DNA from: Rhizobiales bacterium IMCC20636 | GTDB taxonomy: Bacteria > Pseudomonadota > Alphaproteobacteria > Rhizobiales > GCA-2746425 | DNA length: 64,000 nucleotides | Reading direction: 5' to 3' | Assembly (NCBI GenBank): GCA_016865015.1 | Contig: CP018226.1 | Location: 3,069,001-3,133,000, forward strand | Program-made: the position numbers and the translations under genes | The notes under the pieces: model-generated | What the model saw: the letters and a program-made list of their open reading frames with translations, nothing else | Databases searched by the model: none | What the model was told of the DNA's origin: nothing | Shown here: one piece after another, positions 1 through 64,000 of the stretch | Layout of the letters: every line of letters begins with the position of its first letter | Position numbering within the stretch: position 1 is the first letter of the stretch

Positions 1-1636
1 ACTCCAACTCGTTCAGCGCGAGATCGTATGCCCGACGGTAAGAACAACCGTGTCTAAGTGCGCGATAAAAAGCCTTTGTAAATGCAACTGCTGCATCGTC
101 ACCAATAGAAACAGAGCAGCCAATCACTGCCTCGACATGTGCTTTCACTTGTGTCGCCACGCTCTCAGAGTAACAGGCGTTCAACACGAGACATCGCACA
201 CTTTCACAAAGCTTAACCAACCCCTCTATTGCTGTCGCCGAAACCGTGGCCACATTTCCATTTTTGTCTTCGAAACAAATGAAGCCTTTATCTCCATGTC
301 CGCTAAAATGTAGGATATCTGGGACATTGTTCAGAACTTCCATTTGCACTTGATCGGTCCTTACTGCCCAAGCGTGAGTGACGATTACGTCTTGCTTTGC
401 ATTTTCAACAAGACGGATTTGTTCCTTAAGGTCTCGCGCCTCTTGGTCCAGCCTCAAAGGGTCTGCATCCTTGGGCGATGCACACATCATTAGAACTTTT
501 TTTGAAGGCAATTTATTCTCCTCAAGTAACCGCGCAGTGATAGGGTCAACCTCCTGAGAAAACAGGTCACGCGTGCCTTCCCTAAGGTCATTTATTTTCA
601 GTTTGCCAAACAATGCGGTCCCTTCTGCACCAAGGTACAACCGCCTTTTAAGCGCAGGGTCCGCTTCAAGCAATTCAAGTGCTTTGTCTTCATATGGGCG
701 AAAAGCAGCGCCGAAACGAGCGAAGTGTTCGGCCAATAATTCTCGAACCCGCAGACTATCTTCGGTCTCGTACCAAGCTAGGGTGACACCTTCAAGGCCA
801 TCATAAAAGACTGACTGCAAGCCCTTGGCGAGGCCTTCTCGTGCTTCGATTGATTCAAGGTACGACCCTCGTCTTATAACGTCTTGGCGTTCTTGCAGAT
901 CAACGATTTTTTGGGCCCCAAGTTGGAGCATCTTCGCCTGAACATTTGAAGGTTCTGAATCAAGGTTGGAGAACGGAATTCCAAGGTCGTCGATGCTAAG
1001 GCTAATGTTTTCGATCACTGACCAAACTGAATATTGCTTTACGATCTTGTTGTCATGCTGACCCAAAGCTCGAACCAATTGCGAATTTGAATGCCGAGGG
1101 TGGAACATATTTTCATAAGATCTGTTCAGGCCAACGGTAATCAACGCCAATTTCAAAATTTCATCGTCAGCGGTGTCGATGTCGATCCTGAAGCCATTTA
1201 GATTCAGCTTTGATGGAGAAGTTACTTGGAGGGCAGCTAATATTCTGATTTCTGGCTTAACGGATCCTAGTACATTGCACTCTTCAAGTTTCCCTGCATA
1301 TAACTTTGCAGCGGCTGCTACTGCGGCCGCGATGATTTCAGGGTCGCCTACTTGCTGCAGTAGTACCCGCTCCACCGATTTCATCGAGCCTGTACGAGTG
1401 CCCATCTGCGCAATACAGTTTAGGCACCACCGAGTAATTTTCGGATCCTGCGTTGAACTGAGTAATCCGTTAATAGTTAGTTCGAGACCGTTTCTCACAT
1501 CAGGGGCAAAACGACCGCCGTTTCGGTAAATTCGTGCCACTTCCTGTAGCGATACTTTCTTTCTTCGGTCGTCTCCATTTTCCAACTCATACCGAATAAA
1601 GGTTGCTTTCTCAGGAGGGACATTTCTAATATTCAC
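1..1636 (-). CDS. CHAT-domain protease-like effector (partial)
   Basis: Reading frame of at least 545 codons, open from a GTG at 1636 to the left window edge, so the C-terminus is missing. The C-terminal part is a CHAT (caspase HetF-associated with TPR) domain: a strand of the type KVLMMCASP near residue 400, HFSGHG at 443-448 with the likely catalytic His447, and LNACYS with likely catalytic Cys488. The first 350 or so residues look alpha-helical and HEAT-like, without a recognised family. The GTG start overlaps the TGA of the upstream HARE-HTH gene in a GTGA, so the two are probably translationally coupled. CHAT domains of this subtype are known as protease effectors in bacterial immune modules; target and trigger here are unknown. 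The region looks AT-richer than the genes to its right, which suggests transfer. Confidence 0.85.
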   Translation of the reverse strand, partial: MNIRNVPPEKATFIRYELENGDDRRKKVSLQEVARIYRNGGRFAPDVRNGLELTINGLLSSTQDPKITRWCLNCIAQMGTRTGSMKSVERVLLQQVGDPEIIAAAVAAAAKLYAGKLEECNVLGSVKPEIRILAALQVTSPSKLNLNGFRIDIDTADDEILKLALITVGLNRSYENMFHPRHSNSQLVRALGQHDNKIVKQYSVWSVIENISLSIDDLGIPFSNLDSEPSNVQAKMLQLGAQKIVDLQERQDVIRRGSYLESIEAREGLAKGLQSVFYDGLEGVTLAWYETEDSLRVRELLAEHFARFGAAFRPYEDKALELLEADPALKRRLYLGAEGTALFGKLKINDLREGTRDLFSQEVDPITARLLEENKLPSKKVLMMCASPKDADPLRLDQEARDLKEQIRLVENAKQDVIVTHAWAVRTDQVQMEVLNNVPDILHFSGHGDKGFICFEDKNGNVATVSATAIEGLVKLCESVRCLVLNACYSESVATQVKAHVEAVIGCSVSIGDDAAVAFTKAFYRALRHGCSYRRAYDLALNELE

Positions 1637-2559
1637 TCTTCTACAAGCTCACGCGTCAATATCTTGCGTAAAGTTGTCTGACTCCAAGGTTCAAAGTCAT
1701 CAATATTATTAGGTGGGACAGATAAATTCAGCCAGCAAGGGTCATTCAAAGACAGTTTTTTTGTTGTTGGCTCGAACCAATCTGGGCATTTCCATTCCAT
1801 GACAATAAGAAGAACACTCACACCGTCTTCTCCTTCAGCTTCCAAAACAAAAATTGGTGTCGGCTTCGCTGGATTTTCATTCGCAAACGATTGTGAGGAT
1901 AAGTCTAAATCGAGCAGCAAAATGCCTAGCGCGTTCTCAGTAGCACCATAGTCTTCTTGAGAGAAAAGAGATCTATCGCCAACGGTGACTGCGCCCGGAA
2001 AACCGATAGTTTTTTTGTTAGCAAACGCCTCACGATCATCGCGATACCTTCCAATCCGATAGGAGAGAACTTCACGGTTTCGCCTCACCAAAGAGAAGGT
2101 CCAGACACTGGCATAATTCGAATCGCCCGATACTGGGACATATTTTACAGCTTCGTGCTGTTCGGCTGCTGCAATCATTTTGCCTAGGCTGTGGCAATCG
2201 GAATGCTCAAGCCAGTCTTTTAAGAAACTGCGCCTAATGCCGAGTGCGCTTTCCTTTTGTAAGTCCCTAGTTCGCCTACGAGCAGGGAATTTCTCTTTGA
2301 ATTTTTCAGGAATATTTGGGTCAGATATTAACTCGCATAAAAAAAATATCCCTGGCTCTGTTCGGTAAAACAACGACGATAATCTGTGGTGAAGAATATC
2401 TTCACTCAATCGGGCTTGCAGCGTCTTGTGTTGCGTACTGCCACGTAGGTGCTCAGGCACGATTTTTGCACGATAAGCAGCATCGAGAATGCCCTTGGCG
2501 GACATTGGGCGTCGAGAGGCCCGCAATACTTTGTGAGCAATGTCGAGATACGAGTCCAA
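1633..2559 (-). CDS. HARE-HTH domain protein
   Basis: 308 residues. The first 75 or so residues match the HARE-HTH winged helix-turn-helix fold, with DIAHKVL at the start, PMSAKGILDAAY, and the typical G-T-x-x-x-T-x-x-A-x-L-x-x-D-I stretch near residues 47-62. This fold is found in restriction, chromatin and RNA-polymerase-associated proteins and is thought to sense or bind modified DNA. The remaining 230 residues are not recognised. The start is TTG at 2559: an AAGGAG lies 8 bases before it, whereas another TTG at 2583 has no such site and an in-frame stop lies just upstream of that. The gene overlaps the downstream CHAT gene by 4 bases. My reading is that it is the sensor or adaptor of a two-gene module; the function is not shown by sequence alone. 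Confidence 0.8.
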   Translation of the reverse strand: MDSYLDIAHKVLRASRRPMSAKGILDAAYRAKIVPEHLRGSTQHKTLQARLSEDILHHRLSSLFYRTEPGIFFLCELISDPNIPEKFKEKFPARRRTRDLQKESALGIRRSFLKDWLEHSDCHSLGKMIAAAEQHEAVKYVPVSGDSNYASVWTFSLVRRNREVLSYRIGRYRDDREAFANKKTIGFPGAVTVGDRSLFSQEDYGATENALGILLLDLDLSSQSFANENPAKPTPIFVLEAEGEDGVSVLLIVMEWKCPDWFEPTTKKLSLNDPCWLNLSVPPNNIDDFEPWSQTTLRKILTRELVEE

Positions 2560-2925
2560 ACGTGTTTCTCCTTCTGAATTCAACTGTAGATCTTGTTATT
2601 GGATTTCTCAAGACAAGAGCGCGGGCATAAGTATGTTGCGAAGGCCTCTTATGCCGAATGGTTTCCTCGACGAAAAGCGCCGCAGCCTCTTTGAATATTC
2701 TTCAACTGCAGCTTTAGGCCGAAAGCAAAAATTGAGCTATAGTGTTTGCTCAGACCCTTAGTATCGATTCAAATACGTGTGATAAAAATTAAACCTGTTT
2801 GCCTCAGGTCAGCCGAATTGATGCTGTGTTCGCCGACTTTGCCTCATCCCACGTCTTGCAATCCGGAACAATCCCCCCGCCCGCTCGTTTCCTCCACAAC
2901 ACACGTTCGAACGAGGAGGTACACC
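2560..2925. other. 366-base spacer at the edge of the accessory module
   Basis: AT-rich spacer between the divergently transcribed HARE-HTH gene and the flavin reductase gene. I see no convincing gene, tRNA or mobile-element end in it. It must hold both promoters. Short sequences CCTCC (near 2891-2895) and GGAGG (2915-2919) close to the reductase start can pair and could mask its ribosome binding site. Confidence 0.5.
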
Positions 2926-3591
2926 ATGACCCACACCGTCAAAATCATCGCCATTGAATCCGTCACCCGTGACGTTGATCGATATGTGCTGGAAAAACCC
3001 GAGGGATTTGACTTCACGCCCGGTCAGGCGACGGAGGTATCCATTGATAAGCCGCAGTGGCGGGAGGAGAAGCGGCCTTTTACATTTACCTGTCTGCCCA
3101 ATTGGGACTGTCTGGAATTCACCATCAAACATTATCCCGATCATGACGGGGTGACAGAGGCGCTGTGCGACCTTTCGGTCGGCGATGCGCTGGTGATTGA
3201 TGATCCCTGGGGCACCATCGCATATAAAGGGCCGGGCACCTTCATTGCCGGGGGCGCCGGTGTGACGCCCTTTATTGCGATTTTGCGCAATCTGGAAGTT
3301 TTGGGCAAGCTGGCCGGGCATCGGCTGATCCTTGCCAACAAGACCGAGGCCGACATCATCAACCGCGCTGAATTTGACGCCATGGAAGGGCTGGAGATTG
3401 TTCATGTGCTGAGCGATGAAGACAAGCCCGGCTTTGAACATGGCCGCGTCGACAAGGCGCTGTTGCAGCGGCACATCGATGATTTTTCGCAGGACCTGTA
3501 TCTGTGCGGCCCGGAACCGATGCAGGACGCGGTGAAAAGCGCGCTGAAGGAACTGGGCGCTGATCCGGAGTCGGTTACCTTTGAAAAATAG
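2926..3591 (+). CDS. Flavodoxin/ferredoxin reductase-like FAD-binding oxidoreductase
   Basis: 221-residue protein of the ferredoxin-NADP reductase superfamily. The N-terminal FAD barrel carries RPFT at 50-53, the NAD(P) domain starts with GGAGVTP at 109-115, and a CGPEPM motif typical of the nucleotide-binding C-terminus lies near residue 195. It has no iron-sulfur or heme domain, so it should pass electrons between NAD(P)H and a separate carrier. The ATG at 2926 is preceded by a strong GAGGAGG at 2913-2919; longer readings from upstream non-ATG codons cover noncoding sequence. It stands alone, followed by a convergent LysR gene. The substrate or partner cannot be told from sequence. Confidence 0.85.
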   Translation: MTHTVKIIAIESVTRDVDRYVLEKPEGFDFTPGQATEVSIDKPQWREEKRPFTFTCLPNWDCLEFTIKHYPDHDGVTEALCDLSVGDALVIDDPWGTIAYKGPGTFIAGGAGVTPFIAILRNLEVLGKLAGHRLILANKTEADIINRAEFDAMEGLEIVHVLSDEDKPGFEHGRVDKALLQRHIDDFSQDLYLCGPEPMQDAVKSALKELGADPESVTFEK

Positions 3592-3687
3592 AGTTTTGGG
3601 CTGACCTGACCCGGCCGGTTTTTGGCCGAAACTGCGTGTGATCACACGGTGGCGCGCAGCTGTCGGCCAGCACCTCCAGCCTTCCGC

Positions 3688-4590
3688 TCAGGCATTGTCC
3701 GGGGCGATCAGGTGGCTTTTGTCCCGCAGACGCTTGCAGACATGTCTGGTGAAGGCCGAGACCTTTGCCGAGCGGCGGACATCCGGGTGGACCAGAACCC
3801 ACAGTGAGGTTTCCATTTCCCTGAAAGCTGGCAGCAGTTTTTGCAGCTTGCCGTTGCTGTCGCCGAGGAAACAGGGCAGCACGCCGACCGCGCCGTTCTG
3901 GATGCAGGACCGGATGGACGGGAACGTATCGGCGGTCACCTTGATGGATGTGGCGGGAATGTTGCTCTCCAGCCAGGCCGCAACCGGTGAGCCGATCATG
4001 GACTGGCCGGTGCCGATCCACGGACAGGTTTTCAGATCATCGAGGGTTGGCTCTGGGGGAAGCTCTGCCGCCAGTGACACTGCGCCATACACCGCAAGGG
4101 GTACGGAAGAAACGCGTTGCCCGACGAGATGCTCGGGTGGCGTCTTGGAAACCCGGATGGCGACATCGGCATCGCGTCTGGTCAGGCTGAGGCGCTCATT
4201 CGTGACCGTGACATCCAGCTGGATCAGAGGGTTCTTTCGGCTGAATTCCAGAAAGATGTCCGGCAGGATATTTTCCAGAAAGGTATCCGTGGTGGTAACC
4301 GTCAACCGGCCTTCAAACCGCACATCCTGACCGGCGATGTCCCGATTGATGACGGCGATGCTCTCCTGAACCTCCCGCGCGGTCTTGAGCAGCGCCTCGC
4401 ATTGCAGGGTTGGCGTGTAGCCGGACTGCAGCCGGTCAAACAGGCGGATGCCCCTGTCCTCTTCAAATCGGGATATGCGGCGCAGGACGGTGCTGCCATT
4501 GACCCCGAGTTTTCGGGCAGCGGCAATCGCCGAGCCGGAATCCGCGACAGCGATGACATATCTGAAAATGTCCCAATCTTCATTCTGCAT
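3688..4590 (-). CDS. LysR-family transcriptional regulator
   Basis: 300 residues. The N-terminal helix-turn-helix (residues 1-60, with SAIAAARKLGVNGSTVLRRI) is followed by a LysR-type periplasmic-binding-fold effector domain from about residue 85. The subtype, opening with D-W-D-I-F-R-Y, resembles the alphaproteobacterial LysR branch whose members often control neighbouring genes. It is divergent from the cytochrome c' gene, with a 98-base spacer that could hold a shared operator. The start is set at the ATG at 4590, seven codons after a possible TTG at 4611; neither has a clear Shine-Dalgarno sequence, so the start is uncertain. The effector is unknown. Confidence 0.85.
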   Translation of the reverse strand: MQNEDWDIFRYVIAVADSGSAIAAARKLGVNGSTVLRRISRFEEDRGIRLFDRLQSGYTPTLQCEALLKTAREVQESIAVINRDIAGQDVRFEGRLTVTTTDTFLENILPDIFLEFSRKNPLIQLDVTVTNERLSLTRRDADVAIRVSKTPPEHLVGQRVSSVPLAVYGAVSLAAELPPEPTLDDLKTCPWIGTGQSMIGSPVAAWLESNIPATSIKVTADTFPSIRSCIQNGAVGVLPCFLGDSNGKLQKLLPAFREMETSLWVLVHPDVRRSAKVSAFTRHVCKRLRDKSHLIAPDNA

Positions 4591-4688
4591 AATTGCAGAG
4601 AGTGCATGCAATTTTTACTATTGTCGAGCTAAAATGCAGAGCGTAACCTTGCCGGAAGGGCTGAACCCGGTTCTTTAAGGAGATAACT

Positions 4689-5132
4689 ATGAAACGCACA
4701 TTTGTAGCAGCCGCTCTGCTGGCCGCTTTTTCAATCGGGCCGGTGATTGCCGCCGATGATCCCATCGCGACGCGCAAAGCCATCATGCAGAATGTCGGGG
4801 CCGCAACCGGGGCTGGCGCAGGCATGGTCAAGGGCGAGACCGAGTTCAACGCCGTGACCGCCGCTCTGGTGCTGCGGACCATGAACACCGCAGCTTTGGG
4901 CTTTGGTGAGCTGTTTCCGGAAGGGTCCGAAAGCGGCGGCAAAACCACCGCAGCGCCGAGCATCTGGGATGATCGCGCAGGCTTTGAGATGGTTTTGGCC
5001 AAGTTTCAGTCCGATACGGCAGCGGGTATTGCCGCAAAGCCAGCCGATCTTGATGCCTTCAAGGCCGTCTTTGGCGCTGCAACGGCCAATTGCGCCGCCT
5101 GCCACAAGGATTATCGCGTCAAAAAGGAATAG
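4689..5132 (+). CDS. Cytochrome c' family protein, exported
   Basis: 147 residues. A signal peptide (K-R at the N-terminus, hydrophobic core to about residue 20, cleavage near VIA-A) precedes a helical domain that ends in a heme-binding CAACH at 135-139. A C-terminal single CxxCH in a roughly 125-residue mature protein is the signature of cytochrome c', a periplasmic four-helix-bundle heme protein linked to NO binding or electron transfer. AAGGAGAT lies just before the ATG. It is transcribed divergently from a LysR regulator gene, which may control it. It depends on the Ccm system, whose ccmI-E-F-H genes lie at 54-58 kb. Confidence 0.88.
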   Translation: MKRTFVAAALLAAFSIGPVIAADDPIATRKAIMQNVGAATGAGAGMVKGETEFNAVTAALVLRTMNTAALGFGELFPEGSESGGKTTAAPSIWDDRAGFEMVLAKFQSDTAAGIAAKPADLDAFKAVFGAATANCAACHKDYRVKKE

Positions 5133-5161
5133 CGAAAGCCGTTTCTGCGCAAGACATAGGG

Positions 5162-5186
5162 TGATCGGGGCTGACGGCTCCGATCA
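5162..5186. terminator. Hairpin between convergent cytochrome c' and enol-lactonase genes
   Basis: Imperfect inverted repeat with 9-base arms (5162-5170 and 5178-5186, one G-T pair) in the 72-base gap between two convergent genes. There is no clear T-run on either side, so rho-independent function is uncertain. Confidence 0.35.
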
Positions 5187-5204
5187 TAACCAGTCGCCGG
5201 GTCT

Positions 5205-6014
5205 CTAACCGGCCTTTGGCCACAGGCCCGCATCATCAAAAAACGCCTTGATCATGTCGGCCAGCATTTCCGGCTGTTCGATGCATGGCAGATGTCCGGC
5301 ATGTTTGATCACTTCAAACCGTGAATTCGGGATGAGTTTTGCCAGTTCGGCCACCACAGCGGGCGGCGTTGCGCCATCCTGATCGCCGACGACACACAGG
5401 GTCGGCACTTTCACATTGGCGCATTGTTCGGTGAAATCAGCATCCCGGATAGAAGCGCAACTGGCGGTGTAGCCAGCGTCGAGCTGGCGGCACAGCATGG
5501 TCCTGTAGCCTTCATAACTTTCCGCATGGTTTTGCGGATATTCCTTTGAAAACCAGCGTTGCATGATGCCATCGGCGAGGGATTCAATGCCGCCCGCATT
5601 GACCGCGTCGATGCGGCCATTCCACAAATCGTCAGTGCCGATTTTATGAGCAGTGTCACACAGCACCATGGCGCGGACCAGATCAGGCCGTTTGGCGTAG
5701 AGGCCCTGGGCAATCAGCCCGCCAATGGACAGGCCGACAATGATGGCGTTCTTCTGGCCCAGATGGTCGAGCAGCGCTTCCAGATCGGCCACATGATCAT
5801 CCATGGTGTAGGGCGTGGTGCCCAGACCGGACAGGCCGTGGCCGCGCTTGTCATAGGTGAGAATGGCGCATTCGCCGACAAAGCGGACGATGACATCGCG
5901 CCAGATGCGAAAATCAGTGCCAAGCGAGTTGGAAAACACCAGCAAGGGCGAGCCTTCCGGCGCGCCGATGACCTGATAATGAAGATTGACGCCATTGATG
6001 TTTGAAAACTGCAT
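5205..6014 (-). CDS. pcaD: 3-oxoadipate enol-lactonase
   Basis: 269-residue alpha/beta hydrolase, the usual PcaD length. It has the characteristic NSLGTDFRIW at 29-38, DKRGHGLS, the nucleophile elbow GLSIGG with Ser96, and HAGH with catalytic His241. The enzyme hydrolyses 3-oxoadipate enol-lactone to 3-oxoadipate in the protocatechuate branch of the beta-ketoadipate pathway. The ATG at 6014 has a purine-rich site before it and fits the family's usual M-x-F-x-x-I-N-G start; an 18-residue longer reading is unlikely. No other pca gene is in the window, so it is an isolated member here. Another carboxyl-ester hydrolase role is possible but less likely. Confidence 0.8.
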   Translation of the reverse strand: MQFSNINGVNLHYQVIGAPEGSPLLVFSNSLGTDFRIWRDVIVRFVGECAILTYDKRGHGLSGLGTTPYTMDDHVADLEALLDHLGQKNAIIVGLSIGGLIAQGLYAKRPDLVRAMVLCDTAHKIGTDDLWNGRIDAVNAGGIESLADGIMQRWFSKEYPQNHAESYEGYRTMLCRQLDAGYTASCASIRDADFTEQCANVKVPTLCVVGDQDGATPPAVVAELAKLIPNSRFEVIKHAGHLPCIEQPEMLADMIKAFFDDAGLWPKAG

Positions 6015-6121
6015 GCCCTGCCTCACTTGAAAAATCCGGCAGCCAGAGTGGCGGCCAGATTCTTTCAATAAAGCAGGTTCGGGTGTTTTGAAACCGTTTC
6101 AACAAACCCGTTTGGCGGGGA

Positions 6122-6973
6122 TCAGTGCGCCAGAAGCAGTGGACGTTTCGCGCCCGCCAGCATTTTTGCCGTTGTGCTGCCCAGGAACCAGTCCTGCAGC
6201 CGTGTGTGGCCATAGCCACCCATGACGATCAGCTCTGCGTCCATATCGCTGGCATGGCGGATCAGCGTGTCGGCGACCGTGCGCCCTTCGCTGGCCAGTG
6301 GCGTGACAGAGAGCGGGATATCATGACGGGCGAGATAGCCGGCAAGATCGGCACCGGGCTCATCACCATAGCGCTCGGTTGCGCTGGTCGGGTCAACCAT
6401 GGCGATCTGGACATCATCGGCATTTCCCAGAAGCTCCAGAGCATGGCGTATGGCGATGGACGCCTGCGCCCCGCCATCCCAGGCCAGCATGACCCGCTTC
6501 AGATCATTCAGCGGGCACGGTTTGCCATTCATGATCAGAACCGGCCGGCCGGTATCATACAACGCGCCGCGCAGCGCCTGCTGCATCAGATAGCTGTCCG
6601 GATCATAGGTTCCGGTGAACACGCACAAATCGGAAAAGCGGGCGCGGCGGCTGGTTTCACGTGCCATGATACCGCTCTGGCTGAACTCCTGAGACACGTC
6701 GAATGTCAGCGGTTCAGCTGGCAGGTGGCTGGATATCCAGGCCTCCATGGTGTCCACCTTGGCGGAGATTTCCTGCTGCATGTCGGCAAATTGGGCACCC
6801 CAGATTTCGAAGGCCCCGGCACCATAGCCCGATGACATGGGCGGCTGTGGTGTCAGCCCAATCACGACCACGCTCAAATGCGCATCCAGCGCAGCAGCCA
6901 AATTCACCGCTTCTGCGATGGTCGCATTGTCATCGTCCACATTATGCAGGGCGATTATGGTCTTGTAAGGCAT
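6122..6973 (-). CDS. Universal stress protein, tandem UspA domains
   Basis: 283 residues made of two UspA-like halves. The C-terminal half ends in the ATP-binding pattern G-x-x-G-x9-G-S/T, seen as GGYGHTRLQDWFLGST, and RPLLLAH. The N-terminal half (residues 1-140) is a diverged copy without a clear second nucleotide motif. Tandem Usp proteins are cytoplasmic and are induced by starvation, low oxygen or redox stress. It lies downstream of a DksA/TraR-like gene and another Usp gene on the same strand, so the three may be a stress cluster. Confidence 0.88.
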   Translation of the reverse strand: MPYKTIIALHNVDDDNATIAEAVNLAAALDAHLSVVVIGLTPQPPMSSGYGAGAFEIWGAQFADMQQEISAKVDTMEAWISSHLPAEPLTFDVSQEFSQSGIMARETSRRARFSDLCVFTGTYDPDSYLMQQALRGALYDTGRPVLIMNGKPCPLNDLKRVMLAWDGGAQASIAIRHALELLGNADDVQIAMVDPTSATERYGDEPGADLAGYLARHDIPLSVTPLASEGRTVADTLIRHASDMDAELIVMGGYGHTRLQDWFLGSTTAKMLAGAKRPLLLAH

Positions 6974-7012
6974 GTGTTTTCCTTTCGTCTGGGCTTATGC
7001 GGCCAATGTTAT

Positions 7013-7333
7013 TCAGGCTTTTGCGGCGCAATCCCGGCACAAGGCCGCCATTGGCACCACATCAAGGCGCTCCTTGGAAATCGGTTCTTCGCATTGAACG
7101 CAGATACCGTATGTACCGTTTTCGATGCGGTCCAATGCGGCGTCGATGGCTTTCAGTTCCTGCAGCCCGGATTGCCCCAGAGACTCCATCACCTCATCGC
7201 CTTCGCTTTCCACAGCGCGCTCTTCGACATCCGGATCTTTCTTCTGATCCAGATCATGTTCAATCGCTGTCAGCCGCGCATTGAGTTCTTCCTGCCTGCT
7301 CAGCAGACGCGCTTTGTAAGTATCAATTTCCAT
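7013..7333 (-). CDS. DksA/TraR-family C4 zinc-finger protein
   Basis: 106 residues: an N-terminal coiled coil (residues 5-72, rich in acidic residues) and a C-terminal zinc finger with Cys78, Cys81, Cys99 and Cys102 in the pattern CVQC...CRDC. This is the fold of DksA/TraR proteins, which enter the RNA polymerase secondary channel. The protein is shorter than classical DksA (about 150 residues), like the short stress-linked members often found beside Usp genes. It sits between two Usp genes on the same strand. I do not assign it to dksA itself. Confidence 0.85.
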   Translation of the reverse strand: MEIDTYKARLLSRQEELNARLTAIEHDLDQKKDPDVEERAVESEGDEVMESLGQSGLQELKAIDAALDRIENGTYGICVQCEEPISKERLDVVPMAALCRDCAAKA

Positions 7334-7350
7334 GGTTTCTTCCTGATAAT

Positions 7351-7761
7351 CTACCGGTCAACGAGAACCGGGCACTTTGCATGACGCACAACGCGCGATG
7401 CGGTGGAGCCGAGAAAATAATCTGCCAGACCCGGACTGTGAGATGCGATGATGATCAGCCCGACTTCGAGCTGTTCTGCCGCTGCGACAATGGCACTGGC
7501 AGGCGAGCCGCGCCGAACTTCCAGCGTGACGTTTGCAGACGATCCGTAAGTTGCCTCTTCAAGCGCCTTGTGGGCGTTTGACGACAGGTCCCTGACTACG
7601 GCATCCGGCAGTTCGGCCGCCACATAGCCCGGAATATCCTCAACAACATTCAACACGATGATGCTGCCATCGGGATCAAGCAGCTTCTCGGCAATGCCAA
7701 GAATCTTCTTGCCGTGACCGACATCACTCAAATCTATGGGAACCAGAATTTTACTGTACAT
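7351..7761 (-). CDS. Universal stress protein, single UspA domain
   Basis: 136 residues, the normal single-domain length. It begins YSKILVPID and ends with the nucleotide-binding stretch HSPGLADYFLGSTASRVV followed by CPVLV. The start at the ATG 7761 fits the family; 22 further codons upstream are readable but lie over a putative FNR-type box. The gene precedes the DksA/TraR and tandem Usp genes on the same strand, 17 bases before the former. An FNR/FixK-like palindrome centred about 60 bases upstream suggests induction when oxygen is low. Confidence 0.88.
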   Translation of the reverse strand: MYSKILVPIDLSDVGHGKKILGIAEKLLDPDGSIIVLNVVEDIPGYVAAELPDAVVRDLSSNAHKALEEATYGSSANVTLEVRRGSPASAIVAAAEQLEVGLIIIASHSPGLADYFLGSTASRVVRHAKCPVLVDR

Positions 7762-7813
7762 GACCCTCTCCTCAGTTGGTGAAATATACATAGACCGATC
7801 AGCCGAAGCTGCA

Positions 7814-7827
7814 TTGACCTGCATCAA
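7814..7827 (-). promoter_or_regulatory. Candidate FNR/FixK-type box
   Basis: TTGACCTGCATCAA matches the FNR/FixK consensus TTGAT-N4-ATCAA at 9 of 10 specified positions. It lies 52 bases before the ATG of the Usp gene at 7761, a plausible activator position. I infer that it controls the Usp / DksA-like / Usp cluster under low oxygen. Confidence 0.5.
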
Positions 7828-7844
7828 TTCAGGCGAGCGTCCGG

Positions 7845-8750
7845 TTAAAGCCCGTTGACGGGAACCTTCAACACAGGATTGCCCTTTTCATCCTTTGGCA
7901 CATGCCCTGCCCGCATATTGACCTGCAGCGATGGCATGATGAGTTTGGGCATGGCCAGGCCCGCATCACGTTCCTCGCGCACTTTTACAAAGGTGTCTTC
8001 ATCGATGCTGTCATTGACATGGATGTTGTGCTCGCGCTCCGCCCCGACAGTGGTTTCCCACCTGATATCGCGGCCATTGGGGCCATAATCGTGGCAGATG
8101 AACAGGCGCATATCCTTCGGCATCGACAGAACGCGGCGAATGGAGTGGAACAATTGCCGCGCATCACCGCCGGGGAAATCCGCCCTGGCAGAGCCACCAT
8201 CCGGCATGAACAACGTATCGCCAACAAAGGCAGCGTTGCCCATAACAATGGTGATGCAGGCCGGTGTATGGCCGGGCGTGCTGAGAATGTGGGCCGTCAT
8301 TCCGCCAATGGTCAGCGTATCGCCATCGTCAAACAATTGATCGAATTGCGAGCCGTCGCGCTGAAACTCGGTACCTTCGTTGAAGATTTTTCCAAATGTA
8401 TCCTGCACCGCAATGATGCCTGAACCAATGCCCAGTTTGCCACCTAGCTTCTGCTGAATATAGGGCGCTCCGGACAGATGGTCCGCATGAACATGGGTTT
8501 CCAGTATCCACTCTGTCTGAAGGCCGTTTTCCTCGACATAGGCAATCAGCTTATCGGCACTCTCAGAGGAAATACGACCAGCTGCATAGTCGATGTCCAT
8601 CACACTGTCGATGATGGCGCAGGATTTGCTGGCCGGGTCCTTCACCACATAAGAAATGGTGTTGGTTGCTTCATCAAAGAAACCCTTGACCTCAGGCACC
8701 AAAGCCATATCGGGCGTGAAGGGAATGGGCTGCTTGTCTTGATCGCTCAT
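7845..8750 (-). CDS. MBL-fold hydrolase, persulfide-dioxygenase-like
   Basis: 301 residues of the metallo-beta-lactamase superfamily with the metal motif THVHADHLSG (His86, His88, Asp90, His91) and further ligands in STPGHTP and a later CHDYGP. The order of motifs and the ETHVHADHLSGA signature resemble the ETHE1/Blh group, which oxidises glutathione persulfide, but no rhodanese domain is fused. The ATG at 8750 opens a typical sequence; 27 extra codons upstream are possible but unlikely. It is followed by the FNR-type box and stress genes on the same strand. A glyoxalase II activity is the main alternative. Confidence 0.82.
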   Translation of the reverse strand: MSDQDKQPIPFTPDMALVPEVKGFFDEATNTISYVVKDPASKSCAIIDSVMDIDYAAGRISSESADKLIAYVEENGLQTEWILETHVHADHLSGAPYIQQKLGGKLGIGSGIIAVQDTFGKIFNEGTEFQRDGSQFDQLFDDGDTLTIGGMTAHILSTPGHTPACITIVMGNAAFVGDTLFMPDGGSARADFPGGDARQLFHSIRRVLSMPKDMRLFICHDYGPNGRDIRWETTVGAEREHNIHVNDSIDEDTFVKVREERDAGLAMPKLIMPSLQVNMRAGHVPKDEKGNPVLKVPVNGL

Positions 8751-8850
8751 GGAATCCGTCCTGCTGATAGGTACATTTTCAATGTAGGGATAGTTTAGCA
8801 CGAATCCAGACCGTGAAGAGCGCTCATTCACAGGCGGCGTGTTTTGCGGT

Positions 8851-9534
8851 TCACACGCCCAGAAAGCGCTGCTGAAGGTCCGGCGTCAGCTCGCTCACCG
8901 GTCCCGACCAGACCGACTGGCCTTTCTCCAGAATGCAGCAGCGCTGTGCAATTTCCATGACTTCGCGCAGTGACTTATCAACCAGCAGAATGGCCTGCCC
9001 CTGATCCTTGAGTGTTTTCAGAGCGGCCCATATCTGATTGCGGATAACCGGGGCCAGGCCTTCGGTGGCTTCATCGAGAATCAGCAATCTGGGGTTTGTC
9101 ATCAGTGCCCGGCCAATCGCCAACATCTGCTGCTCGCCGCCAGACAGGGTGTTGGCCATCTGGCTGGCGCGTTCTTTCAATATGGGAAACAGGGCGTGGA
9201 TTTTCTCCAGCGTCCAGGGACCGGACCTTGCCGTGGCGACAAGGTTTTCAGAGACCGACAAATTGGCGAAACAGCGGCGGCCCTCCGGTACAAGCCCCAG
9301 GCCCAGACGTGCGGATTTATAGGACGGAAGATCGCTGATATCGGTGCCGACAAAGCTGACCTGTCCGGAGCTTACCGGATTCAGACCGCAAATGGCCCGG
9401 ATGCTGGTGGATTTGCCCATGCCATTGCGGCCCATCAAAGCGACAATCTGGCCTTCCTCTACAGACAGATCAACACCGAACAACACCTGGGTCGCGCCGT
9501 AGTGACTGGTGAGATTTTTGACATCAAGCAGCAT
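8851..9534 (-). CDS. livF: ABC transporter ATP-binding protein, LivF type
   Basis: 227 residues. Walker A GRNGMGKST at 35-43, signature LSGGEQQM near 130, Walker B LLILDEATEGL. The lack of a long insertion and the ending typical of LivF identify the second ATPase of a branched-chain-amino-acid-type (HAAT) importer. The ATG at 9534 lies inside the 3' end of the livG gene (11-base overlap), so translation is probably coupled. It is the last gene of the five-gene operon. The substrate is set by the binding protein at 12273-13424 and is not known. Confidence 0.87.
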   Translation of the reverse strand: MLLDVKNLTSHYGATQVLFGVDLSVEEGQIVALMGRNGMGKSTSIRAICGLNPVSSGQVSFVGTDISDLPSYKSARLGLGLVPEGRRCFANLSVSENLVATARSGPWTLEKIHALFPILKERASQMANTLSGGEQQMLAIGRALMTNPRLLILDEATEGLAPVIRNQIWAALKTLKDQGQAILLVDKSLREVMEIAQRCCILEKGQSVWSGPVSELTPDLQQRFLGV

Positions 9535-10291
9535 CGGAACTGCTCCCAAGATAGGCTTCCTGAACAGCGACGGACTGGCGGATGGTTTCAGGCGGTCCGC
9601 TGGCAATGATCCGTCCATAGACCAGAACAGATATCTCATCGGCCAGTCTGAAAACCGCATCCATGTCATGTTCCACCAGCAGGATGGGAATGCTGTGCTT
9701 CAGCTCTTCCAGAAAGGCGGTCATTTCCGCCGTGCCTTCCGGTCCAAGCCCGGCCATCGGCTCGTCCAGAACCAGAATGGCGGGTTCCAGAGCCAGTGCG
9801 CAGGCAAATTCCAGCTGGCGTCTTTCGCCATGAGACAGTTCCATGGCGCGAATATCGGCCCTATCCTGAAGACCGACTTTTTGCAACGCGGCTTCCGCAG
9901 CAGCGCGCAATTCGGCATCCTTCCAGACATTTTTGAAAAAGCGGAAGCTGCCGCCCCGCCGGGCCTGAACCGCGAGCATGACATTGCGCCGCGCCGACCA
10001 TTCCAGCAGAAGATTTGACACCTGAAAACTGCGGCCAAGCCCCATATGAACCCGGCGTTCGGCGGACAGATGCGTCACGTCCCGGCCCTTCAGAAAAATC
10101 TGCCCCGCATCGGGCATGAGAAAGCCGGAAATCTGGCTGATGAGCGTGGATTTTCCCGCGCCATTAGGGCCGATCAGCGCATGAAGCCGGCCCGGCAGAA
10201 CTGTGAGGGAGACATCATCACTGGCCTGAACAGCGCCGAAGCGTTTCGACAGATGGTTGATCTGGAGGATTGGCTCCATGGCATCAGTCAT
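9524..10291 (-). CDS. livG: ABC transporter ATP-binding protein, LivG type
   Basis: 255 residues. Walker A GPNGAGKST at 41-49, signature LSHGERRQLE (His in place of the second Gly of the usual LSGGE, as is common in LivG), Walker B ILVLDEPMAGLGPE, and the LivG C-terminal extension with LVEHDMDAVF. It pairs with LivF as the cytoplasmic ATPase dimer. The ATG at 10291 overlaps the end of livM by 8 bases. Confidence 0.87.
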   Translation of the reverse strand: MTDAMEPILQINHLSKRFGAVQASDDVSLTVLPGRLHALIGPNGAGKSTLISQISGFLMPDAGQIFLKGRDVTHLSAERRVHMGLGRSFQVSNLLLEWSARRNVMLAVQARRGGSFRFFKNVWKDAELRAAAEAALQKVGLQDRADIRAMELSHGERRQLEFACALALEPAILVLDEPMAGLGPEGTAEMTAFLEELKHSIPILLVEHDMDAVFRLADEISVLVYGRIIASGPPETIRQSVAVQEAYLGSSSDAA

Positions 10292-11264
10292 GGCGAGTTC
10301 TCCCGCCAATGAGGCCCATGATACCGCCATTGGCAAACAGGACGGTCGCCAGAAGAATGAGGCCAAGGAAGAACTGCCAACGGTCGGTCAACCCGCCAAG
10401 ATAGGTCTCCAGCAGGACAAACACGATTGCGCCGATCAAGGGTCCAACCAGCCTGCCAACGCCGCCCAGAATGACGAAGATGATCAATTCACCCGACATG
10501 TGCCAACTGAGGTTGCTGGGGCTGACAAAACCATTCAACTCACCATACAGCGCCCCGGCCAGCGCCACGATCATGGCGGATATGACAAAGGCGGTCAGTT
10601 TGACCGGAAACGGCGCAATGCCGATGCTGGACAGGCGCAGCGCATTCATCCGCGCGCCCTGCAGCGCCGCCCCGAAGCGCGCATTGATAAACCGCCAGCA
10701 CAACAGCAGAACCAGCAATAAAATGGCAAAGCAGAGCAGAAAGAACGAAAAGGCCTTGTCAGTCTGCACGCCCGGAAATTCATTGCGCAGATAGATCGAC
10801 AAGCCATCCTCGCCGCCATAGGCAGGCCAGGAAATCGCGAAATAATACAGCATCTGGGCAAAGGCCAGTGTGATCATGATGAAATATACGCCGGAGGTGC
10901 GCAGGGAGATCAGCCCGATCAGAAAAGCCAGCACTGCGGCCAGAAAAATAGCAATTAGCCAGATCAACAGCATCTGATTGGTGCCGCCAAGTTCAAACGG
11001 CATCGAGACAATCAGGCTGTCATCAAATGCGTGAAACGCCGCGATACCGGCGACATAGGCACCCAGTCCAAAGAAGGCGGCGTGCCCAAAGCTGACCATG
11101 CCGCCATAGCCAAGCGCAAAATTCAGCCCGATTCCGGCCAGACCCAGAACGATCATGCGGGTCAACAGATTGATGATGTAGGTTTCACCGGTGATGTGCG
11201 CGATGAAGGCCGCAACCGGCAGCCCGACAAGCACCACAACACTGACCCAGAATTCGCGCGTCAT
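10284..11264 (-). CDS. livM: ABC transporter permease, LivM type
   Basis: 326 residues with about eight to ten membrane segments and the LivM/BPD_transp_2 motif region near GLNFALGYGGMVSFGHAAFFGLGAY (quoted in part: GYGGMVSFGHAAFFG). It is the second permease of the HAAT importer. The ATG at 11264 follows the livH stop codon at 11266 with a TGA-type junction, and the downstream livG gene overlaps it. A 20-residue longer reading from an upstream codon would overlap livH and is rejected. Confidence 0.86.
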   Translation of the reverse strand: MTREFWVSVVVLVGLPVAAFIAHITGETYIINLLTRMIVLGLAGIGLNFALGYGGMVSFGHAAFFGLGAYVAGIAAFHAFDDSLIVSMPFELGGTNQMLLIWLIAIFLAAVLAFLIGLISLRTSGVYFIMITLAFAQMLYYFAISWPAYGGEDGLSIYLRNEFPGVQTDKAFSFFLLCFAILLLVLLLCWRFINARFGAALQGARMNALRLSSIGIAPFPVKLTAFVISAMIVALAGALYGELNGFVSPSNLSWHMSGELIIFVILGGVGRLVGPLIGAIVFVLLETYLGGLTDRWQFFLGLILLATVLFANGGIMGLIGGRTRHD

Positions 11265-11265
11265 A

Positions 11266-12198
11266 TCAGGCACTGCTCGTGCCGGTGGCCGGAAACAAGC
11301 CTTGAGGCCGCACGGCCAGGACAATCGCCATCACCACATAAATTGCCATTGAGGCCAGAGACGACCCGATAGTGGTGGCATCGGAACTGTTCATGAACAG
11401 CTGAAAGAAGGACGGCAGGAAAACACGGCCGAGCGTATCGACCAGCCCCACCAGAACCGCGCCAATCAGCGCGCCCTTTATGGAGCCGATGCCGCCGATC
11501 ACAATCACAACGAAAGCCAGGATCAAAACGGGTTCGCCCATGCCGACCTGAACTGAAGACAATGCGCCGACCATCGACCCGGCCAGTCCAGCCAGCGCTG
11601 CACCAAGGGCAAAGACGATGGTATAGACCAGGCGAATATTGACCCCCAGCGCCGCGATCATTTCCCGATCGGATTCCCCGGCCCTGATGCGCATGCCCAG
11701 GCGCGTGCGCGCTATCAGCCAATAGAGGCCCAAAGCCACCACCAGGCCGACAAAAATGATCAACAGTCGGTATTTTGAATAGGTCAGCCCGCCAACCAGC
11801 TCGACTGTTCCAGCAAAGGCTTGCGGAACATCCAGAAACAGCGGCACGTCGCCAAATACCCAGCGCGTGCCTTCAGAGGCAATCAGGATCAAGGCGAAGG
11901 TGGCCAGTACCTGATCCAGATGATCTCGGGCATAGAGGCGCTGCATGACAACCACTTCCAGCACGGCTCCGGCAATCGCCGCACCGGCCATGCCAGCCAC
12001 CAGTCCGAGCAGGAAAGAGCCAGTTTCCACCGAGACAAAGGCGCAGCAGAAGGCGCCGATCATGTAAAGCGAGCCGTGGGCCAGATTGATCAGCCCCATG
12101 ACTCCGAAGACCAGCGTCAGGCCAGCGGCCATCAGGAACAGTGTGACGCCCAGCTGCAGACCATTCAGAACCTGCTCGGCTATCAGTAGAGTGGACAT
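11266..12198 (-). CDS. livH: ABC transporter permease, LivH type
   Basis: 310 residues, very hydrophobic, with the LivH signature GLTLVFGVMGLINLAHGSLY near residues 27-46 and a second conserved stretch GGIGSIKGALIGA near 236-248. First permease of the HAAT importer. It is separated from the upstream binding-protein gene by 74 bases containing a strong terminator-like hairpin, which would lower expression of the membrane parts relative to the binding protein. Confidence 0.87.
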   Translation of the reverse strand: MSTLLIAEQVLNGLQLGVTLFLMAAGLTLVFGVMGLINLAHGSLYMIGAFCCAFVSVETGSFLLGLVAGMAGAAIAGAVLEVVVMQRLYARDHLDQVLATFALILIASEGTRWVFGDVPLFLDVPQAFAGTVELVGGLTYSKYRLLIIFVGLVVALGLYWLIARTRLGMRIRAGESDREMIAALGVNIRLVYTIVFALGAALAGLAGSMVGALSSVQVGMGEPVLILAFVVIVIGGIGSIKGALIGAVLVGLVDTLGRVFLPSFFQLFMNSSDATTIGSSLASMAIYVVMAIVLAVRPQGLFPATGTSSA

Positions 12199-12217
12199 TC
12201 AGATCATTCCCGACATG

Positions 12218-12252
12218 AAAAACCCGGCTTCACCAATCTGGTGGAAGCCGGG
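12218..12252 (-). terminator. Terminator/attenuator between binding protein and livH
   Basis: Inverted repeat with 13-base arms (12223-12235 and 12239-12252, one bulged G) followed on the minus strand by five T. It lies between the stop of the binding-protein gene and livH in the same operon, so it probably acts as a partial terminator that keeps the periplasmic binding protein in excess. Confidence 0.75.
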
Positions 12253-12272
12253 CTCCGTTCGTTTTCCGCAGG

Positions 12273-13424
12273 CTACATCTTGCAGTCTACAGCATAGGCA
12301 TCGCCGTGGTTTTCAAGACCGATCGATACGATCTTGTTGGTCAGGACACCATTCTCCTTGATCACTTCGCGAACATAGATGTTCTGGATCGGATGTTGGT
12401 TGGGGCCAAACTTGAAATCACCACGCACGGATTCAAAATCAGCTGCACGCAACGCCTCGCGAAACGCCGCCTTGTCCGAGATGTCGGCTTTTGCAGCGGC
12501 AGAGAGGATCAGATTCGCTGTATCGAAACCCTGACTGGCGTAAAGCGATGGCAGACGATCATATTCTTCGACGAAGGCTTCAACGAAAGCCTTGTTGGCC
12601 GGGTTGGTCAGATCCTTGGACCATTGTGACGAGTTCTTGACACCGAGGGCGGCATCACCAACGGCAGCCAGAATGCCCTGATCAAATGAGAATGCCGGGC
12701 CAAGCACCGGAATATCAATGCCAGACTGGGCGTATTGTTTCATGAAGGAAATGCCCATGCCGCCTGGCAGGAAGAAGAACACACTGTCTGCGCCCGAGTT
12801 CTTGATCTGTGCAATTTCAGCGGCGTAATCCGTCTGGCCGAGCTTGGTGTAAATCTCGCCGGCAGATTCGCCCTTGTAAAAGCGCTTGTAGCCAGTCAGT
12901 GCATCCTTGCCCGCCGGATAGTTGGGCGCAAGAATGAAGCTCTTTGTGTAACCGGCCTCATTTGCGTAATTGCCCATGGCTTCGTGCAGATTGTCGTTCT
13001 GCCATGCCGCATTGAAATAGTTTTCATGACAGCCCTTGCCAGCCAGCGCAGACGGGCCAGCATTGGGGCTGATATAGAAGGTGCCGCCACGGACGGCCTT
13101 TGGCACAACGGCCATCGCCAGATTGGACCAGATGATGCCGGTCAGGACATCGACCTTGTCACTGGAGATGAATTTATCGGCAATCTTCACCGCATTTTCA
13201 GGCTTGCGCGCATCATCTTCAATGAGCAATTCGATCTGCTGATCTCCAGCCATCTTGAGGGCCAGCTGGAAGCCGTCACGAACATCCACACCAAGGCCCG
13301 CGCCACCGCCGGACAGGGTGGTGATCATGCCAACCTTGAGTTCGGCCTGGGCCGTTGTGGCTGCGGCAAGGGAAAACATCGCAACTGACAAGGCTGTCGT
13401 TGCGGCCAAAACTGTTTTCTTCAT
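12273..13424 (-). CDS. ABC transporter periplasmic binding protein, LivJ/LivK type
   Basis: 383 residues. Signal peptide with cleavage after TAQA (residue 27), then the Peripla_BP_6 fold starting ELKVGMITTLSG. The mature part resembles binding proteins of the HAAT family, some of which bind amino acids and others aromatic acids or urea; the ligand cannot be set from sequence. The first gene of the operon with livH-M-G-F. Aromatic-acid uptake is one option given the pcaD gene a few kilobases away, but this is a weak inference. Confidence 0.85.
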   Translation of the reverse strand: MKKTVLAATTALSVAMFSLAAATTAQAELKVGMITTLSGGGAGLGVDVRDGFQLALKMAGDQQIELLIEDDARKPENAVKIADKFISSDKVDVLTGIIWSNLAMAVVPKAVRGGTFYISPNAGPSALAGKGCHENYFNAAWQNDNLHEAMGNYANEAGYTKSFILAPNYPAGKDALTGYKRFYKGESAGEIYTKLGQTDYAAEIAQIKNSGADSVFFFLPGGMGISFMKQYAQSGIDIPVLGPAFSFDQGILAAVGDAALGVKNSSQWSKDLTNPANKAFVEAFVEEYDRLPSLYASQGFDTANLILSAAAKADISDKAAFREALRAADFESVRGDFKFGPNQHPIQNIYVREVIKENGVLTNKIVSIGLENHGDAYAVDCKM

Positions 13425-13440
13425 AAGTCTCTCCCGTTGG

Positions 13441-13458
13441 ATAGGGGTGATCCCCTAT
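13441..13458. promoter_or_regulatory. Palindrome in the leader of the ABC-importer operon
   Basis: ATAGGGG-TGAT-CCCCTAT, a perfect palindrome with 7-base arms, lies 17 bases upstream of the binding-protein start codon, just before its GGGAGAG ribosome binding site. It could be a repressor site or a leader hairpin. No T-run follows. Confidence 0.45.
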
Positions 13459-13677
13459 TGGTTTTTTGCTGCGTTCATTTCGCTGTTATGCCTGTTGTAA
13501 ACGGCTTGCATGCATTTCAGCAAGGCAGCGAAGCATTTCCTGTCTTATGACTATGATATCAATCACTTGTTGGGAAGGCTTCATTCTCAGAATCTGATTC
13601 AGAATCGAGCCGACAGTCCATAACTCTTGTAAGCAGCACGCCGCCCAGGCTCTGGCCTTTGGCGAAAGAGCAGTGTC

Positions 13678-13706
13678 AACCGCAACGGCCTTTGGCGGTT
13701 GCGGTT
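13678..13706 (-). terminator. Hairpin downstream of the xyl operon
   Basis: AACCGCAAC (13678-13686) pairs with GTTGCGGTT (13698-13706), extended inward by further pairs. It lies 18 bases after the stop of the oxidoreductase gene. There is no good T-run on the minus strand, so it may be only part of a termination signal. Confidence 0.4.
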
Positions 13707-13724
13707 AACACAGCGGAGATCGTT

Positions 13725-14870
13725 TTAAGCCGGGATGTCAGTCCAGGCGGAATCGGCTTCACTTGATTCCACACAGGCCACGATGAAGGCCACACCATCA
13801 ACCCCGTCATTCACGGTTGGGAAGTGGACGGCCTTGTCGGCGGACTGATTGTTGCGGAAGGCAATGATGGCAGCAGCAGCTTCGCTGTAGATATTGGCAA
13901 AGCCTTCCAGATAGCCTTCGGGATGTCCGGCTGGAACGCGGGTCATGCGTTCGGCTTCCGGGCCCATGGTTGGCCCGCCACGTGTCAGGATGCGCGGTGG
14001 CTCACCAAACGGCGTGTAGACCATCCGGTTGGGGTTTTCCTGTTCCCAGGACAGCCCGCCCTTAGTTCCATAGATCCGCAGTTTCAAACCATTTTCATTG
14101 CCAGGAGCAACCTGACTGGCCCAAATCATGCCTTTTGCACCGTTTTCATAGCGCAGCATGATATGAATATTGTCGTCCAGATCCCGGTCGGGCACAAAGG
14201 TCGTCAGGTCCGCCGCAAGCTTTTGCGCTTTGAGCCCGGACACATAGCCCGCCAGATGGTAGGCGTGTGTCCCAATATCTCCCACACAACCGCCAATTCC
14301 GGATTGTTTCGGGTCGGTGCGCCAGGCTGCCTGTTTCTGGCCAGTTCCTTCAAGCGCCTCTGTCAGCCAGTCCTGCGCATATTCGGCCTGAATGATCTGG
14401 ATTTTCCCAAGATCACCATTGGCGACCATGGCTCTGGCATGGCGGATCAACGGATAGCCTGAATAATTGTGTGTCAGAACAAACAATTTGCCGCTTGTCT
14501 CCACCAGCTTTGCCAGCTCCCTGGCATCTTCAAGACTGGTGGTCATCGGCTTGTCGCAGATCACATGAATGCCAGCTTCCAGAAATGCTTTTGCGACGGG
14601 GAAATGCATGTGATTGGGCGTCACGATCGCAACGGCTTCAATGCCATCAGCGCGGGCACTTTCAGCCTTTGCCATTTCAGCATAATCGCCATAGGCGCGC
14701 TCTGGATCCACGCCCAGTTCGGCGGCTGATGCCTTCGACTTGTCCGCAGTTGACGAAAACGCGCCCGCGACCAGTTCAAACTGATCGTCCATACGGGCTG
14801 CTATGCGGTGAACAGCGCCGATGAAGGCACCCTGCCCGCCACCAACCATGCCATATTTGATTTTACCCAT
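13725..14870 (-). CDS. Gfo/Idh/MocA-family oxidoreductase
   Basis: 381 residues. N-terminal Rossmann fold with G-M-V-G-G-G-x-G (residues 7-14), the CDKPM stretch that marks the active-site Lys of this family, and a C-terminal alpha/beta domain with GDIGTHAYHL carrying the likely catalytic Asp and His. These NAD(P)-dependent enzymes oxidise or reduce sugars, inositols or their lactones. It is the last gene of an operon with xylB and xylA (9 bases after xylA), so a pentose or related sugar is the likely substrate. Confidence 0.85.
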   Translation of the reverse strand: MGKIKYGMVGGGQGAFIGAVHRIAARMDDQFELVAGAFSSTADKSKASAAELGVDPERAYGDYAEMAKAESARADGIEAVAIVTPNHMHFPVAKAFLEAGIHVICDKPMTTSLEDARELAKLVETSGKLFVLTHNYSGYPLIRHARAMVANGDLGKIQIIQAEYAQDWLTEALEGTGQKQAAWRTDPKQSGIGGCVGDIGTHAYHLAGYVSGLKAQKLAADLTTFVPDRDLDDNIHIMLRYENGAKGMIWASQVAPGNENGLKLRIYGTKGGLSWEQENPNRMVYTPFGEPPRILTRGGPTMGPEAERMTRVPAGHPEGYLEGFANIYSEAAAAIIAFRNNQSADKAVHFPTVNDGVDGVAFIVACVESSEADSAWTDIPA

Positions 14871-14879
14871 GAGACCCTC

Positions 14880-16190
14880 TTACACGTATCTGTTGACGAT
14901 GTTTTCCAGATATTCCTGGCGTCCCGATTTTGGTTCGGGATTGATGCCATCAGCATGAACCCAGCCTGCAATGTCTTCCAGAGAATGGGTTCCATCGAGC
15001 ATTTTCTGTGCTTCCGGATGGCTCCAGCCAGCGTAGCGATTTTCAACAAACGCATCCAGCACGCCATCTTCAAGCATGGCAGCACCAGCTTTCAATGAAC
15101 GCGCCAAAACATCGATACCGCCAATATGTGAGACGATCAAATCTGCCGGATCAATCGATTGACGACGCAGCTTGCTGTCAAAATTGAAGCCACCGGAGGT
15201 CAGGCCGCCGCCCTTCAGGATGTAATAGAGTGCCAATGCCATTTCCGGCACATTGTTGGGGAACTGATCGGTATCCCAGCCGGACTGGTAATCGTTGCGA
15301 TTGGCATCGACAGATCCGAAAATTCCCAGTGCCATGGCCGTACAGACTTCATGTTCGAAAGAATGGTTGGCGAGAACCGCGTGGCCAACTTCAATGTTGA
15401 CCTTCACTTCATCTTCCAGGCCATGGGCTTTCAACAGGCCATAGACCGTTGCCACATCATAATCATATTGATGTTTGGTCGGTTCCTGCGGTTTTGGCTC
15501 TATCAGAATCGCGCCCTTGAAACCGATTTTGTGTTTGTAATCAACGACCATGCTCAAGAAGCGGCCAAGCTGATTCAACTCGCGCTTCATGTCTGTATTG
15601 AGCACAGTCTCGTAGCCTTCACGGCCACCCCACAGAACATAGTTTGCACCACCAAGCTGGTGGGTCACATCCATTGCATGCTTTACTTGCGCGGCTGCAT
15701 AGCCGAACACAGCGGGATCAGGATTGGTGGCTCCGCCCGCCATGAAGCGCTTGTTTGAGAACAGATTTGCCGTGCCCCAAAGCAGTCGGGTTTTCGATGT
15801 CTCCATCTTGGCCGCAAATATGTCTGCAATCTCGCTGACATTGCGGTTGCTCTCTGCCAGCGTTTCGCCTTCCGGAGCGATGTCGCGGTCATGGAAACAG
15901 AAGAATGGAGCATCGAGAATATCGAACATCTCAAACGCCACATCTGCCTTCAGGCGGGCCCCTTCCATGGTTTCACCAAACCATGGACGGTCGAGTGTCT
16001 GCCCGCCAAAGGGGTCACTGCCGGGCCAGCAAAAGCTGTGCCAATAGGCGATGGCCACCCGCAGATGATCTTCCATGGATTTGCCCATAACAATCTCGCC
16101 GGGATTGTAATGGCGATAGGCAAACTCGTTGTCGCTATCAGGGCCTTCATATTTGATGGTCGGTATGTCGCCAAAAAATCCGGTGCTCAT
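14880..16190 (-). CDS. xylA: Xylose isomerase
   Basis: 436 residues, the class II (long) xylose isomerase length. [12 protein letters not shown] carries catalytic His100 and Asp103, GGREGYE and [13 protein letters not shown] hold metal ligands, and NIEVGHA and GSVDANR are conserved. It interconverts D-xylose and D-xylulose in the cytoplasm. It follows xylB by 16 bases and precedes an oxidoreductase gene by 9, all on the minus strand, so the three are an operon. Confidence 0.93.
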
Positions 16191-16206
16191 GTGTTGTTCC
16201 TCACCC

Positions 16207-17670
16207 TTAAATTAATGGTTTGAGCGCTGGATACAGCGCTTGATAGGTTTGATATTTTTCCTGATAGGCTGCTGTCAGAGCTGTCTTTGGCGAAATGGTT
16301 TCGACAATGCGCGGCTCACTGCAAATCTCTGCCGGGTTTGCGCCGGTTGCAGCCGTCAGTCCCAGACGTGCAGCTCCGAAGCCACCACCAAAATCTCCCG
16401 CTTCAGGTACCTTCAGTTCAATATTCATGGCTGTCGCCAGAATCTCCAGCAACACCTTGCTGCGCGCACCGCCGCCCGCCACAAGCGCGCTGTCGATGTT
16501 TGAACCGGCAGCAGACAGGACGCGCAGGCTGTCACAGAAGGCAAAGGCGATGCCTTCCAGAACCATCTGCGTCAAAACTATCTTGTCCGTGCTGTGATCA
16601 ATACCGATGAAAGCGCCGCGTGCGGCCGCATCATTATGCGGTGTGCGCTCGCCTGACAGGTAAGGCAGGAACAGACCGCGTGCCGGGCCATTCAATGGGC
16701 CATCCAAAGCTGCGGTCAAGTCCGGTGCTGATGTGCCCGTGATATCTGACAGCCAGGTCAGGCTGTCCATCGCCGACAGGATAACGCCCATTTGATGCCA
16801 GGTATCAGGGATCGCATGGCAGAAGGCATGGACTGCGCCTTCAGTGTTGGGCGAAAAACGGTCATTGCAAATGAACAAGACGCCGGATGTGCCCAGAGAT
16901 ACGAAGGCAGACCCCGGCACCACTGTGCCCAGGCCACAAGCCGAGGCAGCATTGTCACCACCGCCGCCAGCAACAGCAACTTTTCCGTCCAAACCCCACT
17001 CAGCGCATAGTTCTTCGCGCAAATTGCCTGATGTCGCACTGCCTTCAACCAATCCTGGCATGTGGTCCATGGTCAGACCGGTGGCCTGCAGCAATTCAGG
17101 CGACCATTTGCGGTTAGCAACGTCCAGCCACATCGTGCCAGCGGCATCCGACATGTCCGAGACGAACTCACCTGTCAGCCAAAGGCGGACATAATCCTTT
17201 GGCAGAAGCACCTTGTCAGTCGCTTCGAAAATGTCTGGTTCGTGCTTTGCCACCCAGGCCAGTTTTGGCGCGGTAAATCCCGCCATGACAATGTTTCCGG
17301 CAATGCCACGAAAATCCGCTTTGGCTTCCAACTCGGTGCATTCCAGTGCCGAACGTCCATCATTCCATAAAATACAGGGCCGCAACGGCTTGTGGTCTTT
17401 CCCAATCAGCGTCGCGCCGTGCATGTGGCCCGACAGGCCAATGCCCTTCAGACGCGACAGGGCTTCCGGTTGAACAGATTTGACCTTTGCCATTGCCTGT
17501 CTGGTTGCGGAAATCCAGCTATCCGGATCCTGTTCAGACCAACCTGGCTGAGGACGTGTCACATCCATGGTGGCGCTTTCGCTGGCCAAAATGGACTGGT
17601 CCGCATCGATCAGCACAGCTTTGACAGCTGACGTTCCAATGTCCAGACCAAGGTATGTTGGTGTGCTCAC
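16207..17670 (-). CDS. xylB: Xylulokinase
   Basis: 487 residues of the FGGY kinase family. [15 protein letters not shown] at residues 8-22 is the phosphate-1 region, GLSGHMHG is a XylB-type substrate motif, and [14 protein letters not shown] near residue 398 is the adenosine region. It phosphorylates D-xylulose to xylulose 5-phosphate, taking the xylA product into the pentose phosphate pathway. The chosen start is GTG at 17670, preceded at four bases by GGGGGG; a TTG four codons upstream is the alternative. First gene of the xylB-xylA-oxidoreductase operon. Confidence 0.9.
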
Positions 17671-17795
17671 ATTTCCCCCCAATTTTCTTTAGCTGCGCTG
17701 TTATCAGTCAGCGGTGACGGCGTCTTTGACAGGCCTTTTATTGAGACCGACCGTATTGGGCTGACGGTCCAATATCAATTGCAGACAGTCTCATC

Positions 17796-17819
17796 GTCTT
17801 GATGGTTTTCCATCAAGAC
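17796..17819 (-). terminator. Perfect hairpin downstream of glycerate kinase
   Basis: GTCTTGATGG-TTTT-CCATCAAGAC: perfect 10-base arms, 4-base loop, 15 bases after the stop of the glycerate 2-kinase gene. No T-run follows on the minus strand, so it is a likely but not typical terminator. Confidence 0.5.
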
Positions 17820-17834
17820 AGACCGCAGATATTA

Positions 17835-19115
17835 TCAGACAGGATCAATCAAAATAACACGTAAATCATTGACATTAGTCAATGTCGGACCGGTCATGAC
17901 CAGTCGGTTGATCGCCTCAAAAAAGCTGTAACTGTCAAAGGCAGCCAGATCATTGATGGCTCGGCGACCGGCCTGTCGTCCCAGCGCGATATCACCCGGC
18001 AGATAAAATGCCCCGGCATTATCCTGTGTGCCGTCAATTCCATCTGTGTCACATGCCAGCGCCGACACACCCGGCATGTCATTCACCGCATGTGCAAAAC
18101 CAAGCAGGAAGGCTGTGTTGCGCCCGCCGCGACCTGCCGGACCATTGACGGAAACGGTGGTTTCGCCACCTGATATCAGCGCAAGAGGCGGCTGTGCCGG
18201 TTGACCGTAAGTGCGAACCTGTTTGGCAATCCCCGCCATCACAAGACCTACATCCTGCGCTTCGCCTTCAATCGCATCGCCAAGAATCATGGGCGTGTAG
18301 CCCGCCTGCCGTGCGACTTCCGCCGCAGCTTCCAGAGACTCCTGTGGCTTTGCAACCAGAACGCTTTCCGACTGGGCAAAACAGGCAGACGCCGGATCCG
18401 GCGTCTGCGCACCGTTCTGCTCGAGAAAACTCGCAATGTGCTGTGGCAAATTGATCTTGTAGCGCGCCAGAATATCGATCGCGTCAGCAACGGTGGACGG
18501 GTCTGCGATTGTTGGCCCCGAGGCGATGGTTCCGAAATCATCTCCCGGCACGTCGGAGATGCCCAAAGTGACCAATCTGGCCGGATAGGCGGCCGCTGCC
18601 AGGCGTCCGCCCTTGATTGCGGAGAGGTGCTTGCGAACGACATTCATTTCATGAATTGCAGCACCCGATTTTAACAGCGCCTTGTTGATCGCCTGCTTGT
18701 CGTCGAGGGTCAGGCCCTTCCCCGGCAGTGGCAACAGTGATGAACCGCCGCCAGAGACCAGAAACAGAACCAGATCATTTTCACCAGCCGATTCAGCCAA
18801 TGCCAGAATACGCTCAGCCGCAGCCAGACCATTGGCATCGGGAACCGGGTGATTGGCTTCAACAATTTCAATATGCTGGCACGGAACGGCCGCACCATAT
18901 TGAGTGACCACCAGCCCGCTCGGGACAAGCCCCCAGGATTGAAGAATCGTGTCTTCAGCAGCCTTCGCCATCGCAGCCGAGGCTTTGCCGGCGCCAAGAA
19001 TTATGACGCGACCCTGAGGCTTTTCAGGCAAGTGCGGTGGCACGACCAATGCTGGGTTTGCCGCGGCAACTGCAGCATCAAACATGTTTTTCAGAAGCGC
19101 TTCAGCAGACATCAT
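17835..19115 (-). CDS. Glycerate 2-kinase (MOFRL family)
   Basis: 426 residues. The N-terminal DUF4147 domain has [12 protein letters not shown] and [15 protein letters not shown], and the C-terminal MOFRL domain carries SGGETTV and the acidic [18 protein letters not shown] stretch (quoted: [15 protein letters not shown]). The family phosphorylates D-glycerate to 2-phosphoglycerate, and older annotation calls it hydroxypyruvate reductase (TtuD/GckA). The ATG at 19115 (a second ATG follows directly) overlaps the stop codon of the L,D-transpeptidase gene by 4 bases, so translation may be coupled although the functions appear unrelated. Confidence 0.87.
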
Positions 19116-19810
19116 GCGGCAGATTCAGTTTTTGTTTTCTGTCCCAACACGACGACCACCGTGTATTTGTTGACCCGCTCATACAAATCAATCACGTCGT
19201 GATTCCACATGCGGATGCAGCCGCTGGAGACCGATTTACCGATGGATTTCGGATCTGTTGTGCCATGAATGCGATAGAGCGTGTCGACATCACCTTCAAA
19301 GAGGTAAAGCGCACGGGCACCCAGAGGATTATCCAATCCGCCAGCCATGCCTTCCGGACCGTATTTCCTGAGTTCCGGGCGGCGTTGCTTCATTTCTTCT
19401 GGCGGACGCCAGCTTGGCCAGCGGCGTTTTCCAGCAACGAAGGCGCGTCCTGACCAGGCCATTCCGGCCTTACCCACACCAACACCGTAGCGCATCGCGT
19501 AGCCGTTTTCATGTACCAGATAGAGGTAATGATTGACCGGATCGACCACGACTGTACCCGGTCTTTCCTTGGTTTGGTAACGCACGACCTGCCGGTAGAG
19601 GCGTTTGTCGGCCTTGCCTGCAACTTCCAGAGCGTCCAGCGGAAACTCTTCCTCGGGTTTTGGCCCGTAGGCCGTTGCATAATAATCGTCATCCAGCAAA
19701 CCGACTTCCAGCCCATCAGGCGTGCAGGCGGTTATTGCCAACGCGGCGCATCCCAGCAAAAGGGTTCGACGCGTCAGGTGCGATGGGGTCAGGGCAAAAG
19801 ACTGTTTCAT
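19112..19810 (-). CDS. L,D-transpeptidase (YkuD domain), exported
   Basis: 232 residues. The N-terminus has a twin Arg ([17 protein letters not shown]), with Cys29 in LAITAC as a possible lipobox, so export by Tat or as a lipoprotein is likely. The YkuD domain carries [20 protein letters not shown] with His182 and catalytic Cys198. Such enzymes make 3-3 cross-links in peptidoglycan or attach proteins to it. The gene overlaps the glycerate kinase gene and is divergent from preT. Confidence 0.88.
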
Positions 19811-19921
19811 AAGGAACCTGTTTAATGAGGCTTATCGCCGGTTTACCCAAGCAATTGTGTCGTGACAAGGGAAACCGGAAGCCGACCTGAAGCTATTGCC
19901 ACTGGACAATCGGAAAAAAAT

Positions 19922-19937
19922 TTGTCCAAATGGTAAA
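19922..19937 (+). promoter_or_regulatory. Candidate RutR-type operator before preT
   Basis: TTGTCCAAATGGTAAA agrees with the RutR consensus TTGACCA-NN-TGGTCAA at 12 of 14 specified positions. It lies 24 bases before the preT start codon, where a bound repressor would block initiation. A stronger site is at 23855-23870. Confidence 0.5.
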
Positions 19938-19961
19938 ATATTTTTTGAGCGGAGAGCCCAA

Positions 19962-21311
19962 ATGGCGGAAAACGGACAACGAGCAGACATCAAATCGGGG
20001 CGCCTGGATGCTGACGACTATGTCAGGAACTTCTCGGACGCCTATCCACTTTTGAACAAGCGCGAAGCATTTGTTGAATCCGAGCGCTGTTATTTTTGTT
20101 ATGACGCGCCATGCGTACAGGCCTGTCCGACCTCGATCGATATTCCCCAGTTCATCCGCCAGATTGCGACGGATAATCCGGATGGATCAGCCAAGACGAT
20201 TTTCGAGCAGAACATTCTGGGCGGCATGTGCGCCAGAGTGTGCCCGACAGAACAGCTTTGCGAGGAAGTCTGTGTGCGGGAAGTCGCCGAAGGCAAACCG
20301 GTCAAGATTGGCCAGCTACAGCGTTATGCGACCGACCAATATATGGCGCACAAGGCTCAACCCTTTGAACGCGCGGCGCCGACCGGCAAGAAAGTCGCCG
20401 TGGTTGGTGCCGGGCCTGCAGGCCTGTCCTGTGCCCACCGCCTGGCCAGTCATGGACATGATGTGGTGCTGTTCGATGCTAGGGAGAAAGCCGGTGGTCT
20501 GAATGAATATGGCATTGCCGCATACAAGACGACCAACAATTTTGCTCAGGCAGAAGTGGACTTTGTTCTCGGCATTGGCGGCATTACACTCGAAACCGGC
20601 AAGGCACTGGGCCGTGATGTCACCCTGTCGCAATTGCGCAAGGATTATGATGCTGTGTTTCTGGGTGCCGGTCTGGGCGGCGTGAATGCCCTTGGCCTGC
20701 CCGGAGAAGACGCGGACGGCGTCATGGATGCGGTCAGCTATATCGAGGATTTGAGGCAGACGGACCAACTGGACACTCTGCCCGTTGGCCGCAAGATTGT
20801 GGTGATCGGCGGCGGCATGACAGCCACCGATATTGCCAATCAGACCAAACGCCTTGGTGCAGAGGATGTGACAATCGTCTATCGGCGCGGGCAGGATCGC
20901 ATGAATGCCAGTGATAAAGAGCAGAAATTTGCACAGACCACTGGCGTCACCATTCGCACCTTTGCCGCGCCCAAGGAACTGGTTGCCAATGGCTCGGTGC
21001 GGGCCATCACCTTTGAGACCATGCAGGACGACAATGGCAAGCTGGTTGGAACAGGCGAGACCTTCACACTGGAAGCCGATATGGTTTTCAAGGCAATTGG
21101 CCAGACATTGCACAGTGCAGAACTGGGGTCCGATTTTTCCGATGTTGAATTGGAGCGTGGCCGCATTCACGTCGATGAAAACCGCAAGACAAACCTTCCT
21201 GATGTCTGGGCCGGTGGCGACTGTATTTCCGATGGCGATGATCTGACTGTGATTGCCGTCGAAGACGGTAAAATTGCCGCCGAAAACATCAACTCATTCC
21301 TGAAAGCGTAG
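19962..21311 (+). CDS. preT: Dihydropyrimidine dehydrogenase (NAD+) subunit PreT
   Basis: 449 residues. N-terminal iron-sulfur domain with Cys43, Cys46, Cys51, Cys55 (CYFCYDAPCVQAC) and Cys90, Cys94, Cys100, Cys104; FAD site GAGPAGLS at 149-156; second Rossmann site GGGMTATD. With PreA it forms the NAD-dependent enzyme that reduces uracil and thymine to the dihydro forms, the first step of the reductive pathway. The ATG at 19962 has GGAGAG before it; a reading 22 codons longer would cross the putative RutR site. The preA gene follows by 11 bases. Confidence 0.93.
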   Translation: MAENGQRADIKSGRLDADDYVRNFSDAYPLLNKREAFVESERCYFCYDAPCVQACPTSIDIPQFIRQIATDNPDGSAKTIFEQNILGGMCARVCPTEQLCEEVCVREVAEGKPVKIGQLQRYATDQYMAHKAQPFERAAPTGKKVAVVGAGPAGLSCAHRLASHGHDVVLFDAREKAGGLNEYGIAAYKTTNNFAQAEVDFVLGIGGITLETGKALGRDVTLSQLRKDYDAVFLGAGLGGVNALGLPGEDADGVMDAVSYIEDLRQTDQLDTLPVGRKIVVIGGGMTATDIANQTKRLGAEDVTIVYRRGQDRMNASDKEQKFAQTTGVTIRTFAAPKELVANGSVRAITFETMQDDNGKLVGTGETFTLEADMVFKAIGQTLHSAELGSDFSDVELERGRIHVDENRKTNLPDVWAGGDCISDGDDLTVIAVEDGKIAAENINSFLKA

Positions 21312-21322
21312 GGAGACAGACC

Positions 21323-22654
21323 ATGGCAGATCTTCGAAGCAACTTTGTTGGCATCAAGTCCCCTAACCCGTTCTGGCTCGCCTCCGCGCCACCAACCGAC
21401 AAAGCCTATAATGTCGTGCGTGCTTTCAAAGCAGGCTGGGGCGGTGTTGTCTGGAAGACGCTCGGGGAAGATCCCCCCATCGTCAACGTCAATGGACCGC
21501 GCTATGGCGCGATGTGGTCCAATGACCGGCGTCTGATCGGCCTCAACAATATCGAGTTGATTACCGACCGACCGCTGGACGTCAATCTGCGCGAGATCAA
21601 GGAAGTAAAACGCGACTGGCCGGATCGGGCGATGGTCGTATCGCTGATGGTCCCCTGTGAAGAGCAGAACTGGATCAATATTCTGAAGCAGGTGGAAGAC
21701 ACCGAAGCTGATGGCATTGAACTGAATTTTGGCTGCCCACACGGCATGTCGGAACGCGGCATGGGTGCAGCAGTCGGTCAGGTCCCGGAATATGTCGAAA
21801 TGGTCACGCGCTGGTGCAAGCAACACACCAATATGCCGGTGATCGTGAAACTGACACCCAATATCTCGGACATCCGCGTTCCGGCCCGTGCCGCCAATGC
21901 AGGCGGAGCTGATGCGGTGTCACTGATCAATACCATCACCTCGATCATGAGCGTGAATCTGGATACTTTTGCACCCGAACCAACCATCGATGGCAAGGGC
22001 ACTCATGGCGGATATTGCGGACCTGCGGTGAAACCAATCGCACTGAATATGGTGTCGAAAATCGCAACAGATGCTGAAACAGCCAAACTGCCGATTTCCG
22101 GCATAGGCGGCGTCACCACATGGCGTGATGCTGTGGAATATCTGGCTCTGGGCTGCGGCAATGTGCAGGTCTGCACCGCTGCCATGACTTATGGCTTCAA
22201 GATTGTTGAAGACATGATTGATGGCCTGTCGGAATATATGGATGACAAGGGCTTCACCGATGTCGAAGAGATCGTTGGCAAGGCCGTGCCGAATGTAACC
22301 GATTGGCAGTATCTCAATCTCAACCACATCACCAAAGCCGTCATTGATCAGGATATGTGTATCAAATGTGGCCGGTGTCACATTGCCTGTGAGGACACTT
22401 CGCATCAGGCGATCACCTCGATGCTCGATGGCGAGCGCCATTATGAGGTGATTGACGAAGAATGCGTTGGCTGTAATCTGTGTGTGAATGTCTGTCCGGT
22501 CGAAAACTGCATCACCATGGAAGAGATGACTGAAGGCGTTGACCCGCGCACCGGCACGCCGATCTCTGATGAGTATGCCAACTGGACAACCCATGTGAAC
22601 AATCCCTCCTCGCCGAATTTCATTCCGGCCAAGTCGGTTGAACCAGCGGTGTAA
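21323..22654 (+). CDS. preA: Dihydropyrimidine dehydrogenase (NAD+) subunit PreA
   Basis: 443 residues. An FMN barrel of the dihydroorotate-dehydrogenase type (residues 1-320) with active-site region NFGCPHGMSERGMG, then two [4Fe-4S] clusters: Cys346, Cys349, Cys352, Cys356 and Cys381, Cys384, Cys387, Cys391 (CVGCNLCVNVC). It reduces the pyrimidine while PreT supplies electrons from NADH. Start ATG at 21323, 11 bases after preT, with GGGAG upstream. The last codons are four bases from the VOC gene start. Confidence 0.94.
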   Translation: MADLRSNFVGIKSPNPFWLASAPPTDKAYNVVRAFKAGWGGVVWKTLGEDPPIVNVNGPRYGAMWSNDRRLIGLNNIELITDRPLDVNLREIKEVKRDWPDRAMVVSLMVPCEEQNWINILKQVEDTEADGIELNFGCPHGMSERGMGAAVGQVPEYVEMVTRWCKQHTNMPVIVKLTPNISDIRVPARAANAGGADAVSLINTITSIMSVNLDTFAPEPTIDGKGTHGGYCGPAVKPIALNMVSKIATDAETAKLPISGIGGVTTWRDAVEYLALGCGNVQVCTAAMTYGFKIVEDMIDGLSEYMDDKGFTDVEEIVGKAVPNVTDWQYLNLNHITKAVIDQDMCIKCGRCHIACEDTSHQAITSMLDGERHYEVIDEECVGCNLCVNVCPVENCITMEEMTEGVDPRTGTPISDEYANWTTHVNNPSSPNFIPAKSVEPAV

Positions 22655-22658
22655 TCTG

Positions 22659-23030
22659 ATGTCCCGGCAAGTGGTAACCGGCATAGGCGGCGTTTTCTTT
22701 CGTGCGAAAGATCCTGCCGCACTGGCCGGTTGGTACCGGGAGCATCTGGGTGTCGACGAGGTTCCCAAGGATTATGACGCGACACCTTGGCACACCGCAG
22801 CGGGGACGACAGTGTTCGCCCCCTTTGCCGCCGACACTGACTATTTTGGCCGCCCTGAGCAAAGCTGGATGATCAATTTTCGCGTCGCGGATATGGATGC
22901 CATGGTGGCACAATTGGAAGCGGCCGGGATTGCGGTGAAACGCGATCCAGAAGCCTATCCGAATGGACGGTTTGCGCGCCTGCATGATCCTGAGGGCAAC
23001 CCGGTGGAGTTGTGGGAACCCAAGGAATAG
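22659..23030 (+). CDS. VOC-superfamily (glyoxalase/bleomycin-resistance fold) protein
   Basis: 123 residues, the single-domain VOC size. It starts SRQVVTGIGGVFFRAKDPAAL and has DPEGNPVELWEP at the C-terminus with the family's metal-ligand Glu. VOC proteins include glyoxalase I, dioxygenases and epimerases; the reaction here is unknown. It begins four bases after the preA stop, so it belongs to the pyrimidine operon, and is convergent with the RutR-like gene. A role in detoxifying a semialdehyde from the pathway is only a guess. Confidence 0.82.
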   Translation: MSRQVVTGIGGVFFRAKDPAALAGWYREHLGVDEVPKDYDATPWHTAAGTTVFAPFAADTDYFGRPEQSWMINFRVADMDAMVAQLEAAGIAVKRDPEAYPNGRFARLHDPEGNPVELWEPKE

Positions 23031-23036
23031 GTCCTT

Positions 23037-23720
23037 CTATTTACGCGGCAACAGGCCCTGCATCAATATTGTTTCAAGCGTGTCAGCTGCGTCATCATAG
23101 GTCTTGTCGCGCGCATCCTGCCCCAGCAGCGCCGTCACCTGAACTTCGAAATCGGCGTAATGCTGAGTCGTGGCCCATAGGAAGAATATCAGGTGATAGG
23201 GGTCAACCCGATTGAGTTGACCGGTGTCACACCAGTGGCGGATTACAATTGCCTTTTGTTCGACCAGTTCTTTCAAATGGCCCTGCAGCACCGCGCCAAG
23301 CAGCGGCGCGCCATTGAGAATTTCATTGGCAAACAGGCGCGAATCTTCCGGGCGTTCTTTCGACATGGATAGTTTGGCGCGCATATAATTGAGAATTTGT
23401 TCGGCAGGATCGCCATCCGGATCAAGTTGCTCCAGCGGTTCCAGCCAGCGCTCCAGCACAAATTCCAGCACCGCGACGTAAAGCGTTTTCTTGCTTTTGA
23501 AGTAATATAAAAGATTTGGTTTGGTCATGCCGGCCGCTTTAGCCAGTTCATCCACTGTCGCGCCACGAAAGCCGGTTTTGGCAAAGACGCTCAGCGCACC
23601 ATCCAGGATGCGCTCCTGATTGCGAATCTGAATGCGGGTGGCCTTGCGCGGCTTGACGCCATCTTCCTGACCCTGGCCCTGCAATTGAACCGGTCGTGAT
23701 CGTGAATCACCCAAATCCAT
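23037..23720 (-). CDS. rutR: RutR-like TetR-family repressor of pyrimidine catabolism
   Basis: 227 residues. N-terminal TetR helix-turn-helix at about 50-77 (FRGATVDELAKAAGMTKPNL), then a ligand domain with the RutR-family pattern TTQHYADFEVQV near residue 191. E. coli RutR binds uracil or thymine and represses pyrimidine genes. It is embedded in the pyrimidine locus, and a near-consensus RutR operator lies 135 bases upstream of its start. The start is set at the ATG 23720; readings up to 55 codons longer run into the operator region and look noncoding. Confidence 0.87.
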   Translation of the reverse strand: MDLGDSRSRPVQLQGQGQEDGVKPRKATRIQIRNQERILDGALSVFAKTGFRGATVDELAKAAGMTKPNLLYYFKSKKTLYVAVLEFVLERWLEPLEQLDPDGDPAEQILNYMRAKLSMSKERPEDSRLFANEILNGAPLLGAVLQGHLKELVEQKAIVIRHWCDTGQLNRVDPYHLIFFLWATTQHYADFEVQVTALLGQDARDKTYDDAADTLETILMQGLLPRK

Positions 23721-23854
23721 AAATACGTGTACCCACTTCTCCCAGAGAAGCCGCATGGGTGTTTTCTCACACCTGCTTTTGGTTTGCGGCAATCTCTTCA
23801 GATGACACAATGGAAAGGGCTTGTAGGCTTTTCCGATTGTGTTTAACGTCTTGT

Positions 23855-23870
23855 TTGACCATTTGGTCAG
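23855..23870. promoter_or_regulatory. RutR-type operator
   Basis: TTGACCATTTGGTCAG matches the E. coli RutR consensus as I recall it, TTGACCA-NN-TGGTCAA, at 13 of 14 specified positions. It is centred between the divergent rutR-like gene and the aminotransferase gene (135 and 138 bases from their start codons), so it can control both. This supports the RutR assignment and a uracil/thymine-responsive regulon. Confidence 0.8.
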
Positions 23871-24007
23871 AAATTCCGGTTTCACCTAACGGCGTGGCGG
23901 CCATATTGTCAAATTGACAATTGCCATATGCAGATGAGTGGCCAATCTCTTATGAGGTTTTCCGGATTGTCCTGGCCGGTTATGTAGATTTGGGAATGCG
24001 AGACACC

Positions 24008-25336
24008 ATGAACATACAAACACCCAGCAAGAATAACAGCCTTGAAGCCTTCTGGATGCCGTTTACGGCGAACCGGCAATTCAAAGAAAATCCGCGCATG
24101 TTCGTGGGTGCCAAGGACATGCATTACGTGACCGCAGATGGACGTAATGTGCTGGACGGCACGGCGGGTCTGTGGTGTGTGAATGCGGGCCATTGCCGCC
24201 CGAAAATCACCGAGGCCATTCAAAAGCAGGCAGCAGAACTTGATTATGCGCCTGCGTTCCAGATGGGACATCCCAAAGCATTTGAGCTGGCGGAGCGTCT
24301 GGTTGACTACATGCCCGATGATATCAATCACGTGCTCTATACCAATTCCGGGTCTGAATCTGTCGAAACCGCTCTGAAAGTTGCGCTTGCTTATCACCGC
24401 GCCAAGGGAGACGGCTCGCGGTTCCGCCTGATTGGCCGTGAGCGCGGCTATCATGGCGTGAATTTCGGGGGCATTTCAGTCGGGGGCATTGTTTCGAACC
24501 GCAAGATGTTTGGCACATTGCTCACCGGGGTCGACCACCTACCCCACACCCACGATATCGAGAAAAATGCCTTCACGCGCGGCATTCCGGAACATGGCGC
24601 GAATCTGGCAGATGAACTGGAGCGGATTTGCACCCTGCACGATCCATCCACGATTGCAGCAGTCATCGTTGAGCCAGTAGCCGGATCAACCGGCGTTCTG
24701 ATACCGCCGCAAGGCTATCTGCAACGCCTGCGCGATATTTGCGACAAGCACGGCATTCTGCTGATTTTTGATGAAGTGATCACCGGTTTCGGACGACTTG
24801 GCTCGCCCTTTGCGGTTGAGCATTTTGGTGTGACGCCAGATATTGTCATCACAGCAAAGGGCCTGACCAGCGGCGTCATCCCGATGGGCGCGGTGTTTGT
24901 GAAAGACCATATTTATGACGCCTTCATGCAAGGCCCGCCGCATATGATCGAATTCTTCCATGGCTATACCTATTCGGGCAATCCCATCGCATCGGCAGCC
25001 GCTCTCGGCGCGCTTGATACTTATGAGGAAGAAGGGCTGTTCCAGAAAGGTCAGGAACTGGGGCAATATTGGGAGGATGGGCTGCATTCCCTGAAAGGCC
25101 TGCCACATGTGATTGATATCAGGAATATCGGTCTGATTGGTGCGATTGAACTGGAACCGATTGCCGGGGAGCCGACAAAACGCGCATTCTCCTGCTTCCT
25201 GGAAGCTTATGAGCGCAATCTTCTGATCCGCACCACAGGCGACATCATTGCCCTGTCACCGCCCCTGATTGTTGAAAAAACCCATATTGATGAAATCATC
25301 GACACGTTGTCTGGCGTGTTGAAAGACGCAGCGTAG
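24008..25336 (+). CDS. Omega-amino acid:pyruvate aminotransferase
   Basis: 442 residues, class III PLP-dependent aminotransferase. Lys284 in ITAKGLTSG binds PLP; SGSESVETALK, YHGVNFGGISVGG and DEVITGFGR are conserved. The sequence start, with FWMPFTANRQFK, is typical of beta-alanine:pyruvate aminotransferases, which turn beta-alanine (from uracil) or beta-aminoisobutyrate (from thymine) into the semialdehydes. It lies 16 bases before mmsA, which takes the next step. Start at the ATG 24008; an in-frame ATG at 23996 is the alternative. Confidence 0.88.
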   Translation: MNIQTPSKNNSLEAFWMPFTANRQFKENPRMFVGAKDMHYVTADGRNVLDGTAGLWCVNAGHCRPKITEAIQKQAAELDYAPAFQMGHPKAFELAERLVDYMPDDINHVLYTNSGSESVETALKVALAYHRAKGDGSRFRLIGRERGYHGVNFGGISVGGIVSNRKMFGTLLTGVDHLPHTHDIEKNAFTRGIPEHGANLADELERICTLHDPSTIAAVIVEPVAGSTGVLIPPQGYLQRLRDICDKHGILLIFDEVITGFGRLGSPFAVEHFGVTPDIVITAKGLTSGVIPMGAVFVKDHIYDAFMQGPPHMIEFFHGYTYSGNPIASAAALGALDTYEEEGLFQKGQELGQYWEDGLHSLKGLPHVIDIRNIGLIGAIELEPIAGEPTKRAFSCFLEAYERNLLIRTTGDIIALSPPLIVEKTHIDEIIDTLSGVLKDAA

Positions 25337-25352
25337 TAAGGAATTTAGTAAA

Positions 25353-26846
25353 ATGGCACGCGTAGATAATATTATTGGTGGCAAATCCCACGCCAGTCAG
25401 AGTGGCCGCACAATGGCGCTCTACAACCCGGCAACCGGGGAGCAGAATGGCGAAGTCGGTCTTTCAACTGCGTCGGAACTGGATATGGCTGTCGCCGCTG
25501 CGAAAGCGGCACTGCCGGGCTGGGCAAATACACCGCCATTGAAGCGCGCTGCGATCATGTTCAAGGTCAAATATCTGATTGAACAGAATTTTGACCGTAT
25601 TGCCGACGCCATTTCGGCAGAACACGGCAAGACCCATGATGATGCTCTTGGTGAAATACAGCGTGGGCTTGAAGTGGTGGATTTTGCCTGTGGCATTCCT
25701 CACCTTCTGAAGGGTGAATTTTCGCGCAATGTAGGCCCGTCAATCGATAGTTATTCTGATCGTCAGCCGCTGGGTATCGTCGCTGGTATTACCCCTTTCA
25801 ACTTTCCAGCCATGGTGCCTTTGTGGATGTACCCAATGGCCATTGCCTGCGGGAATTGCTTCATTCTGAAACCTTCGGAAAAAGACCCGACCGCTGCCAA
25901 TATGGTGGCTGAATTCTTCATGGAAGCCGGGCTGCCTGCCGGTGTTCTGAATGTGGTGCATGGTGACAAGGAAGTGGTGGATGCCATTCTGGTTCACAAG
26001 GATATCAAAGCTGTATCCTTTGTCGGCTCAACCCCGATTGCCGAATATGTCTATCACACCGGCACGGCAAACAATAAGCGTGTGCAGGCTCTTGGTGGTG
26101 CCAAGAACCACATGGTAATCATGCCGGATGCCGACATCGACAAGGCTGTTGATGCGCTGATGGGGTCTGGCTACGGCTCTGCCGGAGAGCGCTGCATGGC
26201 GATTTCTGTGGCGGTGCCGGTGGGTGATGCCGTTGCTGACAAGCTGGTGGAAGCTCTGAAGCCACGCATTGAATCGCTCAAGATCGGTCCGGCGACGGAT
26301 GCGCAGGCTGATATGGGACCGCTGGTAACCCAGCAGCACAAGGACAAGGTTGTCGGGTATATTGATGCTGGCGAAAAAGAAGGCGCGGAACTGGTTGTCG
26401 ACGGTCGTGGTCTGACCCTGCAGGGTTACGAGAATGGCTATTTTGTCGGCGGCACCCTGTTTGATCGCGTCACAACTGATATGTCGATCTACAAGGAAGA
26501 GATTTTCGGGCCGGTTCTGTCTGTTGTGCGTGCGGACAGTTTTGAAACCGCAACCAAGATGATCAACGATCATGAATTCGGCAATGGCACGGCAATCTTT
26601 ACCCGCGACGGTGATGCTGCGCGCAGCTTTGCTGACAGTATTGAAGTCGGCATGGTCGGTATCAATGTACCGATCCCGGTTCCCGTGGCCTACCACTCCT
26701 TTGGTGGCTGGAAACGGTCTTTGTTCGGCGATCATTCGATTTATGGGCCGGAAGGCATCCGCTTCTATACCCGCCTGAAGACGGTCACCAGCCGTTGGCC
26801 GGGCGGCATCAAGGATGGAGCAGTCTTTACCTTCCCAACCATGTAA
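25353..26846 (+). CDS. mmsA: Methylmalonate-semialdehyde dehydrogenase, CoA-acylating
   Basis: 497 residues. Aldehyde dehydrogenase fold with ITPFNFPAMVPLWM near residue 146 and active-site Cys281 in SAGERCMA, the MmsA type rather than the general ALDH type. It converts methylmalonate semialdehyde and malonate semialdehyde with CoA and NAD to propionyl-CoA or acetyl-CoA. In the reductive pyrimidine pathway it takes the product of the upstream aminotransferase. Start ATG 25353, 16 bases after that gene; AAGGA upstream. Confidence 0.92.
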   Translation: MARVDNIIGGKSHASQSGRTMALYNPATGEQNGEVGLSTASELDMAVAAAKAALPGWANTPPLKRAAIMFKVKYLIEQNFDRIADAISAEHGKTHDDALGEIQRGLEVVDFACGIPHLLKGEFSRNVGPSIDSYSDRQPLGIVAGITPFNFPAMVPLWMYPMAIACGNCFILKPSEKDPTAANMVAEFFMEAGLPAGVLNVVHGDKEVVDAILVHKDIKAVSFVGSTPIAEYVYHTGTANNKRVQALGGAKNHMVIMPDADIDKAVDALMGSGYGSAGERCMAISVAVPVGDAVADKLVEALKPRIESLKIGPATDAQADMGPLVTQQHKDKVVGYIDAGEKEGAELVVDGRGLTLQGYENGYFVGGTLFDRVTTDMSIYKEEIFGPVLSVVRADSFETATKMINDHEFGNGTAIFTRDGDAARSFADSIEVGMVGINVPIPVPVAYHSFGGWKRSLFGDHSIYGPEGIRFYTRLKTVTSRWPGGIKDGAVFTFPTM

Positions 26847-26875
26847 CCAAACAATCCAAACTCGAGGCGGCGAAA

Positions 26876-28126
26876 ATGGCAGCACCAAGTGACAATCTGA
26901 AGATCAATGGCGACCGACTCTGGGACATGTTGATGGAGATGGCCAAAATCGGTCCCGGCATTGCTGGTGGCAACAATCGGCAGACGGTGACTGATGAAGA
27001 TGGTGAAGGCCGTATCCTGTTCCATAAATGGTGTATCGAAGCAGGCCTGACCATGGGTCTGGACCAGATGGGCAACATGTTCATGCGCCGGGAAGGTACG
27101 GACCCGGATGCGCTGCCGGTCTATGTCGGCTCGCATCTGGATACGCAGCCGACCGGTGGGAAATATGACGGCGTGCTGGGCGTGCTGGCCGGTCTGGAGA
27201 TCGTCCGCACCCTCAATGATCTGGATTTGAAAACCAAACATCCGATCGTGGTTACTAACTGGACAAATGAAGAAGGCACACGCTTTGCGCCCGCCATGCT
27301 GGCATCAGGCGTGTTTGCCGGGATGCACACCCAGGACTGGGCCTATGAGCGTACGGATGCAGAGGGAAAAACCTTCGGAGCAGAGCTGAAGCGCATAGGC
27401 TGGCGCGGTGAAGAAGAGGTCGGTGCCCGTAAAATGCACGCCTTTTTCGAGTTGCATATTGAACAGGGGCCCATTCTGGAAGCCGAAGGCAAGGATATCG
27501 GCGTTGTGACCCACGGTCAGGGCCTTTCCTGGACGCAGATCACAATCACAGGCAAAGACAGCCACACCGGTTCAACCCCGATGCCGATGCGCAAGAATGC
27601 CGGCCTTGGCATGGCGAAAGTCCTGCAATTGGTTGATGATATCGCCTGGTCGCACAAGCCCGATGCAGTGGGTGCGGCTGGCCATATTGATGTCTATCCA
27701 AACAGCCGCAATGTGATCCCCGGCAAGGTGGTATTCACCGTGGATTTGCGCTCACCTCAACTGGCTGTCATCGAAGATATGGAAGCGCGGCTGAAAGACG
27801 GCGCGCAGAAAATCTGCGATGAGATGGGTCTGGGGGTTGCGTTTGAGAAAGTCGGCGGGTTTGATCCGGTCACTTTTGACGAAACCTGCGTGAGCGCAGT
27901 GCGCAATGCCGCCGAGCGCCTTGGCTACAGCCACCGCGATCTGATTTCAGGCGCCGGTCACGATGCGTGCTGGATCAACAGCACGGCGCCAACAGCCATG
28001 GTAATGTGCCCGTGCGTTGACGGCCTGTCCCACAATGAAGCGGAAGAAATTTCGCCGGAATGGGCCAAAGCCGGAGCCGATGTATTGTTTCACGCCGTTG
28101 TCGAGACGGCAGAGATTGTTGAATAA
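26876..28126 (+). CDS. N-carbamoyl-amino-acid hydrolase (beta-ureidopropionase type)
   Basis: 416 residues of the M20/M28-like amidohydrolase group with allantoate amidohydrolase and N-carbamoyl-L-amino acid hydrolase (HyuC/AmaB). SHLDTQPTGGKYDGVLG has His87 and Asp98 as metal ligands; TNEEGTRFAPA gives the catalytic Glu pair; GAGHDACW is conserved late. Between the aminotransferase pair and dihydropyrimidinase it most likely hydrolyses N-carbamoyl-beta-alanine and N-carbamoyl-beta-aminoisobutyrate. It starts 30 bases after mmsA; an earlier in-frame start would overlap mmsA. Confidence 0.87.
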   Translation: MAAPSDNLKINGDRLWDMLMEMAKIGPGIAGGNNRQTVTDEDGEGRILFHKWCIEAGLTMGLDQMGNMFMRREGTDPDALPVYVGSHLDTQPTGGKYDGVLGVLAGLEIVRTLNDLDLKTKHPIVVTNWTNEEGTRFAPAMLASGVFAGMHTQDWAYERTDAEGKTFGAELKRIGWRGEEEVGARKMHAFFELHIEQGPILEAEGKDIGVVTHGQGLSWTQITITGKDSHTGSTPMPMRKNAGLGMAKVLQLVDDIAWSHKPDAVGAAGHIDVYPNSRNVIPGKVVFTVDLRSPQLAVIEDMEARLKDGAQKICDEMGLGVAFEKVGGFDPVTFDETCVSAVRNAAERLGYSHRDLISGAGHDACWINSTAPTAMVMCPCVDGLSHNEAEEISPEWAKAGADVLFHAVVETAEIVE

Positions 28127-28166
28127 ACGACACGACAGCCCGAAGACTGACTGAGGAGTTTTACCC

Positions 28167-29615
28167 ATGAGCAAAGTTATCAAAGGCGGAACAATTGTTG
28201 CCGCCGACCGGACCTACAAGGCTGACGTTCTGATTGATGGCGAAACCATCATTGCGGTTGGCAGCGATCTTGAGGGTGACGAAATCATTGATGCATCCGG
28301 CTGCTATCTGATGCCGGGCGGGATTGATCCGCATACCCATCTGGAAATGCCATTTATGGGCACACACTCCTCAGATGATTTTGACACAGGCACGGCAGCC
28401 GCTCTTGCTGGCGGAACAACAATGGTGGTGGATTTCTGTCTTCCGGACCCCTCCGGTGGTCTGATGGACCCCCTGCAACAATGGTATCAAAAAGCAGGCA
28501 AAGCCCGCACTGACTATTCGTTCCACATGGCGATTACCGGCTGGAGCGAACAAATTTTCAACGACATGCCGAAGGTCGTGGCCGAGGGCATCAACACGTT
28601 CAAACACTTCATGGCTTACAAGGGCGCATTGATGGTGGATGATGATGAGATGTTTGCCTCCTTCTCGCGCTGTGCCGAGATTGGTGCAATGCCATTGGTT
28701 CACGCAGAGAACGGTGATGTGGTTGCCCAAATCCAACAGCGACTTCTGGCAGAAGGCAATAATGGCCCGGAAGCCCATGGCTATTCCCGTCCGCCTGAAG
28801 TGGAAGGCGAAGCAGCCAACCGCGCCATCATGATTGCCGATCAGGCAGGCGTTCCGCTCTACATCGTCCACGTGTCCTGCGAGCAGGCCCATGAAGCCAT
28901 TCGCCGGGCGCGACAGAAAGGCATGCGGGTCTATGGCGAGCCATTGATCCAGCATCTGACTTTGGATGAAAGCGAATATTTGAATGAAGACTGGGATTAC
29001 GCGGCACGCCGTGTGATGTCACCACCGTTCCGCGACAAGCTGAATCAGGATGGCTTGTGGGCTGGGCTGGCCTCCGGCAGCCTGCAGGTGGTTGCCACTG
29101 ACCATTGTGCCTTCACAACCGAACAAAAGCGTTTTGGCGTTGGTGATTTCACCAAGATTCCAAATGGCACTGGCGGTCTGGAAGACAGAATGCCGATTCT
29201 CTGGACACGCGGCGTGCGCACTGGCCGACTGACGATGAATGAGTTTGTTGCCGTAACATCGACCAATATTGCACGCATTCTCAACATGTATCCCAAGAAG
29301 GGCGCGATCATGCCCGGCGCTGACGCCGACATTGTGGTCTGGGACCCTGAAGCGTCCAAAACCATTCAGGCCAGCACGCAGAAATCGGCTATTGATTACA
29401 ATGTGTTTGAAGGCTTTGAACTGACGGGTTTGCCGGTGATGACATTCAACCGGGGGGACTTGGTGTTCAAGGAAGGTGACGTAACTGGCGAAACCGGTCG
29501 CGGACGCTTCATCAAGCGTGAGGCCAATCCGCCGGTCAATCAGGCCCTGTCCACATGGAAAGAGCTGACAAATCCTCGCAAGGTGGTGCGCAGCGGCATT
29601 CCTGCCGGCGTTTGA
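28167..29615 (+). CDS. hydA: Dihydropyrimidinase (hydantoinase)
   Basis: 482 residues of the cyclic amidohydrolase superfamily. The metal site has PHTHLEM (His56, His58), the carboxylated Lys152 in HFMAYKGALM, later His in LVHAENGD and YIVHVSCEQA, and Asp in VVATDHCAF. It hydrolyses dihydrouracil and dihydrothymine to N-carbamoyl-beta-amino acids, the second step of the reductive pathway. GAGGAG lies nine bases before the ATG at 28167. Hydantoin hydrolysis is a shared side activity of the family. Confidence 0.92.
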   Translation: MSKVIKGGTIVAADRTYKADVLIDGETIIAVGSDLEGDEIIDASGCYLMPGGIDPHTHLEMPFMGTHSSDDFDTGTAAALAGGTTMVVDFCLPDPSGGLMDPLQQWYQKAGKARTDYSFHMAITGWSEQIFNDMPKVVAEGINTFKHFMAYKGALMVDDDEMFASFSRCAEIGAMPLVHAENGDVVAQIQQRLLAEGNNGPEAHGYSRPPEVEGEAANRAIMIADQAGVPLYIVHVSCEQAHEAIRRARQKGMRVYGEPLIQHLTLDESEYLNEDWDYAARRVMSPPFRDKLNQDGLWAGLASGSLQVVATDHCAFTTEQKRFGVGDFTKIPNGTGGLEDRMPILWTRGVRTGRLTMNEFVAVTSTNIARILNMYPKKGAIMPGADADIVVWDPEASKTIQASTQKSAIDYNVFEGFELTGLPVMTFNRGDLVFKEGDVTGETGRGRFIKREANPPVNQALSTWKELTNPRKVVRSGIPAGV

Positions 29616-29659
29616 CATGATAATTACCGGAGCTTGTGCCGAACAGATATGGTGTATGA

Positions 29660-30475
29660 ATGACTGAGCCTTCTTTGAAGGAACCCGATAGCAGCGAAAA
29701 ATCTGTGATTCAGATTGATGATCTGTCGCTGACATTTGAAACGAATGATGGCCCGGTGCATGCCCTGTCACATATCGATCTGTCGATTGCGGAAGGTGAG
29801 TTTGTCTCGCTGATCGGCCCGTCGGGCTGCGGCAAGACCACCCTGCTGCGCGTTATCGCTGATCTGGAACGTGCAACCGGGGGCACGATATCGGTCAATG
29901 GTGTCTCGCCAGAAGAGGCACGGTTGCACCGTGCCTATGGCTATGTGTTCCAGGCTGCAGCGCTGTATCCGTGGCGGACCATCGATCGCAATATTGCGCT
30001 GCCACTTGAAATCATGGGCCTTTCAAAGAAGGAACAGAACAGCCGGATTGCGAAAAATCTTGATCTGGTGAACCTGACAGGATTTGAGAAGAAGTTCCCC
30101 TGGCAATTGTCCGGCGGTATGCAGCAACGGGCTTCAATTGCGCGTGCGCTGGCTGTTGAACCGCATCTGCTTCTGATGGACGAGCCATTCGGTGCGCTGG
30201 ACGAGATTGTTCGGGATCATCTGAATGAACAACTGCTGAAGCTGTGGGCAAAGACGAACAAGACCGTGGTGTTTGTGACCCACTCGATCCCGGAAGCTGT
30301 GTTCCTCTCAAGCAAGATTGTGGTGATGTCTCCCCGGCCCGGACGTGTGCATGATGTGATTGATTGCGGGTTGCCGCGCGACCGCACGCTGGATGTTCGC
30401 GAAACACCGCAATTTCTGGAAATTGCGCACCGCGTCCGCGAAGGCTTGAAAGCGGGACATTCCTATGACGACTGA
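29660..30475 (+). CDS. ABC transporter ATP-binding protein, nitrate/sulfonate/taurine type
   Basis: 271 residues. Walker A GPSGCGKTT at 53-61, Q-loop YVFQAAALYP, signature LSGGMQQRASIARAL, Walker B LLMDEPFGALDE, and switch VTHSIPEAVFLS. This is the SsuB/TauB/ThiZ-type ATPase. It follows dihydropyrimidinase by 44 bases and overlaps the first permease gene by 11, forming an importer with the two permeases and binding protein downstream. The likely cargo is a pyrimidine or related cyclic ureide, from context only. Confidence 0.88.
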   Translation: MTEPSLKEPDSSEKSVIQIDDLSLTFETNDGPVHALSHIDLSIAEGEFVSLIGPSGCGKTTLLRVIADLERATGGTISVNGVSPEEARLHRAYGYVFQAAALYPWRTIDRNIALPLEIMGLSKKEQNSRIAKNLDLVNLTGFEKKFPWQLSGGMQQRASIARALAVEPHLLLMDEPFGALDEIVRDHLNEQLLKLWAKTNKTVVFVTHSIPEAVFLSSKIVVMSPRPGRVHDVIDCGLPRDRTLDVRETPQFLEIAHRVREGLKAGHSYDD

Positions 30476-31406
30476 TGCCATGGCGTCTCCCAGTTCCACA
30501 GTGCGCCCCGGATTACTCAGCCGGGCGCTCTCGGGAACTTTTCTGCCGGTGCTCGTGGTTGTCTTGGGGATCATCGCCATCTGGTACATTGCTGCCATCA
30601 GCATGAATTCCACCTTTCAACGCAGCCTTGATGCCCGTGCCGAGGCAACTCCCACGACGATTGAATTTATTGAATCGACATTGAATCAGGAAAGACCCGT
30701 CCTGCCCTCGCCGCATCAGGTGGCGGAAAATCTCTGGGACACGGTCTTCAATAAGAAGATCAGCTCCAAACGCAGTCTGGTCTATCATGCGGGTGTGACG
30801 CTGGCCCCTACTCTTCTGGGTTTTTTGATGGGAACAGCGCTGGGCATACTTCTGGCAACCATCATCGTTCATGTGCTGTCGATGGAAAAGAGCCTGATGC
30901 CATGGATCATCACGTCCCAGACAATTCCCATTCTGGCCATTGCACCGATGGTGATTCTGGTTCTGGACGCTGTTGGTATTCGCGGATTGCTGCCCAAGGC
31001 GCTGATTTCCATGTATTTGTCGTTCTTCCCGATCACCGTGGGTATGGTCAAGGGTTTGCGGTCTCCGGACAAAATGCATCTGGATTTGCTACGCACCTAT
31101 AATGCCAGTTCCTGGCAAACATTCTGGAAGCTGCGCTGGCCATCATCCCTGCCCTATCTCTTCACCAGCATGAAGGTGGCGATTGCCATATCACTGATTG
31201 GCGCCATTATCGCGGAACTGCCAACAGGCGCAGTCGCGGGCCTCGGTGCGCGCCTGCTTTCCGGATCTTATTACGGGCAGACCGTTCTGATCTGGTCTGC
31301 GCTTCTGATGGCTGCCTTTTGTGCGGCGATGCTGGTGGCACTTGTTGGCGTGGCGGACAAATGGGTCCGGCGGCGCATGGGTGAAAAAGTGGAGGCTGGC
31401 TCATGA
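30465..31406 (+). CDS. ABC transporter permease, first
   Basis: 313 residues. One N-terminal membrane segment (about 23-47), a loop of roughly 70 residues (48-115), then five or six membrane segments with the BPD_transp_1 EAA-type loop near YNASSWQTFWKLRWPSSLPY (a 20-residue stretch at about 210-229). Family: permeases of nitrate/sulfonate/taurine/thiamine-precursor importers. It overlaps the ATPase gene upstream and the second permease gene downstream by 4 bases (ATGA). Confidence 0.85.
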   Translation: MTTDAMASPSSTVRPGLLSRALSGTFLPVLVVVLGIIAIWYIAAISMNSTFQRSLDARAEATPTTIEFIESTLNQERPVLPSPHQVAENLWDTVFNKKISSKRSLVYHAGVTLAPTLLGFLMGTALGILLATIIVHVLSMEKSLMPWIITSQTIPILAIAPMVILVLDAVGIRGLLPKALISMYLSFFPITVGMVKGLRSPDKMHLDLLRTYNASSWQTFWKLRWPSSLPYLFTSMKVAIAISLIGAIIAELPTGAVAGLGARLLSGSYYGQTVLIWSALLMAAFCAAMLVALVGVADKWVRRRMGEKVEAGS

Positions 31407-32560
31407 GCGATATAACCGCCTCATCCAAAGCGCCTGGCCTGCCTGAAGAATGGCGCGAACCGCTGATCTGGCTGGCAATCCTGTGCACGATCACAGCTCT
31501 GTTTCTGCCTCTGGCATTCCTGGCCGGTGATGATGGAATTGCAAAGCCGCTGAGGTCTCCCTCAGGTCTGTGCGTGATGCTGATTGCCGGAGCGATCGCT
31601 TCCGTTCGTTTCCAGAGCTGGCTAGGCGATCTCCTGCTTTTTCTGTCATCCCATCTGACAGCTGGCATCCTGTTGTTCATGGTTCCCGCCTATAGCGGTG
31701 CTGCCGGATGGGGCTTCTGGTTGCTGCTGATCAGCAGTTGGTTGCTGGCCTGGCAATTGGTTTCGCGTTTATCGGCGCATCGTCTGGAAGGTCGGCTGCA
31801 GACGCTGCTTGATCTTGCAATTCCCATTATCTTTGGTCTCTGGCTGCTGCTGCTTTGGGAAATGGTAGTGGTGGGGGCTGGTGTGCCTTTTGTTCTGCTG
31901 CCACCCCCGAGCCAGATTGGTGCGCGCATTGCTGAATCCCTGCCGCTGCTGTGGGCTGATTTCCAGCAGACTTTTCTGCTGGGTGTCCTGCCCGGCTACG
32001 TGATTGGCTGCAGTGCCGGCTTTGTCGTGGCCGTCCTGGTAGATAAGGTTCCGTTTTTGCAACGCGGGCTCCTGCCGGTTGGCAATATGGCATCCGCCTT
32101 GCCGATTATCGGCGTTGCACCGATCATGGTGATGTGGTTCGGCTTTGGACCGGGGTCCAAAATCGCCGTTGTCGTGATCATGATCTTTTTCCCGATGCTG
32201 GTGAACACCGTGGCTGGTTTTGCCGCGGCCGGGAATATGGAAAAGGATTTGATGCGCACCTATGCTGCTTCTTACTGGCAAACGCTTTTGAAACTGCGTC
32301 TGCCAAATGCCATGCCTTTCATTTTCAACGCTTTGAAAATCAATTCAACGCTGGCACTGATTGGCGCAATTGTTGCTGAATTCTTCGGTTCTCCCACCGT
32401 GGGGATGGGTTTTCGCATCAGTACGGAGTTTGGCCGCTTGAATACAGATTTGGTCTGGGCCACCATTGCGGTAGCAGCTTTGGCCGGATCAACCTTCTAT
32501 GGTTTGATTGCGCTTATCGAGCGCAGGATTACCTTCTGGCATCCCTCGGCACGTGGCTGA
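31403..32560 (+). CDS. ABC transporter permease, second, with extended N-terminus
   Basis: 385 residues, about 120 longer than usual for the family. The first 135 residues hold four or so membrane segments not part of the permease core; the core (140-380) has the EAA-type loop at YAASYWQTLLKLRLPNAMPF. The two different permeases would form a heterodimer. The extra N-terminal segments could bind a partner or alter the channel. It starts in the ATGA overlap with the previous gene. Confidence 0.84.
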   Translation: MSDITASSKAPGLPEEWREPLIWLAILCTITALFLPLAFLAGDDGIAKPLRSPSGLCVMLIAGAIASVRFQSWLGDLLLFLSSHLTAGILLFMVPAYSGAAGWGFWLLLISSWLLAWQLVSRLSAHRLEGRLQTLLDLAIPIIFGLWLLLLWEMVVVGAGVPFVLLPPPSQIGARIAESLPLLWADFQQTFLLGVLPGYVIGCSAGFVVAVLVDKVPFLQRGLLPVGNMASALPIIGVAPIMVMWFGFGPGSKIAVVVIMIFFPMLVNTVAGFAAAGNMEKDLMRTYAASYWQTLLKLRLPNAMPFIFNALKINSTLALIGAIVAEFFGSPTVGMGFRISTEFGRLNTDLVWATIAVAALAGSTFYGLIALIERRITFWHPSARG

Positions 32561-32618
32561 AATATTGGGGTTTGAATACCAACAGCGCCACTTAGGCGCA
32601 TCTAACAAGGAGACAACA

Positions 32619-33623
32619 ATGAAGACACTTCTTAAAGGGGCCATGGCTCTTGGAGTTGCAACAGGCATGAGCCTTGCAGCGTCCGCCGGTTTTGCAGCCG
32701 ACCCTGTGACACTGCAATTGCAGTGGGTGACGCAGGCACAGTTTGCAGGCTACTACGTCGCACTGGAAAACGGCTATTATTCAGACTTGGATCTGGATGT
32801 AACCATCAAGCCAGGTGCACCCGATCTCTCTCCACCGCAGGTTCTGGCTGGCGGCGGCGCTGATGTGATGCTGAACTGGATGCCATCTGCTATGGCAGCG
32901 CGCGAACGTGGCGTGCCAGTTGTCAATATTGCACAACCTTTCAAACGCTCCGGTCTGATGCTGACCTGCCTGAAGGAAACCGGAATCACAAGCCCGGAAG
33001 ATTTCAAAGGCAAGACCATTGGTGTCTGGTTCTTCGGCAATGAATATCCGTTCCTGGCCTGGATGTCCCAGCTCGGCATTTCAACGGATGGCGGCCCTGA
33101 TGGCGTCACTGTTCTGAAACAGGGTTTCAATGTCGACCCGATCATCCAGAAACAGGCTGATTGTATTTCCACCATGACCTACAACGAATATGGTCAGGTG
33201 CTGGATGCAGGCATTTCGGAAGACGAACTGGTTGTCTTCAAATATGAAGACCAGGGCGTTTCCACTTTGGAAGACGGCATCTATGTGCTCGAAGACAACC
33301 TTGAAGACCCTGCCTTCGTTGACAAGATGGCACGGTTTGTATCCGCTTCCATGAAAGGTTGGGCATGGGCCGGAGAAAACCCGGACGCAGCAGCTGAGAT
33401 CGTTCTGGAATATGATGAGACCGGTGCACAAACCGAAAAACATCAAAAACGGATGATGGGCGAAATTGCCAAATTGCTGGGTGATGACGGCGGCAAGCTG
33501 GACCCTGCTGATTACCAGCGCACAATCGACACACTCCTGGCCGGTGGTTCTGACCCCGTGATTTCCAAGGAGCCAGTCGGTGGCTGGACACATGTTGTCA
33601 TCGACAAAGCCATGGCGATGTAA
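32619..33623 (+). CDS. ABC transporter binding protein, NMT1/THI5 type
   Basis: 334 residues. Signal peptide with cleavage near GFA-A (residues 25-27), then the NMT1/THI5-like fold: TLQLQWVTQAQFAGYYVALE early, GKTIGVWFFGNE in the middle. This fold binds pyrimidine-like ligands such as thiamine precursors, and also sulfonates and nitrate. Adjacent to a full pyrimidine-degradation operon, a pyrimidine or dihydropyrimidine is a reasonable cargo. AAGGAG precedes the ATG at 32619. A strong terminator follows. Confidence 0.88.
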   Translation: MKTLLKGAMALGVATGMSLAASAGFAADPVTLQLQWVTQAQFAGYYVALENGYYSDLDLDVTIKPGAPDLSPPQVLAGGGADVMLNWMPSAMAARERGVPVVNIAQPFKRSGLMLTCLKETGITSPEDFKGKTIGVWFFGNEYPFLAWMSQLGISTDGGPDGVTVLKQGFNVDPIIQKQADCISTMTYNEYGQVLDAGISEDELVVFKYEDQGVSTLEDGIYVLEDNLEDPAFVDKMARFVSASMKGWAWAGENPDAAAEIVLEYDETGAQTEKHQKRMMGEIAKLLGDDGGKLDPADYQRTIDTLLAGGSDPVISKEPVGGWTHVVIDKAMAM

Positions 33624-33647
33624 TTAATCAATTCATGACTGCGATTG

Positions 33648-33672
33648 GGGCGGCCTTCGGGTCGCCCTTTTT
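33648..33672 (+). terminator. Rho-independent terminator of the pyrimidine operon
   Basis: Eight-base stem (33648-33655 with 33660-33667, one G-T pair) with a TTCG tetraloop and a run of T from 33668. It lies 24 bases after the binding-protein stop codon. Confidence 0.9.
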
Positions 33673-33764
33673 CTTGGTAAGCGCAGGAAACCGAGCAATC
33701 TCTTTGCATCCACTCCCCTGATCCCCCATATAGTCGAAGTTCAGTTTTCAACGATTCCAGGAAC

Positions 33765-35579
33765 ATGATGGCCGCTCCTCTCCTAACACTGCAGAATGTT
33801 TTTCTTACCTTTGGTGGAACCCCGCTTCTTGAGGGGGCGGAGTTGCTCATTCATGAAGGCGAGCGGATTGCGCTGGTGGGCCGTAATGGCTCCGGTAAAT
33901 CCACGCTTCTGAAAATTGCTGCCGGTCTGGTGGAAGCCGACAAAGGCGAGCCGATCATGCAGTCGGGCACCACAACCCGCTATTTGCCACAGGAGCCTGA
34001 TCTATCGGGCTATGCAACCACGCTTGACTATGTGGAAGCAGGCCTGACCGAAGGTGACGAGAATTACCGGGCGCTGTATTTGCTGAATGAACTGGGACTT
34101 GATGGCACCGAGAATCCTGCAAACCTGTCTGGTGGTGAAGCCAGGCGCGCCGCGCTGGCACGCGCCATTGCGCCAGAACCGGACATTCTCTTTCTTGACG
34201 AGCCAACCAACCATCTGGACCTTCCGACCATTGAATGGCTTGAGCGCGAATTGCTGTCGATGCGCTCTGCCTTTGTCCTGATCAGTCATGACAGGGCCTT
34301 TCTGGAACGTCTCACAAGTGCCACCGTCTGGATCGATCGCGGCGTCACACGCCGGATCAATGAAGGCTTTGCCAGCTTTGAAGCCTGGCGCGACAAGGTT
34401 CTGGAAGAAGAAGATACCGAGCGCCACAAGCTGAACCGGAAAATCGTACGTGAAGAGCACTGGCTGCGCTATGGCGTGACAGCAAGGCGCAAACGCAACA
34501 TACGACGGCTTGATGGATTGCATGCCCTGCGTGACAAACGTCGCAATTTGCGCCAGCGCACAGGGTCGGTGGATATGCAAGCCGCCGAAGGGGAAACCTC
34601 CGGCAAGCGCGTTATTGAAGCTGTTGACCTGACAAAAGCCTATGATGGTCGCGTTGTCGTTTCTGATTTTTCCGTACGCATCAATCGTGGCGACCGTATC
34701 GGCATTGTCGGCCCGAATGGCGCTGGCAAGACCACGCTTGTAAAATTGCTGACCGGCCAGATGGAACCCGATAGTGGGTCGATCAAGCTCGGTGCCAATC
34801 TGCAAATGCTGACACTGGATCAAAAACGCGAGCAACTGGATGACACGCAGAGCCTGAAAGATGTGCTGACAGGCGGTCTTGGCGATATGTTGATGGTCGG
34901 CGATCAGCAACGTCATGTTGTCAGCTACATGAAGGATTTTCTGTTTACGCCTGAGCAGGCCGGAACCGCTGTCGGAAAATTGTCGGGCGGCGAACGCGCT
35001 CGGGCAATGCTGGCAAGGGCGCTGGCAAAACCATCCAACCTGCTGGTGCTGGATGAGCCAACGAATGATCTCGATCTGGATACGCTGGATCTTCTTCAGG
35101 AACTGATTGCTGACTATTCCGGAACTGTGATCCTGGTCAGCCATGATCGTGATTTTCTGGACCGCACAGTGACAAGCACGCTGACAAGCGATGGCGATGG
35201 GCACTGGCAGGATTATCCGGGCGGCTATTCCGATATGCTGACGCAACGCGGCAAGCAGCCGGGGAAACAGGGCAGCTCAAAATCAAAAAGCCGAAAAGCC
35301 AACAAATTGGCTGGCGTGCCAAAAAACAAACCCAAGCTCAGCTTCAAGCAGCAACATGCCTTGAAGACACTGCCTGGCGAGATTGAAGAGCTTGGTGTTA
35401 AAATCAGTGCGTTTGAGGCACTCATGGCGAATCCGGATCTGTTCACAAAAGAACCTGACAAGTTTACAAAAACCGCTAAAGACCTCGAAGCAGCTCAAGC
35501 AAAGCTCTCCAAAAAAGAAGAACAATGGCTGGAGCTTGAGATGCTGCGTGAGGAGATCGAAACGGGAGATGCTGCCTGA
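33765..35579 (+). CDS. uup: ABC-F ATPase Uup
   Basis: 604 residues with two ATPase domains. First Walker A GRNGSGKST near residue 40, second GPNGAGKTT near 317; signatures LSGGEARRAALARA and LSGGERARAMLARAL; Walker B ends DEPTNHLDLPT and DEPTNDLDLDT. A lysine-rich linker and a C-terminal coiled coil (about 530-600) mark the Uup subgroup, which acts on ribosomes or on replication intermediates. No membrane part. The downstream helicase gene overlaps by one base (TGATG). The start may be either of two adjacent ATGs. Confidence 0.88.
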   Translation: MMAAPLLTLQNVFLTFGGTPLLEGAELLIHEGERIALVGRNGSGKSTLLKIAAGLVEADKGEPIMQSGTTTRYLPQEPDLSGYATTLDYVEAGLTEGDENYRALYLLNELGLDGTENPANLSGGEARRAALARAIAPEPDILFLDEPTNHLDLPTIEWLERELLSMRSAFVLISHDRAFLERLTSATVWIDRGVTRRINEGFASFEAWRDKVLEEEDTERHKLNRKIVREEHWLRYGVTARRKRNIRRLDGLHALRDKRRNLRQRTGSVDMQAAEGETSGKRVIEAVDLTKAYDGRVVVSDFSVRINRGDRIGIVGPNGAGKTTLVKLLTGQMEPDSGSIKLGANLQMLTLDQKREQLDDTQSLKDVLTGGLGDMLMVGDQQRHVVSYMKDFLFTPEQAGTAVGKLSGGERARAMLARALAKPSNLLVLDEPTNDLDLDTLDLLQELIADYSGTVILVSHDRDFLDRTVTSTLTSDGDGHWQDYPGGYSDMLTQRGKQPGKQGSSKSKSRKANKLAGVPKNKPKLSFKQQHALKTLPGEIEELGVKISAFEALMANPDLFTKEPDKFTKTAKDLEAAQAKLSKKEEQWLELEMLREEIETGDAA

Positions 35580-36685
35580 TGCAATGGTCGCCGGAACAGG
35601 AACAGGCCCTTTCGCTTGTATCTGAATGGTTCAAAGACAGTGCTTCGCAGGTGTTTCGTCTGTTCGGCTATGCCGGCACAGGCAAAACCACCCTCGCCCG
35701 GCATCTGGCCGAAGGCGTTGAAGGACCGGTTGAGTTTGCCGCCTTTACCGGCAAGGCGGCGCAGGTGCTGCGGGAAAAGGGCTGCGATGATGCGGGCACA
35801 ATTCACAGTCTGATTTACCGTCCGGACGAAGAAACTGGTGCCGACCCGACCTTCACCATCAACCGTGACAGTCCGGCGAGCAAAGCCGATCTGATCATCA
35901 TTGATGAATGTTCCATGGTTGATGAGGAACTGGGGCACGATCTGCTGTCCTTCGGCACAAAAGTTCTGGTGCTTGGCGATCCGGCGCAATTGCCACCGGT
36001 CAAGGGTGGTGGTTTCTTCACTGAGCATGAACCGGACTTTCTGCTGACCGAAGTTCACCGGCAAGCCCGTGACAATCCGATCATTGAAATGTCGATGCGC
36101 ATTCGTGAAGGTCTGAAGCTGGATTACGGCCAGTATGGTGAGAGCCAGATCATTTCCCGACGGGACATTGATTCAGACCTGATGATGGAAGCCGATCAGG
36201 CGCTGGTGGGCCGCAATGTGACACGCATGAACTACAATGCCCGCATGCGCGCGCTGCAATCTTATGATGGTTCGATGCCACATCCCGGTGAACGGCTGAT
36301 ATGCCTGCGCAACAACAAGAAAAAAGGGCTGCTGAATGGCAGCCTCTGGGTTGTTGCAGCCGCGAAAGAGGGCCGCGCCGGGCTATATGATCTGCGCATT
36401 TTGCCCGACCCGCCCCCTATCATACAGGGTGTCAAATCCCGCCAAACCCGCGTGCGGGTACGCCCAGAGTTCTTTCAGGGCACGGAAAGTGAACTGTCAT
36501 GGCCTGAGCGGCGCAAATCAGACGAATTTGATTTCGGCTATGTCCTGACCGTACACAAGGCGCAAGGGTCGCAATGGGACAATCTTGTGCTGTTTGACGA
36601 GAGCTTTGCCTTTCGCGAGCATCGTGAACGCTGGCTTTACACAGCGATCACGCGTGCGGCCAAAACACTGACCATCGTTCGCTGA
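35579..36685 (+). CDS. RecD-like SF1B DNA helicase
   Basis: 368 residues. Walker A GYAGTGKTT at 30-38 (AAA_30), Walker B LIIIDECSMVDEEL near 105, DPAQLPPV motif III, and the UvrD_C_2-type motif TVHKAQGSQWDNLVLF and AITRAAKTL at the end. It is a compact helicase with no RecB or RecC partner here, and moves probably 5' to 3'. The start ATG overlaps the uup stop, so uup and this gene are coupled. Convergent with folD. Confidence 0.87.
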   Translation: MQWSPEQEQALSLVSEWFKDSASQVFRLFGYAGTGKTTLARHLAEGVEGPVEFAAFTGKAAQVLREKGCDDAGTIHSLIYRPDEETGADPTFTINRDSPASKADLIIIDECSMVDEELGHDLLSFGTKVLVLGDPAQLPPVKGGGFFTEHEPDFLLTEVHRQARDNPIIEMSMRIREGLKLDYGQYGESQIISRRDIDSDLMMEADQALVGRNVTRMNYNARMRALQSYDGSMPHPGERLICLRNNKKKGLLNGSLWVVAAAKEGRAGLYDLRILPDPPPIIQGVKSRQTRVRVRPEFFQGTESELSWPERRKSDEFDFGYVLTVHKAQGSQWDNLVLFDESFAFREHRERWLYTAITRAAKTLTIVR

Positions 36686-36694
36686 CAACCTTGT

Positions 36695-37612
36695 TCAGAG
36701 CGAGAGAGCGGGCTCCAGATCCGGTCTGCCAGAAGCACGGGCGGCAGCTGTTGCCGTATTGGCCATCAGCATGGCAATCGTCATCGGTCCCACACCGCCG
36801 GGAACAGGCGTAATAGCGCCAGCAACGCCGCGTACGTCATCAAAGTCGACATCACCGACCAGCCGGGTTTTCCCCTCGCCCTTTTCCGGGGCATCGATGC
36901 GGTTGATGCCAACATCAATGATTGTCGCACCAGGTTTGATCCAGTCAGCCTTGATCATTTGCGGTCGGCCGACAGCGGCCACAAGAATGTCGGCTGTGCG
37001 GCACAGAGCCTCAATTTCCCTGGTTCGGCTGTGAGCAATGGTGACGGTACAGCTTTCCTGCAACAACAGGGCTGCTGCGGGTTTGCCCACAATGTTGGAG
37101 CGACCCACGATAACAGCGTTCAGACCGCTCAGATTATCACCCAACGCCTGTTTCGCCAGCAACAAACTGCCAGCCGGTGTGCAGGGAATCATGGCACGGG
37201 AGCGGTTTCCTGAACTGAGCAGCCCCACATTGATCGGATGAAAACCGTCAACATCCTTCTTGGGTAAAATCGTTTCGATGACTTTTTCTTCCGAGATATG
37301 CCCCGGCAATGGCAGTTGCACCAAAATGCCGTGGATATCCGGGTCAGCGTTCAGACTCTCAACCAGCGCCAGTAGGTCTGCTTCGCTGACGGAAGCTTCC
37401 AGACGATGGGTGCGCGATAAGAATCCGCATTCCTCTGCCTTTTTGCCCTTGGAGCGAACATAGACCTGACTGGCAGGATCTTCACCGACAATGACAACTG
37501 CGATCCCTGGGATGGTTCCGGTCTGTTTAGTCAGGCGAGCAGTCGCAGCCTTCACGGTTTCGACTACTTTATCGGCAAGCGCCTTGCCACTTATTGTCTG
37601 TGCATCTGACAT
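36695..37612 (-). CDS. folD: Methylenetetrahydrofolate dehydrogenase/cyclohydrolase
   Basis: 305 residues, FolD length. Conserved [20 protein letters not shown] with the catalytic Tyr and Lys ([11 protein letters not shown]), [29 protein letters not shown] and [15 protein letters not shown]. It makes 10-formyl-THF from 5,10-methylene-THF in two steps. Isolated gene, convergent with the helicase gene and divergent from adenine deaminase. Confidence 0.93.
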
Positions 37613-37746
37613 AACAGGTCCGATCCTTATCAGTTTAGAGATTCAGTTGCTCCATCTGGCGATACAAACCATGTGCCATTAAGGTTTGCAATGCAGCAAC
37701 ACCTTATAGATAAAATACGATGTGGCATGAACAGCCAAGGGACCGA

Positions 37747-39462
37747 ATGATGAAAAGCAAACTGAAATCCAGAATCCAACAGGCCAAGGGTGATGAGCCA
37801 GCAGACCTGGTGATCAAGAATATCCAGACGCTGGATATCATTACCGGCGAGCTGTTTGCCGGTGATATCGCGATTACCGGTGATACAATTGTCGGTGTTG
37901 CAGAAACCTATGCTGGGCAAACGGAACTGGATGGCAGCGGACTTGTTGCGGTGCCCGGTTTCATCGACACGCATCTGCACGTGGAATCCTCTCTGGTAAC
38001 GCCGCTGGAGTTTGACCGTTGCGTGTTGCCGCATGGCGTCACCACCGCGATTTGCGACCCACACGAGATTGCCAATGTATTGGGAGCCGAAGGCATCCGA
38101 TATTTTGTGGATTGCGCTGAACAGACCATCATGGATTTGCGGATTCAGCTGTCTTCCTGTGTTCCTGCAACAACCTTCGAAACATCTGGAGCTGAACTCT
38201 CTGCAAAGGATCTGCAGCCATTCATGGACCACCGCAAAGTCATTGGCCTGGCGGAAGTCATGAATTTTCCCGGGGTTCTGGCCGGCGATCCGGATATGCT
38301 GGAGAAGCTCGCTTTGTTTGCGGATCGACCCAAGGACGGCCATGCCCCCCTGCTCTCGGGCAAGCCGCTCAATGCCTATTCAGCCACCGGCATTGCCACC
38401 GAACATGAAGCCACCACCGCAAAAGAAGCGCGGGAAAAACTGCGCAAGGGCCTGACGATCCTCATACGTGAGGGGTCGGTTTCCAAGGATTTGCACGCGT
38501 TGGCAGAAATTATTGATGAGAACACATCCAGTTTTCTGGCGTTCTGCACCGATGACCGCAATCCCATGGAAATCGCGGAAGAAGGTCATCTGGACTATAT
38601 GATCCGCACCGCGATTGCGCTCGGACGCCCGCTGCATCATGTCTATCGCCTCGCTAGCTGGTCCGCAGCAAAAGCATTCCGTCTGTCTGACAGAGGATTG
38701 ATTGCTCCAGGTTACCGCGCAGATATCGCCCTTGTGTCTTCGCTGGAAGAGTGTCGCGTTGAGCAGGTTGTGTCCGCAGGTCGGCTTGTGACTGAAGCTC
38801 TTTTTGAAACGCGCCGCAGCATTTCGCCTGTCGGGCGGAACAGCGTAAAGGCGGCGCAGGTGACAGCCGGTCATTTTGAAATGCCCGGTCCAGCACGGAA
38901 GATTTCCGTGATCGGTGTCGAGCCGGGATTGATCCTGACCCAACATTTAAAATGCCAGATTAGCGAAGCAAATGGGCACCTTGTCGCGGATGCCAAATCA
39001 GATTTGGCCAAAGTCGGAGTGGTGGAACGACATGGCAAAACCAATTTGTCAATTCCATTGGCTGGTCTTGGATTTGTGAGTGGTTTTGGGTTGGAAAAAG
39101 GTGCTTTGGCCTCTTCCGTCGGTCATGACAGCCACAACATTACGGTTCTGGGCATGAATGATGCCGACATGGCAATCGCGGTCAATCGGCTGACAGAATT
39201 GCAGGGCGGCTTTGTGGTTGTCTCGGATGGAAAAGTTCTTGCAGAGTTTGCATTGCCCATTGCCGGGCTGATGAGTGAGCTGCCTCACGAACAGGTTCAC
39301 GAAGGTTTGATCCCCTTGCGAAAAGCCGCCAAAATCCTTGGTTGCCGCCTTCCCGAGCCGTTTTTGCAGATCGCTTTCCTGCCGCTTCCGGTTATCCCGC
39401 ACTTGAAAATGACTGATAAAGGCCTTTTTGATGTAGACAGGTTCTGCCACGTCGATTTGTAA
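37747..39462 (+). CDS. ade: Adenine deaminase
   Basis: 571 residues of the amidohydrolase family. FIDTHLHVESSLVTP with His76 and His78, ICDPHEIANVLG, and the C-terminal ADE domain with GFVSGFGLEKGALASSVGHD (as separate parts). It deaminates adenine to hypoxanthine. Start at the first of two ATGs, 37747/37750, with AAGG before it. It stands alone between divergent folD and msrA. A purine-related link with the upstream pyrimidine locus is possible but not shown. Confidence 0.9.
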   Translation: MMKSKLKSRIQQAKGDEPADLVIKNIQTLDIITGELFAGDIAITGDTIVGVAETYAGQTELDGSGLVAVPGFIDTHLHVESSLVTPLEFDRCVLPHGVTTAICDPHEIANVLGAEGIRYFVDCAEQTIMDLRIQLSSCVPATTFETSGAELSAKDLQPFMDHRKVIGLAEVMNFPGVLAGDPDMLEKLALFADRPKDGHAPLLSGKPLNAYSATGIATEHEATTAKEAREKLRKGLTILIREGSVSKDLHALAEIIDENTSSFLAFCTDDRNPMEIAEEGHLDYMIRTAIALGRPLHHVYRLASWSAAKAFRLSDRGLIAPGYRADIALVSSLEECRVEQVVSAGRLVTEALFETRRSISPVGRNSVKAAQVTAGHFEMPGPARKISVIGVEPGLILTQHLKCQISEANGHLVADAKSDLAKVGVVERHGKTNLSIPLAGLGFVSGFGLEKGALASSVGHDSHNITVLGMNDADMAIAVNRLTELQGGFVVVSDGKVLAEFALPIAGLMSELPHEQVHEGLIPLRKAAKILGCRLPEPFLQIAFLPLPVIPHLKMTDKGLFDVDRFCHVDL

Positions 39463-39500
39463 GGCAAGACCGCAAACCAAATGCTGAAAGCGAGACACCC

Positions 39501-40109
39501 ATGCGCCTTTTGACCTCCATGCTGCTTGGGCTGGGACTACTGTCCAGCCCCACATTTGTTTCGCAGGCTTCAGCAGAAGACGGCACGGCTATTTTGGCCG
39601 GTGGTTGTTTCTGGTGTGTTGAGTCCGACTTTGATCATGTGAAAGGCGTCAAAGAGACGGTTTCGGGCTACATTGGTGGCTCGACGGATAATCCGACCTA
39701 CAAGACCCACAGCAAGGATGGACATCTGGAAGCCGTGAAGATTGTCTATGACAAGAGCCAGGCAGATTACCGGTCCCTGCTGGACGCATTCTGGCGTACA
39801 GTTGATGTGCTCGATGATGGCGGACAGTTCTGTGACAGAGGCAACTCGTATCGCACAGCGGTGTTCGTCGCGAATGATGAAGAGCGTTCCATTGCAGAGG
39901 CCTCCAAAGCTGACGCTGAGCAGGAACTGGGTCAGGAAATTAAAACCCGCATTCTTGACGCATCCGCCTTCTGGCCAGCGGAGGACTATCATCAGGATTA
40001 TTATGAGAAAAGTTCCGCCCGCTACAATTACTACCGCAAAGCATGCGGTCGCGATAAACGTGTGAAAAAGGTTTGGGGCGAGAGCGCGTTTCTTGGCATG
40101 GAGAAATAG
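39501..40109 (+). CDS. msrA: Peptide methionine sulfoxide reductase MsrA, exported
   Basis: 202 residues. AGGCFWCVESDF with catalytic Cys36 and a second Cys39, then GYIGG and the conserved GGQFCDRGNSYRTAVF and YHQDYY. The first 25 residues form a signal peptide ending ASA, so this MsrA should act in the periplasm, repairing methionine-S-sulfoxide there. It begins 38 bases after the ade stop. Most MsrA are cytoplasmic, so the signal is notable. Confidence 0.88.
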   Translation: MRLLTSMLLGLGLLSSPTFVSQASAEDGTAILAGGCFWCVESDFDHVKGVKETVSGYIGGSTDNPTYKTHSKDGHLEAVKIVYDKSQADYRSLLDAFWRTVDVLDDGGQFCDRGNSYRTAVFVANDEERSIAEASKADAEQELGQEIKTRILDASAFWPAEDYHQDYYEKSSARYNYYRKACGRDKRVKKVWGESAFLGMEK

Positions 40110-40203
40110 ACGAAGAGTTTGAGAAGGTGATATTTGCGCTTTTTTGGCTTTTGGGCTTTAGTCTTGATCAGTCAGTTACAGTTAGAGCGAAAGCGATGTC
40201 TTG

Positions 40204-40611
40204 ATGCCGATTTTCGATACTACGCATGCCGATCTTGTCGTTGCTCTTATCGGTGAGAAATCAGACACTCAGCCTATATTTGGCTTGATGCCGCAAAAGA
40301 TTGCTGTCGTTCATTTCGAAGACAGCAATGCCTGTCTTGCGAAATTCAAGATCGGCCGCCCATTCCCTGCTGAGTTCATTCTGTTGGACACAACGATTTC
40401 CGTTGAGGAATCAGAGCGCTTTCTGGTGAATTTCCGCAGCGATAGTGCTTTCAAGAAAATTCCTGTCGTTGTTCTGGTCGACAGTGACGATGATGAGACA
40501 GCCCAGAAATTTGGAGCCCTTGGTGCGAATTCCAGTCTTGCAAAGCAGGACGTTCTTGCTGATCAGGGCAATCTGTCACAGATCATTACCGACTATTGGA
40601 TGGGTGGCTGA
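40204..40611 (+). CDS. Degenerate response-regulator receiver protein
   Basis: 135 residues with the strand-helix order of a CheY-like receiver. The phosphoacceptor site is present (FILLD62TT), and Lys114 is in the position of the conserved Lys, but the N-terminal acidic pair of a normal receiver is missing (ALIGEKS) and the usual Thr/Ser strand reads VVLVDS. No output domain. It could be a signalling adaptor or a phosphate sink without normal Mg2+ binding. The start is ATG 40204 (a TTG directly before is less likely). It stands alone. Confidence 0.6.
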   Translation: MPIFDTTHADLVVALIGEKSDTQPIFGLMPQKIAVVHFEDSNACLAKFKIGRPFPAEFILLDTTISVEESERFLVNFRSDSAFKKIPVVVLVDSDDDETAQKFGALGANSSLAKQDVLADQGNLSQIITDYWMGG

Positions 40612-40624
40612 ATAGCCTTTTCCG

Positions 40625-40653
40625 GGTCCCGTCGATCAATTTATCGCGGGACC
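40625..40653. terminator. Weak hairpin after the receiver gene
   Basis: Seven-base arms GGTCCCG and CGGGACC with a 15-base loop, 13 bases after the stop at 40611. The downstream T content is low, so this is a weak candidate. Confidence 0.3.
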
Positions 40654-40750
40654 GGTTTCCTGTCGCGTGTGAAACCTCTATATGAGCTACTCTGGCCTAC
40701 TTCCCAATTAGAGGTTGCGCCGCTCCGTTTCACCGAAACCCGGATTTCTC

Positions 40751-43417
40751 ATGTCACCGCAAAACCGTCGTAAAAAAGCAATACATCTCTCCGACTATCA
40801 CTCCACTCCATTTGCGATTGACCACACCGAGTTGCTATTCCAACTCGGTTCCGAGGTGACAGACGTGACGGCAGAGCTGACGATACGCCGACGCGCGGCA
40901 GCTGCCGAAAAAGCGTCCCTTGAGTTTGACGGGGATGATTTGGTTCTCGTCTCTCTTGAGATCGACGGGGTGCCATTGGCAGAGCGCGATTATTCTGCGA
41001 AACCGGACAAATTGACAATCTATCACCCACCTGAGAGCGGCGACTTCAAGCTGAAAATCGTAACCCGGGTAAACCCAAAAGCCAACAAGCAGCTTATGGG
41101 CCTGTACCGGTCCGGCTCAGCCTATTGCACACAATGCGAAGCGGAAGGGTTCCGGCGGATCACGTATTTTTACGACCGGCCTGACGTGCTGAGCACCTAC
41201 ACGGTACGGATTGAAGCTGACGTCCACGAAGCGCCATACATGCTGTCCAATGGCAACATGGTCGAGCAAGGGGTTCTGGACGACGCCAAATCACCTTCCG
41301 GTGCCAAGCGACACTTTGCGGTGTGGCATGATCCCTTCCCCAAACCATCGTATCTTTTTGCACTGGTGGCCGGGGATCTGGCCTGTGTGGAAGACAGTTT
41401 CACCACGCAAGGTGGACGCATCGTCAAACTGCAGATTTTTGTCGAGCATGGCAATGAAGGCAAATGCGCCTATGCCATGGATGCATTGAAGCGGTCCATG
41501 CGCTGGGATGAAGAGCGGTTCGGACGCGAGTATGACCTTGATATATTCATGATTGTCGCCGTTTCTGACTTCAATATGGGCGCAATGGAAAACAAGGGTC
41601 TGAATGTCTTCAATGACAAATATGTCCTGACCGATCCTGAGACTGCGACAGATGCAGATTATTATGGTGTTGAACGTGTGATCGCACACGAATATTTTCA
41701 CAATTGGACAGGCAACCGGATCACCTGCCGTGACTGGTTTCAATTGTGCCTCAAAGAGGGCCTGACGGTTTATCGGGATCAGGAGTTTTCGGCCGATATG
41801 CGCTCGGCACCGGTTCAGCGCATCGGAGATGTCCGCTCGCTGATCGCACGGCAGTTCCCTGAAGATCAGGGGCCTCTTGCGCATCCCGTGCGGCCTGATG
41901 TCTATGAAGAGATCGATAATTTCTACACCGCCACGATTTACCAAAAGGGTGCTGAACTCGTACGCATGCTGGCCACGATCCTGGGTCAGAGCGGCTTTCG
42001 CAAGGGTATGGACCAGTATTTTGAACGTCACGATGGCGATGCAACGACGATCGAAGCCTTTCTGGCCTGTTTTGAAGAGGCAAATGAGACTGATCTGTCC
42101 AACTTCTCGCATTGGTATCACCAGCCTGGAACACCTGTGGTGAAGGTTGATGAAATCAGCATGGATGACGGCAGCCGACGCCTGACGATCTCACAGCGGT
42201 TTTCAGAATTGCCGCATTTCACAGAAGACCGACCGGCCCTGACGATTCCGCTGGCGTTTGGATATGTCGGTGCTGATGGACAGGATGTTCCTGTCGTCGG
42301 CAGCAATGGCGAAACGGACATGATGCTGTTGACGGAAAAGGCGCAAGGTTTCCGGTTCGACAATGTGCCGTCAGATGCCCGCCTGTCTATCAACCGGAAC
42401 TTTTCAGCTCCCATAGTGCTGGAGCAGAAACAAGCGCCGGACGATCAGGTCTTCATTGCCGAATTTGATGCTGATCCATTCAATCGCTGGCAAGCTGTTC
42501 AGGACCTTGCCCTGTCATCCCTGAGGACGGCCAACACAGCTATCCTTGCCGGTCAGAAGCCCGAAGCACCGCTGCCGCTGGTGGCGGCCCTGCGGTCCGT
42601 GCTGGGCAACACGGCGCTGGACAACAGCTTCAAGGCGCAATGCTTTCAACTGCCGACACATCAAGCGGTTGCCGAGGCCATTGGAGACGGTTTCAACCCG
42701 GATGCGATATCCAATGCGCACGCCTATATCCGCACCTATGTTGCTCTGAGTCTGGAAGAGGACATGATGTCTTTCTATCAGCAGGCTCTGACCCCCAATG
42801 ATACAGCCACCGACGCCGTAAACGCTGCTCGCAGAGCCTTGATGAATGCAGTCCTGAATTTGCTGGTTGGAACGGACAAGGACGACTGTGCAGCGCTTGC
42901 AGCGACCCAGGCGATGACTTCGCATAACATGACCGACCGCATGGGGGCTCTCATTGCACTTTGCCAACAGGGCCGTGCGGAACGGGCCCAGCCTTTGGTT
43001 GCCATGTATGAGCAGTTTGATGGCAACGGGCTGGTGATGGACAAATGGTTGGGTTTGCAGGCAACCACCAACAGTGATGAAACGCTCAGCACTGTGCGCG
43101 CGCTGTTGCATGATCCGGTTTTCAGCATGGAAAATCCGAACCGGGTGCGCGCTCTGATTGGCGGCTTTGCCTCTAACTTTCAGCAATTCAATCGCATGGA
43201 TGGAACCGGCTACCAGTTCCTGACCCGCCAGGTTGGCGCGCTGGATCAACATAACCCGCAGATCGCCGCTCGCTTGCTGGAAGGGTTCAGATCGTGGCGC
43301 AAACTGGAATCTGGGCGCCAGCGCCTGGCACGAGTGGCACTCGAGAAACTGCGCGATCAGAGCGACCTGTCATCCAATGTTTCGGATATTGCAAACCGTC
43401 TGCTTGGAGACAAATAA
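40751..43417 (+). CDS. pepN: Aminopeptidase N
   Basis: 888 residues, M1 metallopeptidase. GAMEN at 277-281 binds the substrate amino group; HEYFHNWTGNR (His313, Glu314, His317) is the zinc site. The C-terminal half has the helical domain of the bacterial PepN type. It removes N-terminal residues from peptides in the cytoplasm; no signal peptide. ATG at 40751, 12 codons after a non-ATG alternative. It ends 20 bases before a strong terminator. Confidence 0.93.
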   Translation: MSPQNRRKKAIHLSDYHSTPFAIDHTELLFQLGSEVTDVTAELTIRRRAAAAEKASLEFDGDDLVLVSLEIDGVPLAERDYSAKPDKLTIYHPPESGDFKLKIVTRVNPKANKQLMGLYRSGSAYCTQCEAEGFRRITYFYDRPDVLSTYTVRIEADVHEAPYMLSNGNMVEQGVLDDAKSPSGAKRHFAVWHDPFPKPSYLFALVAGDLACVEDSFTTQGGRIVKLQIFVEHGNEGKCAYAMDALKRSMRWDEERFGREYDLDIFMIVAVSDFNMGAMENKGLNVFNDKYVLTDPETATDADYYGVERVIAHEYFHNWTGNRITCRDWFQLCLKEGLTVYRDQEFSADMRSAPVQRIGDVRSLIARQFPEDQGPLAHPVRPDVYEEIDNFYTATIYQKGAELVRMLATILGQSGFRKGMDQYFERHDGDATTIEAFLACFEEANETDLSNFSHWYHQPGTPVVKVDEISMDDGSRRLTISQRFSELPHFTEDRPALTIPLAFGYVGADGQDVPVVGSNGETDMMLLTEKAQGFRFDNVPSDARLSINRNFSAPIVLEQKQAPDDQVFIAEFDADPFNRWQAVQDLALSSLRTANTAILAGQKPEAPLPLVAALRSVLGNTALDNSFKAQCFQLPTHQAVAEAIGDGFNPDAISNAHAYIRTYVALSLEEDMMSFYQQALTPNDTATDAVNAARRALMNAVLNLLVGTDKDDCAALAATQAMTSHNMTDRMGALIALCQQGRAERAQPLVAMYEQFDGNGLVMDKWLGLQATTNSDETLSTVRALLHDPVFSMENPNRVRALIGGFASNFQQFNRMDGTGYQFLTRQVGALDQHNPQIAARLLEGFRSWRKLESGRQRLARVALEKLRDQSDLSSNVSDIANRLLGDK

Positions 43418-43436
43418 GACCGCCGCTGAACGGGAT

Positions 43437-43480
43437 GGCGAATCAGAGAACCGGCCTGATTCGCCGTTAACCTTTTTTTT
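43437..43480 (+). terminator. Terminator of pepN
   Basis: Perfect inverted repeat of 10 bases, GGCGAATCAG (43437-43446) and CTGATTCGCC (43456-43465), then eight T from 43473. Each arm includes a GANTC site. Confidence 0.85.
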
Positions 43481-43576
43481 CATTTTACCTCTGGACATGC
43501 TGATTCGCATCGATTCAAATGACAGTGATTCGGCAGGGTGCAGTCGCCGGTTTAAACATTAAAATCGAGGGTATTC

Positions 43577-45910
43577 ATGACGCGGATGGCAACCGCCAAG
43601 GCGTCTAACGAAGGTCGACCTTTTGCGGCCAGCGGCGGACCAACACATCTTTTTAACAGCTTGAAGAGCATGGCAAGACCATCCGATCGCAAGCTGTTGG
43701 GATTAGACCCTGCGCTCAAGATCCTGATCCCTCTCATGGTCGTTCTGTCGCTCGGCATCGTCGCGACCATTCGCATTGGCAGCCTGACTCAGGACTTTCA
43801 GGCGTCCATGCAGGAAGCGGAACTGACGCTCCTTTCGCTGGCAATGTCCACGGCATCCAGCGTTGATGCGCTTGCAACACAACCCAACACCAATAATTTC
43901 GATGCGCTACTGGACAACGTGTTACCGGAAGGCGCAAAGCGCAACGGACGCCGGTTCTACCTGTTGGGGCAAAATGGCGAAATACTGGGCCGTGCCGGAA
44001 ATGGGATTCTGGCACAAAAGCCTGATAATATTGCCAGCCGACTTGGTGAGGTTCAGCCGCTTGTCGTTCTGGGAGCAGAAGCAGGCGTGCTCCGCATCAA
44101 CACGACAGATGACGAAGATGTCCTGACAACGGTCTATCATCTGAACGCGCCATTTGCCTCTCTTGCAATTGTTCAGCCTCATCGCGCAGCCCTTAGCAAC
44201 TGGTACGCAAAGCGCACACAGGATCTGTTGATTTTTGTTGCCATGCTGCTGTTATCAATGGTGCTGGTCTACAGCTTTTTTGCACAATCCGCTCGAGCAA
44301 ATGAGGCGGACGCCATTTATGCAAATGCCTATAGACGGCAGGAAACGGCACTGATCCATGGTCGATCGGGACTTTGGGACTGGAACCTCAATCAGGGCAC
44401 CATGATCTGGTCCAACTCGATGAGCGTGCTGCTGGGCTATCCCGCCAGTGAAAAGTCAAAAGATCTGCTGTTTTCGCTGGATGATCTGATGAGCCTTATC
44501 CACCCCGATGATACGGATTTGCATGAAATCCAGGATGCGCTCCTGTTGACTGACCAACCCCGGTTTGACGAACAATTGCGGGTGCGCCATGCCAATGGCA
44601 ACTGGGTTTGGCTTCGGTTGCGTGGTGAAGTCCTGAAGGCAGACACTGGCGGACGTCAGCTTGTCGGTATCGCAACTGATGTGACAGAGCAACATCGCCT
44701 GGCAGAGCAGACACGCCTTGCGGATATTCGGCTACGCGACGCAATTGAAACCACCTCCGAAGCTTTTGTTCTGTGGGATAATCAAAACAGATTGGTGATG
44801 TGCAACACCAAATATCAGCAACTGCATAAACTCCAGCCTCAGGATGTTCGTGTAGGTACGCCTTATGAAGAGATAGCGGCCAAGAGCCATCCCGATATCA
44901 TTTCTACCATCATCCTGCCCAGCGGAACCAATCAGGCCGAAGCCAGAACCTACGAAGCAGCGCTTTCCACCAAGCGCTGGCTTCAGATCAGCGAACGCCG
45001 GACCAAGGATGGCGGCTTTGTTTCTGTCGGAACAGACATTTCCGAGTTGAAGTTGAACGAACAGAAGCTGATTGAAAATGAAAAACGCCAAACCGCTCTC
45101 ATCCGCGATCTGAACAAATCCCGTCAGAAGCTCGAAACACAAGCACAACAACTCGTAGAACTTGCTGAAAACTACGCTTATGCCAAAGAAAAGGCTGAAG
45201 CTGCCAGCAGTGCCAAGTCAGAATTCCTCGCCAATATCTCGCACGAATTGCGCACACCATTAAATGCCATCATCGGTTTCTCGGAAATCATGCGCACCGG
45301 CGTTTTCGGCAATCTGGGATCTGAAAAATATCTGGAATACTGCAATGATATTCATGACAGCGGCAATTTCCTGCTGGCTGTGATCAACGACATTCTGCAG
45401 ATGTCAAAAATCGAGGCAGGCCGTCTCACACTCAACTTTGAAAAGATTGATATCGGAGACATTGTCCGGGAGGCCTTCCGCGTCATGAACTTCGACGTGA
45501 TGGACAAGAATATCACGATGCAAATTGCCGGTATGGAGAACCTGACCTTTGAGGCGGATCGCCGCGCCATGAAGCAGATCATGCTCAATTTGCTGACAAA
45601 TTCGGTCAAGTTCACACCGGATGGCGGGATTATCGAGGTCCAGATCAAAACCGGTGAATATGGTGCTTATCTGTCCATCAAGGATACCGGCATCGGGATT
45701 CCAGAAGATGCCATTGACAAGCTTGGCATGCCGTTTGAGCAGGTTCAGAACCAATTCACGAAAGACCACAAGGGCTCCGGCCTTGGCCTTGCCATCACAA
45801 AAAGCCTGGTAAGCATGCATGGCGGCCACATGAAGATCACCTCCACCGAGGGCGTTGGAACAACTGTCACCGTCTGTGTACCACTGGTGCAGAACCTGCA
45901 TATGGAGTGA
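43577..45910 (+). CDS. PAS-domain sensor histidine kinase, PleC-like
   Basis: 777 residues. Membrane segments near 48-68 and 216-236 frame a periplasmic domain of about 145 residues. Two PAS-type domains (about 256-375 and 385-500), a coiled-coil link, HisKA with His556 in SHELRTPLNAIIGF, and HATPase_c with N-box NLLTNSVKF, G1 DTGIGIPED and G2 GSGLGLAIT. The HisKA surroundings resemble PleC/DivJ kinases, which act on DivK and PleD in alphaproteobacterial cell-cycle control. No partner regulator is adjacent. The upstream region has three GANTC sites in 30 bases. Confidence 0.85.
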   Translation: MTRMATAKASNEGRPFAASGGPTHLFNSLKSMARPSDRKLLGLDPALKILIPLMVVLSLGIVATIRIGSLTQDFQASMQEAELTLLSLAMSTASSVDALATQPNTNNFDALLDNVLPEGAKRNGRRFYLLGQNGEILGRAGNGILAQKPDNIASRLGEVQPLVVLGAEAGVLRINTTDDEDVLTTVYHLNAPFASLAIVQPHRAALSNWYAKRTQDLLIFVAMLLLSMVLVYSFFAQSARANEADAIYANAYRRQETALIHGRSGLWDWNLNQGTMIWSNSMSVLLGYPASEKSKDLLFSLDDLMSLIHPDDTDLHEIQDALLLTDQPRFDEQLRVRHANGNWVWLRLRGEVLKADTGGRQLVGIATDVTEQHRLAEQTRLADIRLRDAIETTSEAFVLWDNQNRLVMCNTKYQQLHKLQPQDVRVGTPYEEIAAKSHPDIISTIILPSGTNQAEARTYEAALSTKRWLQISERRTKDGGFVSVGTDISELKLNEQKLIENEKRQTALIRDLNKSRQKLETQAQQLVELAENYAYAKEKAEAASSAKSEFLANISHELRTPLNAIIGFSEIMRTGVFGNLGSEKYLEYCNDIHDSGNFLLAVINDILQMSKIEAGRLTLNFEKIDIGDIVREAFRVMNFDVMDKNITMQIAGMENLTFEADRRAMKQIMLNLLTNSVKFTPDGGIIEVQIKTGEYGAYLSIKDTGIGIPEDAIDKLGMPFEQVQNQFTKDHKGSGLGLAITKSLVSMHGGHMKITSTEGVGTTVTVCVPLVQNLHME

Positions 45911-45927
45911 AACGCTGCAGGGGCTTC

Positions 45928-48849
45928 CTAAGCTTCAAAGAACGCCTTGATGAGGTCAGCTACGTCAGCCTGATATTCTTTCAATTGCGCTTCAATGCTG
46001 CCCACATCCGGTAGTTCACAAGCGCGGGTCAGGATTGGTAAAAATCCCGGCTGCTCCAGAAAATCGGTTCGACTTTCGCCACCGTCAAACGCCATGCGGA
46101 TCAATTGTTGCAGACCTTCGTAAAAACGGTGTGCTTCTATCAACAGCTCACCATCGGCCGGTGCAATAAACCCAAGATCAACGGCTTTGCGCAGGGCACT
46201 GCGGGTGTTGCCAAGCAGGATTTCAGGTGTGCTTCTGGCATTGCGAACCTGCACCACCTGCGCCACAAACTCGATATCGACAACACCGCCCGGCGCTGTT
46301 TTCACGTCCCACACATGTGCAGGTGGTTTGGCTTCATGAATCTTTGCCAGCATCTCTGCTGCATCTGTTGTCAGTACATCCTGTTTCTGATTGCATAGCG
46401 CAGTCACAATCGCCTCGCGCATCATCTGGCACAATTGATTGTCACCACAAATTGGCCGCGCACGTGTCAGGGCCATACGTTCCCAAGTCCATGCCTCATC
46501 ATTCTGATAATTGACAAATGTCTGAAACTGGGTCGCGAGCGGACCGGCATTCCCGGATGGGCGCAGTCGCATGTCTATTTCATACAGCAGGCCCTCGCCT
46601 GTTGGCACAGACAGTGCCGTTATCAGGCGCTGGGTGAGGCGCATAAAATATTGCGACACGGCAAGTGGTCTTGGTCCATTCGATTGACTGACATCCTTGT
46701 CGAAATCATAGATCAACATCAAATCCAGATCCGAGGTTGCAGTCATTTCCCGGCTGCCGAGCTTCCCCATGGCGACAATGCAGAGCCGCGCGCCATCAAC
46801 CGTCCCATGCCGTTTGGCAAAATCCTTCTGGGTTTGCTGCAGCATTTTCCAGATCACAGCTTCAGCTAAAGCTGTATAGGACCGGCCCGTTTCGCTGGCT
46901 GTCAGAGTGCCTGACAGGATACGGGTTCCAATCAGAAAGAGCTGTTCCTGCGTAAAGATGCGCGCCCGGTCCAGTGCCTCTTCAAAGCCGCGTGACAAGG
47001 CAAGGCTCTGCTGCAGCAGAGCCGTCATGTCCTCGACTGTAAACGTTGCTCCAAAAAAACCGGGGTCAAGCAGCGCGTCCAACACATGGGGCCGTCTGGT
47101 GATGGTATTGGCAAGACGCGGGGCCGCCCCCAGAATAACAGATAGAAGGCTCAACAGATCGGGATTTGACTTCAGCAGGCTGAACAGTTGCAGACCAGCC
47201 GGAAGGCCTTTCAGAAACCGGTCAAAGCCTGCAATGGCCACATCCGGCTGACCACTGTCAGACATATGCTGCAGCAATGTCGGCATCAATTCGGTCAGCA
47301 CCGCGCGGGCATGTTCTGACCGGGTGGCCTGAATGCGGCCGAAATGCCAGCCCTTGATCAGGGCGATCGCTTCAACGGGTTTCGCAAAGCCGAGATTTGA
47401 CAAGGTCTGGAGCGTATCCGGGTCATCATCTTCCCCGGTGAACACCAAATGGGCTGATGCTTTTTCTGATCCGTCCTTTTCTTCAAACAGATGCGCATAA
47501 TGCTTCTGGACAGTCTTGAAAGTATCGATGAGGCGTTGGTCAAAGCTGGCCAAATCAGCTGCGGATGACAGGATGGCGAGCGACAATCGCTTGTCTGAAT
47601 CTTCGGGAATGATGTGGGTCTGCTCATCATCCATCATCTGAATGCGGTTTTCGACGCGGCGCAGATGCTCGTATGCATCAGACAATTCACGGCAGACGTG
47701 TTCTTCCACCCATTTGATTTCCTTCAATTGCGCCAACCCGATGAGCGTCTTGCGATTACGTAGCTCCGGATTACGGCCGCCAGCTATCAACTGCTGGGTC
47801 TGCACAAAGAACTCAATCTCCCGGATACCGCCTCTTCCCAGCTTGATGTTGTGGCCGGCGCTGCGAATCTCTCCAAATCCCTTATGGGCATGAATTTGTC
47901 GTTTGATCGCCTGAATGTCTGCAATGGCGGCATAATCGAGATATTTCCGCCAGATGAAGGGGCTGACATTGGCAAGAAATGTCTCCCCCACGGATTTATC
48001 GCCTGCAATTGGCCGCGCCTTGATCAGAGCGGCCCGTTCCCAGTTCTGTCCAGTCCCCTCGTAATACTGCAGGGCACCTGCCAGCGAGACTGCCAAGGGC
48101 GTTGAGCCGGGGTCTGGCCTCAAACGCAAATCCATTCGGTAGACATAGCCATCGCCCGTTCGCTCCTGCATCAGGCGTACCAGACGCTTGACGAGCCTGA
48201 CCCAGAACACAGATGGCTCCTGCCCTTTTGTCAGCGCAGTTCCAGCCCGATCATACAGCGCGATCAGATCTATATCGCTTGAGTAATTCAACTCCCAGGC
48301 GCCCAGTTTTCCCATACCCAGCAACACAAAGCCCAATCCTTCAAGCCCCTCATCCGGCAGCTCAAAATCACATTTTCCTGCAATGATTTCTCGATTGACG
48401 ATGTATCGAAGTCCGGTCTCCACGGACAATTCAGCAGCTTGGCTCAAAGCAGCCAGAATGGCTTGCTGTGGGACGCCATCTGCCAAATCCCACAGTGCGA
48501 TGCTTAAGGAGGTGGCGTGTTTGTAGTGGCGCAGATGAGTCATCGCTTCCGCATCGCTGGCGGCGCTCGCCAGAGCTTCAACCATCTGCCGGGTTGCGGT
48601 TGTCAGAAAAGCATCAAAGCCGCTGCTGCACAGAGTTTGCAGACGCTCACCATCCTGGTCCATCAGGTGTCGCAGATGCGCGGCATTGTCTCCGACAGTT
48701 CCCAGGAATTCCGCCAGCACAGGCGAAAAACTTGAAAAATCGTGATGATAACGGGACTTTTGTGCGTCAGTCGCAGCTGTCTGAGCAGTTAGAGGTGAAA
48801 GACATTCCTCGAATGTCTTATGCTGGTTGCTTAGCTCCTGCCAATTCAA
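45928..48849 (-). CDS. glnE: Bifunctional glutamine synthetase adenylyltransferase/deadenylylase
   Basis: 973 residues, two nucleotidyltransferase halves. GKLGAWELNYSSDIDL near 184-199 and MGKLGSREMTATSDLDLM near 702-719 are the G-S/T-x9-D-x-D motifs of the deadenylylase and adenylyltransferase domains. GlnE adjusts glutamine synthetase activity by AMP addition under PII control. Start is TTG at 48849 with AAGGG eight bases before, lying inside the 3' end of the histidine kinase gene (32-base overlap), so coupling is expected. The next in-frame ATG is 63 codons later and would delete conserved sequence. Convergent with the PAS kinase gene, 17-base gap. Confidence 0.92.
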   Translation of the reverse strand: MNWQELSNQHKTFEECLSPLTAQTAATDAQKSRYHHDFSSFSPVLAEFLGTVGDNAAHLRHLMDQDGERLQTLCSSGFDAFLTTATRQMVEALASAASDAEAMTHLRHYKHATSLSIALWDLADGVPQQAILAALSQAAELSVETGLRYIVNREIIAGKCDFELPDEGLEGLGFVLLGMGKLGAWELNYSSDIDLIALYDRAGTALTKGQEPSVFWVRLVKRLVRLMQERTGDGYVYRMDLRLRPDPGSTPLAVSLAGALQYYEGTGQNWERAALIKARPIAGDKSVGETFLANVSPFIWRKYLDYAAIADIQAIKRQIHAHKGFGEIRSAGHNIKLGRGGIREIEFFVQTQQLIAGGRNPELRNRKTLIGLAQLKEIKWVEEHVCRELSDAYEHLRRVENRIQMMDDEQTHIIPEDSDKRLSLAILSSAADLASFDQRLIDTFKTVQKHYAHLFEEKDGSEKASAHLVFTGEDDDPDTLQTLSNLGFAKPVEAIALIKGWHFGRIQATRSEHARAVLTELMPTLLQHMSDSGQPDVAIAGFDRFLKGLPAGLQLFSLLKSNPDLLSLLSVILGAAPRLANTITRRPHVLDALLDPGFFGATFTVEDMTALLQQSLALSRGFEEALDRARIFTQEQLFLIGTRILSGTLTASETGRSYTALAEAVIWKMLQQTQKDFAKRHGTVDGARLCIVAMGKLGSREMTATSDLDLMLIYDFDKDVSQSNGPRPLAVSQYFMRLTQRLITALSVPTGEGLLYEIDMRLRPSGNAGPLATQFQTFVNYQNDEAWTWERMALTRARPICGDNQLCQMMREAIVTALCNQKQDVLTTDAAEMLAKIHEAKPPAHVWDVKTAPGGVVDIEFVAQVVQVRNARSTPEILLGNTRSALRKAVDLGFIAPADGELLIEAHRFYEGLQQLIRMAFDGGESRTDFLEQPGFLPILTRACELPDVGSIEAQLKEYQADVADLIKAFFEA

Positions 48850-50308
48850 CGTTTTTGCCCTTCATGTCCTGCAAAGCGGGAAAACGCAGTGATATGCTCA
48901 GACCACGCCCCGGATAAGTGTCTCCGCCATCTTTCAATGATGGATGCGTATGTTGCAAGTCGATCTTTGCATTATGAAGCCCGGCCACAGCTGACACCAG
49001 ACTGAGTCCAAGACCAGAGCCGGGTTGCGAACGACTGCCATCAAGGCGGGTGAAACGCTGCAGGACTTTGGTCCGGGCATCTTCGTCAATGCCTGACCCG
49101 TTATCCGCCACCACCAATACGGTTTCATCGGCGTTTTTAGTTACAGAAATCATGATTTTTGGCTCTGGGCCATTTGGATCATCCGTGCTCGGTTGAGCAT
49201 ATTTCAAAGCATTGTCCAACAGGTTCGCCAGCGCCTGGCTGATCAGTTCCCGGTTCCCGTGAACCGGCGCATTTGGAGGCGTGTTGACGACAAATACCAT
49301 GCCCTGCTCTTCGACCATCGGCTCATACAACTCGGCCACATCTTCGACAATCTGAGACAGGTTGAGATCGGACATGACCTCACCCGGTGCTTTGGCTTCC
49401 ACCCGGGCAATCAACAAGAGTGCATTGAATGTCTTGATCAATTGATCGGCTTCATTGATCGTCATCTCGAGGGTTTCGCGATAGGTCTCGGATTCGCCAT
49501 TCCCCGCCAAAGCGGATTCCACTCTGCTGCGCAATCTTGTGAGCGGCGTCTTCAGATCATGGGCGATATTGTCGGAAACTTCCTTGAGGCCATGCATCAA
49601 CTCCTCTATGCGGCCCAGCATGGCGTTCAGGCTGATCGCCAGACGGTCAAATTCATCTCCGCTGCCTGTGATCAACAAACGGCGGGACAGATCACCGGAG
49701 ATGATGCTTTGAGTGGTGTTTGACACCGCATCAATCCGTTTCAACACACGGCTGGAGACGAACACCCAGGAAATCAGGCCCAGAACCACCAGTAGAGCGC
49801 CGGCGATGAAAAAAGTTTCGTGGACGACACCCTGCAACGCTTCGCGCTCGCCCAGATCTCTCCCGACAAGAATTTTATACCCGCCGCGCAATTCAAAAAC
49901 ACGCACCACAGCGGTATGCCCCGCAGCCACACCACCTTCTTCAATCAGGCGATAGCGGATTTCGCGAGGTTCGGAATCCACATTTTCAAACAAAGTCGGA
50001 GAAATGCGTGCGATGTTTCCGGCAAGTACATTGCCGCTGTCATTGACCAGAAGATACAGGTTTGCACCCGGCTGCCGGGACCGTCGTTCCACCAGTGCTA
50101 CCAACCCCGGCAGGCCACGCTGGCCATATTGTTCGGCCAGACCCTTTATCTCTGCATTGACGGTTTCGTTGAGCTGCCGGGTCAACAATGTGGTGGTGGT
50201 GGTGTTCAGATACAGAACAAGGAAAACCGCAAAACCGGCGAAAACAGCAAGATAAATCAGCGAAAGCTTGATCGCTGTCGTGCGGAAAAATTTACCGATC
50301 GTCGTCAC
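48818..50308 (-). CDS. Sensor histidine kinase with HAMP domain
   Basis: 496 residues. Membrane segments at about 13-33 and 167-190, a periplasmic domain between, HAMP (190-240), HisKA with His250 in IAHDLKTPLTRLR, and HATPase_c with NLLDNALKY, DNGSGIDEDAR and GSGLGLSLV. It starts with GTG at 50308, overlapping the response regulator gene by 17 bases, with GGA 10 bases upstream. It overlaps glnE by 32 bases. The signal is not known. It pairs with the OmpR-type regulator at 50292-50972. Confidence 0.87.
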   Translation of the reverse strand: MTTIGKFFRTTAIKLSLIYLAVFAGFAVFLVLYLNTTTTTLLTRQLNETVNAEIKGLAEQYGQRGLPGLVALVERRSRQPGANLYLLVNDSGNVLAGNIARISPTLFENVDSEPREIRYRLIEEGGVAAGHTAVVRVFELRGGYKILVGRDLGEREALQGVVHETFFIAGALLVVLGLISWVFVSSRVLKRIDAVSNTTQSIISGDLSRRLLITGSGDEFDRLAISLNAMLGRIEELMHGLKEVSDNIAHDLKTPLTRLRSRVESALAGNGESETYRETLEMTINEADQLIKTFNALLLIARVEAKAPGEVMSDLNLSQIVEDVAELYEPMVEEQGMVFVVNTPPNAPVHGNRELISQALANLLDNALKYAQPSTDDPNGPEPKIMISVTKNADETVLVVADNGSGIDEDARTKVLQRFTRLDGSRSQPGSGLGLSLVSAVAGLHNAKIDLQHTHPSLKDGGDTYPGRGLSISLRFPALQDMKGKNVELAGAKQPA

Positions 50309-50972
50309 GGATCACATATCCTGCACCGCGCACCGTGTGCAGCAATGGCTTGTCGAATTCCTTGTCCACCTTTCCGCGCAGCCGCGACATGTGAACATCG
50401 ATGACATTGGTCTGCGGGTCAAAGTGGTAGTCCCAGACATTTTCAAGCAGCATGGTCCGGGTCACGACGTGGCCTGCATGACGCATCAGATATTCCAGCA
50501 GCCGGAATTCACGCGGTTGCAGAATGATGTTCTGCCCCGCGCGGGTCACCGTATGGGACAGACGATCAAGTTCCAGATCGCCAACGGTGTAAATGGTTTC
50601 GACATCTTCCGGCTTGCGGCGTCTTGCCAGCACTTCAATACGCGCCAGGAGTTCTGAGAATGCGTAAGGTTTGGGCAGATAATCATCGCCACCGGCCCGA
50701 AGCCCCTTCACACGGTCATCAACCTGACCAAGGGCTGACAGGATCATGACCGGTGTCTGCTTGTCCCGCTCACGAAGGTCTTCGATGATCGAAAGTCCAT
50801 CACGCTTCGGCAACATGCGGTCTACGATCAGAACATCATAATCATACACCAGAGCCTTGTGCGCACCAGTATCGCCATCTGCTGCGTGATCCGCAACATG
50901 GCCAGCCTCGGTCAGCGCTTTCACCAGATAGCGGGCTGCTTCCTGATCGTCTTCGATGATTAGAATTTTCAT
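50292..50972 (-). CDS. OmpR-family response regulator
   Basis: 226 residues. Receiver domain with IIEDD at 5-9 and phosphoacceptor Asp51 in LIVDRMLP, Lys in LPKPYAF, then a C-terminal winged helix (about 128-222) with VHMSRLRGKVD and VRGAGYVI. It is the first gene of the regulator-kinase-glnE cluster. In remembered rhizobial genomes the same order next to degP and cyc/ccm genes occurs. Target genes unknown; degP immediately upstream on the same strand is a candidate. Confidence 0.88.
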   Translation of the reverse strand: MKILIIEDDQEAARYLVKALTEAGHVADHAADGDTGAHKALVYDYDVLIVDRMLPKRDGLSIIEDLRERDKQTPVMILSALGQVDDRVKGLRAGGDDYLPKPYAFSELLARIEVLARRRKPEDVETIYTVGDLELDRLSHTVTRAGQNIILQPREFRLLEYLMRHAGHVVTRTMLLENVWDYHFDPQTNVIDVHMSRLRGKVDKEFDKPLLHTVRGAGYVIRDDDR

Positions 50973-51117
50973 ATCTGCTCTGCGCTGTTTCGAAGGTTAG
51001 GGACTCGAAGCGCATCCTATTTTGCTTACCGGCGGCTGCAAAGGTGTTTCTCGCAGATCACTACGTTGAAACAACTTTCAGAACGCCGAGGGAAACCTCT
51101 GGTAAATTGGGAAGGGC

Positions 51118-51151
51118 TTGGTGACGGGACATATACGCGTCCCGTCACCAA
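51118..51151. repeat. Hairpin 1 after degP
   Basis: Perfect 12-base inverted repeat, TTGGTGACGGGA (51118-51129) and TCCCGTCACCAA (51140-51151), loop of 10. No T-run. It is the distal member of a three-hairpin array. Confidence 0.75.
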
Positions 51152-51153
51152 TA

Positions 51154-51193
51154 GGCAAAAGACAATCGGGGCGACACGATTTTGTCTTCTGCC
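51154..51193. repeat. Hairpin 2 after degP
   Basis: GGCAAAAGACAA (51154-51165) and TTGTCTTCTGCC (51182-51193), 11 of 12 pairs, loop of 16. It lies between hairpins 1 and 3. Confidence 0.6.
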
Positions 51194-51198
51194 GTTGA

Positions 51199-51228
51199 AT
51201 AGGGTGGCTGAGGGGGATGCCACCCTAT
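51199..51228 (-). terminator. Hairpin 3, directly after degP
   Basis: Perfect 10-base arms ATAGGGTGGC (51199-51208) and GCCACCCTAT (51219-51228), 18 bases after the degP stop. A weak T content follows on the minus strand, so it is the most likely degP terminator of the three hairpins. Confidence 0.6.
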
Positions 51229-51246
51229 ATTCGAGGCAAGATCAGA

Positions 51247-52746
51247 TCACGCTTTTGCGAATGGCACGGCGACGAAACGAACGCCCCGCTCACTTTGCAC
51301 CTGCATCAACACCGCCTTGCGGCCATCCTGTTTGACCTGCGCGACATTCGACGTGACATCCTCAACGGTTTCAACTGGCGAACCGTTTACATTCAGGATC
51401 ACATCACCTTTGACGAGGCCCTTTTCTGCGGCTGCACTTTCAGCGTCTACATCTGCAATCAAGACACCGTTTTCGGTTCTTTCAAGTGTCAGACCCAGGG
51501 TTTCGGCTGATGCTGGCTTTACCATTGTATCTGCACCAGCGTCGGCGCGACGATCCAGATCATTCAAGCTACCCAGCGTTACAGTGATGTCCTGCTCTTC
51601 ACCATTGCGCCAGATTGTCAGTTTGGCAGCAGCTTCCGGCGCATAAGACGCTATCAGCTTTGCAAGATCCTTCGGGCTTTCGACGACGACATCATCAACG
51701 GCCAGAATGGTATCCCCGGCACGAATGCCTGCCTCGCCAGCCGGACCGTCATCCTGAGGTCGGGTGACCAGAGCGCCACTGGCCTTTTCCATACCCAAAC
51801 TGTCCGCGATTTCATCGGTGACAGGTTGAATCTGCACACCAAGCCAACCACGCTCAACCGTTCCGTCATCCTGCAAATCTGCAATAACCACGGTGGCCGT
51901 TGAAGCAGGAATGGCGAAGGCAATACCCACATTACCACCTGATGGGGAGAAGATCGCAGCGTTCACGCCAATCACTTCGCCACGCATGTTGAAGGCTGGG
52001 CCTCCGGAATTGCCGCGGTTTACCGGAGCATCAATCTGGATGAAATCATCATAAGGACCTGCGCCAATGTCACGGCCATTGGCCGAAACGATTCCAGCAG
52101 TCACGGTTCCACCCAGACCAAATGGATTGCCAACAGCAACCACCCACTCACCCACACGAGACGGTTCGTCTGCGAAGGTTACATAGGTGAAATCACGGTC
52201 TGCCGTAACTTTCAGCAAGGCCAGATCAGTGCGGCTGTCGGCCCCGACCAATTCGGCTTCAAGCTCAGTTCCGTCGCTCAACACGATGGTGAATTCATCA
52301 GCACCATTGACCACATGCTCATTGGTCACCAGAAGGCCGTCTTCAGAGATAAAGAATCCGGAGCCCTGAGACTGGGTACGACGCGGCGCGGCACGTTCGT
52401 TGCCTTCATCGCCAAAGCGACGTTCAAAGAACCGGCGCATTGGGTGATCATCCGGCAGATCACGGAATTGACGTGGCAGGTCCCCGCCCTGACTTGAAGC
52501 CTGCTGAAGCTTGCCGCGCACTTTCACGCTCACGACAGCGGGCTGAACCTGTTCCACCACATCGGCAAAGTTGAGAGGTGAAGCGGATTCTACGCGAACC
52601 GGATCAGCCAGCACCGGAGTTATACCATTGAACAGCGTGCCAGCAGCCAAGACGCCTGAAAGCCCTAATGCGGCCACGCCAGCACGCAGAGCAGTCTTGC
52701 CGACCCAGCCGGTTTTCTCATTTCCAGTTGATTTATGTTGATTCAT
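51247..52746 (-). CDS. degP: Do-family serine protease (DegP/DegQ type)
   Basis: 499 residues. An N-terminal hydrophobic segment (about 18-38) for export, trypsin-like domain with His144, Asp174 and Ser247 (GNSGGP), then two PDZ domains (about 300-380 and 400-490). It degrades or refolds damaged periplasmic proteins. It is upstream of the regulator-kinase-glnE genes on the same strand but separated by three hairpins. In rhizobia degP beside ccm genes is common, as here (ccmH and an OsmC-hydrolase gene lie upstream). Confidence 0.9.
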   Translation of the reverse strand: MNQHKSTGNEKTGWVGKTALRAGVAALGLSGVLAAGTLFNGITPVLADPVRVESASPLNFADVVEQVQPAVVSVKVRGKLQQASSQGGDLPRQFRDLPDDHPMRRFFERRFGDEGNERAAPRRTQSQGSGFFISEDGLLVTNEHVVNGADEFTIVLSDGTELEAELVGADSRTDLALLKVTADRDFTYVTFADEPSRVGEWVVAVGNPFGLGGTVTAGIVSANGRDIGAGPYDDFIQIDAPVNRGNSGGPAFNMRGEVIGVNAAIFSPSGGNVGIAFAIPASTATVVIADLQDDGTVERGWLGVQIQPVTDEIADSLGMEKASGALVTRPQDDGPAGEAGIRAGDTILAVDDVVVESPKDLAKLIASYAPEAAAKLTIWRNGEEQDITVTLGSLNDLDRRADAGADTMVKPASAETLGLTLERTENGVLIADVDAESAAAEKGLVKGDVILNVNGSPVETVEDVTSNVAQVKQDGRKAVLMQVQSERGVRFVAVPFAKA

Positions 52747-52893
52747 GATTTGGTTCTCTCCTCATCGGTAATGTCACTGGCGTCACCAGTCGTTGAGCAG
52801 AGAAATAGAGTCTGTCACCTTACCGCGCTGTTTCGGAGGGCTTAAACTTTTGTAATTTTGACATACTTGAATACGGATTCACACAAACAGTAA

Positions 52894-52926
52894 GCGCAGA
52901 AAACCGGCATTCCGGGTTTTCTGCGC
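52894..52926 (-). terminator. Terminator of the hydrolase-OsmC gene
   Basis: GCGCAGAAAACC (52894-52905) pairs with GGTTTTCTGCGC (52915-52926), perfect over 12 bases, 28 bases after the stop at 52954. A T-rich stretch follows on the minus strand. Confidence 0.65.
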
Positions 52927-52953
52927 CAATAGCTTTCTCCTTTGGGTATGGCA

Positions 52954-54192
52954 TCAGCCTGGCTCAGATACGATACGCGTTATCACAGACGCCTTCCCTT
53001 CCAGCGTCCTGTGCACCGGACATTTGTCAGCAATCTCCAGCAGCTTGTCGTGCAACGCCGGATCAACCCCGCCTTCTACAGAAATGCGCCGTTCGAACTG
53101 ATCGATCTTGCCACCCGAGGAGATCAAATCTTCTGCACAGGCTTCGCAATCGGATGCATGCACCTTTTCGTGCAAAACGGTGACGGAAACAGCTCCGATG
53201 TCCAGCTTCTTGAACGACGCATACATCCGCAATGTCATGGATGTGCAGGCACCAAGCGCAACAGCCAGAAAATCATAGGGCGATGGTCCGCTATCAAGAC
53301 CGCCAACGGATTTGGGCTCATCTGCCAACAGTCGATGCTTGCCACTGCGCACATAGTTCTGAAACTTGCCCTCGCCAGTTTCGGCCACCAGTACACCCTC
53401 TTTGTCACCGGCTTCGACGGCCGGACGGTCAGCACCGATAAACCGGCTGGCCCATGCAGAAATCACAGAAGCAGCGTAAGCAGCATCATCCGGGTTGGAG
53501 AGCAGGTGATCGGCTGAATCAAGAGAGACAAAACTTTTAGGATGCTTCGCCGTGGTGAATATCTTGGCAGCGTTGTCGATCCCCACCGTCTGATCGACCG
53601 GTGAATGCAGCACCATCAGGGCACGTTTGAGTTTTCCGATATGATTCTCGACGGACTGAGTGCGCAGATCTTCAAGAAATTGTTTTTGAATCTTGAAGGG
53701 GCGCCCCGCCAGGGAGACCGTTGCTTCACCATCGCGCTCGATCTCATCCAGGCTTGCACCAAAATTATGCACCACATGTTCGGCGTCTGCCGGCGCTCCG
53801 ATGGTCGCCACTGCTTTGACTTCAGGTATTTGCAAAGCCGCACACAGAACCGCTGCGCCACCAAGAGAGTGGCCGACCAATACGCTGGGGGCCTCATAAT
53901 TCAGGCGCAGAAAATCTGCCGCTCTTACAAGGTCACCGACATTCGATGAGAAATTCGTATTGGCAAAATCACCATCAGAAGCACCAAGGCCTGTGAAATC
54001 AAACCGCAACACGGCAATGCCCTTTGCGGAGAGTTCACCTGCAATGCGCTTCGCGGCCAGAATGTCTTTTGAACAGGTAAAGCAATGGGCGAAAATGGCA
54101 GTTGCCCTGATAAAGCCCGCAGGCATGTCCATGCGTGCAGCCAGTGCTTCCCCTTTACTACCGGTGAAAGTGATTTTTTGAATGCCAGCCAT
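52954..54192 (-). CDS. Alpha/beta-hydrolase fused to OsmC domain
   Basis: 412 residues. The N-terminal hydrolase (1-255) has nucleophile elbow GHSLGG with Ser109 and a late SADHLL region that can supply the His. The C-terminal OsmC-like domain (about 270-412) has the Cys in LGACTSMTLRMYA and the DCEAC cysteines, as in peroxidases that reduce organic hydroperoxides. The fusion is a known family; it may join ester hydrolysis with peroxide removal. ATG at 54192. It stands between ccmH and degP. Confidence 0.86.
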   Translation of the reverse strand: MAGIQKITFTGSKGEALAARMDMPAGFIRATAIFAHCFTCSKDILAAKRIAGELSAKGIAVLRFDFTGLGASDGDFANTNFSSNVGDLVRAADFLRLNYEAPSVLVGHSLGGAAVLCAALQIPEVKAVATIGAPADAEHVVHNFGASLDEIERDGEATVSLAGRPFKIQKQFLEDLRTQSVENHIGKLKRALMVLHSPVDQTVGIDNAAKIFTTAKHPKSFVSLDSADHLLSNPDDAAYAASVISAWASRFIGADRPAVEAGDKEGVLVAETGEGKFQNYVRSGKHRLLADEPKSVGGLDSGPSPYDFLAVALGACTSMTLRMYASFKKLDIGAVSVTVLHEKVHASDCEACAEDLISSGGKIDQFERRISVEGGVDPALHDKLLEIADKCPVHRTLEGKASVITRIVSEPG

Positions 54193-54247
54193 GGGGTGTT
54201 TGCTCCTGCCCTGTGAACCGGCAAGATGGACCCGCATGGATCACGCA

Positions 54248-54709
54248 TCAACTGTCTGAAGATAAAATCTTCTTGAGAGCTTCGTGTTCAGCGTCGCTCA
54301 GGGGTTTTTCCTCGGGGTTTTGGCCACGTCGACTGCGAAATGCAACGAAGGCGATAAACCCGCCGATCAGCAAAACGCCAATTGGTGCAATCCACAGGAA
54401 CGCGTTGGCCAGTGTGAAGCGTGGTTTAAGAAGAACAAATTCGCCATAGCGGGCGACAAGGAAGGTCAAGACCTCCTCATTGGTATCACCGGCTACCAGA
54501 CGCTCGCGCACCAGAACGCGCAAATCTTTTGCCAATGGCGCATCAGAATCGTCAATCGACTGGTTCTGACACACCATACACCGCACTTCCGTCGAGAGAT
54601 CACGCGCACGCGCCTCCATGGCTGGATCAGCGAGAATTTCATCGGGTTCCACCGCAAAGGCGGGCGACAGGAACAGCAAGGCAAGACCAACCAACAGAAG
54701 TTTTTTCAT
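54248..54709 (-). CDS. ccmH: Cytochrome c maturation protein CcmH
   Basis: 153 residues. Signal peptide (1-19), then EVRCMVCQN with Cys44 and Cys47, which reduce apocytochrome cysteines for heme attachment, and one C-terminal membrane segment near residues 105-127. It is the last gene of the ccmI-E-F-H operon; ccmF ends three bases upstream. Confidence 0.93.
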   Translation of the reverse strand: MKKLLLVGLALLFLSPAFAVEPDEILADPAMEARARDLSTEVRCMVCQNQSIDDSDAPLAKDLRVLVRERLVAGDTNEEVLTFLVARYGEFVLLKPRFTLANAFLWIAPIGVLLIGGFIAFVAFRSRRGQNPEEKPLSDAEHEALKKILSSDS

Positions 54710-54712
54710 GAT

Positions 54713-56695
54713 CTATTCCGCCGGAGCTGCAAAGGCGCTGGATTTGGCACGTTTTGGCGCGCCGACCCTCAGGCGTCTATCGGTCAGGGAAACAAGGCCA
54801 CCTGCCCCCATGAACAGGGCTCCTATCCAGATCAACAACACCAATGGCTTGTCGTAGACACGCACGACGACGCCGCCATTCTCATCAAAATCGCCGAGTG
54901 TTGCGTAGAGCTGCGAGAAACCGAAGCTTGTGATACCAGCCTCTGTTGTCGGAAAGTTGCGGGCCTGATAGAGGCGCTTTGCCGGCGACAGGACGGCCAC
55001 CACCGTGCCGCCTTTGCGAACAGTCAAATCGGCCACCTGTTCTGTATAATTCGGCCCACTGTTTGGCCGGATACCTTCAAGTGTGATGGTATATCCCGAC
55101 AGTTCCAAGGTGTCGCCGGGCTGCTTCACGGCAACCGCCTCGCGCTCATAGATGCTGACACCAATGATGCCAAGCAAGGTGATTCCCATGCCTGCATGAG
55201 CCAGTGTCGTCCCCCAGGCAGAACGCGGCAGACCAAACAATCTTGCAAAAGCAGTTTTCAGCGGCACACGGAAAAACCGAGCTCGATCGACCACTTCGGC
55301 CAAAGCACCAAAAATGAGCCAGATAGAGAGAGCGACTCCGAATGGGGCTACGATCGAGCTTTTTGTCTGGATCGAGAATGTTATCAGCAGTCCGATGAAT
55401 GCAATGGCCAGCACCCATGACAGACGCTGCAGAACAGCCTTCAGGTCTCCGCGTTTCCACGCCAGAAACGGTCCAAATGGCATTGCCAGCAACAATGGCA
55501 ACATCAACGAACCGAAGGTCAGATTAAAGTAAGGCGGCCCCACCGATATCTTCTCGCCAGTCAGAGCTTCCAGCGCGAGGGGATACAAAGTTCCGATCAG
55601 AACAGTTGTCGCGGCTGTGGTCAAAAGTACATTGTTCAACACCAGCGCGCCTTCGCGTGATATCGGGGCAAAAATGCCACCTTGATTCAATGTCCCTGCC
55701 CGCAAGGCAAACAACGCCAGGCCACCTCCAATAAACAGCAACAGGATCATCAGAATGAACACACCGCGCGTTGGATCTGATGCAAAGGTGTGGACACTGG
55801 TCAAGACGCCGGAGCGCACCAGAAATGTTCCCAGCAAAGACATGGAAAATGTCAGGATCGCCAGTAATATGGTCCAGATTTTCAACGCGTTGCGCTTTTC
55901 CATGACCACTGCGGAATGCAACAGAGCGGTGCCGAACAGCCAGGGCATGAAGCTGGCATTTTCAACCGGATCCCAGAACCACCAGCCACCCCAGCCCAGT
56001 TCGTAATAAGCCCAGTAGGACCCCATCGCTATCCCGAGGGTGAGAAACAGCCACGCTGTCAGGGTCCAGGGACGCACCCACCGCGCCCAGGCGGCATCGA
56101 TACGTCCACTGATCAAAGCGGCAATTGCAAATGAGAAGGCGACCGAGAAACCGACATATCCCAGATAAAGCATCGGCGGATGGATCGCCAAACCGATATC
56201 CTGCAAGATCGGGTTCAGATCTCGGCCTTCAAAGGGCGCGGGAAAAAGGCGTTCAAACGGATTGGACGTCAGGGTGATGAATAACAGGAACGTGGTCGCA
56301 ATCCATCCCTGAATTGAGAGAACATTCGCCCTCAACTGCGCGGGAAGATTGTTGCCAAACAGGGCAACAAGAGCACTGAATAGTGTGAGAATTCCCACCC
56401 AAAGCAGCATGGACCCTTCATGATTGCCCCAGACGCCTGTGAATTTGAACAGCAATGGCTTTTGGGAATGCGAGTTTTCCCACACATTGCGCACGGAAAA
56501 ATCCGAGACCACATACCCGTAGGTCAATGCGGCAAAGGCAAATGCCACGAAGACAAAAACGCCAAGGGCTGTCGAACTACCAACAGCCATCAGGCGGGTA
56601 TCGCCACGCTGTGCGCCAACAAGCGGTACAAGCGCCTGCACAACCGACAGGGCGAGCGCCAGCAGAAGAGCAACATGGCCAAGTTCTGATATCAC
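54713..56695 (-). CDS. ccmF: Cytochrome c heme lyase subunit CcmF
   Basis: 660 residues, about 15 membrane segments. The WWD motif region WGGWWFWDPVENASFMPW (about residue 230-247) handles heme; conserved His residues lie nearby (HPPMLY). It joins heme, carried by CcmE, with apocytochrome held by CcmH/I. Start GTG at 56695, with AAAGGGG nine bases before it. Between ccmE and ccmH in the operon. Confidence 0.93.
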   Translation of the reverse strand: MISELGHVALLLALALSVVQALVPLVGAQRGDTRLMAVGSSTALGVFVFVAFAFAALTYGYVVSDFSVRNVWENSHSQKPLLFKFTGVWGNHEGSMLLWVGILTLFSALVALFGNNLPAQLRANVLSIQGWIATTFLLFITLTSNPFERLFPAPFEGRDLNPILQDIGLAIHPPMLYLGYVGFSVAFSFAIAALISGRIDAAWARWVRPWTLTAWLFLTLGIAMGSYWAYYELGWGGWWFWDPVENASFMPWLFGTALLHSAVVMEKRNALKIWTILLAILTFSMSLLGTFLVRSGVLTSVHTFASDPTRGVFILMILLLFIGGGLALFALRAGTLNQGGIFAPISREGALVLNNVLLTTAATTVLIGTLYPLALEALTGEKISVGPPYFNLTFGSLMLPLLLAMPFGPFLAWKRGDLKAVLQRLSWVLAIAFIGLLITFSIQTKSSIVAPFGVALSIWLIFGALAEVVDRARFFRVPLKTAFARLFGLPRSAWGTTLAHAGMGITLLGIIGVSIYEREAVAVKQPGDTLELSGYTITLEGIRPNSGPNYTEQVADLTVRKGGTVVAVLSPAKRLYQARNFPTTEAGITSFGFSQLYATLGDFDENGGVVVRVYDKPLVLLIWIGALFMGAGGLVSLTDRRLRVGAPKRAKSSAFAAPAE

Positions 56696-56758
56696 AAATC
56701 CGCCCCTTTATTCCCAATCACTCAGAAGTTCAGCAGTCATGCAACCGGGGTTCACCCC

Positions 56759-57211
56759 TTAGTTCGTTGCACTTTCGCCGTCTCCCTGCCAAACGCCCTG
56801 CTCCTTGAGAGCGTCGGCGACTTCCTTTGGCATATATGTTTCATCATGCTTTGCCAGAACCGAGTCTGCCACAAAAAGCCCATTGGCATCCAGTGAACCT
56901 TCGGTAACCACACCTTGCTCCTCGCGAAACAGATCCGGCAATATGCCGTCAAATACCACGGGAACAGTGCTTCCAGTATCCGTAATGCTGAATTTCACCA
57001 CAGACCCTTCAGTGCGGACAACGCTGCCCTTGACCACCAGACCACCAAGACGGATTCGCTCACCGGGTGCCGCACCGCCCGCTGCGATATCGCTGGGCGA
57101 GTTGAAGAACACGATACGGTCATTGAGAGCAAACAGCACCAGACCAGCCGCGACGATCAATATGCTGCCAGCGACACCAATCATTGTCAGGCGTCTTTGC
57201 TTTCTGGTCAT
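56759..57211 (-). CDS. ccmE: Heme chaperone CcmE
   Basis: 150 residues. One N-terminal membrane segment (about 9-29), beta-barrel OB fold, and [10 protein letters not shown] with His122 for covalent heme attachment and Tyr126. It takes heme to CcmF. ATG at 57211, after a 33-base gap from ccmI. Confidence 0.94.
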
Positions 57212-57244
57212 TTCAAGGTTCCTGTCATCAAGTGAGTCCGGACT

Positions 57245-58402
57245 TTAATTTTGCGTGGTCAGGCCAAGGTTTTTCGATAAAGCACCCAATTCTCCCAGCG
57301 CGCCTTGATCTGCGACAAAGATGCTTTGCGCTTTTTTGAGCGCCGCAACAGCCTGATCAGGCTGCCCCAGAACCGTGTAAGATCGAATCAAACGCTGCCA
57401 ATCGGCCATATTTCCAGGATCCTCTTCCAACCTTTCGGCCAGTCCAGCCACCATGGTCGAAATCATTTCCTGCTGCTCCTGCTGCGACAAATTCATGATC
57501 GCTGCGGCCTGATTGTCCGGCTCTGCAGGCGGAAGGCCCAATTCACTGCGTGCCATGTTCAACTGGTCCAACGCACCGGGAGCCCAGGCGGATTGTGGCG
57601 TTGCATCCTCCAAAAGAGCTTCCCATGCACTGGCAGCTTCCCGGAATTTACTTTCCTGATTGAGCCCCAGCGCCAGAAAAAAGCGAGGCCTGACGGCAGT
57701 CTTATCCAAAGCAAAAGCACGTTGGAACAAGGTTTCGGCGCGCTGGGTTACAACGCCCTCCTGACTGAGAACGATTGCCTCCCCAAGATTTGACAAGCGA
57801 TCTTCACTTTCGCCGCGCAGCCGGACCAGATTTTCATAGGCCCTCACCGCATCATCATGTCTGCCAAGACGCTGATACACCGGAGCCACCACTTCCCAGC
57901 CATCATCATCATCGGAATTTGTGCTCAGGTGAGTCTCCACGCGCTCCACAAGATCCAGGATCTTGTTGTCGGTGTTGTTTTCCTGCTGTGCTTCAAGGCG
58001 GGCCAGCAGTGGCTGATCGGCCAGATTTGGGTTGCCGATGTTGACATACATGACGGCTGCAATTGCCGGAACACACAGGCCTGCGAAAATCAGTGCCGAG
58101 TTGCGGAACAGATTCCGGTTATTGGAGGAAGTTGTTGGATCTGAAACTGTTTTGGCTTTGCCACTGGCCTCAATCAAACGTCGGCTGATTTCAGAACGCG
58201 CTGACCCTGCATCGCTTTCATTGAGAACGCCGCGTGTCAAATCCCGGTCAATTTCCGCAAGCTGGTCCTTGAAGACTGCAACATCACCACCAAATTCCGT
58301 AATGTCGCTGGCGGATGCATCTTTCTCCCGCCGCAGCAAAGGCAGAATTGCAAGTCCTGTGGCGCATACAATCATGATGGCGACGACAATCCAGAACATC
58401 AT
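57245..58402 (-). CDS. ccmI: Cytochrome c maturation protein CcmI
   Basis: 385 residues. Two membrane segments (about 1-23 and 98-122), a Leu-zipper-like cytoplasmic loop between, and a periplasmic TPR domain (about 150-385) that holds apocytochrome c for CcmH/F. First gene of the ccmI-E-F-H operon; two adjacent ATGs give the start. The promoter must lie within 58403-58510. Confidence 0.9.
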   Translation of the reverse strand: MMFWIVVAIMIVCATGLAILPLLRREKDASASDITEFGGDVAVFKDQLAEIDRDLTRGVLNESDAGSARSEISRRLIEASGKAKTVSDPTTSSNNRNLFRNSALIFAGLCVPAIAAVMYVNIGNPNLADQPLLARLEAQQENNTDNKILDLVERVETHLSTNSDDDDGWEVVAPVYQRLGRHDDAVRAYENLVRLRGESEDRLSNLGEAIVLSQEGVVTQRAETLFQRAFALDKTAVRPRFFLALGLNQESKFREAASAWEALLEDATPQSAWAPGALDQLNMARSELGLPPAEPDNQAAAIMNLSQQEQQEMISTMVAGLAERLEEDPGNMADWQRLIRSYTVLGQPDQAVAALKKAQSIFVADQGALGELGALSKNLGLTTQN

Positions 58403-58510
58403 CGAGGTTCAACCCACTTCTACAAATTCAAAAAACTGCATATCATCTCATATCAGGATGTAGTTCCTGGAAGCCAGAATCGCAAGACAAAGCCGCTGAA
58501 AACACAGCTG

Positions 58511-58545
58511 AAAAAAGAAGGGCTGGCAAACAAGCCAGCCCTTCT
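58511..58545 (-). terminator. Terminator of the 17-kDa lipoprotein gene
   Basis: Perfect 12-base arms, AGAAGGGCTGGC (58516-58527) and GCCAGCCCTTCT (58534-58545), loop AAACAA, then six T on the minus strand. It is 54 bases downstream of the lipoprotein stop codon and clearly rho-independent. Confidence 0.92.
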
Positions 58546-58598
58546 AATGTCACATATGATCGAATGCCTGATAATATGCAGGCTTTATCTGCACATCA

Positions 58599-59063
58599 TT
58601 AAACTGGACGCCATGAGCCATCGGGCTGACGACAAGCGGTACCACGGGCGGTTTCCGGGCGGCCATCAATGTAAATCGTGTGCGTATATTCGCGACATTG
58701 CTGGTTGTTGCGCTGATACGTCCGTGTCGGCGTCACCTCACCATAATTGCCATTGTCAGGGTTCTGCCAGACCACGGGAGATCCGATGCGGGAGTTCTCC
58801 AGCGCTTCATATTCGGCATTTGCCGCACGACGACGATCCTGCGCGTCCAGAGAGCGCCCGATTTCGCTACCGATGACACCACCGGCGATAACGCCGAGCG
58901 TGGTTGCTACAGCCTTGCCACTGCCGCTACCAAACTGATTGCCGATCACGCCGCCTGCGACTGCGCCCGCGACAGTTCCAACGCCCTGTTTGGGGCCAAC
59001 ATTTTGACAGCCTGCAAGAGCCAGACTGCACACAGTCAGGGTTGCCAGTATTTTAAGTTTCAT
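58599..59063 (-). CDS. Glycine-zipper outer-membrane lipoprotein (17-kDa antigen type)
   Basis: 154 residues. Lipoprotein signal with LALAGC lipobox (Cys20 or so), glycine-zipper stretches GTVAGAVAGGVIGNQFGSG and GVIAGGVIGSEIG (both below 20 residues), and a C-terminal region with CREYTHTIYIDGRPE and TACRQPDGSW, the typical Rick_17kDa_Anti and surface-antigen ending. Likely a small envelope lipoprotein. ATG at 59063 after AGGAAGG; two codons earlier a TTG also exists. Confidence 0.85.
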   Translation of the reverse strand: MKLKILATLTVCSLALAGCQNVGPKQGVGTVAGAVAGGVIGNQFGSGSGKAVATTLGVIAGGVIGSEIGRSLDAQDRRRAANAEYEALENSRIGSPVVWQNPDNGNYGEVTPTRTYQRNNQQCREYTHTIYIDGRPETARGTACRQPDGSWRPV

Positions 59064-59477
59064 TTTCAATTTCCTTCCTGCGCGTTACGAGACGATTGTC
59101 GCAGCGTATACGCATGTTCACCTGATTTGTTTTCACAGCAAAATGGCGCAATTGTGCCAAATTCAACATTTTTTCGGTCGTTTGTAAAACTCCATTACGG
59201 GTATAGAGCCTTTCACGTTTATACGGAAGCATTTGACCGAATTTGCGCGTTTGCTGGCAAGGCACAGGCCACGCGGTGGTCTTTATGACCACAAGTGGGC
59301 TGTAACGCTGTCCAGCGAGCGTGCAAACCCGGCCTTCGGTGCCCCGGAACAGCCCACCAGCGGCGTTAGCCAGCTTGCCCGATGCGCCGCCCCCGATACT
59401 TTTGGCCGCTGCGCTGACTGCCTGACTGGATGAACTGTTTCGGGGCATCAAATGATTCCGTATAATCGTGAAAGGCT
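59064..59477. other. Intergenic region upstream of the lipoprotein gene
   Basis: 414 bases with no gene I can support. 59064-59203 should hold the lipoprotein promoter. The rest is the inverted-repeat-bounded element at 59204-59480. Confidence 0.5.
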
Positions 59478-59480
59478 CTA
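59204..59480. mobile_element. 277-base element with 37-base terminal inverted repeats
   Basis: Left end 59204-59240 begins TAGAGCCTTTCACG; right end 59444-59480 is its inverse. The two agree at 31 of the first 33 positions (differences at 15 and 26). Between them is about 200 bases without a supported gene, containing a small TGGTC...GACCA hairpin. This looks like a MITE-like or composite palindromic unit. The right end supplies the TAG stop codon of the feuQ-like kinase gene. Confidence 0.6.
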
Positions 59481-60857
59481 GGTGGTGGAAACACAAGGCA
59501 ATTTGAGTTCGGCTTTCAAACCGCCCAAGTCGCTGCGCTCCAGATTGATACTTCCAGTATACAGATTTGCAGTTTCGACAACGATTGACAGCCCAAGGCC
59601 ACTTCCGGCGACAGTTTCATCCAAACGCTTGCCACGCTTCAGTGCCAGCTTACACTGCTCTGATGTCATTCCAGGGCCGTCATCTTCAACACACAACACC
59701 CATTTCGTCTGGCTCAACTTGCGGGTCTCCACCCTGACTTCAGAGGCTGCCCATTTACTGGCATTGTCAACAAGATTGCCAATCACCTCTTCCAGGTCCT
59801 GCTTCTCTCCGCGAAATACTATGTCGTCTTCCAGACTGACATGAATTTTCAAATCCTTATTGCGATAGATTTTTGCCATTGCCCGCACCAGGCTGTTCAC
59901 GATGGGGCCAACAGGCGTGGATGTCCCAACGGCTGCCAAACCTGCCGCTGATCTCGCCCGCGACAGATAATGGTTCACCTGATCACGCATGACGGTAATC
60001 TGCTCTGTGATCTTCTTGTCCTTGACGGCCGCGCCTGATGCTTCATTGGCGATCACGCTCAAAGGAGTTTTCAGCGCATGGGCAAGGTTGCCAACATGGG
60101 TGCGCGCCCGCTCAACCACTCCATGATTGGCATCAATCAAACCATTGATTTCATCCACAACAGGCGAAATTTCCGATGGATATTGCCCTTCAATTTTCTG
60201 GGACCTGCCTGCCTGCACCTCCAGCAAAGCCTGGCGAATCGCCTTTAGCGGTCGCAATCCCAAACGGACCTGCAAATAGATGGCTAATCCCAGAAAGGCT
60301 GCGAACACCAGAAAGGTGATCAGCAAGCTGGAGCGAAAATCCGCAATATCCCCGTTGAGCTGCGACACATTGCCTGCAACTGCGACCAACAAATTTTCCT
60401 TGTTGGGCAATTCATAACTGCGCTGAAATAATCGGATGGCTTCGCCACCCGGGCCAATCAGTGATGCGTCAGGCGCGTCAGAGTTATCGGCCATCACAAA
60501 ATCCAGATTGCTGCCGATCAGAGAGTCAGAGGTGAACAACACCGCACCATGTCTGCGCCCTCTCCCGATCTGCCAGTACCATCCGGACAATGGCTCCAGA
60601 AATCTGGCTTCACCAATGTTTTCAGGCGGGGAAAGAGAAACAGAAGCAGCCCCGCCGCTGACTTGAGTCGACAACCCGCCGATCAGCGCATTTGCATAGG
60701 CTTCCAACTGCGCATCAAAGGCCCGCTGGACTGAGCGGCTGTATAGATTTGATAGAATCAGTCCTGCTGCCAACAGGCCAATGCTGGTGAACATTGCTGA
60801 AGACAGAAACAGTCTCAGCGCCAGAGAATTGAGCCTTGGCAGTGCAGGTTTGTTCAC
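59478..60857 (-). CDS. feuQ: Sensor histidine kinase, FeuQ-like
   Basis: 459 residues. Membrane segments near 17-37 and 175-197, periplasmic domain between, HAMP, HisKA with His260 in NLAHALKTPLSVIAN, and HATPase_c with NLVDNASKW, EDDGPGM and GSGLGLSIV. It starts with GTG at 60857, overlapping the regulator gene in GTGA. The partner regulator strongly resembles rhizobial FeuP, hence the name; FeuPQ controls envelope glucan export in Sinorhizobium as I recall. Its stop codon TAG is the first three bases of a repeat element. Confidence 0.75.
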   Translation of the reverse strand: MNKPALPRLNSLALRLFLSSAMFTSIGLLAAGLILSNLYSRSVQRAFDAQLEAYANALIGGLSTQVSGGAASVSLSPPENIGEARFLEPLSGWYWQIGRGRRHGAVLFTSDSLIGSNLDFVMADNSDAPDASLIGPGGEAIRLFQRSYELPNKENLLVAVAGNVSQLNGDIADFRSSLLITFLVFAAFLGLAIYLQVRLGLRPLKAIRQALLEVQAGRSQKIEGQYPSEISPVVDEINGLIDANHGVVERARTHVGNLAHALKTPLSVIANEASGAAVKDKKITEQITVMRDQVNHYLSRARSAAGLAAVGTSTPVGPIVNSLVRAMAKIYRNKDLKIHVSLEDDIVFRGEKQDLEEVIGNLVDNASKWAASEVRVETRKLSQTKWVLCVEDDGPGMTSEQCKLALKRGKRLDETVAGSGLGLSIVVETANLYTGSINLERSDLGGLKAELKLPCVSTT

Positions 60858-61516
60858 TCGGCCTGCCCCATCCGATAGCCTAATCCACGCACGGTATCGA
60901 TCAATCCATCGGGCAGTTTCTTACGCAACCGTCCGACAAACACTTCGATCGTGTTTGAGTCGCGATCAAAATCCTGATCATAAAGATGCTCGGTCAATTC
61001 CGTCCTGGAGATCACCTTGCCCTGATGGTGCATCAGATAGGACAGCGTCCGATACTCATGGGCGGTCAGTTTCAGTGGCATGCCATCTACGGTGACACGG
61101 TTGCCTTTTGTGTCCAATCGCACATCGCCACAGGTGATTTCGTTGGAGGAATGGCCCGCAGCACGGCGAACCAGCGCGCGCAGACGTGCGAGCACTTCTT
61201 CCATGTGAAACGGCTTGGCGACATAATCGTCTGCGCCAGCATCGATGCCCTGAACCTTGTCGCTCCAACGATCTCGCGCTGTCAGAAGCAATACCGGCAT
61301 GGTACGACCATCGCGCCGCCAGGCCTCCAGAACGCTGAGGCCATCCATTGTGGGAAGACCGACATCCAGAACCACAGCATCGTAGGGTTCTGTGTCGCCC
61401 AGGAAATGGCCATCTTCGCCATCTGTCGCCGTATCGACGACATATCCACTGTCTTCCAGCGCCTGTTTCAGCTGCCGGTTGAGATCCGGTTCATCTTCAA
61501 CAACAAGAACACGCAT
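60854..61516 (-). CDS. feuP: OmpR-family response regulator, FeuP-like
   Basis: 220 residues. Receiver with VVEDE and Asp51 in VVLDVGLP, and KPFHMEEVL; winged helix from about 125 with KLTAHEYRTLSYL and TIEVFVGRLRKK. The stretch GEDGHFLGDTEPYDAVVLD (19 residues) is what I recall from rhizobial FeuP. It is coupled to the kinase gene. Immediately upstream is a small exported PepSY protein gene in the place of feuN. Assignment by remembered similarity. Confidence 0.75.
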   Translation of the reverse strand: MRVLVVEDEPDLNRQLKQALEDSGYVVDTATDGEDGHFLGDTEPYDAVVLDVGLPTMDGLSVLEAWRRDGRTMPVLLLTARDRWSDKVQGIDAGADDYVAKPFHMEEVLARLRALVRRAAGHSSNEITCGDVRLDTKGNRVTVDGMPLKLTAHEYRTLSYLMHHQGKVISRTELTEHLYDQDFDRDSNTIEVFVGRLRKKLPDGLIDTVRGLGYRMGQAE

Positions 61517-61588
61517 AAGTCCCCCAAATACTGTCTGATCCCGCTCTCAGGGTCTCCGTTCAATTCTGCAACAGAATCCTGAGGCTAA

Positions 61589-61640
61589 AGCCTTTCTCCT
61601 TAGTACGGAATCATTTGATGCCGTACTAAGGAGAAAGGCT
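61589..61640. repeat. Perfect 20-base palindrome with 12-base loop
   Basis: AGCCTTTCTCCTTAGTACGG (61589-61608) and its exact inverse (61621-61640), loop AATCATTTGATG. It shares the AGCCTTTC ends and the TACGGAATCATTTGATGCC core with the ends of the 59204-59480 element, so it is the same repeat family. Followed by the TAG stop codon of the PepSY gene. It may also act as a terminator. Confidence 0.8.
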
Positions 61641-61943
61641 CTAATTCGCGCGCACTGTAACATTGGAGACCTGTCCGTTCGACTTCAAAACAGAAATCAC
61701 GTAAACAAAACCACCACCCTGACGGCAAAGCTTTGCACTGACGATCTTGCCACCGCCACGTGTAGCTGCGCCTTTGACCTGTGCAAGGGACTTGGCGGCT
61801 CCACTGCGAACAGCCTCATTCGCCTGCGCATTGCTCAGGCAGGACTGTGCATAAGCCGCTCCGGACATATCGTCAGGCAACGCTGCTGGAGCGATGCTGA
61901 GCAGCAGGGAAAGCGTCAATATTTTAAGTGTGTGTATCATCAT
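61641..61943 (-). CDS. Small exported PepSY-like protein (possible FeuN counterpart)
   Basis: 100 residues. Signal peptide (two starting Met, hydrophobic core, cleavage near AYA-Q around residue 31), then a short PepSY-like domain: GGGKIVSAKLCRQGGGFVYV followed by L-K-S-N-G-Q-V. PepSY domains often inhibit enzymes or sensors in the periplasm. In Sinorhizobium the small periplasmic FeuN restrains the FeuPQ pair and lies next to feuP, and this gene has that position. Similarity to FeuN itself I cannot verify. Stop TAG is part of the palindrome element. Confidence 0.7.
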   Translation of the reverse strand: MMIHTLKILTLSLLLSIAPAALPDDMSGAAYAQSCLSNAQANEAVRSGAAKSLAQVKGAATRGGGKIVSAKLCRQGGGFVYVISVLKSNGQVSNVTVRAN

Positions 61944-62066
61944 GCCGCAATTTATAAGGGATCGATTCTGAATGTGGGATGAATGGATTCTGAACATTGC
62001 AAATTCATTCCATACTTCGGGAACGACCCAGGCAGATGCAGTCCATGTTCACCGCTGATGGCTTTT

Positions 62067-62576
62067 TCACTCACCATTTTCCGTGACCGGCCAACTGACC
62101 AGATGTTCTTCATATTCTTCAATTGGAACACCAATCTCGGTCTTGACGCGTCCGCGCACGGAAATTCCTGCAGCGTGAACCGTATCCGCGTCACCTGACA
62201 GAAGCGGATGCCACCACAACAGGGGTTTTCCATCTCTCAGGCGGGCATAGGCACAACTTGGCGGCAGCCAAGTGATTTCCTGAACGGATTGCGGAGTTAA
62301 CTGCAGGCATTCGGGCACTTTTTCGAATCGATTTGCATAATCCTTGCAGCGACAGCTCTCGTGATCCAGAAGGCGGCAGGCAAGATCAGTCCAGATGATT
62401 TCACCTGTGTCCCAGTCTTCAACCTTGTTCAGACAACAGCGGCCACAACCATCACACAGCGATTCCCACTGCCCCTTCGACATCTCGGCCAATGGTACAC
62501 GTTCCCAGAAGGGACCCGATACGGCATCGTTCGGCTGCTCAGAATCTGACTTGTCAGGAATGGGACTGGTTTTCAC
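62067..62576 (-). CDS. YcgN/UPF0260-family cysteine-cluster protein
   Basis: About 169 residues. Conserved GPFWERVPL, then LCDGCGRCCLNKVED with a CxxCxxCC cluster, ACRLLDHESCRC, and CLQLTPQSV, the pattern of the UPF0260 (YcgN) family, likely a Zn or Fe-S binder of unknown function. Start uncertain: no ATG before the conserved part; GTG at 62576 has GAGG five bases before it, and a longer GTG reading begins at 62633. It stands alone, divergent from the penicillin-binding protein gene. Confidence 0.8.
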   Translation of the reverse strand: MKTSPIPDKSDSEQPNDAVSGPFWERVPLAEMSKGQWESLCDGCGRCCLNKVEDWDTGEIIWTDLACRLLDHESCRCKDYANRFEKVPECLQLTPQSVQEITWLPPSCAYARLRDGKPLLWWHPLLSGDADTVHAAGISVRGRVKTEIGVPIEEYEEHLVSWPVTENGE

Positions 62577-62907
62577 GGCCACCTCAGCTTGCGTTGCAAA
62601 AGCCAGTTTCTGGCATGAATGAAAGCGCGACACAAACCTGCAGCTACAGGCCGAAATTCACATCCAACACCTGATTAATGCAAAATCGGGAGAATGAATG
62701 GTGGAGGCAACCCAATATCTTCTGGAAAACTTGCAAGATTGGCGTTAACTATGGTTTAGACTGATCATGGCATGCATGCGTATGACTTCGTGTTGGGGAC
62801 CGACTGTCTGTTGGAAATGCATAGGATGTCAGCGTTCACATCTGGCAACTGAGTGATGTTTTAAAAACCGGTAGATCGAGAAACCGGAATCGGAAAGCCA
62901 ACGGCGC
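62577..62907. other. Intergenic region before the penicillin-binding protein gene
   Basis: 331 bases, no gene supported beyond a possible N-terminal extension of the YcgN-like gene to 62633. A TTAA-N7-TTAG (62745-62759) is close to the CtrA half-site pair pattern but not a full match. Confidence 0.4.
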
Positions 62908-64000
62908 ATGCAAGATCCTTTTGTTAATCGAAAAAAACCACTTCCCCGGCTCACCTATCGGGAAATTGATGCTTGGCTTGAAGCCCATATTCATCAGGGG
63001 CTGGTGGCCGTCGGCAAATTTTATTCCGGGATACGCCGATTCTTTTTACGGTTCCGACTGCGCGGTGTGCCACGCACTTTGAATGAGCTGGCATCGGAAG
63101 CCACAACACTGGGCCTGGTTGGGCTGGTGTTTGTGCTGACGCTGGCGCTTCCTGCGTTTGAAGAGACACGTGGCAACTGGAAAGCCCAGGATGATTATTC
63201 CGTCACTTTCCTCGATACTGCAGGCAATATCATCGGGCGACGCGGTATCTTGCTGGATGACGCAGTACCGCTGGATGAAATTCCAGACCATCTGATCAAA
63301 GCTGCACTGGCAACTGAAGATCGCCGCTTCTTCAGCCATTTTGGTATCGACATCATGGGTACCGCACGCGCGATGATGGAAAATATGCGCGCTGGCGGTG
63401 TGGTTCAGGGTGGTTCGTCAATTTCTCAGCAATTGGCAAAAAACCTGTTTCTGTCGAATGAACGGACCCTCCAGCGCAAGATCAATGAAGCCTTTCTCGC
63501 GCTCTGGCTTGAAGTGAATTTTACCAAACGCGAAATTCTGAAGCTTTATCTTGATCGCGCCTATATGGGCGGCGGTGCCTTTGGTGTGGGTGCAGCAGCA
63601 CAATATTATTTTGGCAAATCGGTCAAAGACGTGACAATGGCCGAAGCCGCCATGATGGCCGGCCTTTTCAAAGCGCCGACGAATTATGCACCACATGTCA
63701 ATCTGCCACGCTCACGCGCCCGCGCCAATGAGGTTCTGACCAATCTTGTACAGGCCGGATTTTATACCGAAGGACAGGTCATCGCCGCCCGCCAGAATCC
63801 TGCCACACCTGTGGACAGGTCCGAGGAAGGCTTTGGTAACTTCTACCTTGATTGGGCGTTTGAGGAAATCAAACGTATTGCACCGGGGCCGGAACAGGTT
63901 CTGAACGTAACGGTAAGTTACAACGCGCGTTTGCAGAAATTAGCGACCGAAACCATTACGAACAGTTTGCGGGAAAACGGCGCTGCGAAACACGTTCAAC
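62908..64000 (+). CDS. Class A penicillin-binding protein (partial)
   Basis: At least 364 residues; cut off by the right edge, so the transpeptidase domain is missing. A basic cytoplasmic tail, a single membrane segment at about 67-84, then a GT51 glycosyltransferase domain: catalytic Glu136 in ALATEDRRFFSHFGID, GGSSISQQLAKNLFL, and RKINEAFLALWLE. It polymerises glycan strands for the cell wall. ATG at 62908. The long N-terminal tail fits alphaproteobacterial PBP1a-type enzymes. Confidence 0.88.
   Translation, partial: MQDPFVNRKKPLPRLTYREIDAWLEAHIHQGLVAVGKFYSGIRRFFLRFRLRGVPRTLNELASEATTLGLVGLVFVLTLALPAFEETRGNWKAQDDYSVTFLDTAGNIIGRRGILLDDAVPLDEIPDHLIKAALATEDRRFFSHFGIDIMGTARAMMENMRAGGVVQGGSSISQQLAKNLFLSNERTLQRKINEAFLALWLEVNFTKREILKLYLDRAYMGGGAFGVGAAAQYYFGKSVKDVTMAEAAMMAGLFKAPTNYAPHVNLPRSRARANEVLTNLVQAGFYTEGQVIAARQNPATPVDRSEEGFGNFYLDWAFEEIKRIAPGPEQVLNVTVSYNARLQKLATETITNSLRENGAAKHVQ

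Follow-up and report, generated by a model that had tools for sequence, protein, structure and literature searches.

A predicted RutR-type operator in a reductive pyrimidine locus of a Rhizobiales bacterium, and paired boxes in loci with two RutR paralogs

How is reductive pyrimidine breakdown controlled in a locus that encodes a relative of the E. coli repressor RutR, and is the short palindrome beside the regulator gene its operator? These questions are raised by a 64,000-nucleotide stretch of the genome of Rhizobiales bacterium IMCC20636 (contig CP018226.1), referred to here as the window. An earlier note on this DNA described the palindrome and proposed that the repressor-operator pair of the oxidative Rut pathway here controls reductive enzymes. 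From sequence comparison, the 16-bp palindrome very probably serves as the main operator for the RutR/PydR-type TetR repressor encoded next to it, which would control the reductive pathway.

Gene content of the locus

The window contains the complete reductive uracil pathway, split over two gene runs (preT-preA-glyoxalase-fold gene, and aptA-mmsA-hyuC-hydA-ABC ATPase-two permeases-NMT1-like gene), in which the gaps between genes are small or absent. The features of the locus are as follows.

19922..19937, no strand: operator 2 (predicted, weaker), TTGTCCAAATGGTAAA, 24 bp ahead of the preT start codon
19962..21311, + strand: preT, NAD(P)-binding dihydropyrimidine dehydrogenase subunit (assigned by family and position beside preA)
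21323..22654, + strand: preA, NAD-dependent dihydropyrimidine dehydrogenase subunit (NF006183, 734.9 bits, over cut-off)
22659..23030, + strand: small glyoxalase-fold protein, last of the preT run (PF18029)
23037..23720, - strand: RutR/PydR-type TetR-family regulator, 227 aa, start codon assumed at 23720
23855..23870, no strand: operator 1 (predicted), TTGACCATTTGGTCAG, in the spacer between the divergent regulator gene and aptA
24008..25336, + strand: aptA, omega-aminotransferase, first of the downstream run (NF052567, over cut-off)
25353..26846, + strand: mmsA, CoA-acylating (methyl)malonate-semialdehyde dehydrogenase (TIGR01722, over cut-off)
26876..28126, + strand: hyuC, hydantoinase/carbamoylase-family amidase (TIGR01879 and NF006769, over cut-off)
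28167..29615, + strand: hydA, dihydropyrimidinase (TIGR02033, over cut-off)
29660..30475, + strand: ABC transporter ATPase
30465..31406, + strand: ABC transporter permease 1 (PF00528)
31403..32560, + strand: ABC transporter permease 2 (PF00528)
32619..33623, + strand: NMT1/THI5-like substrate-binding protein (PF09084)

The preT protein scored 347 bits with NF009410, under the cut-off of 516, and no PreT model was among the matches listed for it. The aptA product appears to be of the beta-alanine:pyruvate type, the hyuC product is probably an N-carbamoyl-beta-alanine hydrolase, and the ABC transporter with its NMT1/THI5-like protein may serve pyrimidine uptake. The neighbouring region 11266-19115 looks like a sugar catabolism locus: inspection of its translations by eye suggests genes for ABC transport and for proteins resembling xylose isomerase and xylulokinase, and a DUF4147/MOFRL protein is encoded there as well.

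The regulator cannot be assigned to control of rutA-G, since no RutA over the cut-off was found in its own genome (best E 1.4e-4). The flanking enzymes are those of the reductive pathway, and the association of a RutR-type regulator with this pathway, as proposed in the earlier note, is thereby supported in silico.

The regulator and its candidate operators

The regulator aligns with nearly full-length E. coli RutR (residues 27-227, PDB 6z1b/3loc, E ~1e-51) at 41% identity; its listed frame, P0001, carries one residue more in front than the assumed 227-aa start. It belongs to the TetR family by its PF00440 helix-turn-helix (52.8 bits, cut-off 24) and its PF08362 YcdC-like C-terminal domain (171 bits, cut-off 25), and falls short of both NCBIfam RutR equivalogs (TIGR03613, 236 bits vs a cut-off of 368; NF011584, 193.4 vs 230). 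An excerpt of PMC10891134 gives W77, Y97, W167, Q171 and Q179 as the residues that hold uracil in RutR, and K52 and K62 as lysines that contact DNA. All five uracil-contact residues are identical in the window regulator, and both lysines are kept. Of 212 RutR-like sequences aligned, 205 keep the same set of five. The recognition helix reads TKPNLLYY, in contrast with SKTNLLYY in E. coli RutR.

These comparisons bear on the nature of the inducer. The same regulator could bind the same box and yet respond mainly to a pathway intermediate, dihydrouracil or beta-alanine, instead of uracil or thymine. Identity of only 41% to E. coli RutR leaves room for such a change, and aptA-mmsA would serve beta-alanine breakdown too, but the retention of every reported uracil-holding residue argues against it, and we consider an intermediate as main inducer improbable. 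They also qualify the idea that the locus carries the same repressor as E. coli: a RutR homolog with a preserved pocket is present, whereas "the same repressor-operator pair" was too strong for a protein with this identity, missed cut-offs and an altered helix.

We scored candidate operators by mismatches at the 14 set positions of the 16-mer TTGACCANNTGGTCAA. Operator 1, TTGACCATTTGGTCAG, agrees with it at 13 of 14 positions, with one mismatch. The same 13 of 14 positions agree with TTGACCAnnTGGTCAA, taken here, as the earlier note implied, to be the consensus of the E. coli-type RutR operator. The near-consensus palindrome that had been described at 23855-23870 is therefore present, and its location midway between the two genes is confirmed, at ~135 bp from the assumed regulator start (23720) and 137 bp from the aptA start. 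The excerpt of PMC10891134 gives the RutR site only as a palindrome of ~16 bp.

A scan of the genome (4.79 Mb) found four palindromic places with at most one mismatch to the 16-mer, operator 1 among them, and none with 0 mismatches. At up to two mismatches there were 53 places, vs 32 for a reversed control pattern. Most of the weak matches are therefore noise, and the argument for an operator depends on position and conservation. This excess of noise is what would favor a chance palindrome; the scarcity of places with at most one mismatch and the conservation of the box, in the genus and far beyond, speak against one. A chance match was ruled out by this conservation together with the permuted controls described below, and we give it practically no weight. 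Within the genus, operator 1 is unchanged in five genomes (window included), apart from a variable base at one of the two central positions.

Of the three remaining strong matches in the genome, two fall within long open reading frames and the third is intergenic, with no pathway gene seen next to it; a wide genome regulon was rejected on these grounds. A second box beside operator 1 was likewise rejected, the next best match having 4 mismatches and lying 42 bp off. The promoter scan recognized no sigma-70-like promoter near operator 1 or operator 2. Between operator 1 and aptA lies a perfect odd palindrome, TTGTCAAATTGACAA (23906-23920), which is only partially conserved in the genus.

Operator 2, TTGTCCAAATGGTAAA, was absent from the earlier note. 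It is imperfect, with 2 mismatches, and is invariant in four aligned genus genomes (window included), within a longer invariant stretch. Because it precedes preT, both pathway operons carry a box. A further box-like match with 2 mismatches lies inside hyuC at 27060-27075; similar internal matches occur in the hyuC genes of L069, L070, L071 and L100, and are probably due to protein conservation.

We hypothesize that, without uracil, repressor dimers would occupy both boxes and switch off preT-preA and aptA-mmsA-hyuC-hydA-transporter, as well as the regulator's own gene. Binding of uracil (or thymine) would release the dimers, and uracil would then be converted to dihydrouracil, N-carbamoyl-beta-alanine, beta-alanine, malonate semialdehyde and finally acetyl-CoA.

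Occurrence of the box in reductive and Rut-pathway loci

Three overlapping genome samples were searched for RutR-like proteins. With a limit of E <= 1e-35, 136 of the 297 genomes from the order and 53 of the 385 from the class have a match; with E <= 1e-30, so do 124 of 398 from the phylum. From some of the listed matches we fetched 140 loci of the order and class and 40 more of the phylum; the sample is confined to listed matches, the loci are related to one another, and two genomes (G150 and G906) contribute two loci each, left unmerged. A scan of named genomes gave only two close relatives, both MAGs, and six weak TetR matches.

Of 141 loci including the window, 93 have a box with at most 2 mismatches in the 450 bp ahead of the regulator block, against a mean of 0.14 loci (maximum 4) for 100 permuted palindromes; no such box was found there in the remaining 48. 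Before preT, 48 loci out of 87 have one, compared with a permuted mean of 0.05 and a maximum of 1, and the other 39 have none. The palindrome could instead be read by another regulator, with the neighboring TetR controlling something else. Similar short palindromes are read by many DNA-binding proteins, which would suit this explanation, but the recurrence of the box upstream of the RutR-like gene, and its doubling mainly where the locus holds a second RutR paralog (see below), make it very unlikely.

With E. coli and the window, the 180 fetched loci make 182, of which 130 contain at least two reductive genes, 12 contain rutA (E. coli included), and 40 contain neither set within the stretch read. 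The earlier note had staked its proposal on the palindrome recurring in related loci, and it does recur: in 114 of the 130 reductive loci, a box of no more than 2 mismatches precedes the regulator, preT or both, a combined count without a permuted control of its own. The other 16 have a box at neither place.

The window and the E. coli rut locus share a homologous TetR regulator, the five uracil-contact residues, the consensus palindrome, and a regulator gene divergent from the pathway genes. They differ in the recognition helix and in the targets, which are predicted to be reductive pathway genes in the window and are those of the oxidative rut pathway in E. coli. The E. coli rut operator, TGGACTAAACGGTCAA, is itself 3 mismatches off the consensus. 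The E. coli-like letter T occurs in the helix of 22 regulator copies, and in 19 of these the upstream 350 bp show no box, even with 3 mismatches allowed. The suggestion that the regulator had kept its DNA code while the enzymes differ holds for the consensus, with the E. coli operator and the boxless T-helix copies as qualifications.

Six alphaproteobacterial loci have rutA next to rutR. Ahead of rutA, three of them (L101, L196 and L200) carry boxes of 1-2 mismatches; in the other three (L195, L199 and L201), only windows with at least 4 mismatches were found there. A scan of 17 RutA-matching loci with short flanks gave a box of 2 mismatches or fewer in 4 (L223, L225, L226 and L227). We had considered that RutR of Rut-pathway loci in the same order uses a different code, because the region upstream of rutR is boxless, yet this reflected the region chosen; the idea was set aside, and the picture remains mixed. 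As far as the predicted boxes indicate, the code is common in part to both enzyme sets, and the cleanest boxes are those of the reductive loci.

In the Rut loci L195, L199, L201, L289, L290, L291, L295 and L261, a spacing of 18-19 bp separates two of the three top-scoring windows before rutA; these box-like windows are weak, with 3 to 6 mismatches. Across eight Rut loci, a second weak window tends to stand 19 bp from the best one, with a mean of 8.1 mismatches vs 10.5 over the offsets tested. The 19-bp offset is only faint in single-regulator reductive loci (9.9 vs 10.6).

Regulator paralogs and paired boxes

The window represents the simple one-regulator form: its genome gave a single match to the regulator at E <= 1e-30, and no paralog B at E <= 1e-45. 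Outside the window, some loci encode two RutR paralogs, A and B. Paralog B has the helix PKANLHYY and also an intact uracil pocket; a regulator of this helix type lies near aptA-mmsA in L305, from another class of the phylum.

Counting only sequence upstream of the regulator, and with loci classed by the regulators in the fetched stretch, not in the whole genome, we searched for two boxes spaced 30-36 bp; such a pair, with actual spacings of 31-35 bp, is present in 21 of 27 loci with both paralogs (L072, L079, L081, L091, L096, L108, L111, L127, L128, L150, L154, L160-L162, L169, L173, L198, L307, L308, L311 and L312), vs 1 of 149 loci with one regulator, A or B. The pair is retained where the A and B genes are separate (L079, L308/L311 and L312). 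The two-box idea came from the first 40 loci; among those fetched after it arose, the pair occurs in 16 of 21 two-regulator and 1 of 114 one-regulator loci. Fisher's test for pair against paralog number gives p 8e-21, a value that ignores relatedness. A tree of the A copies requires at least 14 changes for the B partner and 12 for the pair, against 28.9 and 21.1 for shuffled labels. Because the changes are fewer than with shuffled labels, partner and pair follow clades, yet both arose or were lost repeatedly.

Six two-regulator loci (L102, L151, L204, L206, L313 and L314) have no pair at 30-36 bp. L176 (G236) has a pair despite one regulator, and no B copy reached E <= 1e-45 in its genome. In the single-regulator Rut loci L196 and L200, a pair with 34-bp spacing stands ahead of rutA, a region that the count upstream of the regulator does not take in. 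L115 (G202), classed as one-regulator, has a B copy ~7 kb away, outside the fetched stretch, as revealed by the B-type search, which covered the order. The fetched loci do not include G175 or eight f44-family genomes in which B-type matches are clear, and several genomes of the class and phylum hold further RutR-like matches outside the fetched places.

In four loci, all from one genus (L136, L138, L156 and L158), both paralogs are fused in an open frame of 428-437 codons, with the B half first. None of the four has a box pair; three have one box, and one has a short upstream stretch. It is quite possible, as a tentative model, that one regulator goes with one box, that a second paralog goes with a second box 31-35 bp away so that two dimers form one switch, and that the fusion (~430 residues) may form an internal heterodimer that reads one box. 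If true, RutR-type control in alphaproteobacteria would follow a countable operator grammar.

RutR-type control of the reductive pathway is already in print and is not new. The title of Hidese et al. (2012, J Biochem 152:341), as cited in an excerpt of PMC7332683, names Pseudomonas putida PydR, and judged by that title, PydR is RutR-like and represses the gene for dihydropyrimidine dehydrogenase in the reductive pathway, which is also what is proposed for the window. The likeness is drawn from the title; in the window, too, a RutR-like protein is encoded with dihydropyrimidine dehydrogenase genes that have a candidate operator before them. Leyn et al. (2016, PMC5343134, in excerpt) describe predicted RutR "pyrimidine catabolism" regulons in RegPrecise for 68 genomes of 13 taxonomic groups, spanning several classes of Proteobacteria with taxon-specific motif changes, and the window would share with these regulons RutR-type control of pyrimidine catabolism. 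Because the PydR title and these regulons precede it, the window locus adds to a known arrangement.

What the locus contributes is a well-supported case with two predicted operators and a full gene set for reductive uracil breakdown, in which a single family of uracil-sensing regulators, with a single DNA code, appears to have been attached to two enzyme solutions. Operator sites would thereby be predictable in many Alphaproteobacteria, and the association of two paralogs with two boxes offers a testable model of how a regulator and its operators may multiply together.
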